This document shows positions 1 to 64,000 of a stretch of 64,000 bases of DNA, in pieces. The position numbers were made by a program, and so were the translations under genes. Source of the stretch: Methylacidiphilum caldifontis (GTDB lineage: Bacteria; Verrucomicrobiota; Verrucomicrobiia; Methylacidiphilales; Methylacidiphilaceae); assembly GCF_017310505.1 (NCBI RefSeq), contig NZ_CP065957.1, positions 496,001 to 560,000 of the forward strand, written 5' to 3'. The notes under the pieces were generated by a model. The model saw only the letters and a list, made by a program, of their open reading frames with translations. It was not told where the DNA came from and did not search any database. Position 1 is the stretch's first letter, and each line of letters starts with the position of its first letter.

Positions 1-1056
1 ATCCACCCTCTTGCCCAATAGGTTCATCCGGAACCTTCCTGTTTTTCCTTGAAGCATGTCAGACAAGGATTTGAGTGGCCTATTGCCCGCCCCCGTGACC
101 GCCCTACCATGTCGCCCGTTATCTAAAAGGGCGTCAACGGCTTCCTGGAGCATTCTTTTTTCATTTCTAATAATCACATCCGGAGTCTTCAGCTGAAGAA
201 GATTCTTTAGCCGGTTATTCCGGTTAATGACCCTTCTGTAAAGATCATTAAGATCGGAGGTGGCAAATCTGCCTCCTTCAAGAGGAACCAACGGCCTTAA
301 ATCAGGTGGAATGACAGGGAGAACTTCTAAAATCATCCATTCTGGTCTTGTTTGGGAATTAATAAGCCCCTGGACCAGCTTTAGTCTTTTGGCTAGTTTC
401 TTTTTAAGCTGTTTACTCCTTGTCCCTTCCATCGCCATAGCCAGATCGTTAGCTAAGGCCTCCAGATCTATCTGTTTCAATATATCCCTTACCGCCTCCG
501 CTCCCATCTTCGCGACAAAAGACCCCTCTCCATATTGAGCCAATGCATCACGATATTCCTGTTCAGAAAGAAGCTGTTTAAACTTCAAAGAAGTCTTCCC
601 TGGATCAACGACCAAATAGTCTTCATAATAAATGACCCGCTCCAAGTCTTTGGCGGTCATATCCATAATTAAGCCCAGCCGGCTGGGCATGCATTTCAAA
701 AACCAGATATGAGAAACAGGGACCGCCAACCGGATATGTCCCATTCGTTCCCTTCTAACGCGTGACAAAGTGACTTCTACCCCACACCGATCACAAATCA
801 CTCCCTTGTACTTTATGCGTTTGTATTTGCCGCATGCACATTCCCAATCTTTGGTCGGTCCAAAAATTCTCTCGCAAAAAAGTCCACCTTTCTCAGGTTT
901 GAAAGTCCTGTAGTTAATCGTTTCAGGATTACGCACTTCCCCTTTGCTCCATGACTCGATCGTTTCGGGTGAAGCGATAGAAATCTGGACTTCATCAAAT
1001 CCAATCGTCTTTTGAAATCCAAGTACCTGGCGCGCTGTTAAGTTTTTTGCTTCCAT
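1..1056 (-). CDS. rpoC: RNA polymerase beta' subunit (partial, N-terminal part)
   Basis: This is the N-terminal third of the RNA polymerase beta' subunit; the gene runs off the left edge. The reading frame starts [15 protein letters not shown] and carries the zinc-binding cysteines ([20 protein letters not shown], residues about 70-90) followed by the clamp region with [15 protein letters not shown]. An upstream in-frame ATG at 1071 exists. I prefer 1056 because GGAGG lies about 8 nt before it, inside the alternative N-terminus. It lies 21 bp downstream of rpoB on the same strand and is the last visible gene of the tuf-to-rpoBC unit. No lesions are seen. Confidence 0.97.
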
Positions 1057-1077
1057 ACTTTTTGCCTCCATAATGTT

Positions 1078-4000
1078 TTAGGCTGCCTCCCCACCGCTCA
1101 AAGCTTTAGGTGCGGTTGGCTTAACTGAAATTCCCATTGAATCTGAGCGCTGACCAATGCTCACTTCAAGGCATAACCCTTGCAACTCCTTGATCAAGAC
1201 ATTAAAGGACTCCGGTGTCGTTGTTTCCAGGTAATTTTCACCTTTAACAATACTTTCATAAATTCTTGTTCTTCCCTGGACATCGTCAGACTTAACGGTC
1301 AATAACTCTTGCAAAACATAAGCCGCCCCATAGGCTTCCATCGCCCAAACTTCCATTTCTCCAAAACGCTGCCCACCATACTGAGCTTTTCCTCCCAAAG
1401 GTTGTTGAGTGACCAACGAGTAAGGCCCCACAGCTCGGGCATGGATCTTATCGGCAACCATATGGTTAAGCTTCATCATGTAGATTACCCCAACCACTAC
1501 CCGCTGGTTGAACCTTTCTCCGGTTCGACCATCATAAAGAATGCTTTTCCCATCTTCATCCATACCCGCCTTGACCAGGAACTCTCGTATCTTTTCTTCT
1601 TTAACTCCATCGAAAACCGGAGTAGCAACATTAAACCCTAACTTTCTTGCAGCAATACCCAGATGGGTTTCAAGCACTTGTCCTACGTTCATTCTTGAAG
1701 GAACACCCAAAGGATTAAGAACTATGTCCACTGGAGTTCCATCGGGCAGATAGGGCATATCTTCAACAGGCACAATCTTAGAGACAACCCCTTTATTACC
1801 ATGTCTACCGGCCATTTTATCCCCAACGGAAAGTTTCCTTTTGTTAGCAATGAAAACTTTGACCTGCTTAATAATTCCTGGCTCGGTATCTTCTCCACTT
1901 TCAATTTGATCAAGTTCAAGCTCCCTATCATTTCTGAGCTGCTCAAATTTGGCTTCAAAGTTGCCAATAATTTCAAAGATCTTTGAGCGAATCGGGCTCG
2001 GATCGATTTCGATCTTATCGTAGGCCTGAGCCATTTTTCTTAAAAGAACCTTCGTGATTTTCCGGTTAGCAGGAATAATAATCTCACCCGTTTCAACATT
2101 AACCACATCTAAGGGGATCTTCTCATTCAAGAGGATATTGGAAAGAGCTTGTGTTAATTCCTCTCTAAGCTCTTCTTCTTTCTGATCATATTTTTCTTCA
2201 ATTTCTTTAATTTTTTGCTTCGCTTCTGAAGCATTGATTTTTTCTTTTCGAACACGCGCAGTTCCCTCACTCACTCGGACATCCATAACTATCCCATAGG
2301 TACCAGAGGGGACCCTCAAGGATGAATCCTTCACATCGGCTGCTTTTTCTCCAAAAATAGCTCTCAGGAGTCTTTCTTCAGGAGCAAGTTCAGTTTCACT
2401 TTTAGGAGTAATTTTACCTACAAGGATATCCCCGGGTTTAACTTCAGCTCCAACCCGAATAATTCCATTTTGATCCAGATTCTTTAAAGCTTCTTCTCCC
2501 ACATTAGGAATATCCCTGGTTATTTCTTCGGGTCCCAATTTTGTGTCCCGAGCTACGATTTCAAATTCATCGATGTAGATGCTCGTAAACAGATCTTCCT
2601 TAACAATCCTTTCGGAAACAATAATCGCATCTTCGAAGTTATATCCGTTCCAAGGCATAAAGGCGACGAGCAGATTTCTACCTAATGCCAGTTCCCCATT
2701 TTGAGTACTGGGCCCATCAGCCAGTATATCCCCTTTCTTTACAGTCTGCCCTTTTTTAACGATTGGCTTTTGATTAATACAAGTCCCTGCATTGGAACGC
2801 ATGAACTTATTGAGCCTGTAAATCCCGGCTTCCTTTTCGGCTCCCTGCTTGACTTTCCTTTTTTTCAGTTCAGTATGACCGCCAGGAGGGCTCACAATAA
2901 TTTCGTTGCCCGTTACCGATGTCACTACCCCATCAATTTCACTTACGATAACAGCCTGGATGTCCCGCGCAACCCTTTCTTCAATGCCTGTACCTACAAT
3001 GGGAGCTTCAGGTTGAATGAGAGGAACAGCCTGTCTTTGCATATTTGAACCCATCAAGGCCCGGTTTGCATCGTCATGTTCGAGGAATGGAATCAAGCCT
3101 GCAGCAATGGAAACGATCTGCTTGGGAGAAACATCCATGTATTCCACTTTTTCTCTTTCCACTTCCATGAACTCTCTGCGAAACCTTACCGCGACGCGCT
3201 GATCCAATATTGTTCCATCTTCAGAAACCGCCGTATTGGCCATCGCAATCACATAGTTTTCTTCCTGATCAGCTGTAAAATAAACAATTTCGTTAGTCAC
3301 CTTACCGTTAAGGACTTTTCGATAAGGGGTTTCCAAAATACCGTACTCATTGAACCGGCTGTAAGAAGCCATGGTAGCAATCAGCCCTATATTCGGTCCT
3401 TCTGGAGTTTCTATGGGACAAATCCTGCCATAATGAGAGGGATGAACGTCACGCACCTCGAAACCGGCTCTTTCTCTTGATAGTCCTCCCGGTCCCAAAG
3501 CTGAAAGCCTTCTTTTATGAGTTAATTCCGAAAGCGGATTAATCTGGTCCATGAGCTGGGAAAGTTGGCTCCGTGCAAAAAAGTCTCTTATAGTCGCAGA
3601 TAGGGCCTTGGGATTGATCAGCTTCTGGGGAGTCATCCCCTCGGTATTGACATCGAAAAGGGTCATCCTTTCTTTAACGAGCCGCTCGGTTCGAGCTAGG
3701 CCCATCCGACATTGATTGGCAACAAGTTCGCCAACTGTCCTTATACGCCTGCTCCCCAGATGATCGATGTCATCGGTAATGCCTTCGCCTTTTTTAAGCT
3801 TGATGAGATATCGGGTAGCTGCAACCAGATCTTCCCAGCTAAGTATTCGGATGTCAGGGTCAACCTGGATATTCAGTTTTTGGTTCAGTTTATATCTGCC
3901 CACCCTTCCCAAATCATATCTTTTGGGATCTAACAAAAGCCTTTTCAAAAGCAACTTGGCATTGGATTCCGTAGGCGGATCTCCCGGCCTAAGCCTTCTG

Positions 4001-4947
4001 TAAATTTCTTTTAAAGCTTCTACAGGATCTTTTGTAGGATCCTTTTTAAGACATTTAATGAGCGTGTCATCATACTGCACATCGACAACATGAATGGACT
4101 GAATGCCTACATCCAAAAGTTGTCTTACCACACTCCTTGTTACCGGCTCATAAGCCCTGGCCAATATGACATCAGGATTATGAGGATCCCTGACCTCGCT
4201 CACCAATACTTTTGTAGCCACTTTCTCTTCGTCTATCCCCTCAGACAGGTTGAGTTCTTCAACCGAATAAAAAAGCCTTATTATATCTTCGTCCCCACCT
4301 GTTCCTAAAGGAGAGGAAGGACCGGATAAGGCCGCTGCAAGAGCCCTGAGCAAGGTTGTAATCAAAAACTTTCTTCTCTTTTTTCTCCTGTCCAAATACA
4401 CATAGAGAAGATCGTTCGTATCAAAGGCTACTTCTAACCAACTTCCTCTATCCGGGATAATCCGAAAAGAATAAAGGGTTTTGCCGTTGCTGTGGAAACT
4501 GGATTCAAAACAGATACCGGGTGATCGATGCAACTGGTTGACGATCACTCTTTCAGCCCCATTAATGATGAAACTTCCCTGCGGAGTCATCATCGGCAGT
4601 TCGCCCATGTAGACTTTCTCTTCCTTGACCCCTTCTTCATCCTTGAGCCTAAAGGTAACATAAAGAGGGGCAGCATAAGTCTTCCCATCACGAAGGCAAT
4701 CAATAGGGCTGAATTTGGATTCGCCAATCTCGTAATTGACATATTCAAGCCTGACTTTTCCATCGTAGCTTTCTATTGGAAAAACTTCTAAGAAAACTCC
4801 ATGCAACCCCTCAGGTTTTCTTTCCTGTGGAGCGACAGAAAGTTGGAGAAAATCGGCATAAGATTTAGTCTGATGTTCTATAAGATTAGGCAAACTTAAT
4901 CCTTCCCGAATTTTCCCAAAATTAATTCTTTCTACCTTTCCATTCAT
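1078..4947 (-). CDS. rpoB: RNA polymerase beta subunit
   Basis: The protein is a 1289-residue beta subunit of DNA-dependent RNA polymerase, the usual full length for the family. The rifampicin region is easy to read in the middle of the protein ([20 protein letters not shown], then [19 protein letters not shown]). The C-terminal catalytic part has [17 protein letters not shown] and the switch region near [13 protein letters not shown]. The insertion between the two halves contains a charged coiled-coil-like stretch rich in Glu and Lys. It follows rplL after 31 bp and precedes rpoC by 21 bp, the standard order. The start ATG fits the family N-terminus. It is probably co-transcribed with the ribosomal protein genes upstream. 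Confidence 0.98.
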
Positions 4948-4978
4948 ATCTCTATAAGCTCCACAATATCTTAGATCG

Positions 4979-5368
4979 TTACTTGATTTCTACTTTTGCT
5001 CCGGCTGCTTCTATCTTTTTCTTTATCTCTTCAGCCTCTTCCTTCGATACCCCATCTTTCAGAAGCTTGGGAGCTCCTTCAACAAGAGCTTTCGCCTCTG
5101 CAAGCCCCAGTCCAGATATAGCCGCTCTGACTTCCTTAATAACCGCTATTTTATTCGGTCCTATCTCTTTAAGATGAACGGCAAAAGTCGTTTTTTCTTC
5201 TACCGGAGCCTGGGCAGCACCTTGTTGGGCTCCAGCAGGAGCCGCCGCTACTGCAACAGGAGCAGCAGCGCTTACTCCCCATTTTTCTTCAAGCTTCTTC
5301 ACTAATTCAGAAGCTTCCAACAGGGTAAGTTTACTTAATTGATCGACCAGTGCATCTAGGTCAGCCAT
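4979..5368 (-). CDS. rplL: 50S ribosomal protein L7/L12
   Basis: This is the 129-residue stalk protein L7/L12 that recruits translation factors. It has an N-terminal dimerisation domain ([20 protein letters not shown]), an Ala/Pro-rich hinge (residues about 35-60) and a C-terminal domain ending [20 protein letters not shown]. The frame is open for 16 codons further upstream, but the start at 5368 is fixed by a near-perfect AAGGAGG ending 7 nt before the ATG and by family alignment. The upstream open stretch is part of a structured leader rather than coding. L7/L12 is needed in several copies per ribosome, so the separate leader and terminator-like hairpin in front of this gene may set its level. 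Confidence 0.98.
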
Positions 5369-5386
5369 AATATCCTCCTTATAATA

Positions 5387-5446
5387 CCACCTAGAGACGG
5401 GCACCCGCTCCGTCAATTCTCCCTGGAGGGCTCCAAGGCTAGGTGG
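5387..5446 (-). promoter_or_regulatory. Three-way-junction RNA leader in the rplJ-rplL gap
   Basis: In the transcript (minus strand) a perfect 8-bp outer stem, CCACCTAG (5446-5439) with CTAGGTGG (5394-5387), encloses two further hairpins. One is TGGAG/CTCCA (5435-5424), extended by two G-C pairs. The other is GACGG/CCGTC (5414-5396). The fold lies 18 nt before the rplL start and just upstream of its Shine-Dalgarno site. In many bacteria L10/L12 autoregulate through a leader before rplJ, but here rplJ follows rplA by only 11 nt and has no room for one. I infer a cis-regulatory element acting on rplL; I cannot match it to a named family. Confidence 0.55.
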
Positions 5447-5460
5447 CTGTTCGCCCTCAT
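5413..5460 (-). CDS. Possible 15-residue leader peptide before rplL
   Basis: An ATG at 5460, preceded by GGAGG with good spacing, opens a 15-codon frame reading [15 protein letters not shown] and ending in TGA. Its ribosome site (GGAGGATATAAATG) closely resembles that of rplL (GGAGGATATTATG). The coding stretch overlaps the left half of the three-way-junction fold, so translation would disrupt the outer stem. It may be a true leader peptide coupled to rplL expression or a by-product of a duplicated ribosome-binding site. No protein family can be assigned to something this short. Confidence 0.3.
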
Positions 5461-5498
5461 TTATATCCTCCTATCTCTATATTTTTTTCGATCATCCT

Positions 5499-5518
5499 AA
5501 AAAAAACCTTTACAAAGG
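5499..5518 (-). terminator. Weak terminator or attenuator between rplJ and rplL
   Basis: In the minus-strand transcript a short hairpin, CCTTTGTAAAGG, is followed directly by eight U residues. The stem is only 4-5 bp with a very small loop, so termination would be partial. Its place between rplJ and the structured rplL leader suits an attenuator that separates upstream from downstream transcription. Confidence 0.4.
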
Positions 5519-5636
5519 AAAAAAATTTATGACATAAAGGAGACAAGATTCATTCACTCTTTTATCTCTGAAAGAAGAGCTTTTTCTTCTCAATTGGTTT
5601 TATTTTCTCCTCTCGTTTAAAAAAATAGAAAGAAAC

Positions 5637-6158
5637 TCAACTTTGCTTCTTAGAATACTTTTCGACTATCCGAGCCAAGGCTGAAGCGGGTTCATTGATT
5701 AATCTTACTAGTCTTGTACCAGTCGATTGAAGAGCAGAAAGAATTTGACTCCTCAGAACTTCAAGGCTAGGTAAATCCGCCAATTTCAAAAAGTCAGTTT
5801 CATTAAAAAGACTCTTCTCAACGATCGCAGACTTGATTTTAGGCAGTTGGAACTCAGCGATAAAATTCTTTAAAATCTTGGCCACTGCAGCCACATCTTG
5901 TCCCTCCGATGTCAAAAGAGCTGTGGGCCCTTTAAATAGATCCTCTGTAAGAAGTTCCTTGGGTTTTATTTCACTCAGAGCAATTCTGATCAAAGTATTC
6001 TTGGCGACCAGGCAACGGCAATTGACCGTTTTCAACCTTTTTCTCAACTCGGAAAAAGCTGAAACTTTTAGCCCTGTAAAATCGATGAATATAATAAAAT
6101 GAGAAGGTTTGACGACATCAAGCACATAGTTTTTTAGTATAATTTTTTCTGTCCTCAT
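5637..6158 (-). CDS. rplJ: 50S ribosomal protein L10
   Basis: This 173-residue protein is ribosomal protein L10, the base of the L7/L12 stalk. The N-terminal rRNA-binding domain includes HFIIFIDFTGLKVSAFSELR and NCRCLVAKNTLIRIAL. The C-terminal helix that binds L12 dimers ends in SALARIVEKYSKKQS. It begins 11 nt after the rplA stop, so it has no independent leader, unlike the usual arrangement with an L10-binding leader ahead of rplJ. The gap to rplL downstream is unusually long (about 270 nt) and structured. Confidence 0.96.
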   Translation of the reverse strand: MRTEKIILKNYVLDVVKPSHFIIFIDFTGLKVSAFSELRKRLKTVNCRCLVAKNTLIRIALSEIKPKELLTEDLFKGPTALLTSEGQDVAAVAKILKNFIAEFQLPKIKSAIVEKSLFNETDFLKLADLPSLEVLRSQILSALQSTGTRLVRLINEPASALARIVEKYSKKQS

Positions 6159-6169
6159 AGAAACTCTCT

Positions 6170-6868
6170 TTATTTAATCAATGTATAAGCATCGAGTCGA
6201 ATGCTTGGCGAAACGCTTAATGATATAGCCATAGACTGAAAATACTTGCCTTTGGAAGATTGGGGTTTTGCTTTAGCAACAGCTTCAACCACCGCCTTTA
6301 TATTTTCTTCCAAGGCTTCAGGCTTGAAAGAAGCCTTCCCTGCAACAACATGGAGATTAGCTGATTTGTCAACCTTAAATTCAACTCTTCCTTTCCTAAA
6401 TTCTTTTATCGCCCCCACCACATCCTCCGTCACAGTCCCTGTTCTAGGGTTAGGCATGAGTCCTCGTGGACCTAGAATTTTCCCTAGCTTTCTCACCTCC
6501 TGCATCGCATCGGGAGTTGCGATCGCAATATCAAAATCGGTATAACCTTCCTGGACCTTCTTGATGAGATCTTCATACCCTACTATGTCTGCGCCAGCTT
6601 CCTTTGCTTCGTCAGCCGCTGTCCCTTTTGCAAAAACGGCTATTCTTACCGTTTTACCGGAACCGTGGGGAAGGCTAACTGTCCCTCGGACCATCTGGTC
6701 ACTCTGCTTAGGATCAACTCCTAGATGAAAAGCGACATCTACTGATTCATCATACTTGGCTTTGGGAATATCCTTTAAAAGAGCCAAAGCTTCAGCCAAG
6801 GAGTAGGTTTTATTTCTTTCTATTTTTTCAGCCGCCAGCCGATACCTCTTGCTTCTTTTCTTTGCCAT
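6170..6868 (-). CDS. rplA: 50S ribosomal protein L1
   Basis: This is ribosomal protein L1, 232 residues from the chosen start [16 protein letters not shown]. The family signature region [19 protein letters not shown] is intact, as is the segment [19 protein letters not shown]. In-frame starts at 6883 (ATG) and 6886 (TTG) would add a few residues; MAKK at 6868 matches the family best. It lies between rplK (32-nt gap) and rplJ in the classic L11 operon order. L1 commonly represses its own operon by binding mRNA; no binding site was identified here. Confidence 0.96.
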
Positions 6869-6900
6869 CGCCTTCTTCTCCATCAACCTTTTAATTTAGG

Positions 6901-7326
6901 TTATTCGACAACCTCTATGCCCATGTTTCTTGCCGTACCTTCAATCATTCTCATCGCTGCTTCTTCGGTCGAAGCATTAAGATCTTTCCATTTTATTTTC
7001 ACAATCTCTTTGACCTGGGCTCGGGTCACTTTCCCTACCTTCGTCCGATTCGGTTCCTTAGAGCCGCTAGCAAGATTAGCCGCCTTTTTAAGAAGAACGG
7101 AAGCAGGAGGGGATTTCGTTACAAATGTAAAAGTCTTATCTTTATAGATAGTAATCACCACAGGCAATATGTTGCCCGCTTCTTTTTGGGTAGTCGCATT
7201 AAATTCTTTACAAAAAGCCATGATGTTGACACCATGTTGGCCCAAAGCAGGACCCACAGGAGGAGCTGGATTAGCCTGCCCCGCAGGTATCTGCAACCGC
7301 ACAATAGCACTCACTTCCTTAGCCAT
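6901..7326 (-). CDS. rplK: 50S ribosomal protein L11
   Basis: This 141-residue protein is L11 of the GTPase-associated centre. It shows the proline-rich N-terminal signature [20 protein letters not shown] and the C-terminal rRNA-binding domain ([20 protein letters not shown]). The reading frame is open further upstream, but the ATG at 7326 with a GAGGG ribosome site gives the family length. It follows nusG after 88 nt and precedes rplA. Confidence 0.97.
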
Positions 7327-7414
7327 CTCTCTTTTCCCTCTTTCAATGGTTATACGTAGATATTGAAGCTTGCAAAAAAAAAATTTTCCTCTGATTCCTA
7401 ATGTCCCCCCCCTT

Positions 7415-8017
7415 TTAACTGGCTTTTTCCACTTGCCAATATTCGAGTTCAACCGGGGTTGATCGTCCAAAAATGTTGACAGATACTCTTAGTTTTCCTC
7501 TTTCCAGATCTATTTCCTCGATGACCCCTTCAGAATTCAAAAAAGGACCATCGCCTACTTTTACACGATCGCCAACCGAAAAAACCGTTTTGGGTGCAGC
7601 ACTCGAAGTTCTTTCTTTAAATTGTCGCAACATCCCCATTACCTGTTCAGTAGGCATCGGCAGGGGATTTTCCCCATCTGCAAAACCAATGACTCCAGGG
7701 GTTTCACGAACAAAATACCAGGCCCTTTCGATTAACTTCCCAGAAGGATCTCTCAATTGAATTTGTAGAAAAACATAACCGGGATAAAGTTTGCGCTTAA
7801 TCTCGATCCTTTTTCCCTTCCTTACTTCTGTAACCTTTTCTACAGGAATGATGACTTTCCCAACAAGATCCTGCATCTCCTCAGTTTTAATCCTCTTTTC
7901 CAAACTTTTCTGTACCTTCTCCTCTTGCCCAGATAAAACATGAAGAGCATACCACTGCATATTCTGGGATTCTGCAGTAATCTCGTCCATCTCAACATCT
8001 GAATATTCCGCTTTCAT
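7415..8017 (-). CDS. nusG: Transcription termination/antitermination factor NusG
   Basis: The 200-residue protein is NusG, which binds RNA polymerase and couples transcription to translation or Rho. The NGN domain begins [20 protein letters not shown] (after about 20 extra residues) and includes [10 protein letters not shown] and [14 protein letters not shown]. The C-terminal KOW domain begins [20 protein letters not shown]. Two adjacent ATGs (8020, 8017) precede the frame and neither has a strong ribosome site. It sits between secE and rplK, the usual order. Confidence 0.96.
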
Positions 8018-8084
8018 CATCTTACAAAGCTTACCCCATTCACCTACTGTAACTTAAAAAACAGATCCTTTTTTTGTCTTTGAA

Positions 8085-8393
8085 CTAAAAATGCAAAGTC
8101 GTTAAAAAATTTACTAATCTGACCAAAATAAAGTCAGCGGACGTCACCACCGCTGCCAATATAATAGAATATATGGTTACAGCTAGTGTAGAATCAATTA
8201 ATTCTTTATATTTTCTTACACCTTTTTCTTTGGGATCCCAGGGCCATGAACATTTTTTAAGTTCCGCAATCACTTCTCCCACAAAGGCTTTTATGACCGA
8301 GCCCTTTTTTTTCCATATCCATAAGAGAAGCCCCGTGCTTAAAACAAGAAGCGCAATGTAAACAATTTCAATCCAATGAATCGACATTTTCAT
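8085..8393 (-). CDS. secE: Preprotein translocase subunit SecE
   Basis: This 102-residue membrane protein is SecE, the clamp subunit of the SecYEG translocon. It has an extra N-terminal transmembrane segment (about residues 8-26), then the amphipathic conserved helix with EVIAELKKCSWPWDPKE, and the essential C-terminal membrane segment (TIYSIILAAVVTSADFILV). The start ATG lies only 4 nt after the 3' end of tRNA-Trp, and no Shine-Dalgarno site is visible. After tRNA excision the message would be leaderless or nearly so. Later ATGs at 8387 and inside the frame do not improve this. Confidence 0.93.
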   Translation of the reverse strand: MKMSIHWIEIVYIALLVLSTGLLLWIWKKKGSVIKAFVGEVIAELKKCSWPWDPKEKGVRKYKELIDSTLAVTIYSIILAAVVTSADFILVRLVNFLTTLHF

Positions 8394-8397
8394 TCAT

Positions 8398-8470
8398 CAG
8401 GGCAGGAGGGACTCGAACCCCCAACCGACGGTTTTGGAGACCGCTACTCTACCAATTGAGCTACTGCCCT
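8398..8470 (-). tRNA. tRNA-Trp (CCA anticodon)
   Basis: The minus strand folds as a 73-nt tRNA: acceptor AGGGCAG/CTGCCCT with discriminator G, D-stem GCTC/GAGT, anticodon stem around loop CTCCAAA giving anticodon CCA, and a T-loop TTCGAGT. No CCA tail is encoded. It lies between tuf and secE in the same transcription unit and must be cut out of the mRNA. The secE start lies 4 nt beyond its 3' end. Confidence 0.96.
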
Positions 8471-8505
8471 TCTCAATTAATTTAGCGTTTTTAAGCCCCA
8501 AAAAG

Positions 8506-9690
8506 CTATTCGATAATCTCGGTGACAACCCCTGCTCCAACCGTTTTTCCTCCTTCCCGGATGGCGAAGCGCATCGATTTTTCCATAGCAATAGGGGAAA
8601 TGAGATCCACCATAAATTCGACATTGTCCCCAGGCATAACCATCTCCACTCCTTCCTTCAAAGTCACCGTTCCCGTTACGTCGGTGGTTCTGAAAAAGAA
8701 CTGGGGTCTATAACCATTGAAAAAGGCGGTATGCCTTCCCCCTTCTTCCTTCTTCAAAACATAGACTTGCGCATTGAATTTGTGGTGAGGAGTTATAGAA
8801 CCTGGCTTAGCTACTACCTGTCCTCTTTCTACATCATCCTTTTTGATTCCACGTAGCAGAAGACCGACATTGTCGCCTGCTTCGGCGGTATCCAGGGTTT
8901 TTCTAAACATTTCGATATCGGTTACCACCGTTTTGGTCGTTGGCTTAATACCCACAATCTCAACCTCTTCCATTCTCTTCAATGTTCCCCTTTCAACTCT
9001 GCCCGTAACGACTGTTCCTCGTCCTTCTATATTGAAAACATCTTCAATCGGCATCAGGAAGGGTTGATCTTTGGGTCTTTCTGGAATCGGGATGTAATTA
9101 TCCATCGCCTCTACAAGCTCTACAATGTTTTTCTCATATTCAGGATCTCCTTCCAGAGCTTTAAGAGCACTTCCCCGGATAATTGGAATTTTGTCTCCAG
9201 GAAAACCATATTGATTGAGCAGTTCTCTGACTTCAAGCTCAACAAGTTCGAGCAACTCCTTGTCATCGACCATATCCACTTTGTTAAGAAAAACGACTAT
9301 GTAAGGAACACCCACCTGTCGAGCAAGAAGAATATGCTCCCGGGTTTGAGGCATCGGACCATCAGCGGCGCTCACCACCAATATCGCTCCATCCATTTGA
9401 GCTGCACCGGTGATCATGTTTTTTATGTAATCCGCATGCCCCGGACAGTCGACATGAGCATAATGCCTTTTGTCCGATTCGTATTCGACATGTGCCGTGT
9501 TAATGGTAATCCCACGCTCTTTTTCCTCTGGAGCCTTGTCAATTTGATCATAAGCCATCTTTTGTGCAAGGCCCCTTTTCGCTAAAACATAAGTAATAGC
9601 GGAAGTTAATGTGGTTTTACCATGATCGACATGACCTATTGTCCCCACATTGATATGGGGTTTTTTCCGTAAAAATGCCTCCTTTGCCAT
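8506..9690 (-). CDS. tuf: Elongation factor Tu
   Basis: This 394-residue GTPase delivers aminoacyl-tRNA to the ribosome. The G motifs are present: GHVDHGKTT (residue about 18), DCPGHADY (about 80) and NKVD (about 135). The switch-I Thr lies in [14 protein letters not shown]. Domains 2 and 3 follow with [13 protein letters not shown] and the C-terminal [18 protein letters not shown]. The gene is flanked by tRNA-Thr and tRNA-Trp. Only this copy is visible in the window. Confidence 0.98.
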
Positions 9691-9739
9691 TGACCTTCCC
9701 TCTTTTTAGTTCAGTTATTCATCATTAGTTTTCTTCACG

Positions 9740-9812
9740 AGCCCATGACCGGGATTGAACCGGTGACCCCGTCCTTACCAAGGACGTGCTCTACCAACTG
9801 AGCTACATGGGC
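9740..9812 (-). tRNA. tRNA-Thr (GGT anticodon)
   Basis: The minus strand gives a 73-nt tRNA with acceptor GCCCATG/CATGGGC, D-stem GCTC/GAGC, anticodon loop TTGGTAA giving anticodon GGT, and T-arm ACCGG/CCGGT with loop TTCAATC. No CCA tail is encoded. It is the first element of the tuf-secE-nusG-ribosomal protein-rpoBC unit. Confidence 0.96.
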
Positions 9813-9916
9813 AATAACAGCTTTTCATTAAATAATTTAAACAAATCCAATGAACAATAAAATAAATACACAACTCTTTAGTGTATCCCTTATGCTTTAA
9901 TGAATAAAGAGTCAAA

Positions 9917-9946
9917 AATATAATATGAGAATCTTTTTTAAGTCAA
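9917..9946 (-). promoter_or_regulatory. Predicted sigma70-type promoter of the tRNA-Thr/tuf/rpoBC unit
   Basis: On the minus strand a -35 element TTGACT (9946-9941) and a -10 element TATATT (9922-9917) are separated by 18 nt. It lies about 105 nt upstream of tRNA-Thr in an AT-rich gap following xseA. It is the only good match found in this gap, so it is the likely main promoter for the genes running to rpoC. Confidence 0.55.
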
Positions 9947-9979
9947 GGATTCCTGTAATATAAAACCCAATTTATTTCT

Positions 9980-11329
9980 TTAAAAAGAATTTTCTTCTTG
10001 ATCAGGGGTGCTTTTTTCGACACTTGCCCATAATTTTCCCCTAGAAAGAACAACGACGATTTGTTCCCCGGCCGAAACATTTTGAGCCTTTTTCAATAAT
10101 CTGCCCTGCCGGTCGAAAGTCATTGAATAACCCCTATCCAGAACAATTTGAGGACTAACCGAATGGAGCCGGGCAGCCCAAAGTTTCAGTTCTTCTTTTC
10201 TCCGGTCAATAGCCATTCGTGGATCAAAAGAACTGAGCCGTAAATTGAGCTGGGTACACTTTGCTCTTATCCTTTCTAAGGCTAAAACAACCGCTTTTGT
10301 TAAAGATTGCTCGAGCATGTCTGTATTTTGCCTGAGCAATCCCACGTAGCGCGAAGGCTCCGCAAGGCTGGAACTTTTTTTAATTTTTTCCAATCTTTCT
10401 TTCCAAAGGGCAACATACTGCAAAGAAAACCGACGAATTCTCTGTTCTAAATGCTCCAACTCTTGGCGCCATTCTTCCCAATCCCTGGAAACAATTTCCG
10501 CTGCAGCAGAAGGAGTCGGGGCTCGTACATCAGCCACAAAATCCGCAATGGTAAAATCTGTTTCATGTCCTACCGCTGACACTGTGGGAATAGGGCACTT
10601 AAACAGGGCTCTTGCCACAACCTCTTCATTGAAAGCCCACAGGTCTTCTAAACTGCCTCCCCCGCGGGCTACAACCAATATGTCTACCAGATTGAGCCGG
10701 CTAAATTCCTCTATCGCTTGGGCAATTTCCAGGGCTGCCCCGTTACCCTGCACCCGCACATCCCGGATATAGATTTGTATCCCTGGTGCTCTCCTTTTCA
10801 AAATCCTAGAAAAATCCTGGATGACCGCCCCTTTGAGAGAGGTGACAATACCAATTTTTTCAGGAAAAACTGGCAACTTTTTTTTACGGGACAGATCGAA
10901 AAGTCCCTCCGAAGAAAGTTTTCTTTTTAATTGTTCGAACTTTTCTAACAGAGAACCCGCCCCTTTTTCTCTCGCTTCAACTACTCGAAGTTGATATTGA
11001 CCCCGGGTTTCATAAACGGTAAGAAAAGCCCTAACCACGACCGAAAGTCCATCTTTCAAAGGAAAATCAAGCTTTTCGGCATCACTCCTAAAAAAGACCG
11101 CATTAATGACTGCACTTTGGTCTTTCAAGGTAAAATAGCAATGGCCAGAGCTGGGAATCCTTAAATTAGAAATCTCTCCAATGACCCACACCTCCCCTAT
11201 GTTACCCTCCAAAAGCAGGCGTATCTTTTTTGTCAGTCCACTGACTGTCCAAGGCTCGGCTGGTCCTTCAGCTTCAGCATTTTGTTTAGCCACCTCTGTT
11301 TTCCAAAGATCAAGCTCCAACTCATTCAT
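9980..11329 (-). CDS. xseA: Exodeoxyribonuclease VII large subunit
   Basis: The 449-residue protein is the catalytic subunit of exonuclease VII, which degrades single-stranded DNA. It starts with an OB-fold (WVIGEISNLRIPSSGHCYFT, residues about 50-70). The catalytic region follows with GIVTSLKGAVIQDFSRIL, VVARGGGSLEDLWAFNEE and VSAVGHETDFTIADFVAD, and then a long coiled-coil-like helical part. No xseB is seen nearby. It follows purN after 31 bp on the same strand and ends the glgP-ppk2-fumC-hldE-purN-xseA series. Confidence 0.95.
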   Translation of the reverse strand: MNELELDLWKTEVAKQNAEAEGPAEPWTVSGLTKKIRLLLEGNIGEVWVIGEISNLRIPSSGHCYFTLKDQSAVINAVFFRSDAEKLDFPLKDGLSVVVRAFLTVYETRGQYQLRVVEAREKGAGSLLEKFEQLKRKLSSEGLFDLSRKKKLPVFPEKIGIVTSLKGAVIQDFSRILKRRAPGIQIYIRDVRVQGNGAALEIAQAIEEFSRLNLVDILVVARGGGSLEDLWAFNEEVVARALFKCPIPTVSAVGHETDFTIADFVADVRAPTPSAAAEIVSRDWEEWRQELEHLEQRIRRFSLQYVALWKERLEKIKKSSSLAEPSRYVGLLRQNTDMLEQSLTKAVVLALERIRAKCTQLNLRLSSFDPRMAIDRRKEELKLWAARLHSVSPQIVLDRGYSMTFDRQGRLLKKAQNVSAGEQIVVVLSRGKLWASVEKSTPDQEENSF

Positions 11330-11360
11330 CTTTAACCATTCCTTTAAAGCGAAGCAGCCG

Positions 11361-11969
11361 TTAGCCTCCCTTTTGATTTAGCCAATCCAAGCATATAGCC
11401 TTTAGTACCCGTGGATACAACTCATGTTCGGCTTGTTGTATCCGAGCATGTAAAATTTCTGGAGTATCACCGGGAAGTAGGGGAACTTTGGATTGAGCAA
11501 TAATCTGGCCTCCATCCACTTCTTTACTTACCCAGTGAACCGTACAGCCAGTTTCTTTTACTGAAGCCTCTAAGGCCGCTTTCCATGCTTCCTTTCCTTT
11601 GAATGCAGGTAAAAGAGAAGGATGGATGTTTATTGTTTTGCCTTCATAACAGCTAAGAAAAGTTTCTTTAAGCACACGCATAAAGCCAGCCAGCACGACC
11701 AACTCAATATGATATTTCTTTAAGATCCTGACAAGTTCTTCTTCTATCCAGGGCTCAAGCCATGTCTTATATTTTCCTTGAGGTAAAACCTCCGTGGGTA
11801 TCCCTAGTCCTTTGGCTTTCTCTAAGATCACTGCCTCCGGATTGTCAGATATGACCACGGCTATTTTTGCCGGTATTTCTCCTCGGTCGATGGCACTGGC
11901 AATTGCTGAAAAATTACTTCCTTTCCCTGAGCCAAGTACCGCTATATTTAGCAATCGCCGATAAGTCAT
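11361..11969 (-). CDS. purN: Phosphoribosylglycinamide formyltransferase
   Basis: This folate-dependent enzyme formylates GAR in purine synthesis. The frame shows the N-terminal LNIAVLGSGKGSNFSAIASA, the NIHPSLLPAFKG active-site segment with the catalytic Asn/His, and GCTVHWVSKEVDGGQIIAQ. The ATG at 11969 (MTYRRLLNIAVLG) gives 202 residues. TTG codons at 11987/11984 directly after the upstream stop are possible alternatives. The gap to the preceding gene is about 20 nt, suggesting co-transcription. Confidence 0.94.
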   Translation of the reverse strand: MTYRRLLNIAVLGSGKGSNFSAIASAIDRGEIPAKIAVVISDNPEAVILEKAKGLGIPTEVLPQGKYKTWLEPWIEEELVRILKKYHIELVVLAGFMRVLKETFLSCYEGKTINIHPSLLPAFKGKEAWKAALEASVKETGCTVHWVSKEVDGGQIIAQSKVPLLPGDTPEILHARIQQAEHELYPRVLKAICLDWLNQKGG

Positions 11970-11987
11970 GGGTTTTCCAGTCAACAA

Positions 11988-12533
11988 TTATTCTTTTTTT
12001 ATCCCCTTGTTCTGTTCAGCCACCATAGCCCCTTTCTGGATCATTTCCACTATCCCAGAAGTCGATCTGCCTGGATATAGCGGAATAAACTTAATTTGAG
12101 ACTGGCACTCAACCAACACTTCTTTTTCTTCCGGATTTAGGGACTCAGAACTATAATCAGCTCCCTTGACATAAACGACCGGTTTAACCAAGGAAAGAAA
12201 CTTCGTCGCTCGCCTTTCACTAAAAACGGTGACCGCATCCACTGCCTTCAATGATCCTACAATAGCCGCCCTTTCCCATGCAGAAAAAAAAGGCCGGTCA
12301 TTTCCCTTAAGTTCCTTGACCGATCGATCCCCATTGATCCCTACCCAGAGGAAATCGCCCAATTTCCTAGCCTCGTTCAAAAGAGCCAAATGACCAAAAT
12401 GGAAAAGATCAAAACATCCATTGGTCACAACTACCTTTTTCCCCTCCAGGAATTGTCGAAAATCGGTCACTTTCTCCATGGGGATAAACCAGAAGTTTTG
12501 TGCCACAGAGGTCAGAAATGACAGGTTGTTCAT
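11988..12533 (-). CDS. Heptose-1-phosphate adenylyltransferase (RfaE2/HldE C-terminal type)
   Basis: This nucleotidyltransferase of the cytidylyltransferase fold has the HxGH-type motif in VVTNGCFDLFHFGHLALLNEARKLGD and the downstream motif YPGRSTSGIVEMIQKG. These are typical of the stand-alone C-terminal domain of HldE/RfaE, which adenylates D-glycero-beta-D-manno-heptose 1-phosphate for LPS core synthesis. Length is 181 residues from 12533. An internal ATG at 12479 (MEKVTDFRQFLEG) would fit the family N-terminus better; neither start has a clear ribosome site. No kinase half (RfaE1) is present nearby. Confidence 0.88.
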   Translation of the reverse strand: MNNLSFLTSVAQNFWFIPMEKVTDFRQFLEGKKVVVTNGCFDLFHFGHLALLNEARKLGDFLWVGINGDRSVKELKGNDRPFFSAWERAAIVGSLKAVDAVTVFSERRATKFLSLVKPVVYVKGADYSSESLNPEEKEVLVECQSQIKFIPLYPGRSTSGIVEMIQKGAMVAEQNKGIKKE

Positions 12534-12554
12534 AACAAGTTTGACGTGAAAAGC

Positions 12555-13946
12555 TTAATCCAGGCCGATCATTTTTTCAGGTTGAACATACCGGTCGTAT
12601 TCTTCGGGGCTTAATATTCCCAAAGCAACCGCTGCCGCTTTCAAGGAACAATTTTCACTATACGCCTTTTTTACGATCTTTGCGGCCTGGTCATATCCAA
12701 TTTTAGGAGTCAAAACGGTGATTAACATCAGTGAATTGTCTACATACTCTTTTATCTTCTTCACATTGGCCTGCAACCCTTCGATACAAAATCGCCTGAA
12801 ATTCCTGCAAGAATCGGCCAGTAGCCGTATAGAATGAAGAATATTCCATATAATGAGAGGTTTAAAGACATTCAATTCAAAGTTTCCCTGGCTACAGGCT
12901 ATTGTTACAGCCGTGTCATGACCCATAACTTGCAAACAGACCATGGAAAGGGCTTCAGCTTGTGTCGGGTTGACTTTTCCAGGCATAATCGATGAACCGG
13001 GTTCATTGGCTGGAAGAATGAGTTCTCCAATGCCACACCGGGGACCCGATCCCATCCACCGGATATCAGAAGCGATTTTAAAAAGGGAAGCAGCCAATCC
13101 TTTAAGTGCAGCACTTAGAGCCAAAAGGGGTTCATGACCAGCCAAGGAAGAAAACTTATTTTGGGCAGAGTAAAAAGGAAAACCTGTCCACTGTGCTATT
13201 TTTTCAGCCACTTTTTCTCCAAACCGGGGATGGGCATTAATCCCTGTGCCTACAGCCGTTGCTCCAATGGCAAGACCATAAACATCATTTAAACTGTCGT
13301 TAATCTTTGACAGGCCCATTTCAACCTGGGACACATAACCGCTAAATTCCTGTCCTAGAGAAATAGGGGTCGCATCCATCAGGTGAGTGCGACCTATTTT
13401 TATGATATGAAAAAACTCCTTCGACTTTTTATCCAGAGCATCCTTTAGTTTCGAAATCTCAGCAATAAGACGGTTGTGAACAGAAAGAGCCGCTGCTATA
13501 TGCATCGCTGTAGGAAAGACATCGTTTGATGATTGGCAACGGTTCACGTCATCATTAGGATGTACAGGACTTTTACTGCCTAAGGGAAAGCCCGCCAACT
13601 CGTTGGCTCGGTTAGCAATCACCTCGTTGCAATTCATGTTTGTTTGGGTTCCACTGCCTGTTTGCCAAACATAAAGAGGGAAATGATCATCCCAAAGTCC
13701 CTGGTAAATTTCATCGCAAGCTTTTACGATCAATTTTGTTTTCTCCTCGGGAATCAGCCCTAGTTCGGCATTAGTGATTGCAGCAGCCTTTTTGATCAAG
13801 GCCAAGGCCCGAATCACTTCAAGGGGCATTTTTTCTTCACCTATGGCAAAATGCATAAGTGACCGTGCCGTCTGCGCCCCATAGTATTTATCTGCAGGAA
13901 CAGAGACTTCACCCAAGGAGTCCGTTTCAATTCGAAATTTTTGCAT
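12555..13946 (-). CDS. fumC: Class II fumarate hydratase
   Basis: The 463-residue protein is a class II (iron-independent) fumarase that interconverts fumarate and malate in the TCA cycle. The family signature [16 protein letters not shown] lies near residue 318. The substrate-binding segments [19 protein letters not shown] (residue about 96) and [22 protein letters not shown] (about 183) are intact. It could be confused with aspartase or argininosuccinate lyase, but the overall sequence follows FumC closely. It is separated by short gaps from ppk2 upstream and the heptose gene downstream. Confidence 0.96.
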
Positions 13947-13975
13947 AAAAAGACCTACTAAAGTTATTGATGAGT

Positions 13976-14857
13976 TTAATGTTGTGACCGGCTTTTGCCG
14001 TAAAACAAAGCCTTTAATTTTTCTTTTTCTTCCTCTTTCAAACGGGGATAATCCAGTTTTAATCCTTCCATAAGTTCAACAAGGATGCTTGCGGCTAGCA
14101 GTTGGCTATACCACTTGTGATCTGCGGGCAAAATATACCAGCAACTCTCGCTTGTAGTCGTGTGCTCAAGCATCTGTTCATAAGCCAAAAGGTAGTCTTT
14201 GAAGTGTTCCCTTTCTAAAAGATCTGAAAGAGAAATCTTCCACTGTTTATCTTCCCTTTCGATCCTTTCGGCAAGACGCTTGTCTTGCTCTTTTTTCGAA
14301 AGATGAAGAAAAAATTTAACAATCAAAAAACCGTTTTCTACAAGATATCTTTCAAACTGATTAATCGTCTCAAATCTTTTCTCCCAAAATTTTTCTTTAT
14401 AATGATCCTGGGGAAGGTTCTCTTTTTTGATCAACTCAGGATGCACTCGACAAACCAGGACCTCCTCATAGTAGGACCGGTTAAAAATACCAATTCGGCC
14501 CTTCGATGGGAGCTTTCGAACGTAACGCCACAAAAAATCATGTTCAAGTTCTTCGGCCGAGGGTTGCTTAAAACTATGGACTTCTACCCCCTGTGGATTT
14601 AATCCCGATAAGACATGCTTGATTAAACTATCTTTTCCCGCAGAGTCCATCCCTTGAAGAATGATCAACAAGGAAAACCGATTGGAAGCATAGAACTTTT
14701 CTTGCAACTCGATTAACTTTTCGATGTCCAAAGCCAGCTTTGACAACGCTTCCTGCCTATCCTTAAAAGGCCCTGTATCAGCTGGATCATAGTCTGACAA
14801 ACGCACTTTATGAGATTGCTTAATTTTGTAATCCCCTATTTTAAGTATCTTGTTCAT
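13976..14857 (-). CDS. ppk2: Polyphosphate kinase 2 family protein
   Basis: This 293-residue protein belongs to the PPK2 family, which transfers phosphate between polyphosphate and nucleotides. The Walker A motif is [14 protein letters not shown] (residue about 69), the Walker B-like region [20 protein letters not shown], and the lid arginines lie in [13 protein letters not shown] and [12 protein letters not shown]. Length and lack of a duplicated domain suit the single-domain class that phosphorylates AMP/ADP or GDP; the exact class cannot be read from sequence alone. It sits beside alpha-glucan phosphorylase and 3 kb from a CHAD protein, a family associated with polyphosphate. Confidence 0.92.
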
Positions 14858-14869
14858 AGTGTATGGCTC

Positions 14870-16591
14870 TTAATAGTAAGCTTTTAGAACATATTGCATG
14901 AGCATGCGCTGGGCATTAAAAAAAGAACCATTGATCGCAATACAGGAACGCATAATAGAAGCATAGGAGTCGGGGTTATTATAAAAAATAGGCATAATGA
15001 GCTTCTCAAGCTTGTCATAAAGGTCGCTTGCGTCTCGATTGAGACTAAGAGCGTTCTCCTTGGACTCTTTCAGCTGAAACAGATCCATGCCAAAAGACCA
15101 ACCGGTTGTACCTTCGATGCATCCTTCAATCCACCACCCGTCTAGAACACTTAAGGAAGGCACACCATTGATCGCCGCTTTCATCCCACTTGTTCCTGAA
15201 GCTTCAAAAGGAGGTTGGGGATTATTAAGCCAGAGGTCTACCCCCGCCACGATTCTTTTGGCCAAGGCTAAATCATAATTTTCAACAAAAACGAGTTTAA
15301 TTTCTGGACCAAGAAAATGCCGAATTGCATGGATCCTCTGGATGATCTTTTTGCCTTCCTCATCTTTGGGATGGGCTTTGCCTGCAAAGATGAGCTGCAG
15401 TGGACCCACCGATTTGGCTATTGAATTTAGTCTTTCCAAGTTTGTAAATATAAGCTCTGGTCTTTTATAAGCGGTCATTCTCCGCGCAAAACCGATTGTA
15501 AAATGATCTATATCCATCCCCACGTTTTTCTGCCTATTTATGAAATCCAACAGGAGTCGTTTATTGATCAAATGAGCTTCCCAGATCTCTTTTAAGGGGA
15601 TAGAGATCGCATACCGGATGCTAAAGATATCTTCTTTCCACCTTGGAATATGCTCATCAAAAAGTTTTTGGATTGGTCCGCTGAGCCATGAAGGGACATG
15701 GATACCATTGGTTATGGCATCGATTTCATAATGAGAAAAAAGCATTCGGGAAACTTCTGAATGCCTCTTGGCAACCCCATTAATGTAATGGCTAAGGTTT
15801 AAAGCCAAATAAGTCATGTTCAGATAATCCCCACAACAAAATATATCGCGCAACTCCCCATGAAGAGGGAAAAAGGGTAAAACCTGTTTGACAAGTGAAA
15901 GGGGAAATTTATCATGGCCCGCAGCCACGGGCGTATGGGTCGTGAAAACACAGAGTGCTCTAACCGCTTCAATATCTTCCCACGAGGCCTGGTCATGGCC
16001 CGCTTCAACCATCTGTTCCCGGAGAAGTTCTAGGGTCAGTAGGCTTGAATGGCCTTCATTCATATGGAATCGATCGATTTTCTTATAGCCTAAGGCCCTT
16101 AACATCCTTACCCCTCCAATTCCCAGGACGGCTTCTTGACAAAGCCTGTAGCGGTCATCTCCCCCATAGAGAAACCCACTTAAACTCCTGTCATAAGGAT
16201 CATTTTCGGGCAGATCGGTATCCAGAAAATAGACAGGGATCTTATGGTCCATTTGCTCAATTTCGTAAAGCCATGCCCGCAGTGTTATCTCCCTGTTTTC
16301 CAATTGAATTTTGACCCGCGGTTGCTGTTCAACAAGAAAATCATCCACGATCCATTCCACAGGCTCTTCTGTTTGAACCCCATTTTCATCAATTCTTTGA
16401 AAGAAATAACCCTTTCGATACAAAAGACTGACTCCTACCATGGAAAAACCCACGGAAGCTGCGGCACTCAATGTGTCTCCAGCCAGAATGCCTAAACCTC
16501 CGCTATAGGTAGGAATCCTTTCATCAACCGCTATTTCCATTGAAAAATAAGCGATAATCCGGCTAACAGAATTCTTTTTGAAATGATTCAT
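14870..16591 (-). CDS. glgP: Alpha-glucan phosphorylase (GT35, short form)
   Basis: This 573-residue protein is a glycogen/alpha-glucan phosphorylase of the short type (the classical E. coli enzyme is about 800 residues). It starts with [34 protein letters not shown], typical of this subgroup. The pyridoxal-phosphate lysine lies in [20 protein letters not shown], and [14 protein letters not shown] and [14 protein letters not shown] are also present. It releases glucose-1-phosphate from storage glucan. It is the first gene of the minus-strand run and is divergent from the DUF1343 gene across a 155-bp gap that should hold both promoters. Confidence 0.94.
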
Positions 16592-16746
16592 TGTGGGAAG
16601 GGTGTGTAAGTGAATGTTAAAAACTTTTCTACACCCATACAGATAAACAATTTTCTTAACAGCTCATTTTAATAATATCAAGCCTAATTGCCTAATCCAA
16701 AAATAGATCTTGCCATAATGATTTTACTCACCAAAAATAAAAGAAA

Positions 16747-18039
16747 ATGCAAAGGTCCGCTTTATTAAGCCTTTTTTCCCTTTGCTTTGTATCCCTAACA
16801 AACCTGTTATCTCCTCTGTATTCAAAAGTGCTCTTGGGAATAGATGTTTTAAGAGAAGAAAACTTTGCTCCTTTAAAGGGCAAACGAGTTGGGCTTATCA
16901 CCAATCAAAGCGGAGTCGACTCTCAAGGAAGACCTACAAGTATTATACTCCAAAAGGCACCCGGAGTTAAGCTTGCCAGGCTTTTTGCTCCTGAACATGG
17001 CATAGAGGGTAAAATCAAGGCTGGTGATGATGTTCCATCCCATAAAGACAGGTTAACGGGCTTAAAAGTTTACTCCCTTTATGGAGATACCAAAAAACCG
17101 ACCCCGCAGATGCTCAAGGATCTAGACTGTCTTGTCTTTGATATCCAGGACATAGGTTGCAGGAGCTATACTTTTGTGAGTACCATGGTTTTGGCAATGG
17201 AAGCTTGTGGAGAAGCTGGAATTCCCTTTTATGTCCTGGATAGACCTAATCCTCTAGGTGGACTACGTGTCGAGGGGCCCTTGGTGCATCCTAGCTGGAA
17301 ATCTTTCGTGAGTTTTATTCCCGTTCCCTATGTTCATGGGATGACCGTGGGAGAAATCGCCCAGATGGCTAATGAAAGGGGATTTATATCCCATCCCTGC
17401 CCGCTTCATGTCATCCCCATGAAAGGATGGTCTCGGTGGATGACCTGGAAAGATACCGGTTTGCACTGGATTCCCACCTCACCCAATATTCCAAGAGAAG
17501 ATACTCCCGTCTATTATGTCGTTACAGGGCTCATCGGTAGCCTTGCAGGACTTGAACTGGGGACAGGAACACCTGAGGCTTTCAGGCTTTTGGCTACAAG
17601 GGGACTCGATGGATACCGGCTGGCCAGCGAAATAAACTCTATGAACCTAGCTGGAGTTCTCGCTATTCCCCGGATCATTAGTGGTCTTTATGGTATAGAG
17701 TTGCAGATCGATCCCAAAACGCCCGCTAATCTCACCGCCCTGGGTGTTTTTATCGCTTCCAGAGTAAACAAAATGGCTAATCCGAGTCCCTATTGGAGGT
17801 CATCGCTTACTCAAAGAAATCTTTTCTTTAAAGTCTATGGAAGTTCGCTGATCCGCACTGAATTTAATAGTTATACATCGGTCCAATCCATTGCAAAAAA
17901 GTGGAACAATGAATTAAGCTCTTTTTTGTCTATAAGAAAGAACTATTTGCTCTACCCTAGCATCGAATCGACTGACGAAAAGATAATCATAAGAAAAGCT
18001 AAAAAAGTAAAAGCCCTTACTGAACCCACTATGGATTGA
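16747..18039 (+). CDS. Exported DUF1343 protein (NamZ-like exo-beta-N-acetylmuramidase family)
   Basis: The 430-residue protein has an N-terminal signal peptide (about residues 1-26) followed by the DUF1343 domain: GKRVGLITNQSGVDSQGRPT, LFAPEHGIEGKIKAGDDV, LVFDIQDIGCRSYTFVSTM and YVLDRPNPLGG. DUF1343 includes NamZ, an exo-acting N-acetylmuramidase of peptidoglycan recycling, so a periplasmic cell-wall role is likely. It is the only plus-strand gene in this part, with the last 11 bp overlapping the end of the convergent CHAD gene. The start ATG has no obvious strong ribosome site. Confidence 0.87.
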   Translation: MQRSALLSLFSLCFVSLTNLLSPLYSKVLLGIDVLREENFAPLKGKRVGLITNQSGVDSQGRPTSIILQKAPGVKLARLFAPEHGIEGKIKAGDDVPSHKDRLTGLKVYSLYGDTKKPTPQMLKDLDCLVFDIQDIGCRSYTFVSTMVLAMEACGEAGIPFYVLDRPNPLGGLRVEGPLVHPSWKSFVSFIPVPYVHGMTVGEIAQMANERGFISHPCPLHVIPMKGWSRWMTWKDTGLHWIPTSPNIPREDTPVYYVVTGLIGSLAGLELGTGTPEAFRLLATRGLDGYRLASEINSMNLAGVLAIPRIISGLYGIELQIDPKTPANLTALGVFIASRVNKMANPSPYWRSSLTQRNLFFKVYGSSLIRTEFNSYTSVQSIAKKWNNELSSFLSIRKNYLLYPSIESTDEKIIIRKAKKVKALTEPTMD

Positions 18040-18931
18040 AAAGAGTGGGTATGGTTTCTTCTAACCCTGAGCCGATGAGCTTTTCAGCCAGCTCAAGAGC
18101 TTCCTTTTCATTTTCTAGCTCAAACTTGTTCAACAATAAAAGGAACTCTTCAAAAGATTTCTTTTCTTTATCCCCTAGATATTTTGAATCGATATTCGAT
18201 ATCAAGCTAAAAAGCACATGAAAATCATGAGCTTGACCAAGAAATTGTTCAATCTGTTTAAATTTTTTTACAATTTTCTCCAGTTCTGCTGAGCTCTTCC
18301 AGTGCAAACAGAGACTAAGCTGGTAATAAAATCTTTTTGTTTTTATCCTCCATTCATGGAAAGAAGCAGCAGAACTCTCATTTTTAGCTTTGATCATGCT
18401 ATCTACAACGGCATTCAGTCCATCTTGCAATCTTTCTATGATCACCTGCTTTTCAAAGGGCTTTCCTGATATTTTTTTAAGCAACCTTTCTCTTGCAACC
18501 AATATGATCTCCATGGATTTAACATGTTTTTTTTCTATCTGCGGGCTTTTACCATTCGAATAGGGTTGGTTTTGTTTTAATCCATGGGACTGACTGCCAA
18601 GAAAATGTTCAAGGATCTTAGGGAAAATAAGCTGAGGATATTCTTGCTTTATTTTACTATAGATCTTTGTAGAAACATGTGAGTCCCTTATGTTTCCTAG
18701 GCTAGACATCGCTTTTTTAACTTTTTGTTTTTCTTTCCTTACAAAATTTTTGTCCAAGAAGGGTTTAAAAAAATAATATAAAGCGCGTAATTTCTTCCCC
18801 AAGACTCTCAGGTCATGGATATTGTCGTCAAAGTTAGTGGGATTTTTCCACTTCAAAAGCTTCTCAGCAGCCTTATCCCAAAATATGCCAGGTTGAGCCC
18901 GTTTGATTTTTATACTCTGCCCTTTTTCCAT
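18029..18931 (-). CDS. CHAD domain protein
   Basis: This 300-residue, helix-rich, Lys-rich protein has the repeated conserved histidine pattern of the CHAD domain: NIHDLRVLGKKLRALYYFFK near residue 40 and FHEWRIKTKRFYYQLSLCLH near residue 205, which mark the two four-helix halves. CHAD proteins bind inorganic polyphosphate through these basic and histidine residues and associate with polyphosphate granules. The nearby ppk2 gene fits this. There is no fused CYTH domain. Its 3' end overlaps the convergent DUF1343 gene by 11 bp. Confidence 0.85.
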   Translation of the reverse strand: MEKGQSIKIKRAQPGIFWDKAAEKLLKWKNPTNFDDNIHDLRVLGKKLRALYYFFKPFLDKNFVRKEKQKVKKAMSSLGNIRDSHVSTKIYSKIKQEYPQLIFPKILEHFLGSQSHGLKQNQPYSNGKSPQIEKKHVKSMEIILVARERLLKKISGKPFEKQVIIERLQDGLNAVVDSMIKAKNESSAASFHEWRIKTKRFYYQLSLCLHWKSSAELEKIVKKFKQIEQFLGQAHDFHVLFSLISNIDSKYLGDKEKKSFEEFLLLLNKFELENEKEALELAEKLIGSGLEETIPTLFNP

Positions 18932-19011
18932 AACTAAAAAAGGTTACTAAAATAATTGCTCTTTTTTATAAATAATAAAAGAGATTCTATTTTTCATTGC
19001 ATTCTTTACCG

Positions 19012-19040
19012 TTGACAAAACCTTTTGAGAAAATAATTAT
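19012..19040 (+). promoter_or_regulatory. Predicted rpmG promoter very close to the start codon
   Basis: A consensus -35 TTGACA (19012-19017) is followed at 16-17 nt by TAATTAT (19034-19040). The rpmG ATG begins 7 nt after this -10 element and there is no Shine-Dalgarno site, so transcription would start at or next to the start codon. This points to a leaderless message. Confidence 0.45.
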
Positions 19041-19046
19041 TTAACC

Positions 19047-19214
19047 ATGCCTAGAGAACAGATTATCCTCGAATGCACGGAAGCCAAAGCGGAAGGAAAA
19101 CCCGCTTCACGTTATTATGGGACGAAAAACAAAAAACAGCAGCAAGCTAAAATTGAACTTAGGAAATACAACCCTTTTTTAAAAAGACATACCCTTCATC
19201 GAGAAATCAAGTAG
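19047..19214 (+). CDS. rpmG: 50S ribosomal protein L33
   Basis: This 55-residue frame reads [20 protein letters not shown] and continues [15 protein letters not shown], then [18 protein letters not shown]. The start and C-terminus match L33. The zinc-ribbon cysteine pairs of some L33 forms are absent, as in the C-minus type. No ribosome-binding site precedes it, and the promoter lies immediately upstream. It is convergent with ispD, whose end is 15 nt away. Confidence 0.93.
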
Positions 19215-19229
19215 TAAAAGAACAGATCA

Positions 19230-19943
19230 TCAACTTCGCTGCCTTGGTTGTAGTCTTTCTTTTTTCTCTAGTAGGAGTTCTGCAAGTTCCCAATCTTCGG
19301 GCATGGTCATTTTTAAGTTCGTTCCCATGTAATGGACAACTTTGACATCTTTTCCTATCATTTCTATCGCCGAAGCATCGTCAGTGACTATTTTTCCTTG
19401 TGAATACAGTTCTAGATAAGCTTTTTGCAATAACGGCCTTCGGAAAATCTGCGGAGTCTGAACGGTCCATATTTTACTTCTATCCAGGGTTCGTAGTACT
19501 TGAGCTTGCGCACCTACTTCTTTTAGGGTATCTGAACAGGGCTTGCCACAGATTGCAGCTCCTACTTCAACGGCTGCCCGATACACGTTCTCAATCAGTT
19601 CTTCGGTAACAAATGGTCTGGCCGAGTCATGGATCATCACATATTCAAATCCCTCATCCAAAGCTAAAAATCCCTGGTAAACGGAGTCCTGTCTTTCTTT
19701 CCCACCCATTACAACTTTTAGCGGCTTGTCTAAAGAAAGTCCTGAAACCTTTTCCTCCGCATTTTGGATGTTTTCTTTTGAGACCACAACAATAATCTGC
19801 CCGACTAAGGGTGAGCGGCTAATCGTACAAAGACAGATCTCTAAAGGACAGAGCCCATTTGAAAAAGGCTTAAATATTTTATCGAAACCCATACGTCGGC
19901 TTTGTCCAGCCGCAACGAGAATTGACCCTATTGGAGCTTTCAT
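19230..19943 (-). CDS. ispD: 2-C-methyl-D-erythritol 4-phosphate cytidylyltransferase
   Basis: The 237-residue enzyme catalyses the third step of the MEP isoprenoid pathway. It has the N-terminal nucleotide-binding motif SILVAAGQSRRMGFDKIFKP, the central MIHDSARPFVTEELI, and the C-terminal VQTPQIFRRPLLQKAY and TDDASAIEMIGKDVKVV. It follows mlaD after only 6 nt on the same strand, so it is probably co-transcribed with the Mla genes. No ispF is visible. Confidence 0.93.
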   Translation of the reverse strand: MKAPIGSILVAAGQSRRMGFDKIFKPFSNGLCPLEICLCTISRSPLVGQIIVVVSKENIQNAEEKVSGLSLDKPLKVVMGGKERQDSVYQGFLALDEGFEYVMIHDSARPFVTEELIENVYRAAVEVGAAICGKPCSDTLKEVGAQAQVLRTLDRSKIWTVQTPQIFRRPLLQKAYLELYSQGKIVTDDASAIEMIGKDVKVVHYMGTNLKMTMPEDWELAELLLEKKERLQPRQRS

Positions 19944-19949
19944 CAGGTT

Positions 19950-20765
19950 TTATTTTACGGTACTTTTATCTAACTTTGCTTTCATCACTGGACCCTTGGT
20001 CCTAGCTCCTTCATGATGCTGAGCTGCTGCTTCTTTTGCCTCTTCTTTAGCTGCTACATCCGAGTAAAAAAGAATTCCTTTTTTTCGTAGGTTAAACACA
20101 AAAGCGGAAAGGTTTTCGGATATTTCTGGATCGTTCAAAATCTTGGCCAAGGGCCCTTTGCCATACTGAGCATCGGCAAGAAGCTGGTCGGTTCGGGTTA
20201 AAACCGCTCGCAGCTCTTTAATCGTTGCTCGAAGATCAGTAGCCGTCTCATCAGTCAGTACATTTTGATTAATCCTATTAACGATGGTTCCCGCCCCCTC
20301 GAGCAGTTGGGTAGCTGAACTGATTAACGGTGCAATCTGAGTTGTGACATCACTTAAAGTAGAAGCCCGGCTTCCCCGCACCTTGTCTCCGTTCCTTAAA
20401 AAAGGAGCGGTTGTTCCCTTTGGAGTTATCGCTATGGCTTTATCCCCAAGCATTCCCACGTCAACAATTTGAAAGAGAGCATCTTTTCTTATTTTTGCAT
20501 CAGCATTAATTTTTAAATCCACCTCAACAGCTCTTCCTTCCCTAATCTGCCGAGGTGTGCTTATCACTCTTCCTACTGGGGCACCTGCAAAGTGAACTGG
20601 CGCACCCTTAATCAAACCGTAAGCATTGGGAAATTCCACTGTAATTTGGTATGAAGGCCGAAATTTTTCGCCATATCGACCAAAATAAATAATCAGTCCC
20701 CCAAGAATTGACAAACCTATAAGGAGAAACAGCCCCACTTTAATTTCCAAATTTTTTGGTTCCAT
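19950..20765 (-). CDS. mlaD: MlaD/MCE-family substrate-binding protein
   Basis: The protein (271 residues) has one N-terminal membrane anchor (KVGLFLLIGLSILGGLIIYF), then an MCE domain with FPNAYGLIKGAPVHFAGAPVG and ALFQIVDVGMLGDKAIAI, and a helical C-terminal part. MCE proteins form hexameric rings that carry phospholipids between the inner and outer membranes. It is longer than E. coli MlaD (about 180 residues), with an extra helical and charged tail. It directly follows the ATPase gene with one base between them. Confidence 0.92.
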   Translation of the reverse strand: MEPKNLEIKVGLFLLIGLSILGGLIIYFGRYGEKFRPSYQITVEFPNAYGLIKGAPVHFAGAPVGRVISTPRQIREGRAVEVDLKINADAKIRKDALFQIVDVGMLGDKAIAITPKGTTAPFLRNGDKVRGSRASTLSDVTTQIAPLISSATQLLEGAGTIVNRINQNVLTDETATDLRATIKELRAVLTRTDQLLADAQYGKGPLAKILNDPEISENLSAFVFNLRKKGILFYSDVAAKEEAKEAAAQHHEGARTKGPVMKAKLDKSTVK

Positions 20766-20766
20766 T

Positions 20767-21513
20767 TCAATTACACCTCACTTCGGATTCGATAATCCCA
20801 TAAACAAAATTACGAATAACAGGATCTTTTGAAGCAGCAAATTCCTCAGGAGTCCCCACACTGTAAATCTTACCGTTATAAAGCATCGCCACAGTCCTGC
20901 CTAACTGTCTTACCGCTTCCATGTCATGAGTCACGACCACCGTCGTCACATTAAAATCTTTATTTAACGAACAAATAAGGGCATTGAGCTCAGATGCAGC
21001 GATTGGATCAAGACCCGCTGTAGGTTCATCAAAAAAAATGATCTTTGGTTTGGCAATGACCGCCCTGGCCACAGCCACCCTTTTTTTCATTCCTCCACTA
21101 AGTTCAGAGGGCATTTTCTGCTCTTGACCTTTTAATAAAAGTCTCTCTAAAATTTCGCTCACTTCCTTCTTAATTTCCTTTTCACTCATTCCCCCTTTTT
21201 CACGCAAGGCAAAAGCAACATTTTCTTCAACGGTCATAAAATCAAAAAGGGCTCCATTTTGAAAAACCATTCCCATATCACGGCGTATCGGGGCAAGCTT
21301 TCTTTCAGAAAGTTCTACAAGATTTTTTTCATTGTACCAAACTTCTCCCGAATCAGGCTTAATTAATCCCAGGATAATGCGAAGAAGGACACTTTTGCCT
21401 CCTCCGCTTCTACCTATAATCATAAACCTATCCCCTTTTGGAATTTCCAAATTTACCCCATCAAGCACCGTAATCCCATTAAAAGATTTTCTTACATTGA
21501 TGACTTTCAACAT
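20767..21513 (-). CDS. mlaF: ABC transporter ATPase of the Mla (lipid asymmetry) system
   Basis: This 248-residue ATPase has Walker A IGRSGGGKSVLLRI (residue about 33), the signature SELSGGMKKRVAVARA, Walker B KIIFFDEPTAGLDP and the H-loop VVVTHDMEAV. The unusual GGMKKR signature is typical of MlaF/Mkl-type ATPases. With mlaE upstream and mlaD downstream it forms the inner-membrane complex that moves phospholipids to or from the outer membrane. Confidence 0.93.
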   Translation of the reverse strand: MLKVINVRKSFNGITVLDGVNLEIPKGDRFMIIGRSGGGKSVLLRIILGLIKPDSGEVWYNEKNLVELSERKLAPIRRDMGMVFQNGALFDFMTVEENVAFALREKGGMSEKEIKKEVSEILERLLLKGQEQKMPSELSGGMKKRVAVARAVIAKPKIIFFDEPTAGLDPIAASELNALICSLNKDFNVTTVVVTHDMEAVRQLGRTVAMLYNGKIYSVGTPEEFAASKDPVIRNFVYGIIESEVRCN

Positions 21514-21681
21514 CTTGCAAAGCTCTCCTCCCCTTTTTTATCTTGAATCCAAACTAAACCTCTTACTTTCTTCTTTTAATAAGCATATTTGAGCCCGAAC
21601 AATACAGTTAAAACCAAATATTTTTTTAAAATCCTTATTCATTTTTTTACATCATAAAATAAACTCTTTTCCTTTCACTTG

Positions 21682-22518
21682 TTAGGCAAATAGAATATTC
21701 ATGAGAAAACTGAAGAAAAAATTCGATATAAGAATAGCAATGGAAGAGTAAACCATGGCCTGCGTAGCCGCAACGCCTACTCCTTCGGCACTGAGCTGGC
21801 AATTAAGCCCCCTGTAGCAACTAATCAACACGATTAATCCGCCAAAAAACATCCCTTTTATTTCTCCCATCCATACGTCATCCAGTGAAGTAAACCGGAT
21901 CGTATTTTCCCAGTAATAAGCCGGCTCTACTCCAAGCAAGGGAACTGAAACTAGGTAGCCGCAAAGAATCCCTATGCCAGAAGTAATAGCTACCAACAAG
22001 GGCATGGATACAACCAAGCCAAGGAACCTGGGTACGATTAAATATTGGGTTACGTACACCCCAAGGGATCTTAAAGCATCGATCTGCTCAGTCACTTTCA
22101 TCGTGGATATTTCTGCAGCCATAGCTGAACCGACCCGACCAGAGACCATCAAGGCACAAAGGACAGGTCCTAACTCCCTTAACATTGCCAAGGTAACCAC
22201 AGGTCCTGTCGCTGAACTCATCCCTAGTTTACCAAAATGGAATTGAACCTGGGCAGCAAAAACCGCCCCAGTGAAAGCTCCCGTTATAACAACAATGATC
22301 TGGGATTTTGCTCCAATCGATAAGATTTGCGTTAAAAAGAGCTTCCATCGCAAAGGGAAAGAAAAGAAAGAATAGAGAGTGTCCAACAAAAGGAAAAAGA
22401 TCTCACCCGTTGCCTTAAAGAACTTGGTACATAGGCTTCCTAACCGATAAATCAAAACTATCCTCCTTTTGCTAAAAAGCAAAATGTGCTTTCTTTTGTT
22501 AATAAAGAAAAAAAACAA
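21682..22518 (-). CDS. mlaE: MlaE-family lipid ABC transporter permease
   Basis: The permease has the family core GAFTGAVFAAQVQFHFGKLG, LRELGPVLCALMVSGRVGSA, and EISTMKVTEQIDALRSLGV, plus several hydrophobic membrane segments up to the C-terminus. The first 20-25 residues of the 278-residue frame are Phe/Lys-rich and poorly conserved, so a start at a later codon is possible. It leads the mlaE-mlaF-mlaD-ispD run. The gap of 168 nt to mlaF is longer than the others. Confidence 0.9.
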   Translation of the reverse strand: MFFFFINKRKHILLFSKRRIVLIYRLGSLCTKFFKATGEIFFLLLDTLYSFFSFPLRWKLFLTQILSIGAKSQIIVVITGAFTGAVFAAQVQFHFGKLGMSSATGPVVTLAMLRELGPVLCALMVSGRVGSAMAAEISTMKVTEQIDALRSLGVYVTQYLIVPRFLGLVVSMPLLVAITSGIGILCGYLVSVPLLGVEPAYYWENTIRFTSLDDVWMGEIKGMFFGGLIVLISCYRGLNCQLSAEGVGVAATQAMVYSSIAILISNFFFSFLMNILFA

Positions 22519-22617
22519 ATTCTAAAAAATAAAAAGAAAAATCTTATTCACTCTTTTCCCAAGATAAATAAGATAGATTGACTTATACTCGAAATTTTTA
22601 ATTTTTAAAAGCCAAAA

Positions 22618-22693
22618 GCACCCGTAGCTCAGAGGATAGAGCAGCGGATTTCTAATCCGTTGGTCGCGTGTTCGAATCACGCCGGGTGCGCCA
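22618..22693 (+). tRNA. tRNA-Arg (TCT anticodon), CCA encoded
   Basis: The plus strand folds as a complete tRNA with acceptor GCACCCG/CGGGTGC, D-stem GCTC/GAGC, anticodon loop TTTCTAA giving anticodon TCT, T-arm GCGTG/CACGC with TTCGAAT loop, discriminator G and an encoded CCA. Unlike the other two tRNAs here, the CCA is in the DNA. It stands at the boundary between housekeeping genes and the accessory region, a common integration point. Confidence 0.97.
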
Positions 22694-23430
22694 AATAAAA
22701 AGCTAGTAAAAAACACAAAAATCAAGATTTACTCAAGAAAGACAAGCAAAAAGGGCAGTCTATAAGAAATACTTATCCATACCCAAAAATACTTAATAAT
22801 ACTCCAAAATTACGCACATATTGAACAAGAAAAAACACATTCGATGTATAATCTCTTTAAAGATTGGATGAAGCTTTTCAGCCCTTTTCACTGCTTATCT
22901 ATTCTACCTCCAGCGACTTGAGAAAACAATAAATGCGACTATGCTTCTATCCAAAGGATGAAAAAGGAAAGAGATGCCGTGAAGCCTGTCTTTCCTTGAT
23001 GAATCAGCGTTCCAAGATAGGTTTCGTAAAATGCTCTGTGGCGAACTTTTTTTGAGTTGCTAATAGGAGATTAATGCAGACTACTGGGAAAACTTTCCCC
23101 TGATTGATTTTCGCAAAGGAATTTCAGAAGCAATTTAAATAAAGGCAAGAGAGGGAAGACTGAAATAAGTCTTCCCCCTCCCCTCCTCCCTGAAACGCTC
23201 GATTATTTTTGATATCAATTTATAGAGCTCGATCTTTTTCTATTTAATATCCTTGTTTTTTTTCTCGCTCTTACCCTTTTTTATATCTAATCTTTAAGCT
23301 CATTCCTATTATATTTATTTATAAGGAAAGATTATGCAAAAATATTTCATCCAAAGCATAAGAAAAACTTATCCCTCAGGCAACTGCCGACTTTCGATAA
23401 GGGCTGATTGTAGACTTCGTCAGGATACTT
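22694..23430. other. Gene-poor stretch after tRNA-Arg
   Basis: No convincing gene was found. The only clear structure is a perfect 9-bp inverted repeat GGGAAGACT/AGTCTTCCC with a 6-nt loop at 23153-23176, without a U-tract, so it is not a standard terminator. I found no second copy of the tRNA-Arg 3' end that would mark an attachment site. Confidence 0.5.
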
Positions 23431-23868
23431 TTATACCCATTCTATCTCATATTCAGTATGTTCAGTTAGAGTTTTGGATTCAAGAGCCTCTACTTGCTTG
23501 GCTTCTCTCTTCAAAATCCAATGGAACCCGACCATTTTCACGATTGAGTCTATAATTTCAACTTGCGCCCTGATTGCTGCCACAGAAGATTTTCCAGTTG
23601 CTTTGAGCATTCTTTTTTCTTCTTCGAGCTCCAAGTAGGCTTTTTGATATGCTCCAATGCAACCTGTCTTTAATGCGTTCCACTCATCAGCGCCAATTTC
23701 TTCGTTGGCTTCCCTTAAGTATGAATCGACAACAGCGGTTGATAGTCCAATTTCCCTGCTGATGTCTTCATACGAATAGCCCAGAAAGCTCAATGCGAGC
23801 ACTTTAGCCCTTCGCCGCTTGTATTCGGTTAGTCTAGTATCATTCTTGTTTTCTTTCTTTTTCGCCAT
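23431..23868 (-). CDS. Small helix-turn-helix protein of unknown function
   Basis: The 145-residue protein is highly charged. After a basic N-terminus (EYKRRRAKVLAL) it has a predicted helix-turn-helix, FLGYSYEDISREIGLSTAVVDSYL (residues about 29-52), and then a helical Glu/Lys-rich region. The layout resembles small phage-type DNA-binding proteins such as terminase small subunits, but no specific family can be claimed. Base use is AT-rich like the host, in contrast to the GC-rich DNA that starts within 20 bp of its 5' end. It lies next to an integrase fragment. Confidence 0.5.
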   Translation of the reverse strand: MAKKKENKNDTRLTEYKRRRAKVLALSFLGYSYEDISREIGLSTAVVDSYLREANEEIGADEWNALKTGCIGAYQKAYLELEEEKRMLKATGKSSVAAIRAQVEIIDSIVKMVGFHWILKREAKQVEALESKTLTEHTEYEIEWV

Positions 23869-23895
23869 GATTTAATTTCCCGAAAAGGTGCCTTT

Positions 23896-24310
23896 TTGGG
23901 AAAGTCCGCTCCTCCCGATCGGAGGGGAACGCCAAAAAGAAAGACCGCCTCCGCTTCCCTAAATGGGAAAGTTGGCTTGAAAGGGGCGAGAATCCTCCCC
24001 AAGATCCCGGTTGTGGAAAAGCCTCTTCCTCCGCGGCGGCGTCCCAACCGCGAGGCGCGCACCCGGGAGTATCTCACCCCTCCCGAGGCCGAAGGGCTCA
24101 TCGAGGCCGCCGGAAAGGCGGGCTGGAACGGCCCCCGGGATGCGGCGCTCCTCCTTTTGGCCTATCGGCATGGCCTCCGGGTGTCGGAGCTCGTTTGCCT
24201 GCGGTGGGAACAGGTCGATTTGACCGCCGCCCTGCTGCACGTCCGCCGAGCGAAGAACGGGATCTCGGCGACGCATCCGCTGCGCGGACGGGAGCTGAGG
24301 GTGTTCAGCA
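23896..24310 (+). pseudogene. Tyrosine recombinase (phage-type integrase), N-terminal fragment
   Basis: The frame encodes the start of a FimB/XerD-like integrase: RRRPNREARTREYLTPPEAE, then GPRDAALLLLAYRHGLRVSE with the first catalytic Arg, LRWEQVDLTAALLHVRRAKN, and THPLRGRELR. After this point homology stops abruptly near 24310; the catalytic His-x-x-Arg and Tyr are missing. The remaining open frame to 24498 is a shadow of a methyltransferase fragment on the other strand. No ATG start is seen; the open frame begins at a TTG. The DNA is clearly GC-rich. It is a dead remnant of whatever delivered this island. Confidence 0.7.
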
Positions 24311-24539
24311 TCGCTGGATCGGGATCGACGCCAGTCGCGCGAGCGCCACGTGATGATGCTGCGCACGTGATCATTCTATCGCCGCAGCCGAAATCTAGAA
24401 CTCGGGCGTCCTTAAGCTCGCCTATCAGCTCAAGAATCAGGCGTTACTCGATCATCTCCGTCATGGCACCGAGCGAGGTCGCCCGCCAGGTCTCATAGGC
24501 TGCCGGACCAATCGTCGTCGGTTTTTCCGCGGTACTCAT
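24310..24539 (-). pseudogene. SAM-dependent methyltransferase fragment (5' part, with nonsense codon)
   Basis: Read from the ATG at 24539 the strand gives MSTAEKPTTIGPAAYETWRA, then TSLGAMTEMIE, a stop, and in the same frame RLILELIGELKDARVLDFGC, followed by GARATGVDPDPAML. This is the N-terminal part and SAM-binding motif I of a class I methyltransferase. One in-frame TAA interrupts it and the rest is lost at the junction with the integrase fragment. It begins 8 nt after the cysteine desulfurase pseudogene, so it was the third gene of that operon. Confidence 0.6.
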
Positions 24540-24547
24540 GTGATTAG

Positions 24548-25449
24548 CTAGCGCAAGTTATCGACCGCTGCCTCGATCTTCTCCGTCGTCGTGAAGCGCC
24601 CAAGGCTAAAACGGATCGCACCCAAGCCGGGTTCCGGAGCAATGCCCATCGTTCGGAAGAGCAGAGGGAGGACGACCTGGCGAAATGTCAGGCTGATACG
24701 GTCGAGGTGGCAACCGTCGGCATGCGTGTGAGGATGTTGGTGCCGTTGCGGCCGACGAACGAGACGTTGAGCGTGTTGGGGAGGCGCTTCTCCAGGTGGC
24801 CGTTGAGGGTCACGCGATTAGCGAACACGGTGCGAAGACGCTCCCAGAAAAGGTCACGCAAGCGTTGCACCTCGAGCATACCAATCCACGCATGATCGAT
24901 TTCGCAGGCTTGGCCGAGTGCAGTAGTCAATGAGGTGCTCTCCGTGCCCGCCCGCGGTTTGGCCTCGTGGCCTGCGCCATGCAGGAGCGGTTCGAGTTGT
25001 ACGTTCTGTCGGAGGTAAAGCACGCCGAGACCTTTGGGTGCGTAAAGTTTGCGTCCAGCTACCGAAAGCAAGTCCACGCCGAATTCCGAAACTTTTGCCA
25101 AAATTATCCCCACCGACCGTGCGGCGTCGGTGTGAAACAGTACAGCCGGATGTTCGATTGGATTTGTGATAATGTGATTGCCTTTCCGGTGTAACGAGAA
25201 AAACCCTTCTGTGATCGCCTGGTTGTAGGCCTCCGTGTCGCCACCGGTGAAAATGATTTCCTGCGCCGTACAGCCGAGCGACGCGGCGACTTGACTACGG
25301 GCTTTCTCAACTGGCCGTTTCGCCGGCGCGCCCACCCAATGCAGACTCGGTGAATTGCCGTAGTGTCCGCTCAAAAACGGGCATATCGCGTCGACCACTT
25401 CCGGCGCAATCGGCGTGCTTGCGTTGTAGTCCAGGTAAACGTTTGTCAT
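24548..25449 (-). pseudogene. Cysteine desulfurase (NifS/IscS family), degraded
   Basis: The start MTNVYLDYNASTPIAPEVVD and the segments NHIITNPIEHPAV, LFHTDAARSVG, LLSVAGRKLYAPKGLGVLYL (with the PLP lysine position) and NTLNVSFVGRNG identify a class V aminotransferase-type cysteine desulfurase. There are three lesions. About 60 residues are missing in frame between EHPAV and LFHTD. A TGA stands where the active-site Cys of the SACHSG loop is expected (after STVSA). A one-base deletion follows soon after, beyond which the C-terminus RTMGIAPEPGLGAIRFSLGR continues in another frame to a TAG at 24548. It is part of a three-gene minus-strand operon with methyltransferases on both sides. Confidence 0.8.
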
Positions 25450-25457
25450 GGCGACGT

Positions 25458-26072
25458 TCAGCCATTTCGAACGAAACGGAAGTAGCTGAATTTTTGTTCC
25501 GTATTCCACGGCGTGATGTGCGTTTCGTCCACCTGCTCAAGCAACCGAAATTCTTCGCCCAGCGCCGCGCGAATAGCGGGAGCATCATAGCGGACCACGT
25601 CGAGTCCGCTGCATTTCACCGGGCCGTCAACGGCGAATGTGGCGATGATTACGTGGCCGTCCGGCGTCAGGGTTCGACGCAAGGTCTCGACATATTTTTG
25701 CCGGTCATCTTTGTGGGTCAAAAAGTGGAAAAGGGCCCGGTCGTGCCAGAGGTGGAATCGGCGCGGCGGATAAAACTCCGTGACATCGGCCTCGAACCAC
25801 TCGACCAAGCCGGCCCGCACACCAAGGCGCTTTCGGGCGCAGGCCAGCGCCGCGGCCGAGATGTCCAGCACCGCTGGCTTCGCGAAGCCCGCGTCAAGCA
25901 GGAAATCCACGAGCACAGACGCGCCGCCGCCTACGTCAATGACGCCCGCGTCTTTGCCGACGCCGGTCGCCTCGATGAGGTTGAGCGATAGCGCTGGCCG
26001 TTTTTGAAACCAGCTCACGTCGTCGGTCGCTTTGGTTTGATAAACCGTTTCCCAATGTTGTTTCTTAATCAT
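25458..26072 (-). CDS. Class I SAM-dependent methyltransferase
   Basis: The 204-residue protein has SAM-binding motif I GVIDVGGGASVLVDFLLDAG, an acidic motif II region VLDISAAALACARKRLG, and WFEADVTEFYPPRRFHLWHD before RALFHFLT. The substrate is not evident. It resembles small stand-alone methyltransferases that occur next to cysteine desulfurase genes or thiol/metalloid genes. It is 8 nt upstream of the desulfurase pseudogene and looks intact, though the rest of its operon is broken. It is GC-rich relative to the flanking host DNA. Confidence 0.8.
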   Translation of the reverse strand: MIKKQHWETVYQTKATDDVSWFQKRPALSLNLIEATGVGKDAGVIDVGGGASVLVDFLLDAGFAKPAVLDISAAALACARKRLGVRAGLVEWFEADVTEFYPPRRFHLWHDRALFHFLTHKDDRQKYVETLRRTLTPDGHVIIATFAVDGPVKCSGLDVVRYDAPAIRAALGEEFRLLEQVDETHITPWNTEQKFSYFRFVRNG

Positions 26073-26329
26073 AATTGTTTAGGGCCATTCACTTGACTCA
26101 ACTATGCACAACATCTTGCGGTCGCACCAGTTGTTCGCAGGTCGTCGAGGCAATCTGGACGGCGTGTCGTGCGAGTCGGAAGAAGGGCTTTCCGCAGGAG
26201 GCCGATTTCCGGCGGTTGAAGCGAAAAACGCTTCTTCGCTATTTCAAGTGGGTAACGCAGGGAGATCGAGCCTGAGCTTTCATCGGGATTCTGTACCTTC
26301 GCTGAGTATACGGAGATAGCGCGGGTAAG

Positions 26330-26729
26330 CAAAAATGCGTCCAGTTTTGGGAGCGCCGAAACTCCTCCGGGGCTTTTTTGCTTCCCCGCCCTTGGGATAA
26401 TAGGATGCCGTGCATTTCCCGAATCAGTCGATTGGAGAGGGGGAAGTTTTCTTGCAGGCGCTTCAATCCATGCTCCAGGGCAGCCACATAATTGGAAACT
26501 TCCACCACGTCGTCCAGGGGAGCCCCAGGCGCTTCCTTCAGCTCGAAGAGCAAAAGGTCGGAAATGGAGGCCTGGGTGCCTTCGATCTGGAAGGAGAGAA
26601 GCGCCTCCCGCTGTTTTTTCGTTGACGTGATTCATCGGATCCTCCCTTTGCCGAGAGATCGGCTGCCGGTTCCGGAAACGGCTTTCCGTGCCCATGAGCC
26701 CCGTTCCCGTTCTTGAAAAACCGATCCAT
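26330..26729 (-). pseudogene. Fic family protein fragment
   Basis: On the minus strand the frames read EALLSFQIEGTQASISDLLL, then FELKEAPGAPLDDVVEVSNY, VAALEHGLKRLQENFPLSNR and LIREMHGILLSQGRGSKKAP, ending EEFRRSQNW. This is the N-terminal half of a Fic/AMPylating-type protein. The HPFxxGNGR catalytic motif is missing because homology ends at about 26330. The upstream part (MDRFFKNGNGAHG) is in another frame, so there is also a frameshift or small deletion. It is one of several broken GC-rich pieces here. The stretch 26075-26330 next to it has no gene I can support. Confidence 0.6.
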
Positions 26730-26833
26730 CCTCCTTCGCCTTGACGGGAGATTGACTTCATGTTTGTTTTATATTACATCAAAATTCATTAATTTCAAAC
26801 TTTATTAACTTCTAAATAAATGGAGTTTCCGAG

Positions 26834-27445
26834 ATGTTCTTCAAACAACGCTCGACAAAGGAAGCGACGCTCTCCTATTTCTACGGGTGCGGCGGTCTCG
26901 GACAGGAGGTGGCGGTGGATGTCGTGGAAGGGGAGAAGAGTGGTTCCTGCATGAGGCCGAAAAGGCGGGGTCCGGCTGGCTTGGGTCATCGATACGCATG
27001 TCCATGCCGACCACCTCTCGGGAAGACTCAGGCTGGCCGAGAAGACAGGGGCCTTCTACGGCCTCACGAAAGCGCGCAGAGGCATGTGCGATATTCTTTC
27101 CGCCCCCTGAAGGATAATGAAATTCTTCAGACGGGGAATGTTCTGACCCGTATCCTCCACACCCCTGGCCATACCTCCGACAGCCTTCACAAAAGACTTC
27201 TGGCTCTTCCCGACGACGTTGCGATCTATCCGGGCCACACCTCGGGAAGCTTCTCTGCTGCCGGGATCTCCGGAAAACCCTCCTCGACGATCGGGTTCGA
27301 CAAGCGATTCAACCCCTTTCTGACCCTCGGAGACCGGAAGGAATTCATCGCCAGACTGAAGGCCGACATTCCCGACAAACCCGCCGGATTCGAGAGGATT
27401 GTCGCGATCAATCTTGGACATCAACCGGCATCCGGTTCCCTTTGA
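26834..27445 (+). pseudogene. Metallo-beta-lactamase-fold hydrolase (ETHE1/glyoxalase II-like), degraded
   Basis: Parts of a persulfide dioxygenase/glyoxalase-like protein are visible: the start MFFKQRSTKEATLSYFYGCG, the metal-binding motif THVHADHLSG in a second frame (about 26992-27025), and in the original frame ILHTPGHTSDS, LPDDVAIYPGHTSGSF and a C-terminus with SSTIGFDKRFNPFL. At least two frameshifts separate these blocks, and the middle section between PGHTSDS and LPDDV is deleted. It should be inactive. A link to sulfur metabolism with the nearby desulfurase is only suggestive. Confidence 0.65.
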
Positions 27446-27462
27446 GGAGGACACATCCTCGT

Positions 27463-27822
27463 ATGGATACTGCTCGCTTCATTCTTGTCGCCGAAATGTT
27501 TTCGGCCCTGTCGCATCCCAAGCGCCTCGAGATCATCAGTCACATCGGGTGGGGGGAGCGGGGCTCGGGCGAGTTGGCCGAACTGACCAGGCCCTCGAAG
27601 GCCAACGTCTCCCAGCACCTCAATGTGCTCAAGGCCCGTGCCTTGGTTTATTGCGAAAAGGTCGGGACCTCCTGCCGGTATCGGGTGACCAGCCCCAAAG
27701 TGCTCGAGGTCTGCGACCTCATTCGTCAGATCGTCCTCGACCAGATGGAGACCGACTCCGAAAGACGAAAGAGCCTGACGGAGATCCTGCCCTTCTCCCG
27801 GGAGCGGAAAGGGGGAGCGTGA
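27463..27822 (+). CDS. ArsR/SmtB-family transcriptional repressor
   Basis: This 119-residue protein is a winged-helix ArsR-type regulator: AEMFSALSHPKRLEIISHIG, then ELAELTRPSKANVSQHLNVL as the recognition helix, and ALVYCEKVGTSCRYRVTSPK for the wing. Cys residues occur in the wing region, but the classical ELCVCDL metal site of ArsR is not present, so the inducer is unknown. The ATG at 27463 matches the family start; a TTG 21 nt upstream is an alternative. The stop overlaps the GTG start of the MFS transporter by GTGA, so the pair is translationally coupled, and this protein probably controls it. Confidence 0.88.
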   Translation: MDTARFILVAEMFSALSHPKRLEIISHIGWGERGSGELAELTRPSKANVSQHLNVLKARALVYCEKVGTSCRYRVTSPKVLEVCDLIRQIVLDQMETDSERRKSLTEILPFSRERKGGA

Positions 27823-29135
27823 CTCCGCAATCCGCGCCTCCCTACCGCCGGGGAATCCGGATCAACCGGGGCCAGTTCCTCCACCACATTCTCCAGGTCT
27901 TTTTCGTGGGCCTCGTCATCGGAATGGAACGAACCGTCCTTCCCTCGATGTCGGGGGATTTTGGCGTGGCAAAGGGCTCCTTTCTGTTCCTTCTCTCCTT
28001 CGTGCTTTCTTTCGGCCTGGTCAAGGGAATGCTGAACTTTGTCGCCGGAAGCTTGGCCGACCGGTTCGGGCGAAAGCGCGTCCTGGTGGCGGGATGGCTC
28101 GCCGGACTTCCCATCCCCTTCCTCGTTCTCGAGGCCCGCAACTGGTGGTGGATCGTGGCGGCCAATGTCTTCCTGGGAGTCAACCAGGGGTTCGCCTGGT
28201 CCATGACCATAATGAGCAATCTGGACATCACCCGGCCCCAGGAGCGGGGACTGGCGACCGGCGCGAACGAAAGCGCCGGATACCTCGCCATGGGCGTAGC
28301 GGGAGTCGCAACCGGCTACCTGTCCGTCAGGTTCGGCCCCCGGTTGGCCCTTTTCGGCTTTGGCCTAGCCGTCGTCCTGGCCGCTCTGGCTATGGCCGTT
28401 CTCTTCGTCCGGGAGACGCTTCCCTGGGCTCGGGCGGAGTACGACGAACACAAAGAGGGGAGCTTTTCCGGCCCCCGGCCGCGATTCCCTCGGGGCGTTC
28501 CGGACCACCCCGGGGCCAAAGAAATCTTTCTCCTGTGCTCCTTCCGCCATCCCACCTTCCGGGCCCTATCCCAGGCGGGAGTTGCCAACAAGATTGCGGA
28601 CACCTTGGTCTGGGGACTTTTTCCCGTCTTTTTCTGGAGTCGGGGACTGTCCCTCACCGAAATCGGATGGCTGACCGGCCTCTATGCCATGGCATGGGGG
28701 GTCGCCCAGACGGCGACGGGGCATCTCTCCGACATCGTTGGGAGAAAGAAGCCCATCGTGGGAGGGCTCTGGTGCCTGGGCGGTGGGATCGTCGGCGTCG
28801 TCTTGTCCCAAAACCTGTTTCTCTGGGGATTCTTCGCCTGCGTCATGGGGATCGGAATGGCCCTTCTCTACCCCACTCTCGGGGCCGCGGTCGCGGACAT
28901 TTCCCCTCCCGCCTGGCGCGGACGGGCCGTGGGCACCTACCGCTACTGGCGCGACTCGGGATACGCAGTCGGGGCCGTCCTTCTGGGCCTTCTCGCCCAA
29001 TGGAAACAGGATACGGAGATCGCCTTCTGGACGACTGCGGTCCTCCTTGGCCTGTCGGGGCTCTGGGTGGCGACCGGTTCGGAGGAGACCCATCCCGGAC
29101 TGAATCCGGCCGACGAATCGGGATCAGATGGATGA
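27819..29135 (+). CDS. Major facilitator superfamily transporter
   Basis: The 438-residue protein has about 12 hydrophobic segments and the MFS loop motifs GSLADRFGRKRVLVAGW (between helices 2 and 3) and GHLSDIVGRKKPIVGG (second half). The substrate cannot be read; pairing with an ArsR regulator suggests export of a metalloid or other toxic compound. The start GTG at 27819 overlaps the arsR stop and follows AAAGGGGGAG. The stop overlaps the next ATG (ATGA), so three genes were coupled. GC-rich, intact, and apparently still functional in an otherwise broken island. Confidence 0.88.
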   Translation: MTPQSAPPYRRGIRINRGQFLHHILQVFFVGLVIGMERTVLPSMSGDFGVAKGSFLFLLSFVLSFGLVKGMLNFVAGSLADRFGRKRVLVAGWLAGLPIPFLVLEARNWWWIVAANVFLGVNQGFAWSMTIMSNLDITRPQERGLATGANESAGYLAMGVAGVATGYLSVRFGPRLALFGFGLAVVLAALAMAVLFVRETLPWARAEYDEHKEGSFSGPRPRFPRGVPDHPGAKEIFLLCSFRHPTFRALSQAGVANKIADTLVWGLFPVFFWSRGLSLTEIGWLTGLYAMAWGVAQTATGHLSDIVGRKKPIVGGLWCLGGGIVGVVLSQNLFLWGFFACVMGIGMALLYPTLGAAVADISPPAWRGRAVGTYRYWRDSGYAVGAVLLGLLAQWKQDTEIAFWTTAVLLGLSGLWVATGSEETHPGLNPADESGSDG

Positions 29136-29471
29136 ACAAACAGCCCCTGACAACAGGAAAGAAAAAATTTCTTATCCGGACGATCGCATTTTGTGGAGCC
29201 TTTCTTGCCAGTCTCGCGGGAACGGCCCCCTGGCGGGCACCGGAGGACCGACTGGTGCCCCAGCCTCCGAAGCGTGACGGCCTCGGCATCCCCCGCGAAA
29301 GGAGGAGCAGGACCAGAGAAGTCCCTCTCCCTCAACGGACCGGACACCCTCGCCGCCTACAAGCATTCCTGGAATCCCATGACGGCCGGTCCGGACCTCG
29401 TCTCTTACGCCGATACCCTCCCGGAGGGAGTCTTCAACGTCCGGTTCTTCTTCTACATCCGCTTCACCTAG
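29132..29471 (+). pseudogene. Exported protein remnant, frameshifted and cut by an IS
   Basis: The ATG at 29132 overlaps the MFS stop. It opens MNKQPLTTGKKKFLIRTIAF and continues CGAFLASLAGTAPW, a clear signal peptide. The sensible continuation lies in another frame: LSLNGPDTLAAYKHSWNPMT, then AGPDLVSYADTLPEGVFNVR and FFFYIRFT. It ends where the insertion sequence begins at 29472. It looks like the start of an outer-membrane or periplasmic protein of the MFS operon, interrupted by a frameshift and the IS. Confidence 0.55.
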
Positions 29472-31289
29472 CTGAACTTCCGAAACTCTAATATATAAGT
29501 TATTGCAGCAGAACGAGATAACATTTTTATTCTGCCTACATAACCCACTTGGGCGGATGAGCAAACAGCGGTAGTAGGTCGAGTTTTTGAAGCAATGCGT
29601 TGAGCTCTGTAGGGATCCGGGATAAAAGCCAGGTCACAGGCTTTCCCTTGCTAGAGAGTTGGACCAAGCGGATTGATTGCAAGCGGCGGAGCACTTTGGG
29701 AACTTCTTCGGTAAAACCCTTCGCTACCCACTGTAGTTCCGAGCCGGGCGCTAATCCAGAAGGCCAAGAAGCAGAGCCTTATATGGTTACGAACCCGGTC
29801 CGGTCGCCAGTGATAGACCGGACGAATTTCCATGTAGCCCTTGAGCTCGCAAAAGGCTGACTCAACCTCTGCAAGCCTCTTGTAGTGCGTGAGGACTTGC
29901 TGATCCGAAGCTTTTGTCGAGGGGAGGTTAGTCTCCAAAAGATACCAACCATCGATCGCCTCTTCTTCCTTAACCCGCTCCAAATCGAGCTTCCACCAGA
30001 ACCGGCCTTTGGCGTCAACCCCGTACCGAAAGTATTTATGCGCTTGGATTCTCTGGAGCGCCCGGCCGACCCGGCTGCCAAGATTGACCGGATCCACTCC
30101 CTTCCGCATCGATCGTGCTATTTGGCGCAGCAGCTCTTCTCCTTGCTCGATCCGTCTCTGCCGCCGTTCCTTATCCCGTTGCGCTCGCCACTCCCCTCCG
30201 GCGATAACATAGCGAACTCCTTGGTATTCAATCTCCAGAACCCGAGTCCGATCCGTAAGCCAAAGCTGGCGATCTTCAGGAAGGCTTCCGATAATCTCCT
30301 GCAGCTTTGCTTGAGTTGCTCGTGTCACATACTGGAGTTCCAGACCCGTCAATATCTCCAGGTTCCACTGGCTCTTCATCCCCCCGTCGAAGACAAAGGT
30401 CGCTTCCTGGATCCCAAACCTTCGTCGCAGGGTAACCAAAAGCCCCGTCAGGGTCGTATTATCCGCCCGGTTCCCTCGAAGCACCTCCACGTGAATTGGA
30501 ATGCCCCGACTATCCGTAGCGACGGCAAGAAGAACCTGCAGCCTATCCTGCCGATGATCCCTGCTGTAGCCATATTGGGCCAAGCCAGCTGGACCATCCC
30601 CTTCAAAATATACACTGGATAGATCATAGAGCACCAGGCTTGCTCCAGCCGGTTGAGATTCCTCGTAGAGCTTCTTCTCAATCCCGCTCCAAAGCCACCC
30701 GAGTCCATCCATCGCTTGGTAGAGATCTTCCTCCTCCAGGTCATCCTCCTCTAACCCACAAGCCTTGGCCAGGAGTGTCCCCCGGGCTTCCTCCCGCAGG
30801 GCAAGCTTGGATGAGGGAAAAAGAATCCGCCCGTAGATCATCGCCTTCAAAAGTTTCTGTTTCCGTTCCGATTTGACTCCGCCAAGAGCTTGATCCAAAC
30901 CGAATCGTTGCCAAGCTTGCTCGAGGACTGCCAAGCCCCCGTAATCCAAAGCATCCGGGGCTTCCCACTCCTCCAGGGGAACAAGCTTCTTCCCCTGCAA
31001 GATTGCCCTGACCGCATCCCTGACTTCTTCAGGCATCCGAGTCAGATTAGCCAGGATCCTTGTCTTGACCTGTTTGCCCACTCGGTAGGACTCCCGGACA
31101 AGATAAGACCGATAGATCTTGCCGTTTTGGTAGGTACGCACCTCCTGCAAATACATGCCTACAGTATATAAAAATATGAGAAAATAATCAACAAAAATAA
31201 TTCACATTTATTCACATATTACGTCCTACATTATTGACCCTAAGTCCTTTGTCTACCTAAATATCGATCAAAATCATAAGGAAGATCGG
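29472..31289 (-). mobile_element. IS1634-like insertion sequence, copy 1 (near full length)
   Basis: About 1.82 kb. The ends were set from homology with copy 2 (40205-41070) and an imperfect terminal inverted repeat: CTGAACTTCC at the left and, read inward from the right, CCGATCTTCC (8 of 10 match). The left flank is CTAG and the right flank TTAA, so this copy has no simple matching target duplication of its own. It truncates an exported-protein gene on the left and the res gene on the right. Family assignment rests on the transposase. Confidence 0.8.
29536..31156 (-). CDS. IS1634-like DDE transposase with C-terminal frameshift
   Basis: The first frame (29651-31156, 501 residues) begins MYLQEVRTYQNGKIYRSYLV and has a DDE-type core: LYDLSSVYFEGDGPAGLAQY, then FVFDGGMKSQWNL and VESAFCELKGYMEIRPVYHW. 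After LAFWISARLG one extra base shifts the frame, and the last 36 residues of this frame are spurious. The family C-terminus (WVAKGFTEEVPKVLRRLQSI, ending HPPKWVM) continues in the next frame to a stop at 29536. Copy 2 keeps the unshifted frame at this place. The catalytic residues lie before the shift, so activity is uncertain. Confidence 0.8.
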
Positions 31290-33871
31290 TTAACTTCGCC
31301 TTCTTCTGTTTGCTGAACCACGACCCAGTCTGGATAGTAGAAACCGATGGCACTACTTGGTTTAATATAGTCTACTCGAAATTGTGTATTCGATTCACCT
31401 TGCTCTGTTGTAGCCAAGGATGCAAAGCGTAGGACATCTGGGGCATCATCAAGGAATTCTGCAAAGTGCAGTTCAAAATCGTTGTATGTTGCAACATAAT
31501 TAAATATTGTCTTCCGTGCAACAAGCGGCGGCAGGTTGCGTCGCCAAATGAAGGACTTCGTTTCTGAAAGTCTAAAGTTAGCGCGCTCGAACTCGATTGG
31601 GCGACGGATGATCGTCAGTTCTCCAATCTTTTGAGCTAGGTATTTTGCGATGCATTCCTGCATTTCTGGAAACGAAAGATACTTTCGAATTCTTTCTTCT
31701 CTTTCCAGATCTTCTACCACCTGTCCGAAACACCTGGTTGTGATATATGAGCTAACGATTGGAAAGAGCTTTGCAAAGTAAGAAGTAAGCTTTGCTTGTT
31801 GACACACCTTGTTAGTAATGGAACTGAGGAGAGCTTGAACTGGTGGAAATTCGCCAACTCCAACATCCACTTCGTGAACCTGTGTTTGTGTAGTTGCGAA
31901 CTCCATTTTCAGCTTCATCCGGAAACTATCTCCAAGATTCTCCAGATCAGAGATCGGCTTCAGATCAGCGATGTTTAGTTGGGATAGGTTAGGGATGTGA
32001 TGCACAAGGCTTGGTTTAGTTATGGGAATAGCAATATGATAGGCCATACGCTCTTGAATAGGTTCAATGATGACCGGATTTGGTGGATCTGTCTTTGTCG
32101 TTGTAATACCTACACCTTCGGCTTCTAGCTGATCCTGCAAAACCTTGAGTAAGTTTGGTGTACCAAGCCCCTCCAAGGTCTGCATGCGATCTGAGCTTAC
32201 CAGTGGCATCAGGCGAAGACCTCGGCCTATGACCTGTTCGGGCAGTATCTTAGATTTGGCGGTAAAGGGACGCAATCCGAGTATTACAGTCACATTACGC
32301 ACATCCCAGCCTTCCCTGAGCATCATGACGCTTATTATAACTTTAATGTTATTGTTATCGATGTCTCGTGCAGCTTCGCGTGCTTTATCCAGGTCCTTCT
32401 TGGTGATTTCTCCCTGTTGATCAGTATGTATGACCAGAATTTCGGATTCCTTGAATCCAAATTCTTTGGTTTTCAAAAGATAGTCTCCCAGAATATTAGC
32501 ATGAGCGTTTTTTTCCGTAACAATGAAAAGCACGGGTTTAATACCTAGTTTCTTTTTATAAATATCCCAGTGCTCTTTCCACCGTTCCACCGCTGCCCTT
32601 ATCCAGTAGCCATATTTCTCCCCAATGTTTTCGTTAGTTATATGGTCTGGATCTTTTATTTTTATGGGTAGCTTTGGATCATCTTCTTTTGTTACGATGA
32701 GTGGAGCTTTGACAATCCTATCCTCTACCGCTTGCGCGAGGGGGTAGTCGCAAACCGTCCAAGGAAAGTACATTCCTTTCTGGTCTTTTGGAGTAGCCGA
32801 GAAATCAAGCCAAAGGGCAAGGCCTTTTGGTAGACTGCTATTGATATTCAAGAGCGTCTGACTCCATGCCAAGTTTTCGTCATGAACGTGATGTGCCTCA
32901 TCATTTATAACCACAAGATCACTTAGCGACTTAATCTGCTCTAACGTCGTCCGCTGGCTGGTAGTGGCTTGATTCAGATTGGGCTTCTTACCAAGCAAAG
33001 CCTCGATAGCATTTTGTGGAGTCCATTCTTTTTGTTGCAAATCATACAGTTTTTGGGTATTAGTGAGAAATAAGTTGCCATAAGCAGCTGGTTCGTTTAC
33101 ATCTTCACGAAGTATTACTTTTAACTCGAATGGTCTCCATTTAGGAGGAACAAGAGGAAGCTGCCAGAAAATTTGATTGTTGGCGAAATCCTTTTCTAAC
33201 CGTTGATAAACGATAACATTAGGTGCAACAATGAGGAAGTTATTTGAGAGATCAGATGAAGGGATGAACTTCTTATGGAAGTAACACCAAACAATTGCCA
33301 TTGCCATTACCCAGGTCTTGCCCGAGCCTGTTGCCAATTTAAAAGCGAAACGACGAAGTTTCTCCGGTGGAAGATCTTGAATCCCCTCTGTTTTAAGTTC
33401 GGGCACATAGCGTCTAATTTGTCGCTTCCCATCCATGGTAGTTTGAAAGGCTATGTTGTATATGAATAAATCCTCCTTGCATTTGGTTGCGTACTCTTGA
33501 ATCAGTTTTTGGATATCCCGAACGCCTACTATCTCTAAGAGCCAGACTAAAGTCTCGATAGCCTCGCGTTGACAGAAGTAGTACCGAAAGGGACTGTTAA
33601 AACCAGGAACATCATGATCCTCTTCGAACCAGTATTCGAAAAGTCGCTGAGTCACGCAGGAAGCACCAGGGTAACCTTGATCCCGCCATGCATCGACCTG
33701 TTCGCGTATTCTTGGTACAAGTAGTAATCGACTACCTCTCCGACCATCAGCCCCGCGCCAGCCTGTAGGTGAGGTATCATCCTTGACTAGGTGTTGCGTG
33801 GGTTTTTCCCATGGTCGACGACCAGGAATCTCCGGAAGGTCCTTATCGTAGGAAATGATAGCCTTAGCCAT
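31274..33871 (-). pseudogene. Type III restriction enzyme Res subunit, 3' truncated by the IS
   Basis: This 865-residue frame is the helicase/nuclease subunit of a type III restriction-modification system. It has Walker A FKLATGSGKTWVMAMAIVWC, the DEAH-type box VVINDEAHHVHDE, and motif VI LPEQVIGRGLRLMPLV. The C-terminal nuclease should follow the order PD...ExK. The protein reaches FYYPDWVVVQQTEEGEVN and then ends RSSL, and those last codons and the stop are encoded by the IS terminus. The ExK residues are therefore missing, and cleavage should be lost although ATPase motifs remain. It starts 2 nt after the mod stop, in the usual mod-res order. Confidence 0.82.
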
Positions 33872-33873
33872 AA

Positions 33874-35911
33874 CTAGATTACCTCCACGTCGAAAGCTTG
33901 TGTGGTGTCATTACCAAAGATGTCGATCACTTTAACTAAGATCCGGTACTTGCCAGGCTTATCGTAGGTATGTTTATCGGAAATGAGGAGAAGCTTACGA
34001 TCCTTTCGAGTCCGGTAGGCAACCCAGCCCTGCATAAAAGTATCGTTCTGGAAATTCCAGTCTATAGCCCAGTAGTCGATGTAATCAGACCATTTCTTGA
34101 TCTTACATAACACATCTTTGGGAATGAGATCCGCATTAGGCGAAACAAAGTTCGTGAGCTCAACTTGAACAGTCAGCTTTTCAAGATTAATAATATTAGC
34201 CTCGAAGTACGCTAGCTCGAAGAATCGGATATCCCCTTTCTCCACTGCTTGCGTCTCCATTATCTCCCGAGGTATCTGAAAAAGTAAGAGCTTCACGCCT
34301 TTTTGTCTGGCGATCTCATGCATTCGTCCCCCCTTCCGTATATTATTGTTTGGACCTGCAAGACCCATTTCCCATTCCCAGCCCAGCACATGTAGCTCGG
34401 TTTGCTTTAAAGCTACGCATTCATCAAGCGCCGAGTTGATTTCCTCAATAGTTACCGGTGCTTCCACGGATCCAATATGAACCATAGCATTGCCTTTCTT
34501 TCCATGAATATGGCTTTTTCCTATTATGGGCTGAGCGCCATAGATTTTAAGGATGAATGTAATATATTAATAGAAGCGGCGTTCAGTTTCAGCCTTGTCC
34601 TCCATGTCACCAAAGGTCACTCCCTGCCAGTACTGGCGCTCGTATTTGCCGAGATTCAAGATTTCGAAAGGCTTACAGTTTTGGATAGAAAGCAAACGTT
34701 TGCGGGTCACATGGATCGCCCATCGGCTTAAGTCACAACCTATCCAGCGTCGGCCGAGTTTCTCAGCGACAGCAAGGGTGGTTCCTGATCCACAGAAGAA
34801 ATCAGCGACAAGGTCGCCTTCAGCAGAGCACATCTTGACTATTCGCGTGAGAAGACCTTCTGGTTTTTGCGTCTCAAATCCAAGTGCTTCGTGACTATGA
34901 GCACCTAGGTAGCGAACTTCTTCATCATCCCAAATACTCTGAACATGGTGGTAGTTATGCTCGTCCAAGTACTGCTTATAGCGTACGGCTCCGCCATCGC
35001 TGATCACGATTAACCCTTTACGCCAAGCCTCATCAATGCGCTCTTGGCTCCACAGCCAGTGCCTGCCTGGTGGTGGAGCGATAATTTTATCTCCGAAGCG
35101 CCTGGCGGGTCCTGAACCCTTAGCGTTTAAAGAGACAAGTTGGTAGATGCGTCCGTCTTTTTCTTTATCACGGTAGAACTGTTTTGATGTATTCTGCACG
35201 GAGAGGTTGGCCAGGCTGTGTAAAAAAATAGTTCTCTGTTCTGACAAACCACAGAATCACATCATGAATCCTCCCACAACCTCTGCGATCACCATGGGCC
35301 GTAACTCGCCTCCAAATTATTTCGTTCACAAAACGCTCGGTCCCAAACAGCTCATCCATTATTATCTTTATGTAGGGGCTTACCCGATCATCAAGGTGAA
35401 TAAGTATGTTCCCCTTTTCCGATAGAAGGTTTCGCATAACAATGAGGCGTTGGTACATTATTGATAAATATGAACTTAATCCTTGACCCCACGTATCCCG
35501 ATATGCCTTCTCCTCTATGATCGATTGCTCTTTAAAAACCTCATCACCACAATCTCCAATCTCTGTCGTAAATGAGAAATCAGCCCCCGTTGCAAATGGC
35601 GGGTCGATGTAGATGAGATCAATCTTTCCTGCAAATTTCTCCAAAAGAGCCCCCATCACCAACAGATTATCTCCCCAGATTAGCTTGTTCCGCCAGCCTT
35701 TTTCAAATGTTTCTCCTTCCTTGTTTTCCCATATATCCAGGAATGTCTGCTGGATACCATTCTTCCGTGACTCACGTGTAGCTCGACTTTCGTTAATGCG
35801 TTCGATAACCTGAAATGGCAGATTCAGGCGGGGAACCTCCTTCAATGTGCAATCATCATCATATTTTCCGGGCCATACCAGTTCTGTCTTTTTGATCTCA
35901 ATCTTTGCCAT
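33874..35911 (-). pseudogene. Type III adenine DNA methyltransferase Mod, frameshifted plus one nonsense codon
   Basis: Three frames make up one Mod protein of about 680 residues. The first (start MAKIEIKKTELVWPGKYDDD at 35911, with AAGGAGG upstream) contains motif IV DLIYIDPPFATGADFS. It breaks at about 35190 in an AAAA run, where one extra base shifts EYIK-QFYRDKEKDG. The second contains motif I DLVADFFCGSGTTLAVAEKL and WIGCDLSRWAI, the order of beta-class methylases, and ends at a TAA (34567-34569). The same frame then continues YITFILKIYGAQPIIG and MVHIGSVEAPVTIEEI to the real end, so the TAA is probably a GAA-to-TAA change. As read, no active methylase would be made. Confidence 0.82.
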
Positions 35912-35972
35912 ACAACATTCCTCCTTCACCTATTAAAATTCAACGTGCCTCCTGCTGACTTCGTCCAACCAA

Positions 35973-38857
35973 TCATGCCATATCGATGTTTATTAAGCCT
36001 TGTTTTATGCAGTAATGTCGCATGTCGCATTCATTACACACTTTACGATCGGGTATCCTGAGCACTCGAAAGTCGCATTTCTGAATCTTCTTAACAACTT
36101 CATCGAAGCGCTTAGCTGCATCAGATACTTTTTCCGGACGATATGGAATTTCCATCAATGCATTATGCTTACTGGACTCGGCAGTCCAATATAGTAATAG
36201 TCTTTCAGGTCGCATCCCGTATCGTTGTTCAAGGATATGAGCATACATACAGAGCTGATCTTCATAGGCAGCTAAAAGTATTGGATCGTTACTACGCTCG
36301 GAGGTCTTAAAATCGAGTATTTCCAATTTCCCGTCGTTTCCCATGAGAAGGTCAACCTTCCCTGTTAGGATGTAATCATCCTCCTCAAGGGAAACATCAA
36401 CTTCAGTTTGGATTACTCGTCGCATCTCCTCTTGATTCTGACGGAAATAATTCATCACTTGATTAAAGGCAATATCTTTTTCTGATGCTCCGATAGAACG
36501 CGACTCTCTTATTGATAGAAATCGATATGTGCGTTCGAATAATTCTCGAATCCGGGATTCATTAAGGGTATCTAAGCCACCATCAAGTACAATGCGGTGA
36601 ATTTCTTCAATAGTTTGGTGTACAAGGAGTCCGAAAAATATTCCTCCAGAACGGGAAGGAATAAAATTATATTTACGAAAGAACTGATACTGTCGAGGAC
36701 ACGTCTCATAGACCCTAAGATCACCTGAGAAACTGTATGTGCGTTTAGCTGGTTTGCGCTCGTGCATCTTGAAACGCTGCTTTACAAGTAGCTCTTTCTG
36801 CACATAAGGCCATTGAGGCAGTCCCTGCCAGATTGATGCGAAATATTCTTTGGGCTGTTTATGAGCAGTAAGTACTAACAATTTCTGAGCCCTTGAGAAG
36901 GCTACGTAGAAGAGTCGCATCCGGTCAAAAATAGTTATACGATTTTCAGGCTCAAAGCTTTGCCGGCGGTAGAAAGGTCCTAATATTTTATCAATTTGCT
37001 TGGGACTTTGGAGTTGTACATCAAGCGAAACAACCACAACCACTGGGAACTCAAGACCTTTGGCCTGATGGATAGTCATTACCTGGACGTATCCTTCTGG
37101 TATAGGATAGTCTGGATCCTCGTACTCGTTGATGCCTCCATCGTAGAGAAGACGAAGGAAGCTGTTAAAAAGGTCCAGCCGGAGTTTTTCACGGTTATGG
37201 TAGGTAATAACCTTATAGTGGTAGTAAGTCTGGAAAGTATTTAGAAGCTGCGAGAATATTGCGAGGTTCCGGGCTGCATTTTCGTTTTTGACCGCAGTGG
37301 CGAAAGGCTCTAAGGAGAGCAAACGATAAAGATAGTCCGTGGGGCGAGTGTCGAGCGTCTCCCATTTATTTAGAGCATATATCTCGGAATTCCAGGCTTG
37401 AAGAGCTTCGGTAAGAACACGATTTGTCGCAAATCGATGTGCTAGACCAACGCTTGCCTTATCTACATAGCTGGCAAGGTTTGCAACAGATCCAACACTT
37501 TACCTCGTGCATCATCATGCCAACCAAAGATAATTGCAAAGCAAGCAACAAGATCACGAATCTCTTGATTTTCAAAATAAGCCCTAGCTCTCGGACAGAA
37601 GGCCGGGATATTATACTTAGCCAACTCCTTAAGGTATGCCCCGCTGTACTCTTGTCGAACGGTATGGAGAAGAAGTGCCACTTGGCTGTAATCTTCTATT
37701 ATTTGATTTTCTTTTAGCCATACAACTAGATCTGCAAATCGACGCACCTCGTCATGTAGATCTCGCCCCCAGATTGAGAACACAGCAGGATAATCTGGAT
37801 GCTCCGCGGTTGGATCTGCCAGAATCTTTTTGTTGTAACGATATGATGGACCATTTGGATTTGACCAGTCGACTGATTTCATCCATCGATCGTAGCGTTC
37901 CACTATGTAACGATGAGAACGATAGTTCGTCTCCAACTTGACTATTTTGCAGTTTGACATGCGTTGTGGAAATTCAAGGATATTTTGTACAGAAGCACCA
38001 CGAAAGCGGTAGAGACTCTGATCTTCGTCACCGACGACGAAAAGATTCTTCGTATTCTCGGTGAGCTTGATCAAAATTTGTTCTTGGACATAATTTGTAT
38101 CCTGATATTCATCTACAATGACGTACTTGGTCTTAGTCTTCACATCCTCCATGAGAGTAGGATCGCATAGGAGGTTGTAGATGATCTTCTGAAGATGTGC
38201 GAAATCGAGGCGGTTGTCTCGGAAAAGCGCTTTTTGATAGGTGAGGTATGACTCACCGATACTTTGTAGGAAAGGGTTGGATGATGTAAGCAATGTCTCA
38301 GGATTGATCAATTCTTCAGAGATCTTATTAAAGTAGCGACGAAGCTCCCCGATGGTGGTCTAGCGACTCTTCCAGCAACCAAAATAAAGATCATTTAGGT
38401 TTTGTCCAACAATCTCGTCAAAATGTTCAGACAAAAAGAGAAGCTGTGTGAGTTCATCGAGTACTTCATAGTTGTGGCCAATTGGAGTCCGATGCCGATA
38501 CCGTTGTAACAAATGGTTACACAAACCATGAATGGTAGAAACTGTCAGTTCTGAGAGGTCTTCATTATATCCTATCTTCTTAGCAGCGGCCGCTATCCTA
38601 TCCCGCATCTCGAAGGCAGCCTTTTCAGTAAATGTGCAGAGGATCACTTCACTAGGGGTGGCCTGTTCGAGAACAAGGAGATTTAAAGTCTGGAGGATGA
38701 TGCTGAATGTCTTTCCAGAGCCCGGACCCGCTACCACAAGCAGAGGACCAGTCATATGCCCAATGACTGACCGTTGTGCATCATTCAGACATGGAAAACA
38801 ATTAAGAATAGTTGGGTGGATCGTCATAAAAGCCCTGTCTTTTAAAACTAGTGGCAT
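35973..38857 (-). pseudogene. UvrD-like helicase fused to RecB-type nuclease, interrupted twice
   Basis: The protein of about 960 residues begins with superfamily 1 helicase motifs: LNDAQRSVIGHMTGPLLVVA, GPGSGKTFSII, TFTEKAAFEMRDRI. A TAG at 38360 interrupts the frame after FGCWKSR; the same frame resumes TTIGELRRYFNKISEELINP with YVIVDEYQDTNYVQEQ and VVGDEDQSLYRFRGAS. A frameshift near 37463-37500 leads to the last part with VMTIHQAKGLEFPVVVVVSL and FYVAFSRAQKLLVLTA. A PD-(D/E)xK domain follows (GKVDLLMGNDGKLEILDFKT) with cysteines typical of an iron-sulfur Cas4/RecB-like end (CNECDMRHYC). It lies upstream of mod on the same strand and was probably part of the defence cluster. Confidence 0.8.
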
Positions 38858-38916
38858 CTACCGAAATGATCAGATGGTCAATAACCTTGATATTCAAAGC
38901 CTTTGTGGTACAGATT

Positions 38917-39897
38917 TTAGCGACGAGGCCATTCTCCTTTGACTTGTACTTCACTACAAAATCCTTGAACAATTATTCTAGAATTAGGATGGTTGAATTT
39001 TTTTGCGAGTCTCTTAATTCGTTTATCCTCAAGATGTGCATATAAGTATTGCTCTGAATTCGCTGCCAATACTTTATTTACAGACCAGGCATCCTCATTG
39101 AAAACTTCCAAAATATCTGGAACCTGATCATACCACGTCATTAAAAGGGCTCGATACGAAGAAAGAGGAAAAATGATTTCTATATTTTCATTTAAAAAAC
39201 CTCTATTATTTGCTCTAGTGAATTTTGGATCCAATATTTTTATTACTGGGTTGTCAGAGGTAATAAAAAACCCGTGAATAGCATTGACAACCGACCATTT
39301 CATGCAGTCAAAGATCTTGGCTATCTCAATTAAATTCGTAAAGACCGGCAACAGCATATTTTTTTTTGGAACATGAATAGTAAGCCATGATGGGTTTTCG
39401 AGTAATTTGTATAGGTATTCGCGATCCTCTTTATTGAATTTATCTCCAGTCTTTTCTTCTATTCTGTTAATTAGTGTATCAAACGCTTCAGGAATTGTTC
39501 TGTAAGTATCGATCAATATCTGCGCTAATATTCTATGGATTTCGGCGACAAAACAACGCATACTTTGTGTTCGCAAGACCATCAATGCTAGAAACAAACT
39601 AAAATCGAAGCGTTCTTGAGTGCCTTCAGTCGGTAAAACCCCACGGAGTAGATTCTCATAGATGGGAGCGGCATCGCTTTCAACTCTCGAAAAGAACTTT
39701 TCAATATCATTGAGCCTTTTACCATCTTTATTTTTAATAGAATAGTAATCTTTCACACATGCTGTGTTTTCCGGTAGAGAAGACCACACGTCTCCTGATT
39801 TTGAATCATAGGTCCAAATATGACCTTGAGGTTTTTTACCTACAAAGTGCTTGAGGTAAAAGACTGGCACGAAATGATGATATTTTGGTTCTGACAT
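38917..39897 (-). CDS. DUF4238 family protein
   Basis: The frame from MSEPKYHHFVPVFYLKHFVG has the hallmark H-H-F-V-P-x-F-Y-L-K-x-F start of DUF4238, with ITSDNPVIKIL near residue 220 and a C-terminal region of about 320 residues in total. The family is uncharacterised and often found in defence or mobile regions. A TTG at 39921 would extend it by 8 residues, but 39897 gives the family start. It appears intact, in contrast to the three broken genes downstream on the same strand. Confidence 0.75.
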   Translation of the reverse strand: MSEPKYHHFVPVFYLKHFVGKKPQGHIWTYDSKSGDVWSSLPENTACVKDYYSIKNKDGKRLNDIEKFFSRVESDAAPIYENLLRGVLPTEGTQERFDFSLFLALMVLRTQSMRCFVAEIHRILAQILIDTYRTIPEAFDTLINRIEEKTGDKFNKEDREYLYKLLENPSWLTIHVPKKNMLLPVFTNLIEIAKIFDCMKWSVVNAIHGFFITSDNPVIKILDPKFTRANNRGFLNENIEIIFPLSSYRALLMTWYDQVPDILEVFNEDAWSVNKVLAANSEQYLYAHLEDKRIKRLAKKFNHPNSRIIVQGFCSEVQVKGEWPRR

Positions 39898-40204
39898 GAA
39901 AATTCTTTTAATATTTATCAAACTTTAAATAATTATCTCTTTAGATCAATTTGATAAATAGGAAAAGTTTTGATAAGGTTTTTTCTCGATTAACTTAACT
40001 TTTGAAATTTTTAGATATAAGGTTTTGCGGTGGAGGATATTGTCTTTTTTTTTCCTGCTTACATGACCTAGATATGCAGATGCAAGAAATGCAAAAGAAG
40101 TTTGAGTTTTTGAAGCAAGGCTTTGACTTTAAAAGAATCTTTGAAGAATTTTTTACATGTCTTTTCTTAACAGATTTAATTGCTTAATATTTCGTTCATA
40201 TTAA
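39898..40204. other. AT-rich gap left of IS copy 2
   Basis: The stretch is strongly AT-rich. A 61-codon open frame at 40002-40187 has no recognisable features and I do not call it. I looked here for the missing 3' end of res, expected if the inner TTAA flanks came from one insertion, and did not find the ExK segment. Confidence 0.4.
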
Positions 40205-41070
40205 CTGAACTTCAAAACTTTGAGATATAAATGTTGAAGCAGAACTTCATAACATTTTTGTTCTGTCTACAGGGCCCACTTTATGGATGATCGAACAGCG
40301 GAAGCAGATCGAGTTTTTGAAGCAACGGGTTGAGCGCTGTAGGGATCCGGGATAAAAGCCAAGTTACAGGCTTTCCCTTGGTATAGAGTTGGACCAAGCG
40401 GATTGATTGCAAGCGGCGGAGCACTTTGGGAACTTCTTCGGTAAAACCCTTCTCTACCCATTCTGCTCCCAGCCGTGCACTAATCCAAAAGGCCAAGAAA
40501 CAGAGTCTTATGTGGTTACGAACCCGGTCCGGCCGCCAGTGATAGACCGGACGGATTTTCAAAGTGTCCTCTTTGCTTCTTCCCGCAAGGCAAACTGGGA
40601 TGAGGGAAAAACGTAGATCATCGCCTTCAAAAGTTTCCGTTTTCGTTCCGATTTGACTCCGCCAAGAGCTTGATCCAAACCGAATCGTTGCCAAGCTTGC
40701 TCGAGGACTGCCAAGCCCCCGTAATCCAAAGCATCCGGGGCTTCCCACTCCTCCAAGGGAACAAGCTTCTTCCCCTACAAGATTGCCCTGACCGCATCCC
40801 GGACTTCTTCGGGCATCCGAGTTAGATTGGCTAAAATCCTCGTCTTGACCTGTTTGCCCACTCGGTAGGACTCCCGGACGAGATAGGACCGATAGATCTT
40901 GCCTTTCTGGTAGGTACGAACCTCCTGCAAGTACATGCCTACAGTATGTCAAAAGACAATAAAATAATCAATAAAAAATAATTCACATTTATTCACATAT
41001 TACGACCTACATTGTTGGCCCTAAGTGCTTTGTCTGCCTAAATTCTGCTCAAAATTATAAGGAAGATCGG
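40205..41070 (-). mobile_element. IS1634-like insertion sequence, copy 2 (internally deleted)
   Basis: The left end (CTGAACTTCA) and right end (CCGATCTTCC read inward) match copy 1, and flanking non-coding ends are conserved. The transposase has lost about 950 bp: after the N-terminal VLEQAWQRFGLDQALGGVKS region the sequence jumps to MEIRPVYHW-like residues and the C-terminus FWISARLGAEWVEKGFTEEV, ending LLPLFDHP. There is also a nonsense codon (TAG replacing the Gln codon of ILQGKK) at about 40778. It is therefore dead, but could act with copy 1 as a recombination partner. Confidence 0.82.
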
Positions 41071-41597
41071 CTAATTCTCCTCGGCTTGTGAAACCTATTC
41101 TGGTAGGTTGGCTTGTCCACGAATGGGCTACTGACCAGAAACGGACACCAGCCGAAAAAAGCTTAGCAAATCGCTTTTTCGGCCTTGTTTAAAATCTGAA
41201 TAGCCTGAGAATCAGAGGACTGTAAAGATGCGGTGGAATGTTTCTTTAATCTTCTAAAACAGTTGTAGTAAATAGATTGGTACATGGATTATTCCAGCAG
41301 AATCACAGTAAATGTTTCATGTTCGATTGCAAATGTTGCTAGTCGTGTTAAAAAATATTGCCAAGTTTTCATGCATTAACTTCCTTTTTAAATTAAATTC
41401 TATTTCTTTTTTTAGTATTAAAAAAAATCTAAAAATCTAAAAAACATTGTTGGTCTTGTGCTATTCATATACGAGAGCTCAATTAACATTTAAATAAAAT
41501 CGGGCTGTATTCCTAGCAAGATAATGAATATTTTTAGCTTTATCCATATATATCACCATTACAAAGTTTATAAGTACTGGGTATGGCTCTATGTGTA
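41071..41597. other. Non-coding gap between IS copy 2 and mrr, with a hairpin
   Basis: No gene found. A perfect 11-bp inverted repeat GCCGAAAAAGC-like/GCTTTTTCGGC at 41151-41183, with a loop of about 10 nt, is followed on the plus strand by CTTGTTT. It could act as a terminator, weakly. The rest is AT-rich without signals I can support. Confidence 0.4.
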
Positions 41598-42494
41598 TCA
41601 TTCGGTAAAATAATCAGAGTCAATTTTTTTAATCTCGTATGCAGAAACAGGCAATACTCCTACATTGTAATCAATCATCAAATGGGCAAGTTTTTCGCCA
41701 TCAATAAGAATAATTTTTAGATCGATATGCGAAGCGTACTCTTCTGCTTCTTTCGAAAAGGAAGATGTCGTAATAAATATCCCCTTTTTTGCTCTCTGTC
41801 CATGCAAAGCTCCAGCAAACTTTTGAATTTCGGGTCTACCTACCATACCATTCCATCGTTTTGCCTGTATGTAGATAACATCAAGCCCAAGCTTGTCTTC
41901 CTTAATTATTCCATCGATGCCCTCATCACCGCTGCGTCCCAATGCACTGCCTGCGTCTTGCCGCGAGCCACCATATCCCATTTTCACGAGCAAATCGATA
42001 ACAAGTCGTTCAAAAAAAACTGGTGAACATGATTTGACGGTCTGGAGTAGCTCATCTGCAAGATTTTGTCTAACTTTCTGGTAAGCAGCCTCAAGAGCTT
42101 CTGTGGGGGTTTCTGATATAGGCTCGCTGGATTGATCTTTAGCAGGCTTCCGATGCGAGCGAAATTCAACGAATTCCGGATACTGACTTAAAAAGGATAT
42201 GTCTATTTTAGGAGGATTTTTCTCAAGAGCATCGAGTCCTCTCTGCGTAATGCGAAAGTAGCCGCGGCGAGGAGAATCAAGAAGGCCAGCTTTGGTCATA
42301 TATGTGCGAGCCCAACTAACGCGATTATCGAATATCGGTTGAGTTCCACTTGGAAGCAGCTGTTTCTTTTCGGCTTCGGTTAGTCCAAATTCCGACGACA
42401 ACATTTCAATCGCTTCTCGAATTGTATGTTCTTGACGATCACCAGCAAAACGCAGCAAAGGAAGAAATACCGAAAGAAAATCTGGGATAGGCAT
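41598..42494 (-). CDS. mrr: Mrr-type restriction endonuclease
   Basis: The 298-residue protein has the two Mrr domains. The N-terminal winged-helix part (ISQ-like LLPSGTQPIFDNRVSWARTY, then RRGYFRITQRGLDALEKNP) recognises DNA. The C-terminal PD-(D/E)xK-type nuclease contains SPVFFERLVIDLLVKMGYGG, GRSGDEGIDGIIKEDKLGLD and VIYIQAKRW, giving the catalytic Asp and Q-x-K residues. Mrr enzymes cut DNA carrying foreign methylation. The gene is intact, unlike the neighbouring type III system, and is separated from it by the IS remnant. No cognate methylase lies beside it, as expected for Mrr. Confidence 0.9.
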   Translation of the reverse strand: MPIPDFLSVFLPLLRFAGDRQEHTIREAIEMLSSEFGLTEAEKKQLLPSGTQPIFDNRVSWARTYMTKAGLLDSPRRGYFRITQRGLDALEKNPPKIDISFLSQYPEFVEFRSHRKPAKDQSSEPISETPTEALEAAYQKVRQNLADELLQTVKSCSPVFFERLVIDLLVKMGYGGSRQDAGSALGRSGDEGIDGIIKEDKLGLDVIYIQAKRWNGMVGRPEIQKFAGALHGQRAKKGIFITTSSFSKEAEEYASHIDLKIILIDGEKLAHLMIDYNVGVLPVSAYEIKKIDSDYFTE

Positions 42495-42829
42495 AATCGT
42501 TGTTAGGCACTCAGCCCTTGATAGTAGAATTGAAAAAGGATTTGGTATTCGTGATTGCGAAAGCTTACATAAAGTAAAGCTAGATGGAAAGTGCTTACCA
42601 AACCAAATATGACTTGTAAATCGATGGACTTAGGGGAATCGATCAGATAAAAACTCTCGCTTTTCAACCGAATCATCATGTCAATCAAAGTTTATAATTG
42701 CAATACGCATACAATATATCAAATCCAATTTTATAAGACAGTTTATTTCATAAAATAAAAACAAAAATGTTTATTCAAACTCTGATAAGGAGCTTGTTAG
42801 CAACTCCTTCCAAAAGTCTTAAACCCATC
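42495..42829. other. AT-rich gap upstream of mrr
   Basis: Nothing identifiable. It should contain the mrr promoter (minus strand) and the end region of the TPR gene. A 61-codon minus-strand frame here lacks any conserved feature. Confidence 0.35.
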
Positions 42830-43762
42830 TTAGCATAAAAGAAAACTCTCATTGATACCAAAATTATATCGCTTGTATATGCTTCCTCTTTTACTATTCT
42901 GAGCAGGCAGCACTCTTTTACAATGCACACCTAAAAGATAAGGAGTAATAGGAGCTTTCCAAAACGCAGGCAATTCTTTTACTGGACGGGTAACAGGTGG
43001 ATTTTTCGGTGGAATTGATTTGTGGGGTGGACTCTTGGGTTTGCGTTTTTCCACTTTGGAACGCTGAGGGGTTGAAGGAAAAGGACTCATAGCCGGAAGG
43101 GATGGATCAAGACGATGGGCTTCTTCATCGATCTTTTTTGCTTGTCGTTCGTCTCCTTCTTCCCGATAGACAAGAGCATTATTGAGCAGGAAAACCGCCA
43201 AGAGCCGTTTATGCTGCTCAATGACTTTGCCTGCTCCGCGTCCTGCCTGAATATATGCCAATCCGGTATTAAAGACAGCGTCAGTTTGTGCTTGGCTCAA
43301 CAAAGCCTTCTGAATGCTGATAGCACGGGAAAGCATCTTATGCGCCTCGGCAAACTTCTTTTCTAAAGAGAGAACAACACCAAGATTGTTGTACGAAACC
43401 GCAATACGGAAAGAGAAACCAAGCATCGATGCGTTACGTTGAAAGTTTCTAGTCGGTTCCACATCACTTGCCGCTTGTAGAGAAGTAGCTAGTCTTAATT
43501 CCTGGTGGGCAACTCGTTCTGCTTCTGGAATCCGGTGAGCAGTAATGTATTCCGCAACTCTCTTTCCTTCTCCGGAAGGGCCAAAGACAATCTGAGGTAC
43601 GGAAAGAAAAAAAGCTTCAGGATGTTTGGGCTGCCGCGCAATCAAAGAAAAAATAGTTCCCATGAGGAGTAAAAGTCCCAAGCCAAGGGAGAGGAGAAAT
43701 TTCCTCGATGAATCCAATCCGAAAATTGACGAGCAAATACGTCGCGTTGTGGATGATAACAT
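42830..43762 (-). CDS. Membrane-anchored TPR protein (paralogue of the one at 47642)
   Basis: The 310-residue protein has an N-terminal hydrophobic anchor (KFLLSLGLGLLLLMGTIFSL, residues about 22-41) and then a domain VPQIVFGPSGEGKRVAEYIT, IPEAERVAHQELRLATSLQA. A TPR unit follows: SYNNLGVVLSLEKKFAEAHK, MLSRAISIQKALLSQAQ, then AYIQAGRGAGKVIEQHKRLL and FLLNNALVYREEGDERQAKK. These segments match the smaller TPR protein at 47642-48247 line by line. The C-terminal 90 residues are Pro/Lys-rich and unique. It is divergent from the receptor gene at 44761. Function is unknown; a periplasmic partner of the receptors is an inference from context. Confidence 0.7.
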   Translation of the reverse strand: MLSSTTRRICSSIFGLDSSRKFLLSLGLGLLLLMGTIFSLIARQPKHPEAFFLSVPQIVFGPSGEGKRVAEYITAHRIPEAERVAHQELRLATSLQAASDVEPTRNFQRNASMLGFSFRIAVSYNNLGVVLSLEKKFAEAHKMLSRAISIQKALLSQAQTDAVFNTGLAYIQAGRGAGKVIEQHKRLLAVFLLNNALVYREEGDERQAKKIDEEAHRLDPSLPAMSPFPSTPQRSKVEKRKPKSPPHKSIPPKNPPVTRPVKELPAFWKAPITPYLLGVHCKRVLPAQNSKRGSIYKRYNFGINESFLLC

Positions 43763-44057
43763 GTTGTTTGCCAGAATCGAATCGGGTGGGTGCTCTTCTT
43801 TGTAACCTTACCACAAATGTTATCCATCCCGCAAATTGCCATTTAGCCATGCGCAATGCCAATAGGTAACTCCGAATTTTATCAAGTCTTCGAACTTTTT
43901 GATCTGCAGAAGACCATATAGCTTCAGTTCAAGGATACTCCCATGCTGTTATTTCCTGTAAAACTAACTGTCCCTTTCCTTTCCATTCGTTTTTTCTATG
44001 GGAGTCCCTCCCCATTCTTATCCACGTGGCAAGCATAGACAATAAGTTGATTTTCTG
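43763..44057. other. Gap upstream of the TPR gene
   Basis: No gene is supported. Open frames on the minus strand (up to 43862) run through the TPR gene start in other frames and have no family features. Confidence 0.35.
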
Positions 44058-44190
44058 TCAAAGGATCATTGCCTTTGAAAATCTTTTCATCAGTTCCATA
44101 TCGACCCCTACGAGAGCTTGAGTTAAACCTAATTGTCGCCAAGCATTCTCTAGCACTTCCAACCTTCGTAACCTAAAACCACTTATCGTT
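44058..44190 (-). pseudogene. Remnant of an IS1634-like transposase N-terminal region
   Basis: The minus strand reads RLRRLEVLENAWRQLGLTQA, then LVGVDMELMKRFSKAMIL and a stop. This is clearly related to GGLAVLEQAWQRFGLDQALG and the LLKAMIYGRIL segment of the transposase in copy 1, but much diverged. It is an old, separate IS trace within the receptor locus, left of the conserved promoter region. Confidence 0.55.
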
Positions 44191-44439
44191 CGAGCCATCC
44201 TACAGAGACAAAGGATATTTTATAAAGCCGCTTCCAAGGTTTCTGGCTCCTTATTCGGGATTTGGATAATGTTGCCAGATAGACCCTCTCACCGAAAGGA
44301 TGGACTATTTCTCTGGAAGATACATTTTAGAGTTTTTGAAATTCTACTTGTCCTTTGCTAGTAGATGATTGTCCACACAATTAACATCACCATATCCATT
44401 CAAAAATCAAAAGGCTAACTCATTTTAAATGTATATATA

Positions 44440-44760
44440 TTAACCTATTTCTACCCTATACATTAGTGATATAGTGTTACGACAAGTAACTGTCACACAT
44501 GTCGTTACACATTTGTAACAGAGACACGAAATTCTCTTAGGATCCTAAAACTAGATCGCCACTTATTTTTCACGCAATTGTTACAACGCAATCTTCACAC
44601 CTTTTGGTAAATTGCCCGCAGCTCATTGTGAAGAGCAAAGTGCGTGGATAGGTAGGGAGAATAAGCACTAATCGATGTTGTTCGCTATCCCCACTCGTAA
44701 TGAGACAGCATAAAAAGCGAACTTATACCAACCAGTTCTATGAAATATGCAAGGAGTCCT
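44440..44760 (+). promoter_or_regulatory. Promoter/leader module A of the receptor gene
   Basis: This region is homologous, base by base over much of its length, to the inverted region 51331-51660 upstream of the second receptor. It contains GTTAC-GACAA-GTAAC (44476-44490) and GTTACA-CATT-TGTAAC (44504-44519), both perfect inverted repeats of the same half-site, and a further GTTACAA at 44580-44586. The second repeat lies 241 nt before the start codon, implying a long leader. The ribosome site AAGGAG is conserved in both copies and sets the start at the second of two in-frame ATGs. A repressor or activator binding GTTAC/GTAAC is inferred. Confidence 0.65.
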
Positions 44761-47628
44761 ATGGAATACACAAAACCAATCTTTTCGTTGAGTTTACAAA
44801 AGAATAGGCGAGATCCAATTATCAGATGGATCTTCTTATCGATTCTTTTCATCAACATTGTTCCTGCCGTTCAAGCGGGAGATTCCACGTTGGGTCCTGC
44901 TTCCATGTTAACAGGAGAAGAAAACACTTCTTCGCTCCAGAGCATGTCAGGAGACCCTGCAAGTTGGGATCAGCCTCCGCAGGGAACGGAAAGCACAGGA
45001 AATGGTCCTCAAGATGTTTTCGGGGGAAGCACGTCTTACCAACCACTTTCAAACCTGCTCCGGAATCATCCACTTCTGGCTGATGCTTCCTCTTCTTCAA
45101 CGGCAAACTCATCCACGACCTCTTCTTCTTCCAGCCCTTCTTTAAGTTCGTCTGAATCGGGTAGAGTCACAATGCCTGAAACAATTGTATCGACCAGTAA
45201 CGAATCGGTTTTGCCAGGCGATTATGATATTAACTCTGTATATGGAATACCGCTTAACGTCGTTGACACCCCGCGAAGCGTCCAGATCGTTACTCAAAAG
45301 GAAATTCAAGCTTCGGCGTTCATATCGCAAAATGTGATGTCTCTTATGTACATGGCTCCTGGCCTTTACATGGGTACCACCTTTGGCGAATTTTCGGTTC
45401 CAAATATCCGAGGCATGCCAGCTAATAAATACATCAACGGAATGCTTTCTTTCCTTCCAGGAACTGGCTACGAAGGCGGACCAATGAACATGAACGATTT
45501 TGACCAGATCAACATCGTTCAAGGACCAACCATGCCAAGTTTACTTTCCATTCGTGCAGCAGGTGGTTATCTTGACATCCAAACCAAACGACCTTACTGG
45601 GACGGTTTCCATGGCTACGCAACTGTCATGGAAGGAATGTACGATCAGAATCTCTGGCAAGCTGATGTCGGTGGTCCCATTAACGACAAGCTTGCCTTCC
45701 GTTTCAGCTACCTAGGCAATTATTCTGGAAACTATTACTACAATGATTACCTGCACAACCAAGCCTTTTATCTCGCACTCTCCTACAAGCCCTATGACAA
45801 CTACGAATTATTCTTTAACAATTCTTTTTATACGGAAGGTTACAATGAAATAGGAGGTATCAACCGACCAACCCAACTATTAATTTCCGATCATGAATAC
45901 CTTTCTGCATTTATACCGAACACCTTTGTAGGTCCACCAGTTTTCGTCAACGGCCATAAAGTAAACTACAATATAGGACCTGAATTGTACAATTACGGGG
46001 TTTCCGTCATGCCTAAGTACTACAACACGATTCATTTCGTGCCCTTATCGGCAATCGGTGGGTACCGCGCCAACCTCTTGAATCCTGGATCTGGCGGTTA
46101 CGTCGAAAGTGAACGAGCACAGGTTATCCAAAGGGTTAATGTCAATGAGGGTTTCCAAATTGTCAATAATAGTAACTTTGAATATTTTTCATACAACTAC
46201 CAGAACTTCACTCCTTATAACATCTACACTCCAGGCTCTTTTGTGGGACAGAACAATACTTCTTTTATTTTTAACTTCGAAACTCCAATCGGCGAAGGAA
46301 GCAAAGCGGAGGAAACAGAAACAAAAAGTTTACAGGATTCAAAGAATGCTCCCCTGAAAGAAGAGCCATTCCCAATTCACCACACCGTCAACGTTGGATT
46401 CGAGTTCGATTATGCCAACATGATCGTCTACGAGGGAGACTTCGAACAGACATTCAATCCGTGGAACATGGGTCCGCTTTATGATGCGGTCTATCCTTCC
46501 TATTTTCAATATAACTTACCTGGTACACCTTGGTTCAGTAAGTATCTTTATCAAGATGTGCCTATTCCTGGCCGTCCTGGCCAAGTATTCAATCCAGGTA
46601 ACTTCAGCTCGACTGATTCTGAAACTTGGTATCTGCGTCCCTACTGGCAACACCAGATCGATTTCGGTAAACACTTCTCAATCTTTATGGGCGCAAGCGT
46701 CCTAGGCCTCATGGGTACTGCAAAGAACCCACCCGGAACCCCTGCCACTTATTACGACTTTGGGGAAGCTCTTCATCCTTTTGGAAACTACTTTTCTACT
46801 GTCATTCCAAACTTCGACTTCAGCCCACGTTGGAAACCAAACGAATGGACAACAGTTTACTTCGATTTTCAACAGGCTTACTTAGCTGAAACAGGGGCCT
46901 TTTACGGATTATCTCCCTTAACAAGCAACTATGATCTTCACTTGCATCAACGTCTTTACAGTGGAGGAATAAATTTTAGCCTGCTCAACGGCAAACTCAA
47001 CATATTGACAGCAGCCTTTGATCAAGAGTTTCAGGAATTAGAATCTTTTAAGAAAGTGCTTCTTGTCCCTGTTCCGATCGACGTAGTAGGAGGCACTATG
47101 CAGGTCTCCTATCAACCCGATCGTCATCTCTGGCTCGTTGCTAATGCATCATATATCATTGGTACCTTTAATTATGGACCTCCACTCAAAACGGGGCCTA
47201 GCATGGACCAGCCCTATTCGAGCATCCTCGTTGCCCAGAATCCGGCGAAATATCCTTTTGATCTGTTCGGCTATTTTCCCCAGGGAACGTATCCCTACGT
47301 GGGTTGGCCAAACTTCCAGACTTCATTCATGGCAACCTATACATTCGATTTCGGTTTGGGGCTTTTCGCCTCGTTCAACGCAACCAGTCCACAGTATATC
47401 GCTTACGATTATATCACGCGTATTCCATGGCAGTATACGCTCAATTTAGGTCTTAGCTATACGAGTCCTGACAAACATTGGGTGGCAAGACTTTGGATCT
47501 GGAACGTAACCGATCAACACAACTGGATGACAAGTGGTAGTGGCTTTGCAACTTCTTTCAACAACTATGACGAGATCATGGTTTCGTGGCCATTCTGGAT
47601 CCAAGGTCAGGTCGTTTACCAATTCTGA
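44761..47628 (+). CDS. TonB-dependent outer-membrane receptor 1
   Basis: The 955-residue protein has a signal peptide ending near VPAVQA, an N-terminal extension of about 100 residues (SGDPASWDQPPQ, NHPLLADASSS, then a Ser-rich linker), a TonB-box-like ETIVST, a plug (YGIPLNVVDTPRSVQIVTQK, IRGMPANKYINGML, INIVQGPTMPSLLSIRAAGG) and a beta-barrel ending in Phe. The start at 44761 is chosen because AAGGAG lies 4 nt before it; an ATG 21 nt upstream has no such site. The plug and barrel resemble receptor 3 (56195), not receptor 2, whereas the promoter and N-terminus match receptor 2. The ligand is unknown; the FhuA/siderophore-like plug order makes metal-chelate uptake plausible. The TPR gene follows after 13 nt. 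Confidence 0.9.
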   Translation: MEYTKPIFSLSLQKNRRDPIIRWIFLSILFINIVPAVQAGDSTLGPASMLTGEENTSSLQSMSGDPASWDQPPQGTESTGNGPQDVFGGSTSYQPLSNLLRNHPLLADASSSSTANSSTTSSSSSPSLSSSESGRVTMPETIVSTSNESVLPGDYDINSVYGIPLNVVDTPRSVQIVTQKEIQASAFISQNVMSLMYMAPGLYMGTTFGEFSVPNIRGMPANKYINGMLSFLPGTGYEGGPMNMNDFDQINIVQGPTMPSLLSIRAAGGYLDIQTKRPYWDGFHGYATVMEGMYDQNLWQADVGGPINDKLAFRFSYLGNYSGNYYYNDYLHNQAFYLALSYKPYDNYELFFNNSFYTEGYNEIGGINRPTQLLISDHEYLSAFIPNTFVGPPVFVNGHKVNYNIGPELYNYGVSVMPKYYNTIHFVPLSAIGGYRANLLNPGSGGYVESERAQVIQRVNVNEGFQIVNNSNFEYFSYNYQNFTPYNIYTPGSFVGQNNTSFIFNFETPIGEGSKAEETETKSLQDSKNAPLKEEPFPIHHTVNVGFEFDYANMIVYEGDFEQTFNPWNMGPLYDAVYPSYFQYNLPGTPWFSKYLYQDVPIPGRPGQVFNPGNFSSTDSETWYLRPYWQHQIDFGKHFSIFMGASVLGLMGTAKNPPGTPATYYDFGEALHPFGNYFSTVIPNFDFSPRWKPNEWTTVYFDFQQAYLAETGAFYGLSPLTSNYDLHLHQRLYSGGINFSLLNGKLNILTAAFDQEFQELESFKKVLLVPVPIDVVGGTMQVSYQPDRHLWLVANASYIIGTFNYGPPLKTGPSMDQPYSSILVAQNPAKYPFDLFGYFPQGTYPYVGWPNFQTSFMATYTFDFGLGLFASFNATSPQYIAYDYITRIPWQYTLNLGLSYTSPDKHWVARLWIWNVTDQHNWMTSGSGFATSFNNYDEIMVSWPFWIQGQVVYQF

Positions 47629-47641
47629 AAAAGGAATTTCT

Positions 47642-48247
47642 ATGACGAGAATAAGACGCGGGTTGCTTTTTACTTCACTGGTTCTTATAAATTGGTTTCT
47701 ATCTCCTTTTAGTCAATCATCGGTACATGCGACATCTAAGCAAGTAGCGCCAAAAGCGACAAAAGGGAGTACAATAATAGCTCCTCAGATTATTCTAGGT
47801 GCTAACGGCGAAGGAAAGAAAGCTCAAGAACTGCTCTTGGCTGGTCAAATCCCTGAAGCGCGTATCCAAGCTGAAAAAGATCTCCACGCTTCAATTGCAC
47901 ACTTGGGCTTTAGTTCCTTTGGGTTAATAGTCCCATATAATAATTTAGGCGTTGTGTATACTTTCGAAGGTAAATATGCTGATGCTCACAAAATGTTTTC
48001 TCGGGCAATCGGACTTGGGAAAGCTGCCCTGAGTCAAAGTCAGATGGCTGCTGGATATAGTTCAGGCTCTACCTATACTCAGGCAGGAGCTGGGGCAGGA
48101 AAAGGAGCAGCCATTCAAAAGAAACTTCTGGCTCTCTGCCTCTACAATAACAGCATCGCTTACCGAAAGGAAGGAGATCTATCTAAAGCAGAGCGCTTTC
48201 AATCCGACGCGCGTAAGCTTGATCCTACTCTACCTGAGTTGCAATAG
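47642..48247 (+). CDS. Exported small TPR protein in an operon with receptor 1
   Basis: From the ATG at 47642 (AAGGA ribosome site) the protein is 201 residues with a signal peptide ending near SSVHA. It then matches the TPR protein at 42830: IIAPQIILGANGEGKKAQEL, IPEARIQAEKDLHAS, PYNNLGVVYTFEGKYADAHK, MFSRAIGLGKAALSQSQ and TYTQAGAGAGKGAAIQKKLL. It follows receptor 1 by 13 nt and is surely co-transcribed. No known family name can be given beyond TPR. A periplasmic role with the receptor is likely but unproven. Confidence 0.75.
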   Translation: MTRIRRGLLFTSLVLINWFLSPFSQSSVHATSKQVAPKATKGSTIIAPQIILGANGEGKKAQELLLAGQIPEARIQAEKDLHASIAHLGFSSFGLIVPYNNLGVVYTFEGKYADAHKMFSRAIGLGKAALSQSQMAAGYSSGSTYTQAGAGAGKGAAIQKKLLALCLYNNSIAYRKEGDLSKAERFQSDARKLDPTLPELQ

Positions 48248-48606
48248 GAATCACTCTTCCTGTACAATCGAACACGCTGAAATTGTTCTTAATGTGACCC
48301 AGACTGAAGAAAAGGATCTTTTAGCAGTAGGAGGGTAGCTTGCGTTCTGGGCGGAACTGTGCCCTTCTGGATGATCCCGTTGTTGCAAGATGACTCGCCA
48401 AAGAAGTTATGGGAGTGATAGTTTTTTTCGATAGTGGACGATAATCCGATCGATCCCAATCGCAGAGGTAGTTGGAAGTACGGTATGAGCTACCCTTTTA
48501 AAAAAAGTGGAGGCAAGGTGCAGGATAAGAAGGTCGAGGAAAAAACGTGCTGGCCAGCCTTTTGATCTGGTATTTATCTTGGTTCATTAAAAGGTATTTG
48601 ATCAAG
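48248..48606. other. Convergent gap between the TPR gene and receptor 2
   Basis: Both flanking genes end here. No clear terminator hairpin with U-tract was recognised and no further gene is supported. Confidence 0.35.
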
Positions 48607-51330
48607 CTAGAAACTTGCTCCGATACTTCCGTAGATTGTAAAGGGAGCTCCTGGATAGCCGAGTAGATAACCTGCTTGGTAAGCGATGGGGACATTAGGG
48701 TTGCCAGCGGTCCCGTAATAACCACCGCTGGTGATAAACTCATAGCCGTTGTAGCGTAGGTCGGTGATGTTCATTAGCGTTAAGTTGAAGTTGAACAATC
48801 GCTCTCGATCGAGGAACCGCAACGGGACTGATGCGTTAATTGAAGCGTTCAAAGTGTAGTACTGGGGCATTGTTGTACGGCTGGGTGCCCCCGTTTGGTT
48901 GTTGAAGACATATTGGTCGCCGTTGAAGAGAAACCAGCGGCTAAGGCGAAGGGAAACATTGCCGAACTGCTGAGTATGGAAAATGCCACCAGTAAGCATC
49001 AAACTGGGGACGTAGGGGACATGGCGACCATTGTAGACAACCTGTTGCGGTGTGCCAGGACTCACGACATAGCTTTTGTAGACTGCGTTCTCAACTGCGC
49101 CGTTCATGAATATGTGAAAGGTACCGAATGGGTTGTCGTCCAAAAAAAAGTCGGCTCCTTGGTAAATTGAAGTGCCAAGCCCAGTGATTGGTTGACCAAC
49201 GAAGTTGACCATGTTGATCGCCTGCTCGGCAAATCGAAGCCAGAAATAATTAGCGCCGAAAAGCATATTGTTGAGACCCGGCATATTTTCGAAATGAGTC
49301 TTGAAACCTCCGATTGCGTACTGCGCCAAGGAAAGACCATAGTAAGAGCTTGGAATCTTTTGAAAGAGACCCCCTCCCCCACCGACAGTATCAGTCTCAT
49401 AGGTTTCCGAATAGCTCCCGTAGAGGGCTAGCCAACGAGTAACCTCGTAGTTTAGAAGAATGGACGGCTCGACGCCGCTCAGATGACGGATAGCATTAGG
49501 TAGTTTTCCTTGATTATGGCTGGGATTGAATTGAAACGCTAAGGGGAAGTATTCCTGGGCATTCATCGAATAGGCTGTCCGGAAGACGTCGTAGCGGATA
49601 CTCGGAATAATCTGGAACGTCGTGATGGGTTGAACTGTATCCTGGAGATAGACAGCAATATCAGTCTGATCCCAGTAATTGTTTCTGTAGAAGTTGTTCG
49701 GAGTCAACTCCCCACCGGGAATATTTGTGCCTGGAAGGAAGTAGTTTGGATTATAGAATGCATTACGGCTGTTATATGTGGAGGAGATATAATAACCACC
49801 GATATCGACTGTGTTATAGGGAAGGACCCTGGTCAAGTCAACTAGGTCGCCGAAATCCCATTCGGAAGGGTTGTTGTACTCGAAAGCATTGGGAGCGTTT
49901 TGAAAAAAGTTGTAGTAACGGCTGTGGATACGCTGAGAGGCATTATAGAAAAGCATATTGTGGAGGGTCGTCTTCTTGTCTTCGTCAAGGTAGATGTTCT
50001 GCTTGGCATAAGCGATCTGGGTTGATTGCTTATCGAATTTGCGCCAGACGTCGTAGTTCAAGTTGCTGTAGAAGCCACTGGTCGCCTCGCTATAGGGAAT
50101 TCCTGGAATTGGGACTTGATTGGCATTCAGACCATTGATGGTAACGTAAGGATTGGCGTTGACCGGGAGGATGGTCGGACGGTAACCGCCCGCATTTGCA
50201 TACCAAGCTCCGAAGCTGATATCACCGGAATTAAAGTTCTTAATGGTCTTTCCATAAATTGCATACTGGTAGCTCGGACTGCGGAACCCATCCGGAGACA
50301 TTCGAAAGTTATTTCCATCGCCGACTCCACCAGAGATCACTGTCGACCAGCCGTTTATATTTCCAGTCCGGTAGTCAGCGGTCAAGAGCTTCTGACTGAA
50401 ACTGCCATAGACCATGTTGATGTCAGCGCCATAATGTTCGGTCGGCTGAATTGGGGTAAATTCGACCTGTCCTCCTACGTTGTCGTACCAGCGGCCGACA
50501 GCTGTACCCGGACCGTAGGTAACCGATGTACTCGAGATCATCATCATGATCGGCACTGATGGTGACTGCCAAAGACCTGTCGAAACATTGTTCATAGGCA
50601 CTCCGTCTAAGGTCATCATGATCGATGCTCCACCCGTGTATCCGCCAAAGCCACTCCACCCGTTGCCGATACCGTTGATCGAGACGGTATACTTCGTAGC
50701 ACCGGTGTTTCCGTACCCGTTAACGTTAACCCCTGGTGAGAACTGTAGAACTTGAGCTGCACCGGCAACTGGGCCAGCGCTCGCTGCGATGTTCTTATCG
50801 ATTACTCGGGTTGTCAGCCCAGACCGGAAAATCTGTTCCTGTGTGGGGGCTTGTGACGCTCCTTGTACTAGATCAGTAGGGGGCTCAAGCAGAGGATTGT
50901 TGACATCCGTCGAGACAGTGGTAGTGGGCATTTGGATAACTCCACCCTGATTGGTTGGTGCTGTTGTTTCACCCACATTTTCCGAGTTTGCCGTCGAAGA
51001 AGAAGCATCCGCCAGAAGCGGATGATTCTGAAGCATATCAGAAAGCGGTTGGTGTGTCGAGCTTCCCCCAAATACATCTTGAGGTCCGCTTACCGTGTTT
51101 TCCGTTTCTTGCGGAGGCTGATCCCAACTCGCAGGATCTCCAGACATGTTCCTAACTGTGGACGAATCTCCTTCTCCCGATAACGTGGGAGTTGAATTAA
51201 TCGAAGAATCCACTGCTTGAACAAGGGAAATCATACTTAAGAAAAGAATTGATAAGAAGAACCACCAAACTGGCCTATTTACTCTATTCTTTTGTGAACT
51301 CAATAAAACGATCGACTCTGCGTGTCCCAT
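48607..51330 (-). CDS. TonB-dependent outer-membrane receptor 2
   Basis: The 907-residue protein shares with receptor 1 the signal peptide (FFLSILFLSMISLVQA) and extension (MSGDPASWDQPPQETENT, NHPLLADASSSTANS), then diverges completely. A TonB-box-like TTTVST is followed by a plug with VLQFSPGVNVNGYGNTGATK, ISSTSVTYGPGTAVGRWYDN and a barrel ending GASIGASF-like with terminal Phe. The N-terminal start at 51330 is fixed by the conserved AAGGAG site; upstream ATGs lack one. Plug features (MMTLDGVPMNNVSTG) resemble receptors of the Fe-siderophore/cobalamin superfamily but not closely enough to name a ligand. Confidence 0.9.
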   Translation of the reverse strand: MGHAESIVLLSSQKNRVNRPVWWFFLSILFLSMISLVQAVDSSINSTPTLSGEGDSSTVRNMSGDPASWDQPPQETENTVSGPQDVFGGSSTHQPLSDMLQNHPLLADASSSTANSENVGETTAPTNQGGVIQMPTTTVSTDVNNPLLEPPTDLVQGASQAPTQEQIFRSGLTTRVIDKNIAASAGPVAGAAQVLQFSPGVNVNGYGNTGATKYTVSINGIGNGWSGFGGYTGGASIMMTLDGVPMNNVSTGLWQSPSVPIMMMISSTSVTYGPGTAVGRWYDNVGGQVEFTPIQPTEHYGADINMVYGSFSQKLLTADYRTGNINGWSTVISGGVGDGNNFRMSPDGFRSPSYQYAIYGKTIKNFNSGDISFGAWYANAGGYRPTILPVNANPYVTINGLNANQVPIPGIPYSEATSGFYSNLNYDVWRKFDKQSTQIAYAKQNIYLDEDKKTTLHNMLFYNASQRIHSRYYNFFQNAPNAFEYNNPSEWDFGDLVDLTRVLPYNTVDIGGYYISSTYNSRNAFYNPNYFLPGTNIPGGELTPNNFYRNNYWDQTDIAVYLQDTVQPITTFQIIPSIRYDVFRTAYSMNAQEYFPLAFQFNPSHNQGKLPNAIRHLSGVEPSILLNYEVTRWLALYGSYSETYETDTVGGGGGLFQKIPSSYYGLSLAQYAIGGFKTHFENMPGLNNMLFGANYFWLRFAEQAINMVNFVGQPITGLGTSIYQGADFFLDDNPFGTFHIFMNGAVENAVYKSYVVSPGTPQQVVYNGRHVPYVPSLMLTGGIFHTQQFGNVSLRLSRWFLFNGDQYVFNNQTGAPSRTTMPQYYTLNASINASVPLRFLDRERLFNFNLTLMNITDLRYNGYEFITSGGYYGTAGNPNVPIAYQAGYLLGYPGAPFTIYGSIGASF

Positions 51331-51660
51331 AGAACTCCTTGCATATTTCATAAAACTGGTTGGCACCGGTTAGCTTTTTACGTGGGTTCATTGGGAGGTG
51401 GGATAGTGGGCGATATTGCTCCTGGCTTATACTTACACGCCACATAAATACCCTACTCTTCGCTCCCAATCCTAAGTGACGGTCACTTTATCAAAGGATG
51501 CGAAGATTGCGTTGTAACAATTGCGTGAAAAATAAATGACAATCTAGTTTTTAGATCCTAAAAGAACTTGGTGTATCTGTTACAAATGTGTAACGACATG
51601 AATGACAATTACTTGTCGTAACAATATATAAATAACCTATTGCATATAAATAGGTAAGAA
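51331..51660 (-). promoter_or_regulatory. Promoter/leader module B of receptor 2
   Basis: On the minus strand this region mirrors module A. It holds the perfect inverted repeat GTTACA-N4-TGTAAC (51594-51579), a near-perfect second one (GTTAC-GACAA-GTAAT), the GTTACAA half-site and the conserved stretch TTTTTCACGCAATTGTTACA. Spacing from the main repeat to the start codon is 248 nt against 241 nt in module A. Further upstream a 7-bp inverted repeat ACCTATT/AATAGGT is present in this copy only. Conservation of non-coding DNA at this level indicates shared control or a recent copy event. Confidence 0.65.
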
Positions 51661-51904
51661 TGGTTCATTTGTCGTGAGTTTTTCTTTTAGTTTTTAAATG
51701 ATGATATGAATAGACAAAAATCTAGACAACATTGTAAAAAGACCTTAAAGATAACGCAAAAAACGGAAGGGATCTTTTCTAGAATCTTTTTTTCTCTGAG
51801 GAGGTTGACACAACCTCGACTGCCTTCACGGTAACGAACTGAATTTCTGAAAAGTAAGAGACACTACCCTTTTGTTGATAAAAGCCTAGGTAGTCTCTAT
51901 AGTA

Positions 51905-52249
51905 TTAAAAAGAGAGAACTGTCACACCTTCAGCGATGCGCTGCCGAATCTCGACGGCTCCTTTGACGAATCGTGCAGAAAGCATTTGATCTGGATCCAC
52001 ACCATAAGCTTCCAAGGAGACCTGGCAAGCGGCGATGTCCACCCCCATTTGCCGTAAATGGTCGAGGGCTTGCGCAATAATGGGGGTAGATTTCTGGTTC
52101 GAGCGTAGAATTTCGACACCCGGACCCAGCAAAAGAAGCTCAACCTTGGTTTCTGGCTGTTCAGCCATGATGCCCGTCATATGGAGAAGGGAATTCAGCC
52201 GCGGGAAAGCCTCCTTTCCCGTAGTCACTACGACAAGTAGCGCATGCAT
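51905..52249 (-). CDS. DsrE-family protein
   Basis: This 114-residue protein has the Rossmann-like DsrE fold signature: VVVTTGKEAFPRLNSLLHMT, VELLLLGPGVEILRSNQ, then HLRQMGVDIAACQVSLEAYG with the cysteine at the position used by sulfur-handling relatives. DsrE-like proteins move sulfur or bind small ligands at membranes. A good ribosome site (AAGGATT) precedes the ATG. It lies alone between receptor 2's promoter and a long gap, so no partner can be named. Confidence 0.8.
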   Translation of the reverse strand: MHALLVVVTTGKEAFPRLNSLLHMTGIMAEQPETKVELLLLGPGVEILRSNQKSTPIIAQALDHLRQMGVDIAACQVSLEAYGVDPDQMLSARFVKGAVEIRQRIAEGVTVLSF

Positions 52250-53026
52250 AATAATCCTTGCTAGAATGGTTCCTACTACATAAGTCCAACCAATGGGGCT
52301 GGACCACAGCGTCCTCCACTTGCGTTCCTTTGTCCTTTAGCATTGTTGTATATTCATTGTCAAATTATCTTTCTAGAACCAACCGTTGTTCACGGGACCC
52401 CTTTTTCCGCCTAAACCAAAATTCATTTTCTACAAAGATCAAAGTCAATCATGCTTTGTGGAGAACTCATTTTCACAAGATAGATATCAACATCTAGGCG
52501 TTTGGAGTTCGCATAATTACTTTTTAGAAAATCACCGTCCGTTGTTCATTAAAAGCACGTGCATTCATGGGATTGTTGCAAGCTGGGAACTGAGATAACT
52601 ACGCCTGAGATCTGCAAGCAATTCAATGGGCTTCACGTAGCGCCGATGAATGGCAATGTGGCAAGATTAAAGGGTAGCTTTTCTCCAATCTTGGATAACC
52701 AACGAATGCAATCGGGCTTAATTACTTAAAATTATGTGCAATAAATGACTCCATGAGCTGGATTATTTTTCAGGATGTAATCCTTACAATCAGAAGCCAA
52801 GCTGAGGTTAATGACTTGATCACTTCTTACTTTCCTTTGCAGTACAACATGATCAAGCTCAATCGCCACTTCTTTTTTGTCACTAGACCCTGCACATTTT
52901 TTCTCACAACCTCTTAACAATGTGATCTTAAATATCAATATTATGCTTTCTTAAGCTCTCTGATTATAAAGACCAGAAAAAATAAACTTTCTTCTTTAGA
53001 AACAAGAAATAAAAATAGATCATTTT
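52250..53026. other. Long gap with one doubtful small frame
   Basis: No firm gene was found in these 777 bp. A 68-codon minus-strand frame at 52732-52938 (KKEVAIELDHVVLQRKVRSD, then VINLSLASDCKDYILKNN) has a protein-like composition and may be a fragment of something, but I do not recognise it. Confidence 0.35.
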
Positions 53027-53683
53027 TCAAACTGCCTTGATTAGTTCTTCACCTTCTGCAGTCGCTTTGTTAACCGCTGAACTAACCCTATGTAGACTTA
53101 GGTCTCCCTGCCAAGGCCTAAGCAGTTCCAGATCCTTCTTTTCTTCTCCAGGTACTGGAGAAAGCCAACGGTCATAGTCAACCTGGTTCACAATGACCGG
53201 CATTCTATTATGAATCGGCCTTAGCTTTTCGCAAGCTTCCGTAACAATAATCGTAGCGGATTCTATGGTTTCACCAGGACCTTCCCAATGGTCCCAAAGC
53301 CCTGCAAAAGCAAATATCTCTTGACCAGGAATAGTAATATACCAAGGTTCTTTTTTGCCATTTAACATTTTCCATTCATAAAAGCCGTCTGTGGGAATAA
53401 GACATCTTCTTCGTTTAAAACTTTCTCGAAAAACGGGCTTGGTAGAAACGGTTTCAGCTCGTGCATTGATCAAGCTATAGCTGCTTTTCTTTTCCTTTGC
53501 CCAGTGAGTAATTAGTCCCCAGCGAAGCAGGTCAGCTTTGTTCTTTCCATCAGTTTTCCTTACAATCAGGATGGAGGTCGATGGAGCAATGTTGTAACGG
53601 GGTTGAATTTCAGGAAGTAGTTCTAGATTAAAAACCTGTTTTATGACTTTCGGTGGAGTATGAAGAGAAAATCGGCCGCACAT
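53027..53683 (-). CDS. SOS response-associated peptidase (HMCES/YedK family)
   Basis: The protein begins MCGRFSLHTPPKVIKQVFNL; the Cys at position 2 forms a covalent DNA-protein crosslink at abasic sites after Met removal. Other family residues are visible: PRYNIAPSTSI, INARAETVSTKPVFRESFKR, RRCLIPTDGFYEW and the HNRMPVIV motif with the catalytic His. Length is 218 residues, standard for YedK. It shields abasic sites in single-stranded DNA. The gene is alone with no operon partner. Confidence 0.95.
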   Translation of the reverse strand: MCGRFSLHTPPKVIKQVFNLELLPEIQPRYNIAPSTSILIVRKTDGKNKADLLRWGLITHWAKEKKSSYSLINARAETVSTKPVFRESFKRRRCLIPTDGFYEWKMLNGKKEPWYITIPGQEIFAFAGLWDHWEGPGETIESATIIVTEACEKLRPIHNRMPVIVNQVDYDRWLSPVPGEEKKDLELLRPWQGDLSLHRVSSAVNKATAEGEELIKAV

Positions 53684-53917
53684 AATGAGGTTATAGTTCT
53701 AAATAGCTTTAATAAATCTATTTTTCTATAGTCACTCTTCAAATAATCTCGAATAGTTCTTTATCATTTAATTTCTCATAAATGTTCCCATAAAAAATGA
53801 CATTTAATAGTAAAACTTCTAGATGCCCCAAAGACATATAAATAACCTGTGTTGTCTCCAGATGAACCTAACTAAAAAAGAACAAGTTATCCTGTTGGAT
53901 TAGACCATCTTTTTATC

Positions 53918-55516
53918 TCAATTTCCCAATACTTCAGAGATAAGGCGTGGCCCAAGTATGGCCGACGCTGCCAGCAAACCAGACATCATAACTCCTGCAA
54001 TACCTAGACCTGTACGACAACTGGCACCGCAAAGGAGAAGTCCATCAATCTCTGTCCTTGCTCCTGGGCGACCAAAAAGAAATTGTTTCGGTGTGGCTGC
54101 AATCCCATAGCCTGTTCCACCCGTTGACAGTGTATAGCGGCTATGCGTCAGTGGGCTTGCGAACTCTTTATAGACAATGTTCTCTGGTAAATTGGGAAAT
54201 GCACGCCGTGTGAGCTCGATGAGTCGTCTACCAAAGATTTCCTTGCGTTCCTTATAGAGAGTTTGATTTCGGTACCTATTGTTCTTTCCTTCTTCAGTCT
54301 GAACTGCCCATGCTTCAGGCTGGCTTGGAGCAACGGCTATAAGCTGCAGGTTATAAATCCCCTCTGGGGCAAGCCTTTTATTTGTTGGATCCTTAACAGA
54401 AGCAATTGAAACAAAAACTGTTGGAGCTTCTGGAAACTCTCCCCTAGCCACTTGTCGATATTGGAGTTCATGATCATAACTGGAATGGATCCAATAGTTG
54501 GTAGAGAAGTGATTTTGCTCGAAGACAGACTTACGTACACCCAGGTAGGCAACAAAAAGCGCAGGAGCCATTTCCCACTGGCGAACTCTTTGCAAGGATT
54601 TTGAAGGCATATTGTCTTCCCCTACCAGCTCCAAGAATGTCTGCTTAACATCGGCATTAGAAATGATATATTTACCCTCAACCTCTTGAACACCCAGATA
54701 GGGATTTCTAAACTGTACTCCAACGGCTTTTCCCTTTCGTACCAAGATCTTTAGGACCCGACTTCGAAGAAGTATCTTTCCCCCCGCTTCCCCGATTGCA
54801 GCTGCCAGTTTATCGGAGATGATTTGGCCACCACCTCTGGGGTAATAAGCCCCTTCCAAATAATGTTCAGCAATACCCGCCCCAATAAGCAGAGAAGCTC
54901 TACTCGGGGGAAGGGCGTAGTTAGCGTGTTGACCTGCAAGCACAGCTTGAAGAAGGAGATCAGAGGTACAACTTTGTAGAAACTCACCAAACGATCGGTT
55001 AGCCCAACGAAGAAGTTGTGGGGAGGAAAAAATATTCCAGAGGGTTTTCATGGGATTAGCCAATCCTCGGAGTAGCCGCTGCAATGAATAAAGAATAAGA
55101 CAATAGCGGTCAATTCCACCCCTTTGCTTAGGGAAACTTTCTATGAGTCGACTCCTAAAGACCTCTATACCTTTGGGAATGCGGAACGAAAACTCGGGGA
55201 AAAGAAGAGTATCGAAACCATTGGGATCCATCTCTTCAAAGACGATCGGCTCGGATCCCGCTGCACGCAAAATGGAGGGAATAAGGCCACCAGAATGACA
55301 GCCACCTAGATAGTGAAGTCCAATATCAAACTCGTATCCTGGACGCGAGAAGATCGTAGCATTTCCACCGGCAACTGTATGTTGATCAAGAACAAGGACT
55401 TTTTTCCCTCTGCGAGCTAGTAGGGCTGCAGCCGTTAACCCCCCGGTCCCAGCACCAATAACGATAGCATCGAATTTTGAATCTGGGAGAGTCCGGAAGC
55501 GGTCAGGAGTATTCAT
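53918..55516 (-). CDS. CrtI/retinol saturase-like FAD-dependent oxidoreductase
   Basis: The 532-residue protein has an N-terminal FAD-binding dinucleotide motif DAIVIGAGTGGLTAAALLAR, then LVLDQHTVAGGNATIFSRPG and FDIGLHYLGGCHSGG, and a C-terminal FAD segment LLCGASCRTGLGIAGVMMSG. The layout matches the family of phytoene desaturases, carotenoid isomerases and all-trans-retinol 13,14-reductases; the GLHYLGG segment favours the retinol saturase/CrtISO branch. A carotenoid-modifying role is inferred. No other carotenoid gene is adjacent. Confidence 0.82.
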   Translation of the reverse strand: MNTPDRFRTLPDSKFDAIVIGAGTGGLTAAALLARRGKKVLVLDQHTVAGGNATIFSRPGYEFDIGLHYLGGCHSGGLIPSILRAAGSEPIVFEEMDPNGFDTLLFPEFSFRIPKGIEVFRSRLIESFPKQRGGIDRYCLILYSLQRLLRGLANPMKTLWNIFSSPQLLRWANRSFGEFLQSCTSDLLLQAVLAGQHANYALPPSRASLLIGAGIAEHYLEGAYYPRGGGQIISDKLAAAIGEAGGKILLRSRVLKILVRKGKAVGVQFRNPYLGVQEVEGKYIISNADVKQTFLELVGEDNMPSKSLQRVRQWEMAPALFVAYLGVRKSVFEQNHFSTNYWIHSSYDHELQYRQVARGEFPEAPTVFVSIASVKDPTNKRLAPEGIYNLQLIAVAPSQPEAWAVQTEEGKNNRYRNQTLYKERKEIFGRRLIELTRRAFPNLPENIVYKEFASPLTHSRYTLSTGGTGYGIAATPKQFLFGRPGARTEIDGLLLCGASCRTGLGIAGVMMSGLLAASAILGPRLISEVLGN

Positions 55517-56194
55517 GTTGTATTGATATCTTGTATTAATGCCTACAGAAAAACCGAAGAACGATTTAAATCAAAGAAAGGGAAACTACAGTATCATAAA
55601 AATCAAGTAAGCTTATCACACATAACTCCTTGTAAAAAGGTGTTATTAAATTTGCTCATCAAAGAAACCCATTGAGATGGTTATAAAAATACAAAGTCTC
55701 AGTCCTACCCTTAAGCAAACAGGGTTATTTCTAGCCGCCTCTTACAGGCACTTTAGAGATAAAGAGACACTTGTTGCTACCGAGGAAATGCTTGTGCAAG
55801 GTTAAAGTTATAAAAAAGCAATTAGTTAAGGGACTTGGAGAAAGAAGGGTTGCTCAAGGCTTTTGTTTTTATCTTCCTACAATTTGCCATGTGCCATCGT
55901 AAGCAGCTTCAAGTTCCATTTCGTTTATCACCAAAACATTAAGTACCTTATCCCCCAAGTTCACAAAACGGGCTAACGAACTTTTGTCTTTCCGCTTTCT
56001 TTTTAAATTCAAAATCAAGCTATATGGAAATTTGAATAATTAGGACAAAAAAATGTTGTTCAATGCGTCGTTTAGTCTCTGTCTTGAAAGAATAGGACAA
56101 AAACGGGTCAAAATACAAGCAATTTACTGTTAGTCCTTTATTTCAATTATAGATATTTTCCTCCCAATATTATCAAAAATGAAGGCATAAAAGA
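55517..56194. other. Upstream region of receptor 3
   Basis: No gene found in 678 bp. The region must hold promoters for the divergent oxidoreductase and receptor 3. The GTTAC/GTAAC modules seen before receptors 1 and 2 are not present here. Confidence 0.4.
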
Positions 56195-58699
56195 ATGTTT
56201 TTTTCCTGTAGCCTAGATCTTTGGAAAAGTAGTTTTCCAATAAAACATATTTTTCAAAAGCCAATTTTTTTCTTTCTTTTCCTTTCCCAATCGCTTTTTA
56301 GCCAAACCATTCAATCACCTAATCCTGAAAATATTGCTTTGCTTCCTGAAATAACTGTTGAATCAGCCGCTCCTTCTTCAGAAGTTCTCCCCACGGAGAG
56401 TTCTTCAGTCTACGGACTAAATCTAAAAGTCCTTGATACTCCAAGACAAATCACCCCCATTAATCAAACTCTTATTCGCTCTTCTGGCATGGCCGCCCAA
56501 GGATATATTGATCCTCTAAGTACCGCTTTTTTAATAGCTGGAGCGATTAGCGAAAATAGTGGAGCAATGATGGCTGCTCCTTCTATCCGAGGAATGGCTG
56601 CTCAACCCTACATCAATGGTATTCAATTCACCTCTCTCCAAGCCGGAATGCCCCTTACACCATTTAACTGGAATATGGTTGAATCAGAAGATATTACCGA
56701 AGGACCCGCCAATGCCGTATTTGGTCAACAACAACCTGCTGGCGGGACTGTAAACTATATCACAAAACAGCCTTACTTTGATCAATTTCGAGGCCAACTT
56801 TGGGATACAACCGGTATGTATCAAAACTATATGTGGGGAGTAGATTTAGGAGGTCCAATCGATAAAGCCCACAACATCGCCTACCGGTTGAGCTACATGG
56901 GTATCGAAAATGGAAGCTACTATCAACCTAATGTGCATAACGATCAAGAAAACATTTATTTTGCCCTAGGTACTCGACCATCTGAAAACTATTCAGTCGA
57001 TTTTATCTCAGATTTTGGGACTTATGACTTTACTCCAATGATGTCTTGGATGAATAGACCAACCACAGCGCTTATCCAGAACGGACTTTACAATACAGGT
57101 GCTTTACCTCTTTCTCAAATCCAGATCGGACCAATAAATAATCCAGGGTTTGCAACATATGCTGGACCTTTGGAACCGATTAGTCGCCGATTGGTTGCCA
57201 ATAATCCCGAAAGTATAGGTAGAGCTTACAGCGGTTTTGTCCAGCTCATACAGAAATTGAAACTGGGAGAAAATATCCAGCTTAGGAACAATACTTTTGT
57301 CTACTATGGACGAAATGTCGTGGTTGCACCTGCCTCCTACTATACCGAAGTGGCTATGGGTGACTATGAGATCGATAACCGCACTGAATTGCTCATTTCT
57401 TTCTCCACACCAATCGGTCAATCGAAAGAAAATGTTGGGAAGCAAAAAAGCTTTTTAGGTCAACTACTCTTCGATCATCAGCTCGATACAGGAGTTGAAT
57501 GGGGATTTGAACATAATCTTGATTATGAATCTCAACTTTATTTTGGAAGTGCCAATGCTTGGGATATTCTCCGTACAAGTCCTACCAGTTGGAACTTTAC
57601 TCAAACCGCATTCTTTCAATCCCTGATCCGTAACCCACAAGCACCTGGGGGTGGAGAATGGCCAATTCCAGGATTGCCCGGTGTCTATTTCGAGCCTCTA
57701 AACGGAAGTGCGGGGACTACCGATTGCAACTACTGGACAGTCGCTCCTTTTTTTCAACATTATCTAGCAATTAGTGATAAGTTGTCAATCCTCATTGGTG
57801 CTCGAGCCACAACTTATTTCATTTCGAGTCAGACCCCACCTGGTACTCCCCCAGAACTGTTCGTCCAAGCACAAACCATCCAGGAACTTCCAATGATTAA
57901 TGCCAGTGTCAGTTACAAAGTTTTTCCCTGGTGGACAGCTTATTTTAATTACAACTTCCTCTATGTTGCCAATGTGGGAGCAGTTGGAGGATTTAATGTT
58001 TATCCCACTGGTTTACCTTCATCTGAATTTAACCTACAAGAGCAACTTTTTGAAGGCGGATTTAAATGGAGCCTTCTGCACGACAAGCTTTATGCGTCAC
58101 TGGCCGGTTTTTCCCAACAAATTCCACTTTTTAACTTCGTCGATGTCCCTCCCACCCTAGCTACAATAACAGGCTTAGAACTGAATCTTACCTATCAGCC
58201 GACTCGTCATTTCTGGATGCGTGCCGGCACCTTCTTTTCCCAAGGAGTTGAAGATTGGGCTGGACTTCCTTTTGGACCTCCCATGTCACAAACTTATTCT
58301 ACAGCTCTTGCTCTTCGAGCCAACTTACCCCTTAACAACTACCAAAGTTTTCCTCCAGCCAACTATCCCTTTATTGGTTGGCCTCAAGAGGTAATCAATG
58401 CCATGGTTAGCTATCAGACTGATTTGGGATTGGGCATAACTGTGGGCGGTCTTGTCATGAGTCCCCAATTTCTTGGATATAACTATGCGACAGCAATCCC
58501 CTGGCAATTTTTAATCAATGCTAGGGTATTCTACTCAGCCCCTAAATGGGAAGCTTCCCTTTGGATTTATAATCTAACAAACGAACACTACTGGCTACCT
58601 TATGCCATTGGTTCCATGCCGGATCGTACCAATGACTATGGGGGTATTGTTGCTGGCTTGCCCTTTTGGATACAAGGAACGGTAGCATGGAAATTTTAA
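56195..58699 (+). CDS. TonB-dependent outer-membrane receptor 3
   Basis: The 834-residue protein has a signal peptide (FFFLFLSQSLFS), a TonB-box-like EITVES near residue 50, the plug SSVYGLNLKVLDTPRQITPI, SIRGMAAQPYINGIQFTSLQ, ITEGPANAVFGQQQPAGGTV and a barrel ending AWKF. Plug and barrel align with receptor 1 throughout (for example the shared DLGGPI, GRPGQ-like and WQ..LN segments near the end). It lacks the 100-residue N-terminal extension and the shared promoter, so it is the simpler paralogue. No TPR gene follows. Confidence 0.9.
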   Translation: MFFSCSLDLWKSSFPIKHIFQKPIFFFLFLSQSLFSQTIQSPNPENIALLPEITVESAAPSSEVLPTESSSVYGLNLKVLDTPRQITPINQTLIRSSGMAAQGYIDPLSTAFLIAGAISENSGAMMAAPSIRGMAAQPYINGIQFTSLQAGMPLTPFNWNMVESEDITEGPANAVFGQQQPAGGTVNYITKQPYFDQFRGQLWDTTGMYQNYMWGVDLGGPIDKAHNIAYRLSYMGIENGSYYQPNVHNDQENIYFALGTRPSENYSVDFISDFGTYDFTPMMSWMNRPTTALIQNGLYNTGALPLSQIQIGPINNPGFATYAGPLEPISRRLVANNPESIGRAYSGFVQLIQKLKLGENIQLRNNTFVYYGRNVVVAPASYYTEVAMGDYEIDNRTELLISFSTPIGQSKENVGKQKSFLGQLLFDHQLDTGVEWGFEHNLDYESQLYFGSANAWDILRTSPTSWNFTQTAFFQSLIRNPQAPGGGEWPIPGLPGVYFEPLNGSAGTTDCNYWTVAPFFQHYLAISDKLSILIGARATTYFISSQTPPGTPPELFVQAQTIQELPMINASVSYKVFPWWTAYFNYNFLYVANVGAVGGFNVYPTGLPSSEFNLQEQLFEGGFKWSLLHDKLYASLAGFSQQIPLFNFVDVPPTLATITGLELNLTYQPTRHFWMRAGTFFSQGVEDWAGLPFGPPMSQTYSTALALRANLPLNNYQSFPPANYPFIGWPQEVINAMVSYQTDLGLGITVGGLVMSPQFLGYNYATAIPWQFLINARVFYSAPKWEASLWIYNLTNEHYWLPYAIGSMPDRTNDYGGIVAGLPFWIQGTVAWKF

Positions 58700-59026
58700 T
58701 GTAATCATGTTATAGTTTTTGAGTTTTGATTTAAGAAGTATTGTTATAACCAGGCTATAGTTTGTAGTATCCGATTTATACTTCCCTAATAGTTGATTAA
58801 AGGAAGAATTTTAACGAAATGCTATATGAATATTAATAGAGGTCTTTTTATAGAGCCTAGTTCTTTATATAGTATTTAGTGCTTTAATTAATAAAATGAT
58901 CAAATTACATTAATAGGTGATTTCATAAAAAATGAATTTAGATGTTTTTGCATTATGGAAAGAATTTTTGTTTTTTTGATAAACATTAGTCATCTCTATA
59001 CTTGATACTGTCCTTTTTTAGACGAT
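58700..59026. other. AT-rich gap after receptor 3
   Basis: Very AT-rich; no gene and no hairpin with U-tract that I would call. It probably contains the promoter of the gene at 59027. Confidence 0.35.
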
Positions 59027-59857
59027 ATGATTTCCCGCGATATGGATGTACCGGTCACTCGAGTTCAGATTCCATATTCGAAGCTTCAAGCCCTACCAAA
59101 GGAAGAGCGTATAGCGTTCTTGCGCGTTGGCTGGCTATTCTCCGAAGTCAATTGGCTTAGGAAGCTATTGATGATTGTTGGAAATCAAAATCTCGGGCAA
59201 ACAGAAATGCCAGCCACTCACTGGCTTCGAACACTTCTTTTGACGACAATTTGTGGAAAAATGTATGAAGGTTGGAAGATAATCTCCAGTGATAAGAATT
59301 ATATCAGGAAAATAGTAGCGCACCTACTAAAGAGCGATGACAAATTCAAGAAGGAGCATGAAACATTAAATAGTGATTTAAAAAAAGGTTCTTTTATCGA
59401 AAAGATAAGACATAACATCGGCTTTCATTATCAGCTTAAGGATTTTGATCAATGGCCTCCACACGCTCAAGATGGTGACCAGTTACTCTCCGTTCTTTTT
59501 ACCGAATACGATGGCGACATGCTTCCCTCGTTGCCTGTGGTTCCTCTCTTCGAAACCGTAGCCCGATTACATCGATCTTCTAACAATCCCGAACCAAACA
59601 CTTATGAAGAATGGGAAAAGAGCCATTTGTCTTCATTAAACGAAGTAAGCAAGACCTCAAATTGCTACTGCGTTTACTTGCAAAAGATTTTCCTGACAAT
59701 GCTGAAAGAAATAGTTCAAGATGATTGCAATATATCATACGAGAAGGTCGAAAATCCTCCTGCATACAATGCTCAACAAATTTATTTTTTTATGACACCT
59801 CCATCCAATGAAACGTACGACCAACTTAAAAAAGAACTCAATCCTGATAAAGGATAA
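59027..59857 (+). CDS. Unrecognised protein with HEPN-like R-x5-H motif
   Basis: I cannot name the family of this 276-residue, mostly helical protein. Residues about 133-142 read IRHNIGFHY, an R-x5-H pattern like the RNase motif of HEPN domains, within a helical context (IEKIRHNIGFHYQLKDFDQW). The N-terminal part (LPKEERIAFLRVGWLFSEVN) also looks like helical HEPN-type toxins and Abi proteins. It is convergent with a very large DNA methyltransferase gene, in a part of the window rich in defence genes. Start is the first ATG of the frame; MDVPVTR a few codons later is possible. Confidence 0.6.
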   Translation: MISRDMDVPVTRVQIPYSKLQALPKEERIAFLRVGWLFSEVNWLRKLLMIVGNQNLGQTEMPATHWLRTLLLTTICGKMYEGWKIISSDKNYIRKIVAHLLKSDDKFKKEHETLNSDLKKGSFIEKIRHNIGFHYQLKDFDQWPPHAQDGDQLLSVLFTEYDGDMLPSLPVVPLFETVARLHRSSNNPEPNTYEEWEKSHLSSLNEVSKTSNCYCVYLQKIFLTMLKEIVQDDCNISYEKVENPPAYNAQQIYFFMTPPSNETYDQLKKELNPDKG

Positions 59858-60201
59858 CAAAACTTCTTCTACTATTCTGAATCGCAACTTATTGATACTA
59901 AACGCAATGGTTTTTTCTGCTTAAATAACCCACTTGAGTTGAACGAAGTTCGAAGAAAGTCTAGTTTCAAATCAGTGCCTTCAGTTTTACGATTCTGCAA
60001 GAAGATTGCGATTAAAAGTCTAACAATTATGGCAAGGTAACACATCCTGAACTCTAACAAGTAGACTGTGTATCGAAGTCTTCTATCTTGTCCTTGAAAT
60101 CCACATCAAAATGATGCCTGCTCCTTCCTCCACTTTTTTCTTCTATGAACTATCTATTGATAATTTTGACCATAAAAACAAAGAAAGCTAAGATCACTTA
60201 G
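59858..60201. other. Convergent gap before the methyltransferase gene
   Basis: No gene is supported. A 62-codon minus-strand frame (MCYLAIIVRLLIAIFLQN...) has a faint likeness to transposase C-termini and could be an old IS trace; this is too weak to call. Confidence 0.3.
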
Positions 60202-63200
60202 CTATTGCATAATCCCTTTAAATGATGAGCCTTCAGATTTTTCCAGTCCAAGAAATGTTCGTTCTTGCATCGCGTCATAGATTTTGAGAATTTCTTGCTT
60301 CGTTCGATAATCGCCGAAGCGTTTCTCATCATTGCTACGAATAATCGGAAACTGGTCTAGAATATAGTCTACGGCATCACGAGGTTTAGGGAAAAATTCT
60401 TTAAGTATGCCCAGCTCTCCCGGACTCTCTGCGACTACAGCCCATTCCTGAATAGCTCGTCGCCATCCGCCATCAGAATCAGCAGGTAGATAGAGGTGGA
60501 AGAAGAGGGCATCCAACTCGCATCGGAGTCGAAACCGTCGCTCCGGATCGTAGAGGAAAGGTGGGCCCTCGTATCCGAGATCACGGGCAAAGGGCTCTAA
60601 GTCATATGCAGTATAGGTCAATTCGAGCACACGAGAACGAATGAAGTCTGCAATGTTCTCGGTTGAAGACCATGGACAAGGTTTGTCAAAGGATTGAGGC
60701 GAGAAGATCGGTAATTGCTTCATGATGAAGCATGCGAGACTCGTCCCACCTAACTTCTGTCGCGTACAGTAATCAAAGGACAATGAATTTAACGCTGCTA
60801 CTAGAAGTACGATATTCTCAGGCGAGATAGGGAAGATTAAAGGGTATTTGCCACTTACCGCCACTCGAGGAATAACAGACGCAATGACTGTGCGCTCGTC
60901 GGTAGACCTTGCAATGTCTCGCCAACCCAGAAGCCATCTCCGGTTCCAACGATCAGCAAGCCTTTTATCAACCTCCTGCTCGGCTATCCAGTAGCGAGGA
61001 AGTATCCGGTAATGTGGATTAGCCAAGCGTTCAGGTAGTATTTCGGGAAGCTGCGTGCTTTTGGAGCCTCGCGGCTGATCTAAGTAATCTCCAAAGCGGT
61101 GATTAAACTGGTGAATCATCTTGGCTTCATAAAGTGGCAAAAAGTGCTCTTGATCCCGAACGAAAATGTTGCCTTCCAAATGATAACCTTGTTCTTCAAG
61201 ATCTGCCCGCGTACGAAAGAGGTGAGAATCATTAGCCATATGAAACATGGCCTGGAATTTGATTCCCCATGGGTTACCAACCACTCCACTGTCTTCCCTA
61301 ATCAGTACGGGCACTCGACGATATATGGCCTTGGTCAGTTCGGCATCGGTTCGGCTGCGAAAGATAGGCGCCGTTCTGGTATTAGGATTGAGAAGCTTAA
61401 AATCTTCCAGGGCGAGAGTGAAGCGACGATTAGTATCGGCTAAATCACTTACTTCATGGCAAAAAAAAGCAAATTCTGCTCCTAAAGAGTGGTCAATTTT
61501 TTCCATTGCATTTCGCGTCTGTGAATCCATCGAACAAGTAGTTACTCGCTCTTTTCTGTGCAAAGTCAGTAGAGAGAACTTGTAGCTTCGGTGAATTTCA
61601 GGGAATATTCCTTGACGGTTCTCAAAATCAAACATGCTCACGAGTTCGCCATGCTCGATTAAGTATTCAAAAAAAAGCTTGTTTGTGTCATCGGTGGCGA
61701 TACCAGTGGGAACGATTATGCCTGCACGTCCGTACGGACCGACGAGCTGTAACACGGTTTCAGCGAAAACGGAGTAGGTATTGATGTCCCCCCTTCCGGT
61801 CAATGGATAACGACCGCTTGTGCGAATAAACTGACTGCTTGCATCGGCGTGTCGTTTCGCTTGTTCGAATTCAAAAAACATGTTCTTTTCTGCCTGTACA
61901 TCTGAACGCTTAAGTTCTTCTATTAGTTTATTACGCGCAGCCGCATTGGGGGCGTTTGCAATTTCAGGATTACGGTTTGCAAAAAACTCCTGTTCCTGGA
62001 GCTTGATTCGTTCCCATGGTGGATTGCCAAGAACAACATCGAAGCCGCCTTTTTCCATAACCTCAGGAAAAGCAACGTGCCAGTGAAAGAACCTATGTTT
62101 GCGGGCAAGCTCTCGTGCAAAATTTTCGACCTCACGACGACTCTCAATGCCAAGCACTACCCGATATAGATCTTCAGTAACGGGGACACGATCCAATGTC
62201 TCTTTGATCTTGGGAGCAAAAAATGCAGCCACGAACAGATCTGCTTGGAGTTTTATACGTTTTTGTGTGGTATTCTCCTCCACTTTCTCCCATGCGGACC
62301 GTTTGCTTGCAATGTCTTCCAACGTTTCTTCGGGCATTTTGTCGAAATCAGCAGTGACAGCAGCGATCGACTTAAGGCTATCAGGATCAAACAAGTTGCC
62401 TTGTACAAAACCTTCCATAGCTCGATTTTCTCGATTTTTATTTCGAAGACTGCAACAGATCACTTTGCAATCTCCTATTAACTCTTTGTATGCATCATTT
62501 GGAATTCCCTTCTCCAAGATGGAGGGATCAAGCACTCCAACAAGACTATCTCCACACTGAATATGGTGGTCGAGGAATGTGAGTGGTTTACTAGGTTCAA
62601 TTGTTTCTATCCAGAGAGCAGTACGACAAAGTTCAACCGCTAGTGGGTTACGATCCACTCCATAAATAGAATGCTGGACTACCTCACGCAATGCATGCTG
62701 TCGCGTGATCTCATCAGGAGTATCAGTACCAGATTCAAGACGAGCAATTTCGGTTGCCATGCGACGAGCGGCAGCAAGGAGGAAGTGCCCTGATCCACAG
62801 GCAGGATCAAGGATCTTAAGATCAAGAAGCGCTTTCCGAGGGTTTCCCGAAGAGTTTGCGATAACATCCGCCATAACAGGTTCGAGTGCCGATTTTATGA
62901 GTTCGTTAACAAGGACAGCAGGAGTGTAATAGGATCCTGTCAACTTGCGTTCCGAAGTACTCTTTTTCTCTCCATTGGATCGCTCAATAAAATCAAATTT
63001 CCAAGGTCTTGTGTTTACATCTATTTGTGGATGGAGTTCGAGAAGGCTTTCGTATACAGAACCTAGCTCCTCCATGCCTATGTCGCGATAGTTTACCCTG
63101 GCAAGTCTACCGTTAGTTTGGAAAAAGCCGAGACTTCGAATTGCCTCGAGCAAGAATTTGTTGCTGATCTGTCCAGTCTCCAATATCTTGCATTGATTTT

Positions 63201-64000
63201 CCTCAAATAGCCCACCTAATGCAGGTAATCCCAAGGTTTGTTCCCCTCGTGCTAGGCAGCCAAAGAGAATCTTCAAGCCCTGCCATAAATCATCGTGGTG
63301 ATCATAATGGCGACGTTTGCCTGCGAAATCTCGCAGCTTTGCAAGACTATAGCCTTGCTCATAGATGGCACGCTGGTCGTCGGTTGCCTGCGATATATGA
63401 AGAAGATTGCGCTCTTCAGCAGTAAAGAGGAATAGAAGTCGGTATACAAGACGCAGTAGTTGTTGAAAATAATCTTGGACTGCAACCTGTCCTTCCTGAA
63501 GTGCAATCTGCAAATAATCATTTCCTGGATGCTGCAAAAAACCGTTGCCGAGCTGGAGCAACCCATTCTTGACTCCTTCCCGTAAATGTTCGAGCGCCCG
63601 TTCGCCAGTTTGGTGCGCTTCGACTCTCCACCGTTCTATTATCGTTGAAGCTGCTTTACCATCTGCCGATCTGAAACGCGAGGCATGAATGATCAGCCAA
63701 AGTGTTGCAAAATCTGGATAAAGCTGTTCGGAAAATATCAAATTGAGGTCAGCCTCAACATACGCTGGTCGAGTTAAACTTGGATTATTTCGCAGGACTC
63801 TTATCTTGGCACCATTGGAGATAATGCCCCACCGCACATCATTACTCGCATTCAGAAAGTCCTGCATAAGCGCATGTGGCGATCGACGTCGTCCTTCACT
63901 TCCAAATCGTAAATCAGCCCGATCGAGTTCAAACTGGATCGTGGTAAAGAGAATTGGCATGGAACCACCCAAGGCCAAGTGAGTAATTGGGAAAGAGTGT
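60202..64000 (-). CDS. Large Eco57I/PglX-like adenine-specific DNA methyltransferase (partial at 5' end)
   Basis: The gene runs off the right edge: the frame stays open to 64000, and FPITHLALGGSMPILFTTIQ looks internal. At least 1265 residues are visible. The methyltransferase core has RKLTGSYYTPAVLVNELIKS, motif I LKILDPACGSGHFLLAAARR and motif IV GGFDVVLGNPPWERIKLQEQ (NPPW, adenine N6). A later half with HFLPLYEAKMIHQFNHRFGD and KLGGTSLACFIMKQLPIF is typical of target-recognition regions of type IIG and PglX/DISARM-type enzymes. No PD-(D/E)xK nuclease is evident in the visible N-terminal part. It may be the last gene of a defence operon whose other genes lie beyond the window. Confidence 0.85.
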   Translation of the reverse strand, partial: HSFPITHLALGGSMPILFTTIQFELDRADLRFGSEGRRRSPHALMQDFLNASNDVRWGIISNGAKIRVLRNNPSLTRPAYVEADLNLIFSEQLYPDFATLWLIIHASRFRSADGKAASTIIERWRVEAHQTGERALEHLREGVKNGLLQLGNGFLQHPGNDYLQIALQEGQVAVQDYFQQLLRLVYRLLFLFTAEERNLLHISQATDDQRAIYEQGYSLAKLRDFAGKRRHYDHHDDLWQGLKILFGCLARGEQTLGLPALGGLFEENQCKILETGQISNKFLLEAIRSLGFFQTNGRLARVNYRDIGMEELGSVYESLLELHPQIDVNTRPWKFDFIERSNGEKKSTSERKLTGSYYTPAVLVNELIKSALEPVMADVIANSSGNPRKALLDLKILDPACGSGHFLLAAARRMATEIARLESGTDTPDEITRQHALREVVQHSIYGVDRNPLAVELCRTALWIETIEPSKPLTFLDHHIQCGDSLVGVLDPSILEKGIPNDAYKELIGDCKVICCSLRNKNRENRAMEGFVQGNLFDPDSLKSIAAVTADFDKMPEETLEDIASKRSAWEKVEENTTQKRIKLQADLFVAAFFAPKIKETLDRVPVTEDLYRVVLGIESRREVENFARELARKHRFFHWHVAFPEVMEKGGFDVVLGNPPWERIKLQEQEFFANRNPEIANAPNAAARNKLIEELKRSDVQAEKNMFFEFEQAKRHADASSQFIRTSGRYPLTGRGDINTYSVFAETVLQLVGPYGRAGIIVPTGIATDDTNKLFFEYLIEHGELVSMFDFENRQGIFPEIHRSYKFSLLTLHRKERVTTCSMDSQTRNAMEKIDHSLGAEFAFFCHEVSDLADTNRRFTLALEDFKLLNPNTRTAPIFRSRTDAELTKAIYRRVPVLIREDSGVVGNPWGIKFQAMFHMANDSHLFRTRADLEEQGYHLEGNIFVRDQEHFLPLYEAKMIHQFNHRFGDYLDQPRGSKSTQLPEILPERLANPHYRILPRYWIAEQEVDKRLADRWNRRWLLGWRDIARSTDERTVIASVIPRVAVSGKYPLIFPISPENIVLLVAALNSLSFDYCTRQKLGGTSLACFIMKQLPIFSPQSFDKPCPWSSTENIADFIRSRVLELTYTAYDLEPFARDLGYEGPPFLYDPERRFRLRCELDALFFHLYLPADSDGGWRRAIQEWAVVAESPGELGILKEFFPKPRDAVDYILDQFPIIRSNDEKRFGDYRTKQEILKIYDAMQERTFLGLEKSEGSSFKGIMQ

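Follow-up and report, generated by a model that had tools for sequence, protein, structure and literature searches.

Among the outer-membrane receptors of Methylacidiphilum caldifontis, R2 has probably had its own 5′ end replaced by a copy of that of its neighbor R1, a TonB-dependent receptor of a different subfamily; the copied segment comprises regulatory DNA, leader, signal peptide and an N-terminal extension. We consider probable the account that joins this replacement with shared operator-like repeats and a common periplasmic tail. It was derived from a stretch of 64,000 nucleotides (the window) and its comparison with related genomes, and the statements concerning the organism's own genome are based on searches and on individual stretches of that genome. 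The features discussed are collected in Table 1.

Table 1. Features of the R1/R2 region (positions are those of the window)
Feature	Position	Strand	Remark
5′ block, R1 copy	44391–45111	+	likely donor; regulatory DNA, leader, signal peptide, N-terminal extension; 74% identity to 51708–50983
5′ block, R2 copy	50983–51708	-	likely recipient; stands where the sister genus has an R2-type 5′ end
Conserved regulatory core upstream of R1	44480–44599	+	83–97% identical to R2 copy; flanks 49–70%
Two GTNAC half-sites upstream of R1	44503–44520	+	11 bp apart (CGTTACACATTTGTAACA)
Two GTNAC half-sites upstream of R2	51578–51595	-	as upstream of R1
R1, TonB-dependent receptor	44740–47628	+	962 aa; orthologs in seven relatives
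R1 start region and signal-peptide-like sequence	44740–44877	+	residues 1–46 in the longest reading; direct reading
AAGGAG, ribosome-site-like	44751–44756	+	ahead of second ATG (44761) of R1; R2 counterpart 51335–51340; direct reading
R1 N-terminal extension	44878–45111	+	motifs GDPASWD and HPLLA
R2, TonB-dependent receptor	48607–51351	-	914 aa; subfamily other than that of R1
R2 N-terminal extension	50983–51213	-	same motifs, R1 type
R3, receptor	56195–58699	+	body resembles that of R1 (30%); without extension and without repeats
Exported TPR protein	47642–48247	+	directly 3′ of R1
Second TPR paralog	42830–43762	-	oriented divergently to R1; matches 139 residues of the other TPR protein with 47% identity

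The shared 5′ block

Comparison by blastn of positions 44000–46500 with the reverse complement of 49000–52500 yields a single match, in which 539 of 733 positions are identical (E=3e-122) and which corresponds to the two copies of the block listed in Table 1. The identity amounts to 72% over 349 bp of noncoding and 74% over 369 bp of coding DNA and, at the protein level, to 61% over the first 123–124 residues. Past 45110 the identity of the next comparison window drops to 14%, the block ending abruptly at 45111/50983, in the linker that lies ahead of the TonB box. Used as a DNA query against the 2.25 Mb genome, the block is found in these two places and in no third copy. The premise of the sequence-only reading, namely that R1 and R2 have in common their upstream DNA, leader and first residues as a cassette joined to different receptor bodies, is therefore borne out by a likeness that extends beyond the signal peptide, ends sharply and is far from being a feature placed ahead of nearly every gene. 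Since the AAGGAG sits inside the conserved stretch, the sequence suggests that the true start of the two proteins is perhaps the second ATG (44761 and 51330, respectively).

Two distant receptor bodies

The plug domain PF07715 is recognized in R1 with a score over the cut-off (36.8 bits) and in R2 with 29.2 bits in the genome search and 23.7 bits, vs a cut-off of 23.9, with hmmscan; the barrel domain PF00593 is recognized in R2 (38 bits vs a cut-off of 27). R1 has no match to a Pfam barrel model, and aligns over its full length with other plug-bearing receptors and with R3, the latter over 844 columns, in agreement with the likeness originally noticed between these two. The TonB-box position is occupied by the putative boxes MPETIV and MPTTTV, conserved in the orthologs, and neither R1 nor R2 matches the STN domain. 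When aligned, the bodies of R1 and R2 are ~26% identical; judged from their sequences they are distant subfamilies of plug/barrel TonB receptors, so that the earlier statement that they are unrelated needs a small correction. No match for R1 or R2 was found in the PDB, in which relatives that might name the ligand had been sought, and an AlphaFold2 model of R2 built with four sequences (pLDDT 25) was unusable.

R1 has orthologs, 82–89% identical, in every one of the four further genomes of the genus and in three genomes of the sister genus. Those of R2 occur in seven sister-genus genomes, some in fragmentary form (83–86% identity for the five nearly complete bodies), and in none of the four further genomes of the window's own genus; when ~85,000 species genomes were scanned with the body of R2, matches came from Methylacidiphilaceae only. 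It is solely in the genome of the window that R2 adjoins R1.

Origin of the R2 5′ end

The extensions of the two receptors fall into two types. Type A (VFGG...QPLxxLLRNHPLLADAS) is carried by R1 of the window and of three relatives (G002, G006 and G007), type B (VYG...SDLADIQPLLAANS) by R2 of the sister genus; the window's R2 carries type A. Indeed, the core of its extension is 74% identical to that of its own R1 and 36–43% to those of the R2 orthologs, the tree of this core (55 columns) places it as sister to the R1 of the window (support 99/97), and a topology in which all R2 extensions form one clade is rejected (AU p=0.00345). Along R2 the affinity flips within residues 121–150 from its own R1 (up to 73%) to the R2 orthologs (up to 100%). 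Thus, a tract with sharp ends has a phylogeny at variance with that of the remainder of the gene, as is expected of gene conversion or ectopic recombination, and both donor and recipient copies are retained in the genome, a situation that fits conversion and reciprocal exchange alike.

The dS of the copied pair of blocks is 0.78, compared with 2.2 for the R2 body and its G007 ortholog and with saturation for the R1 orthologs of other lineages, and for this reason the copying would have occurred after the lineages split. The replacement itself can be read from the sequence: a ~720-bp copy of the R1 5′ region would have taken the place of that of R2 in this lineage, most likely through ectopic recombination or gene conversion, with one junction ~350 bp ahead of the start codon and the other in the low-complexity linker between extension and TonB box, and each body would have kept its own TonB box, plug and barrel. 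The modular swapping of ligand specificity that had been envisaged is accordingly to be amended, the 5′ module being portable but the part exchanged being the 5′ end and not the body that confers specificity.

The same end product would result if it were the body that moved, a second copy of R1 located beside R1 having had its barrel overwritten by a sister-genus R2 body with the junction in the linker. The distribution of R2, absent from the rest of the genus, present in the sister genus and adjoining R1 here alone, is in keeping with this alternative, which we regard as unlikely though by no means negligible, considering that the R2 linker immediately ahead of the TonB box is still of the R2 type (ENVGETTAPTNQGG vs DLDETTTPVKRGG in G011) and that the dS of 2.2 between the R2 body and the sister genus is that of an old resident; neither of these two points is decisive. 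That the two 5′ ends became alike with no copying, by convergence or by selection on a shared sequence for regulation and export, is very improbable: although the flanks of the regulatory core are less conserved than the core itself and similar repeats are found ahead of R1, R2 and the receptors of a further subfamily (R4) in DNA that can no longer be aligned, this explanation is refuted by a colinear identity that includes unconstrained leader DNA and is at odds with the match of the synonymous sites. Plain duplication, with R2 derived from a copy of the entire R1 gene that diverged but stayed similar at its 5′ end, would explain why two neighbors have the same 5′ end but has next to no probability, being refuted by the distribution of orthologs (bodies ~26% identical to each other have orthologs of 82–89% in other genera) and by the sharp end of the similarity.

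An old N-terminal extension and its candidate partner

The extension consists of ~75 Ser/Gly-rich residues in which two motifs, G[GD]PxSWD and [QH]PLLA, are conserved. Following the signal peptide, the order of its elements is a variable Ser/Gly/Pro-rich stretch, G[GD]PxSWD (once NWD), YG or FG (once LG), [QH]PLLA, a Ser-rich linker and finally MPxT at the TonB-box position. Wherever the N-terminus of an R1 or R2 ortholog is present, so is the extension, in both subfamilies and in two genera, and among 77 receptor N-termini its profile recognizes those of R1 and R2 only. Searches with the R1 extension in 60 related genomes and with the R2 extension plus plug in 388 genomes of the phylum gave convincing matches only within Methylacidiphilaceae; two further matches, in G058 and in G011:C156, were judged spurious from their translated frames. 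Because both subfamilies carry the extension in the relatives, its distribution indicates that it is ancestral to both receptors and predates the exchange; hence, the extension is shared by R1 and R2 as had been noted for the cassette, but is older than the event that gave R2 its present copy.

Rich in S, T, G, P, N and Q and poor in hydrophobic and basic residues, and with a dN/dS of ~0.29 that is indicative of moderate purifying selection, the extension has the look of a disordered tail bearing short binding motifs. Such a tail may dock a common periplasmic partner, for which the exported TPR protein encoded after R1 is the first candidate; the R1–TPR pair is kept in all six relatives examined. 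The R4 receptors (L163, L164, L171, L173, L176, L177 and L180) have a different conserved extension, AKQSGWxGIVxQTEPE, so that a tail bearing a tryptophan motif seems to be present in each of the co-regulated subfamilies.

Operator-like repeats and probable shared control

Within the 5′ block the leader that follows the regulatory core is 49–67% identical between the two copies, and the core contains direct repeats of a GTNAC half-site. Repeats of the same kind are found upstream of R1 and R2 of the sister genus, though the surrounding DNA no longer aligns. At a fixed score they precede 17 of 20 receptors of the R1, R2 and R4 subfamilies and none of 56 other receptors, a difference (Fisher p=3e-14) whose significance is indicative only, motif and grouping having been chosen after a partial view of the data and orthologs not being independent. 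Furthermore, the three-copy pattern has 23 matches in 13 genomes, most of which precede R1, R2 or R4 receptors, as opposed to none for the reversed pattern. R1 of G001, G002 and G004 has no clear repeats, though those of relatives do.

That R1 and R2 are under one control, as surmised from their common upstream DNA, is very likely because the same 11-bp-spaced repeats precede the R1, R2 and R4 receptors of two genera and no other receptor subfamily. Since PhoB sites are built as direct repeats of 11 bp (PMC2648988), a regulator of the OmpR/PhoB family is the natural candidate for the factor recognizing them. By binding the repeats, a response regulator of this type would switch on R1, R2 and R4 together, probably at low phosphorus. 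A scan for sigma-70 promoters gave nothing over the level of shuffled sequence, and a riboswitch or otherwise structured leader was rejected on account of the lack of Rfam matches in 42000–60000 and of a folding z-score of 0.69.

The repeats also occur in other arrangements. Upstream of R2 of G009 (L083/L121) there are ~15 half-sites with an 11-bp period, nearly all in strict register, an array that by far exceeds the usual size of OmpR/PhoB-type sites (two to a few copies). In four genomes of the Methylacidiphilum type (L103, G000:C1:182299, minus strand; L086–L088) two or three copies are located between divergent genes, with a sigma-factor-like/ParB-like pair on one side and an exported membrane protein that matches no Pfam family on the other. 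Others lie near genes for small outer-membrane β-barrels (PF13505; L104, G000:C1:286812, and L082, G012:C8), which are possible members of the regulon. An ORF of the window read as a transposase remnant (40281–40952, minus strand) has similar counterparts near repeats in G011 (L080) and G009 (L100).

Phosphorus or metal?

There is roughly an even chance that the shared regulon serves phosphorus, probably organic, a reading suggested by the fact that in the relatives R1 and R2 often adjoin phosphatase genes. A PF04185 phosphoesterase comes after R2 in five genomes of the sister genus, with a PhoD phosphatase ahead of R2 as well in G009; in G006 and G007 R1 is followed by a TPR protein and then by a propeller/PF04185 protein, and in G002 it is located between PF04185 proteins. 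For the window itself the link is weak, because its genome has no PF04185 gene and no repeats were found in the family ahead of pstS or of PhoB-like genes. In fact, repeats are missing from the upstream regions of pstS in 13 genomes, from the vicinity of PhoB-like genes and from the upstream regions of the PF04185 genes themselves, and a canonical Pho regulon operating through sites at pstS and PhoB-like genes was dropped as a candidate. PhoB-like regulators are present, the best of the window's genome scoring 248.9 bits, below the curated cut-off of 296.2. Compared with the Pho box (CTGTCAT + 4), the repeats have the 11-bp period and a GT[AC]AC core, but this core is often GTAAC instead of GTCAT.

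The possibility that the regulon serves instead a metal (copper, lanthanide or iron), the adjoining phosphatases being incidental, deserves to be taken seriously even if we lean against it. It has been proposed that these methanotrophs take up lanthanides through TonB receptors (PMC7907005), the missing repeats at pstS and PhoB-like genes would be in order, and R2 displays a match to a heme-receptor model, albeit a weak one (25.6 bits vs a cut-off of 317). On the other hand, R1 and R2 adjoin PF04185 or PhoD phosphatases repeatedly, the spacing of the repeats is that of the Pho box, and no metal gene was seen at the R1/R2 loci.

Further 5′ exchanges in relatives

The alignments indicate that the exchange between R1 and R2 is not a one-off, separate 5′ exchanges being present in G007 and G002. 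In G007 R1 and a neighboring R4 receptor (L180), which belongs to another subfamily, are 91.7% identical over 564 bp, up to the end of the signal peptide; in G002 the 5′ end of R1 is ~70% identical over ~400 bp to those of the two flanking PF04185 phosphoesterase genes. In addition, R1 of G001, G003 and G004 carries an R2-type extension (clade support 100/100), a result that holds at the protein level and stems from a short alignment. The other within-genome pairs of receptors align in the body and not upstream, with the exception of two R4 paralogs of G007 that are alike throughout.

Two peculiarities of these loci can be added. Upstream of R1 of G007 (L116 7695–8243) the promoter DNA, which contains three half-sites, is present as 2.7 copies of a 200-bp unit and is found also ahead of the neighboring R4 receptor. 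The R1 frame of G002 (L112 7583–10774) opens like the N-terminus (MKxxIExLExRYxM) of the flanking 1,200-residue PF04185 proteins, so that its start may be misannotated, or its 5′ end taken from elsewhere.

A bolder generalization, to which we assign a rather low probability, is that among the receptors of Methylacidiphilaceae the front end is interchangeable, one and the same combination of operator array, export signal and disordered docking tail being mounted on varied plug-barrel bodies: recombination in the linker would repeatedly re-pair front ends and bodies, while the tail would recruit a common periplasmic partner, perhaps the TPR protein.

Relation to known systems and implications

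Transducer-type TonB receptors such as FecA and FpvA have an N-terminal STN signalling domain between signal peptide and TonB box. R1 and R2 likewise have an extra periplasmic segment in this position, but theirs has no STN match, is Ser/Gly-rich and low in hydrophobic residues and bears two short motifs. Gene conversion is known between paralogous outer-membrane protein genes, and the R1/R2 tract resembles these cases in being copied between paralogs with sharp ends; unlike them, it concerns promoter, export signal and tail and not a surface-exposed part, so that its copying would change control and docking rather than surface identity.

As to regulation, Caulobacter crescentus has several PhoB-regulated TonB receptors and phosphatases, for which a function in the uptake of phosphorus-containing compounds has been proposed (PMC11208175). 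The resemblance lies in the presence of several TonB receptors and phosphatases, but there a single response regulator is known, whereas here regulator and signal are deduced; moreover, pstS is here without repeats, and the shared N-terminal extension and copied 5′ ends set the present receptors apart from the system as far as it is described in that source. In the Pus (phosphate utilisation) SusCD-like systems of Flavobacterium, TonB transporters induced by phosphate depletion are encoded beside phosphomono- and diesterases (PMC8115612); also here receptor genes adjoin phosphoesterase genes, but instead of SusC/SusD pairs R1 is found with a TPR protein and R2 with a phosphoesterase, no SusD having been noticed. 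In the part of the open-access literature that was searched, no prior report of the system described here was found.

What the exchange would have accomplished is to be viewed in the light of the age of its components: extension and operator class would have been present in both subfamilies beforehand, so that co-expression and a common tail would have been kept and not created. The case would nevertheless illustrate how a different outer-membrane receptor may be brought under an existing control and partner system by replacement of the front end alone, and it leads us to propose, for the acidophilic methanotrophs of the Verrucomicrobia, about whose nutrient uptake little is known, a compact regulon consisting of operator arrays and three receptor subfamilies. 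Should the front end prove interchangeable, a new uptake specificity would join an existing circuit in one step.
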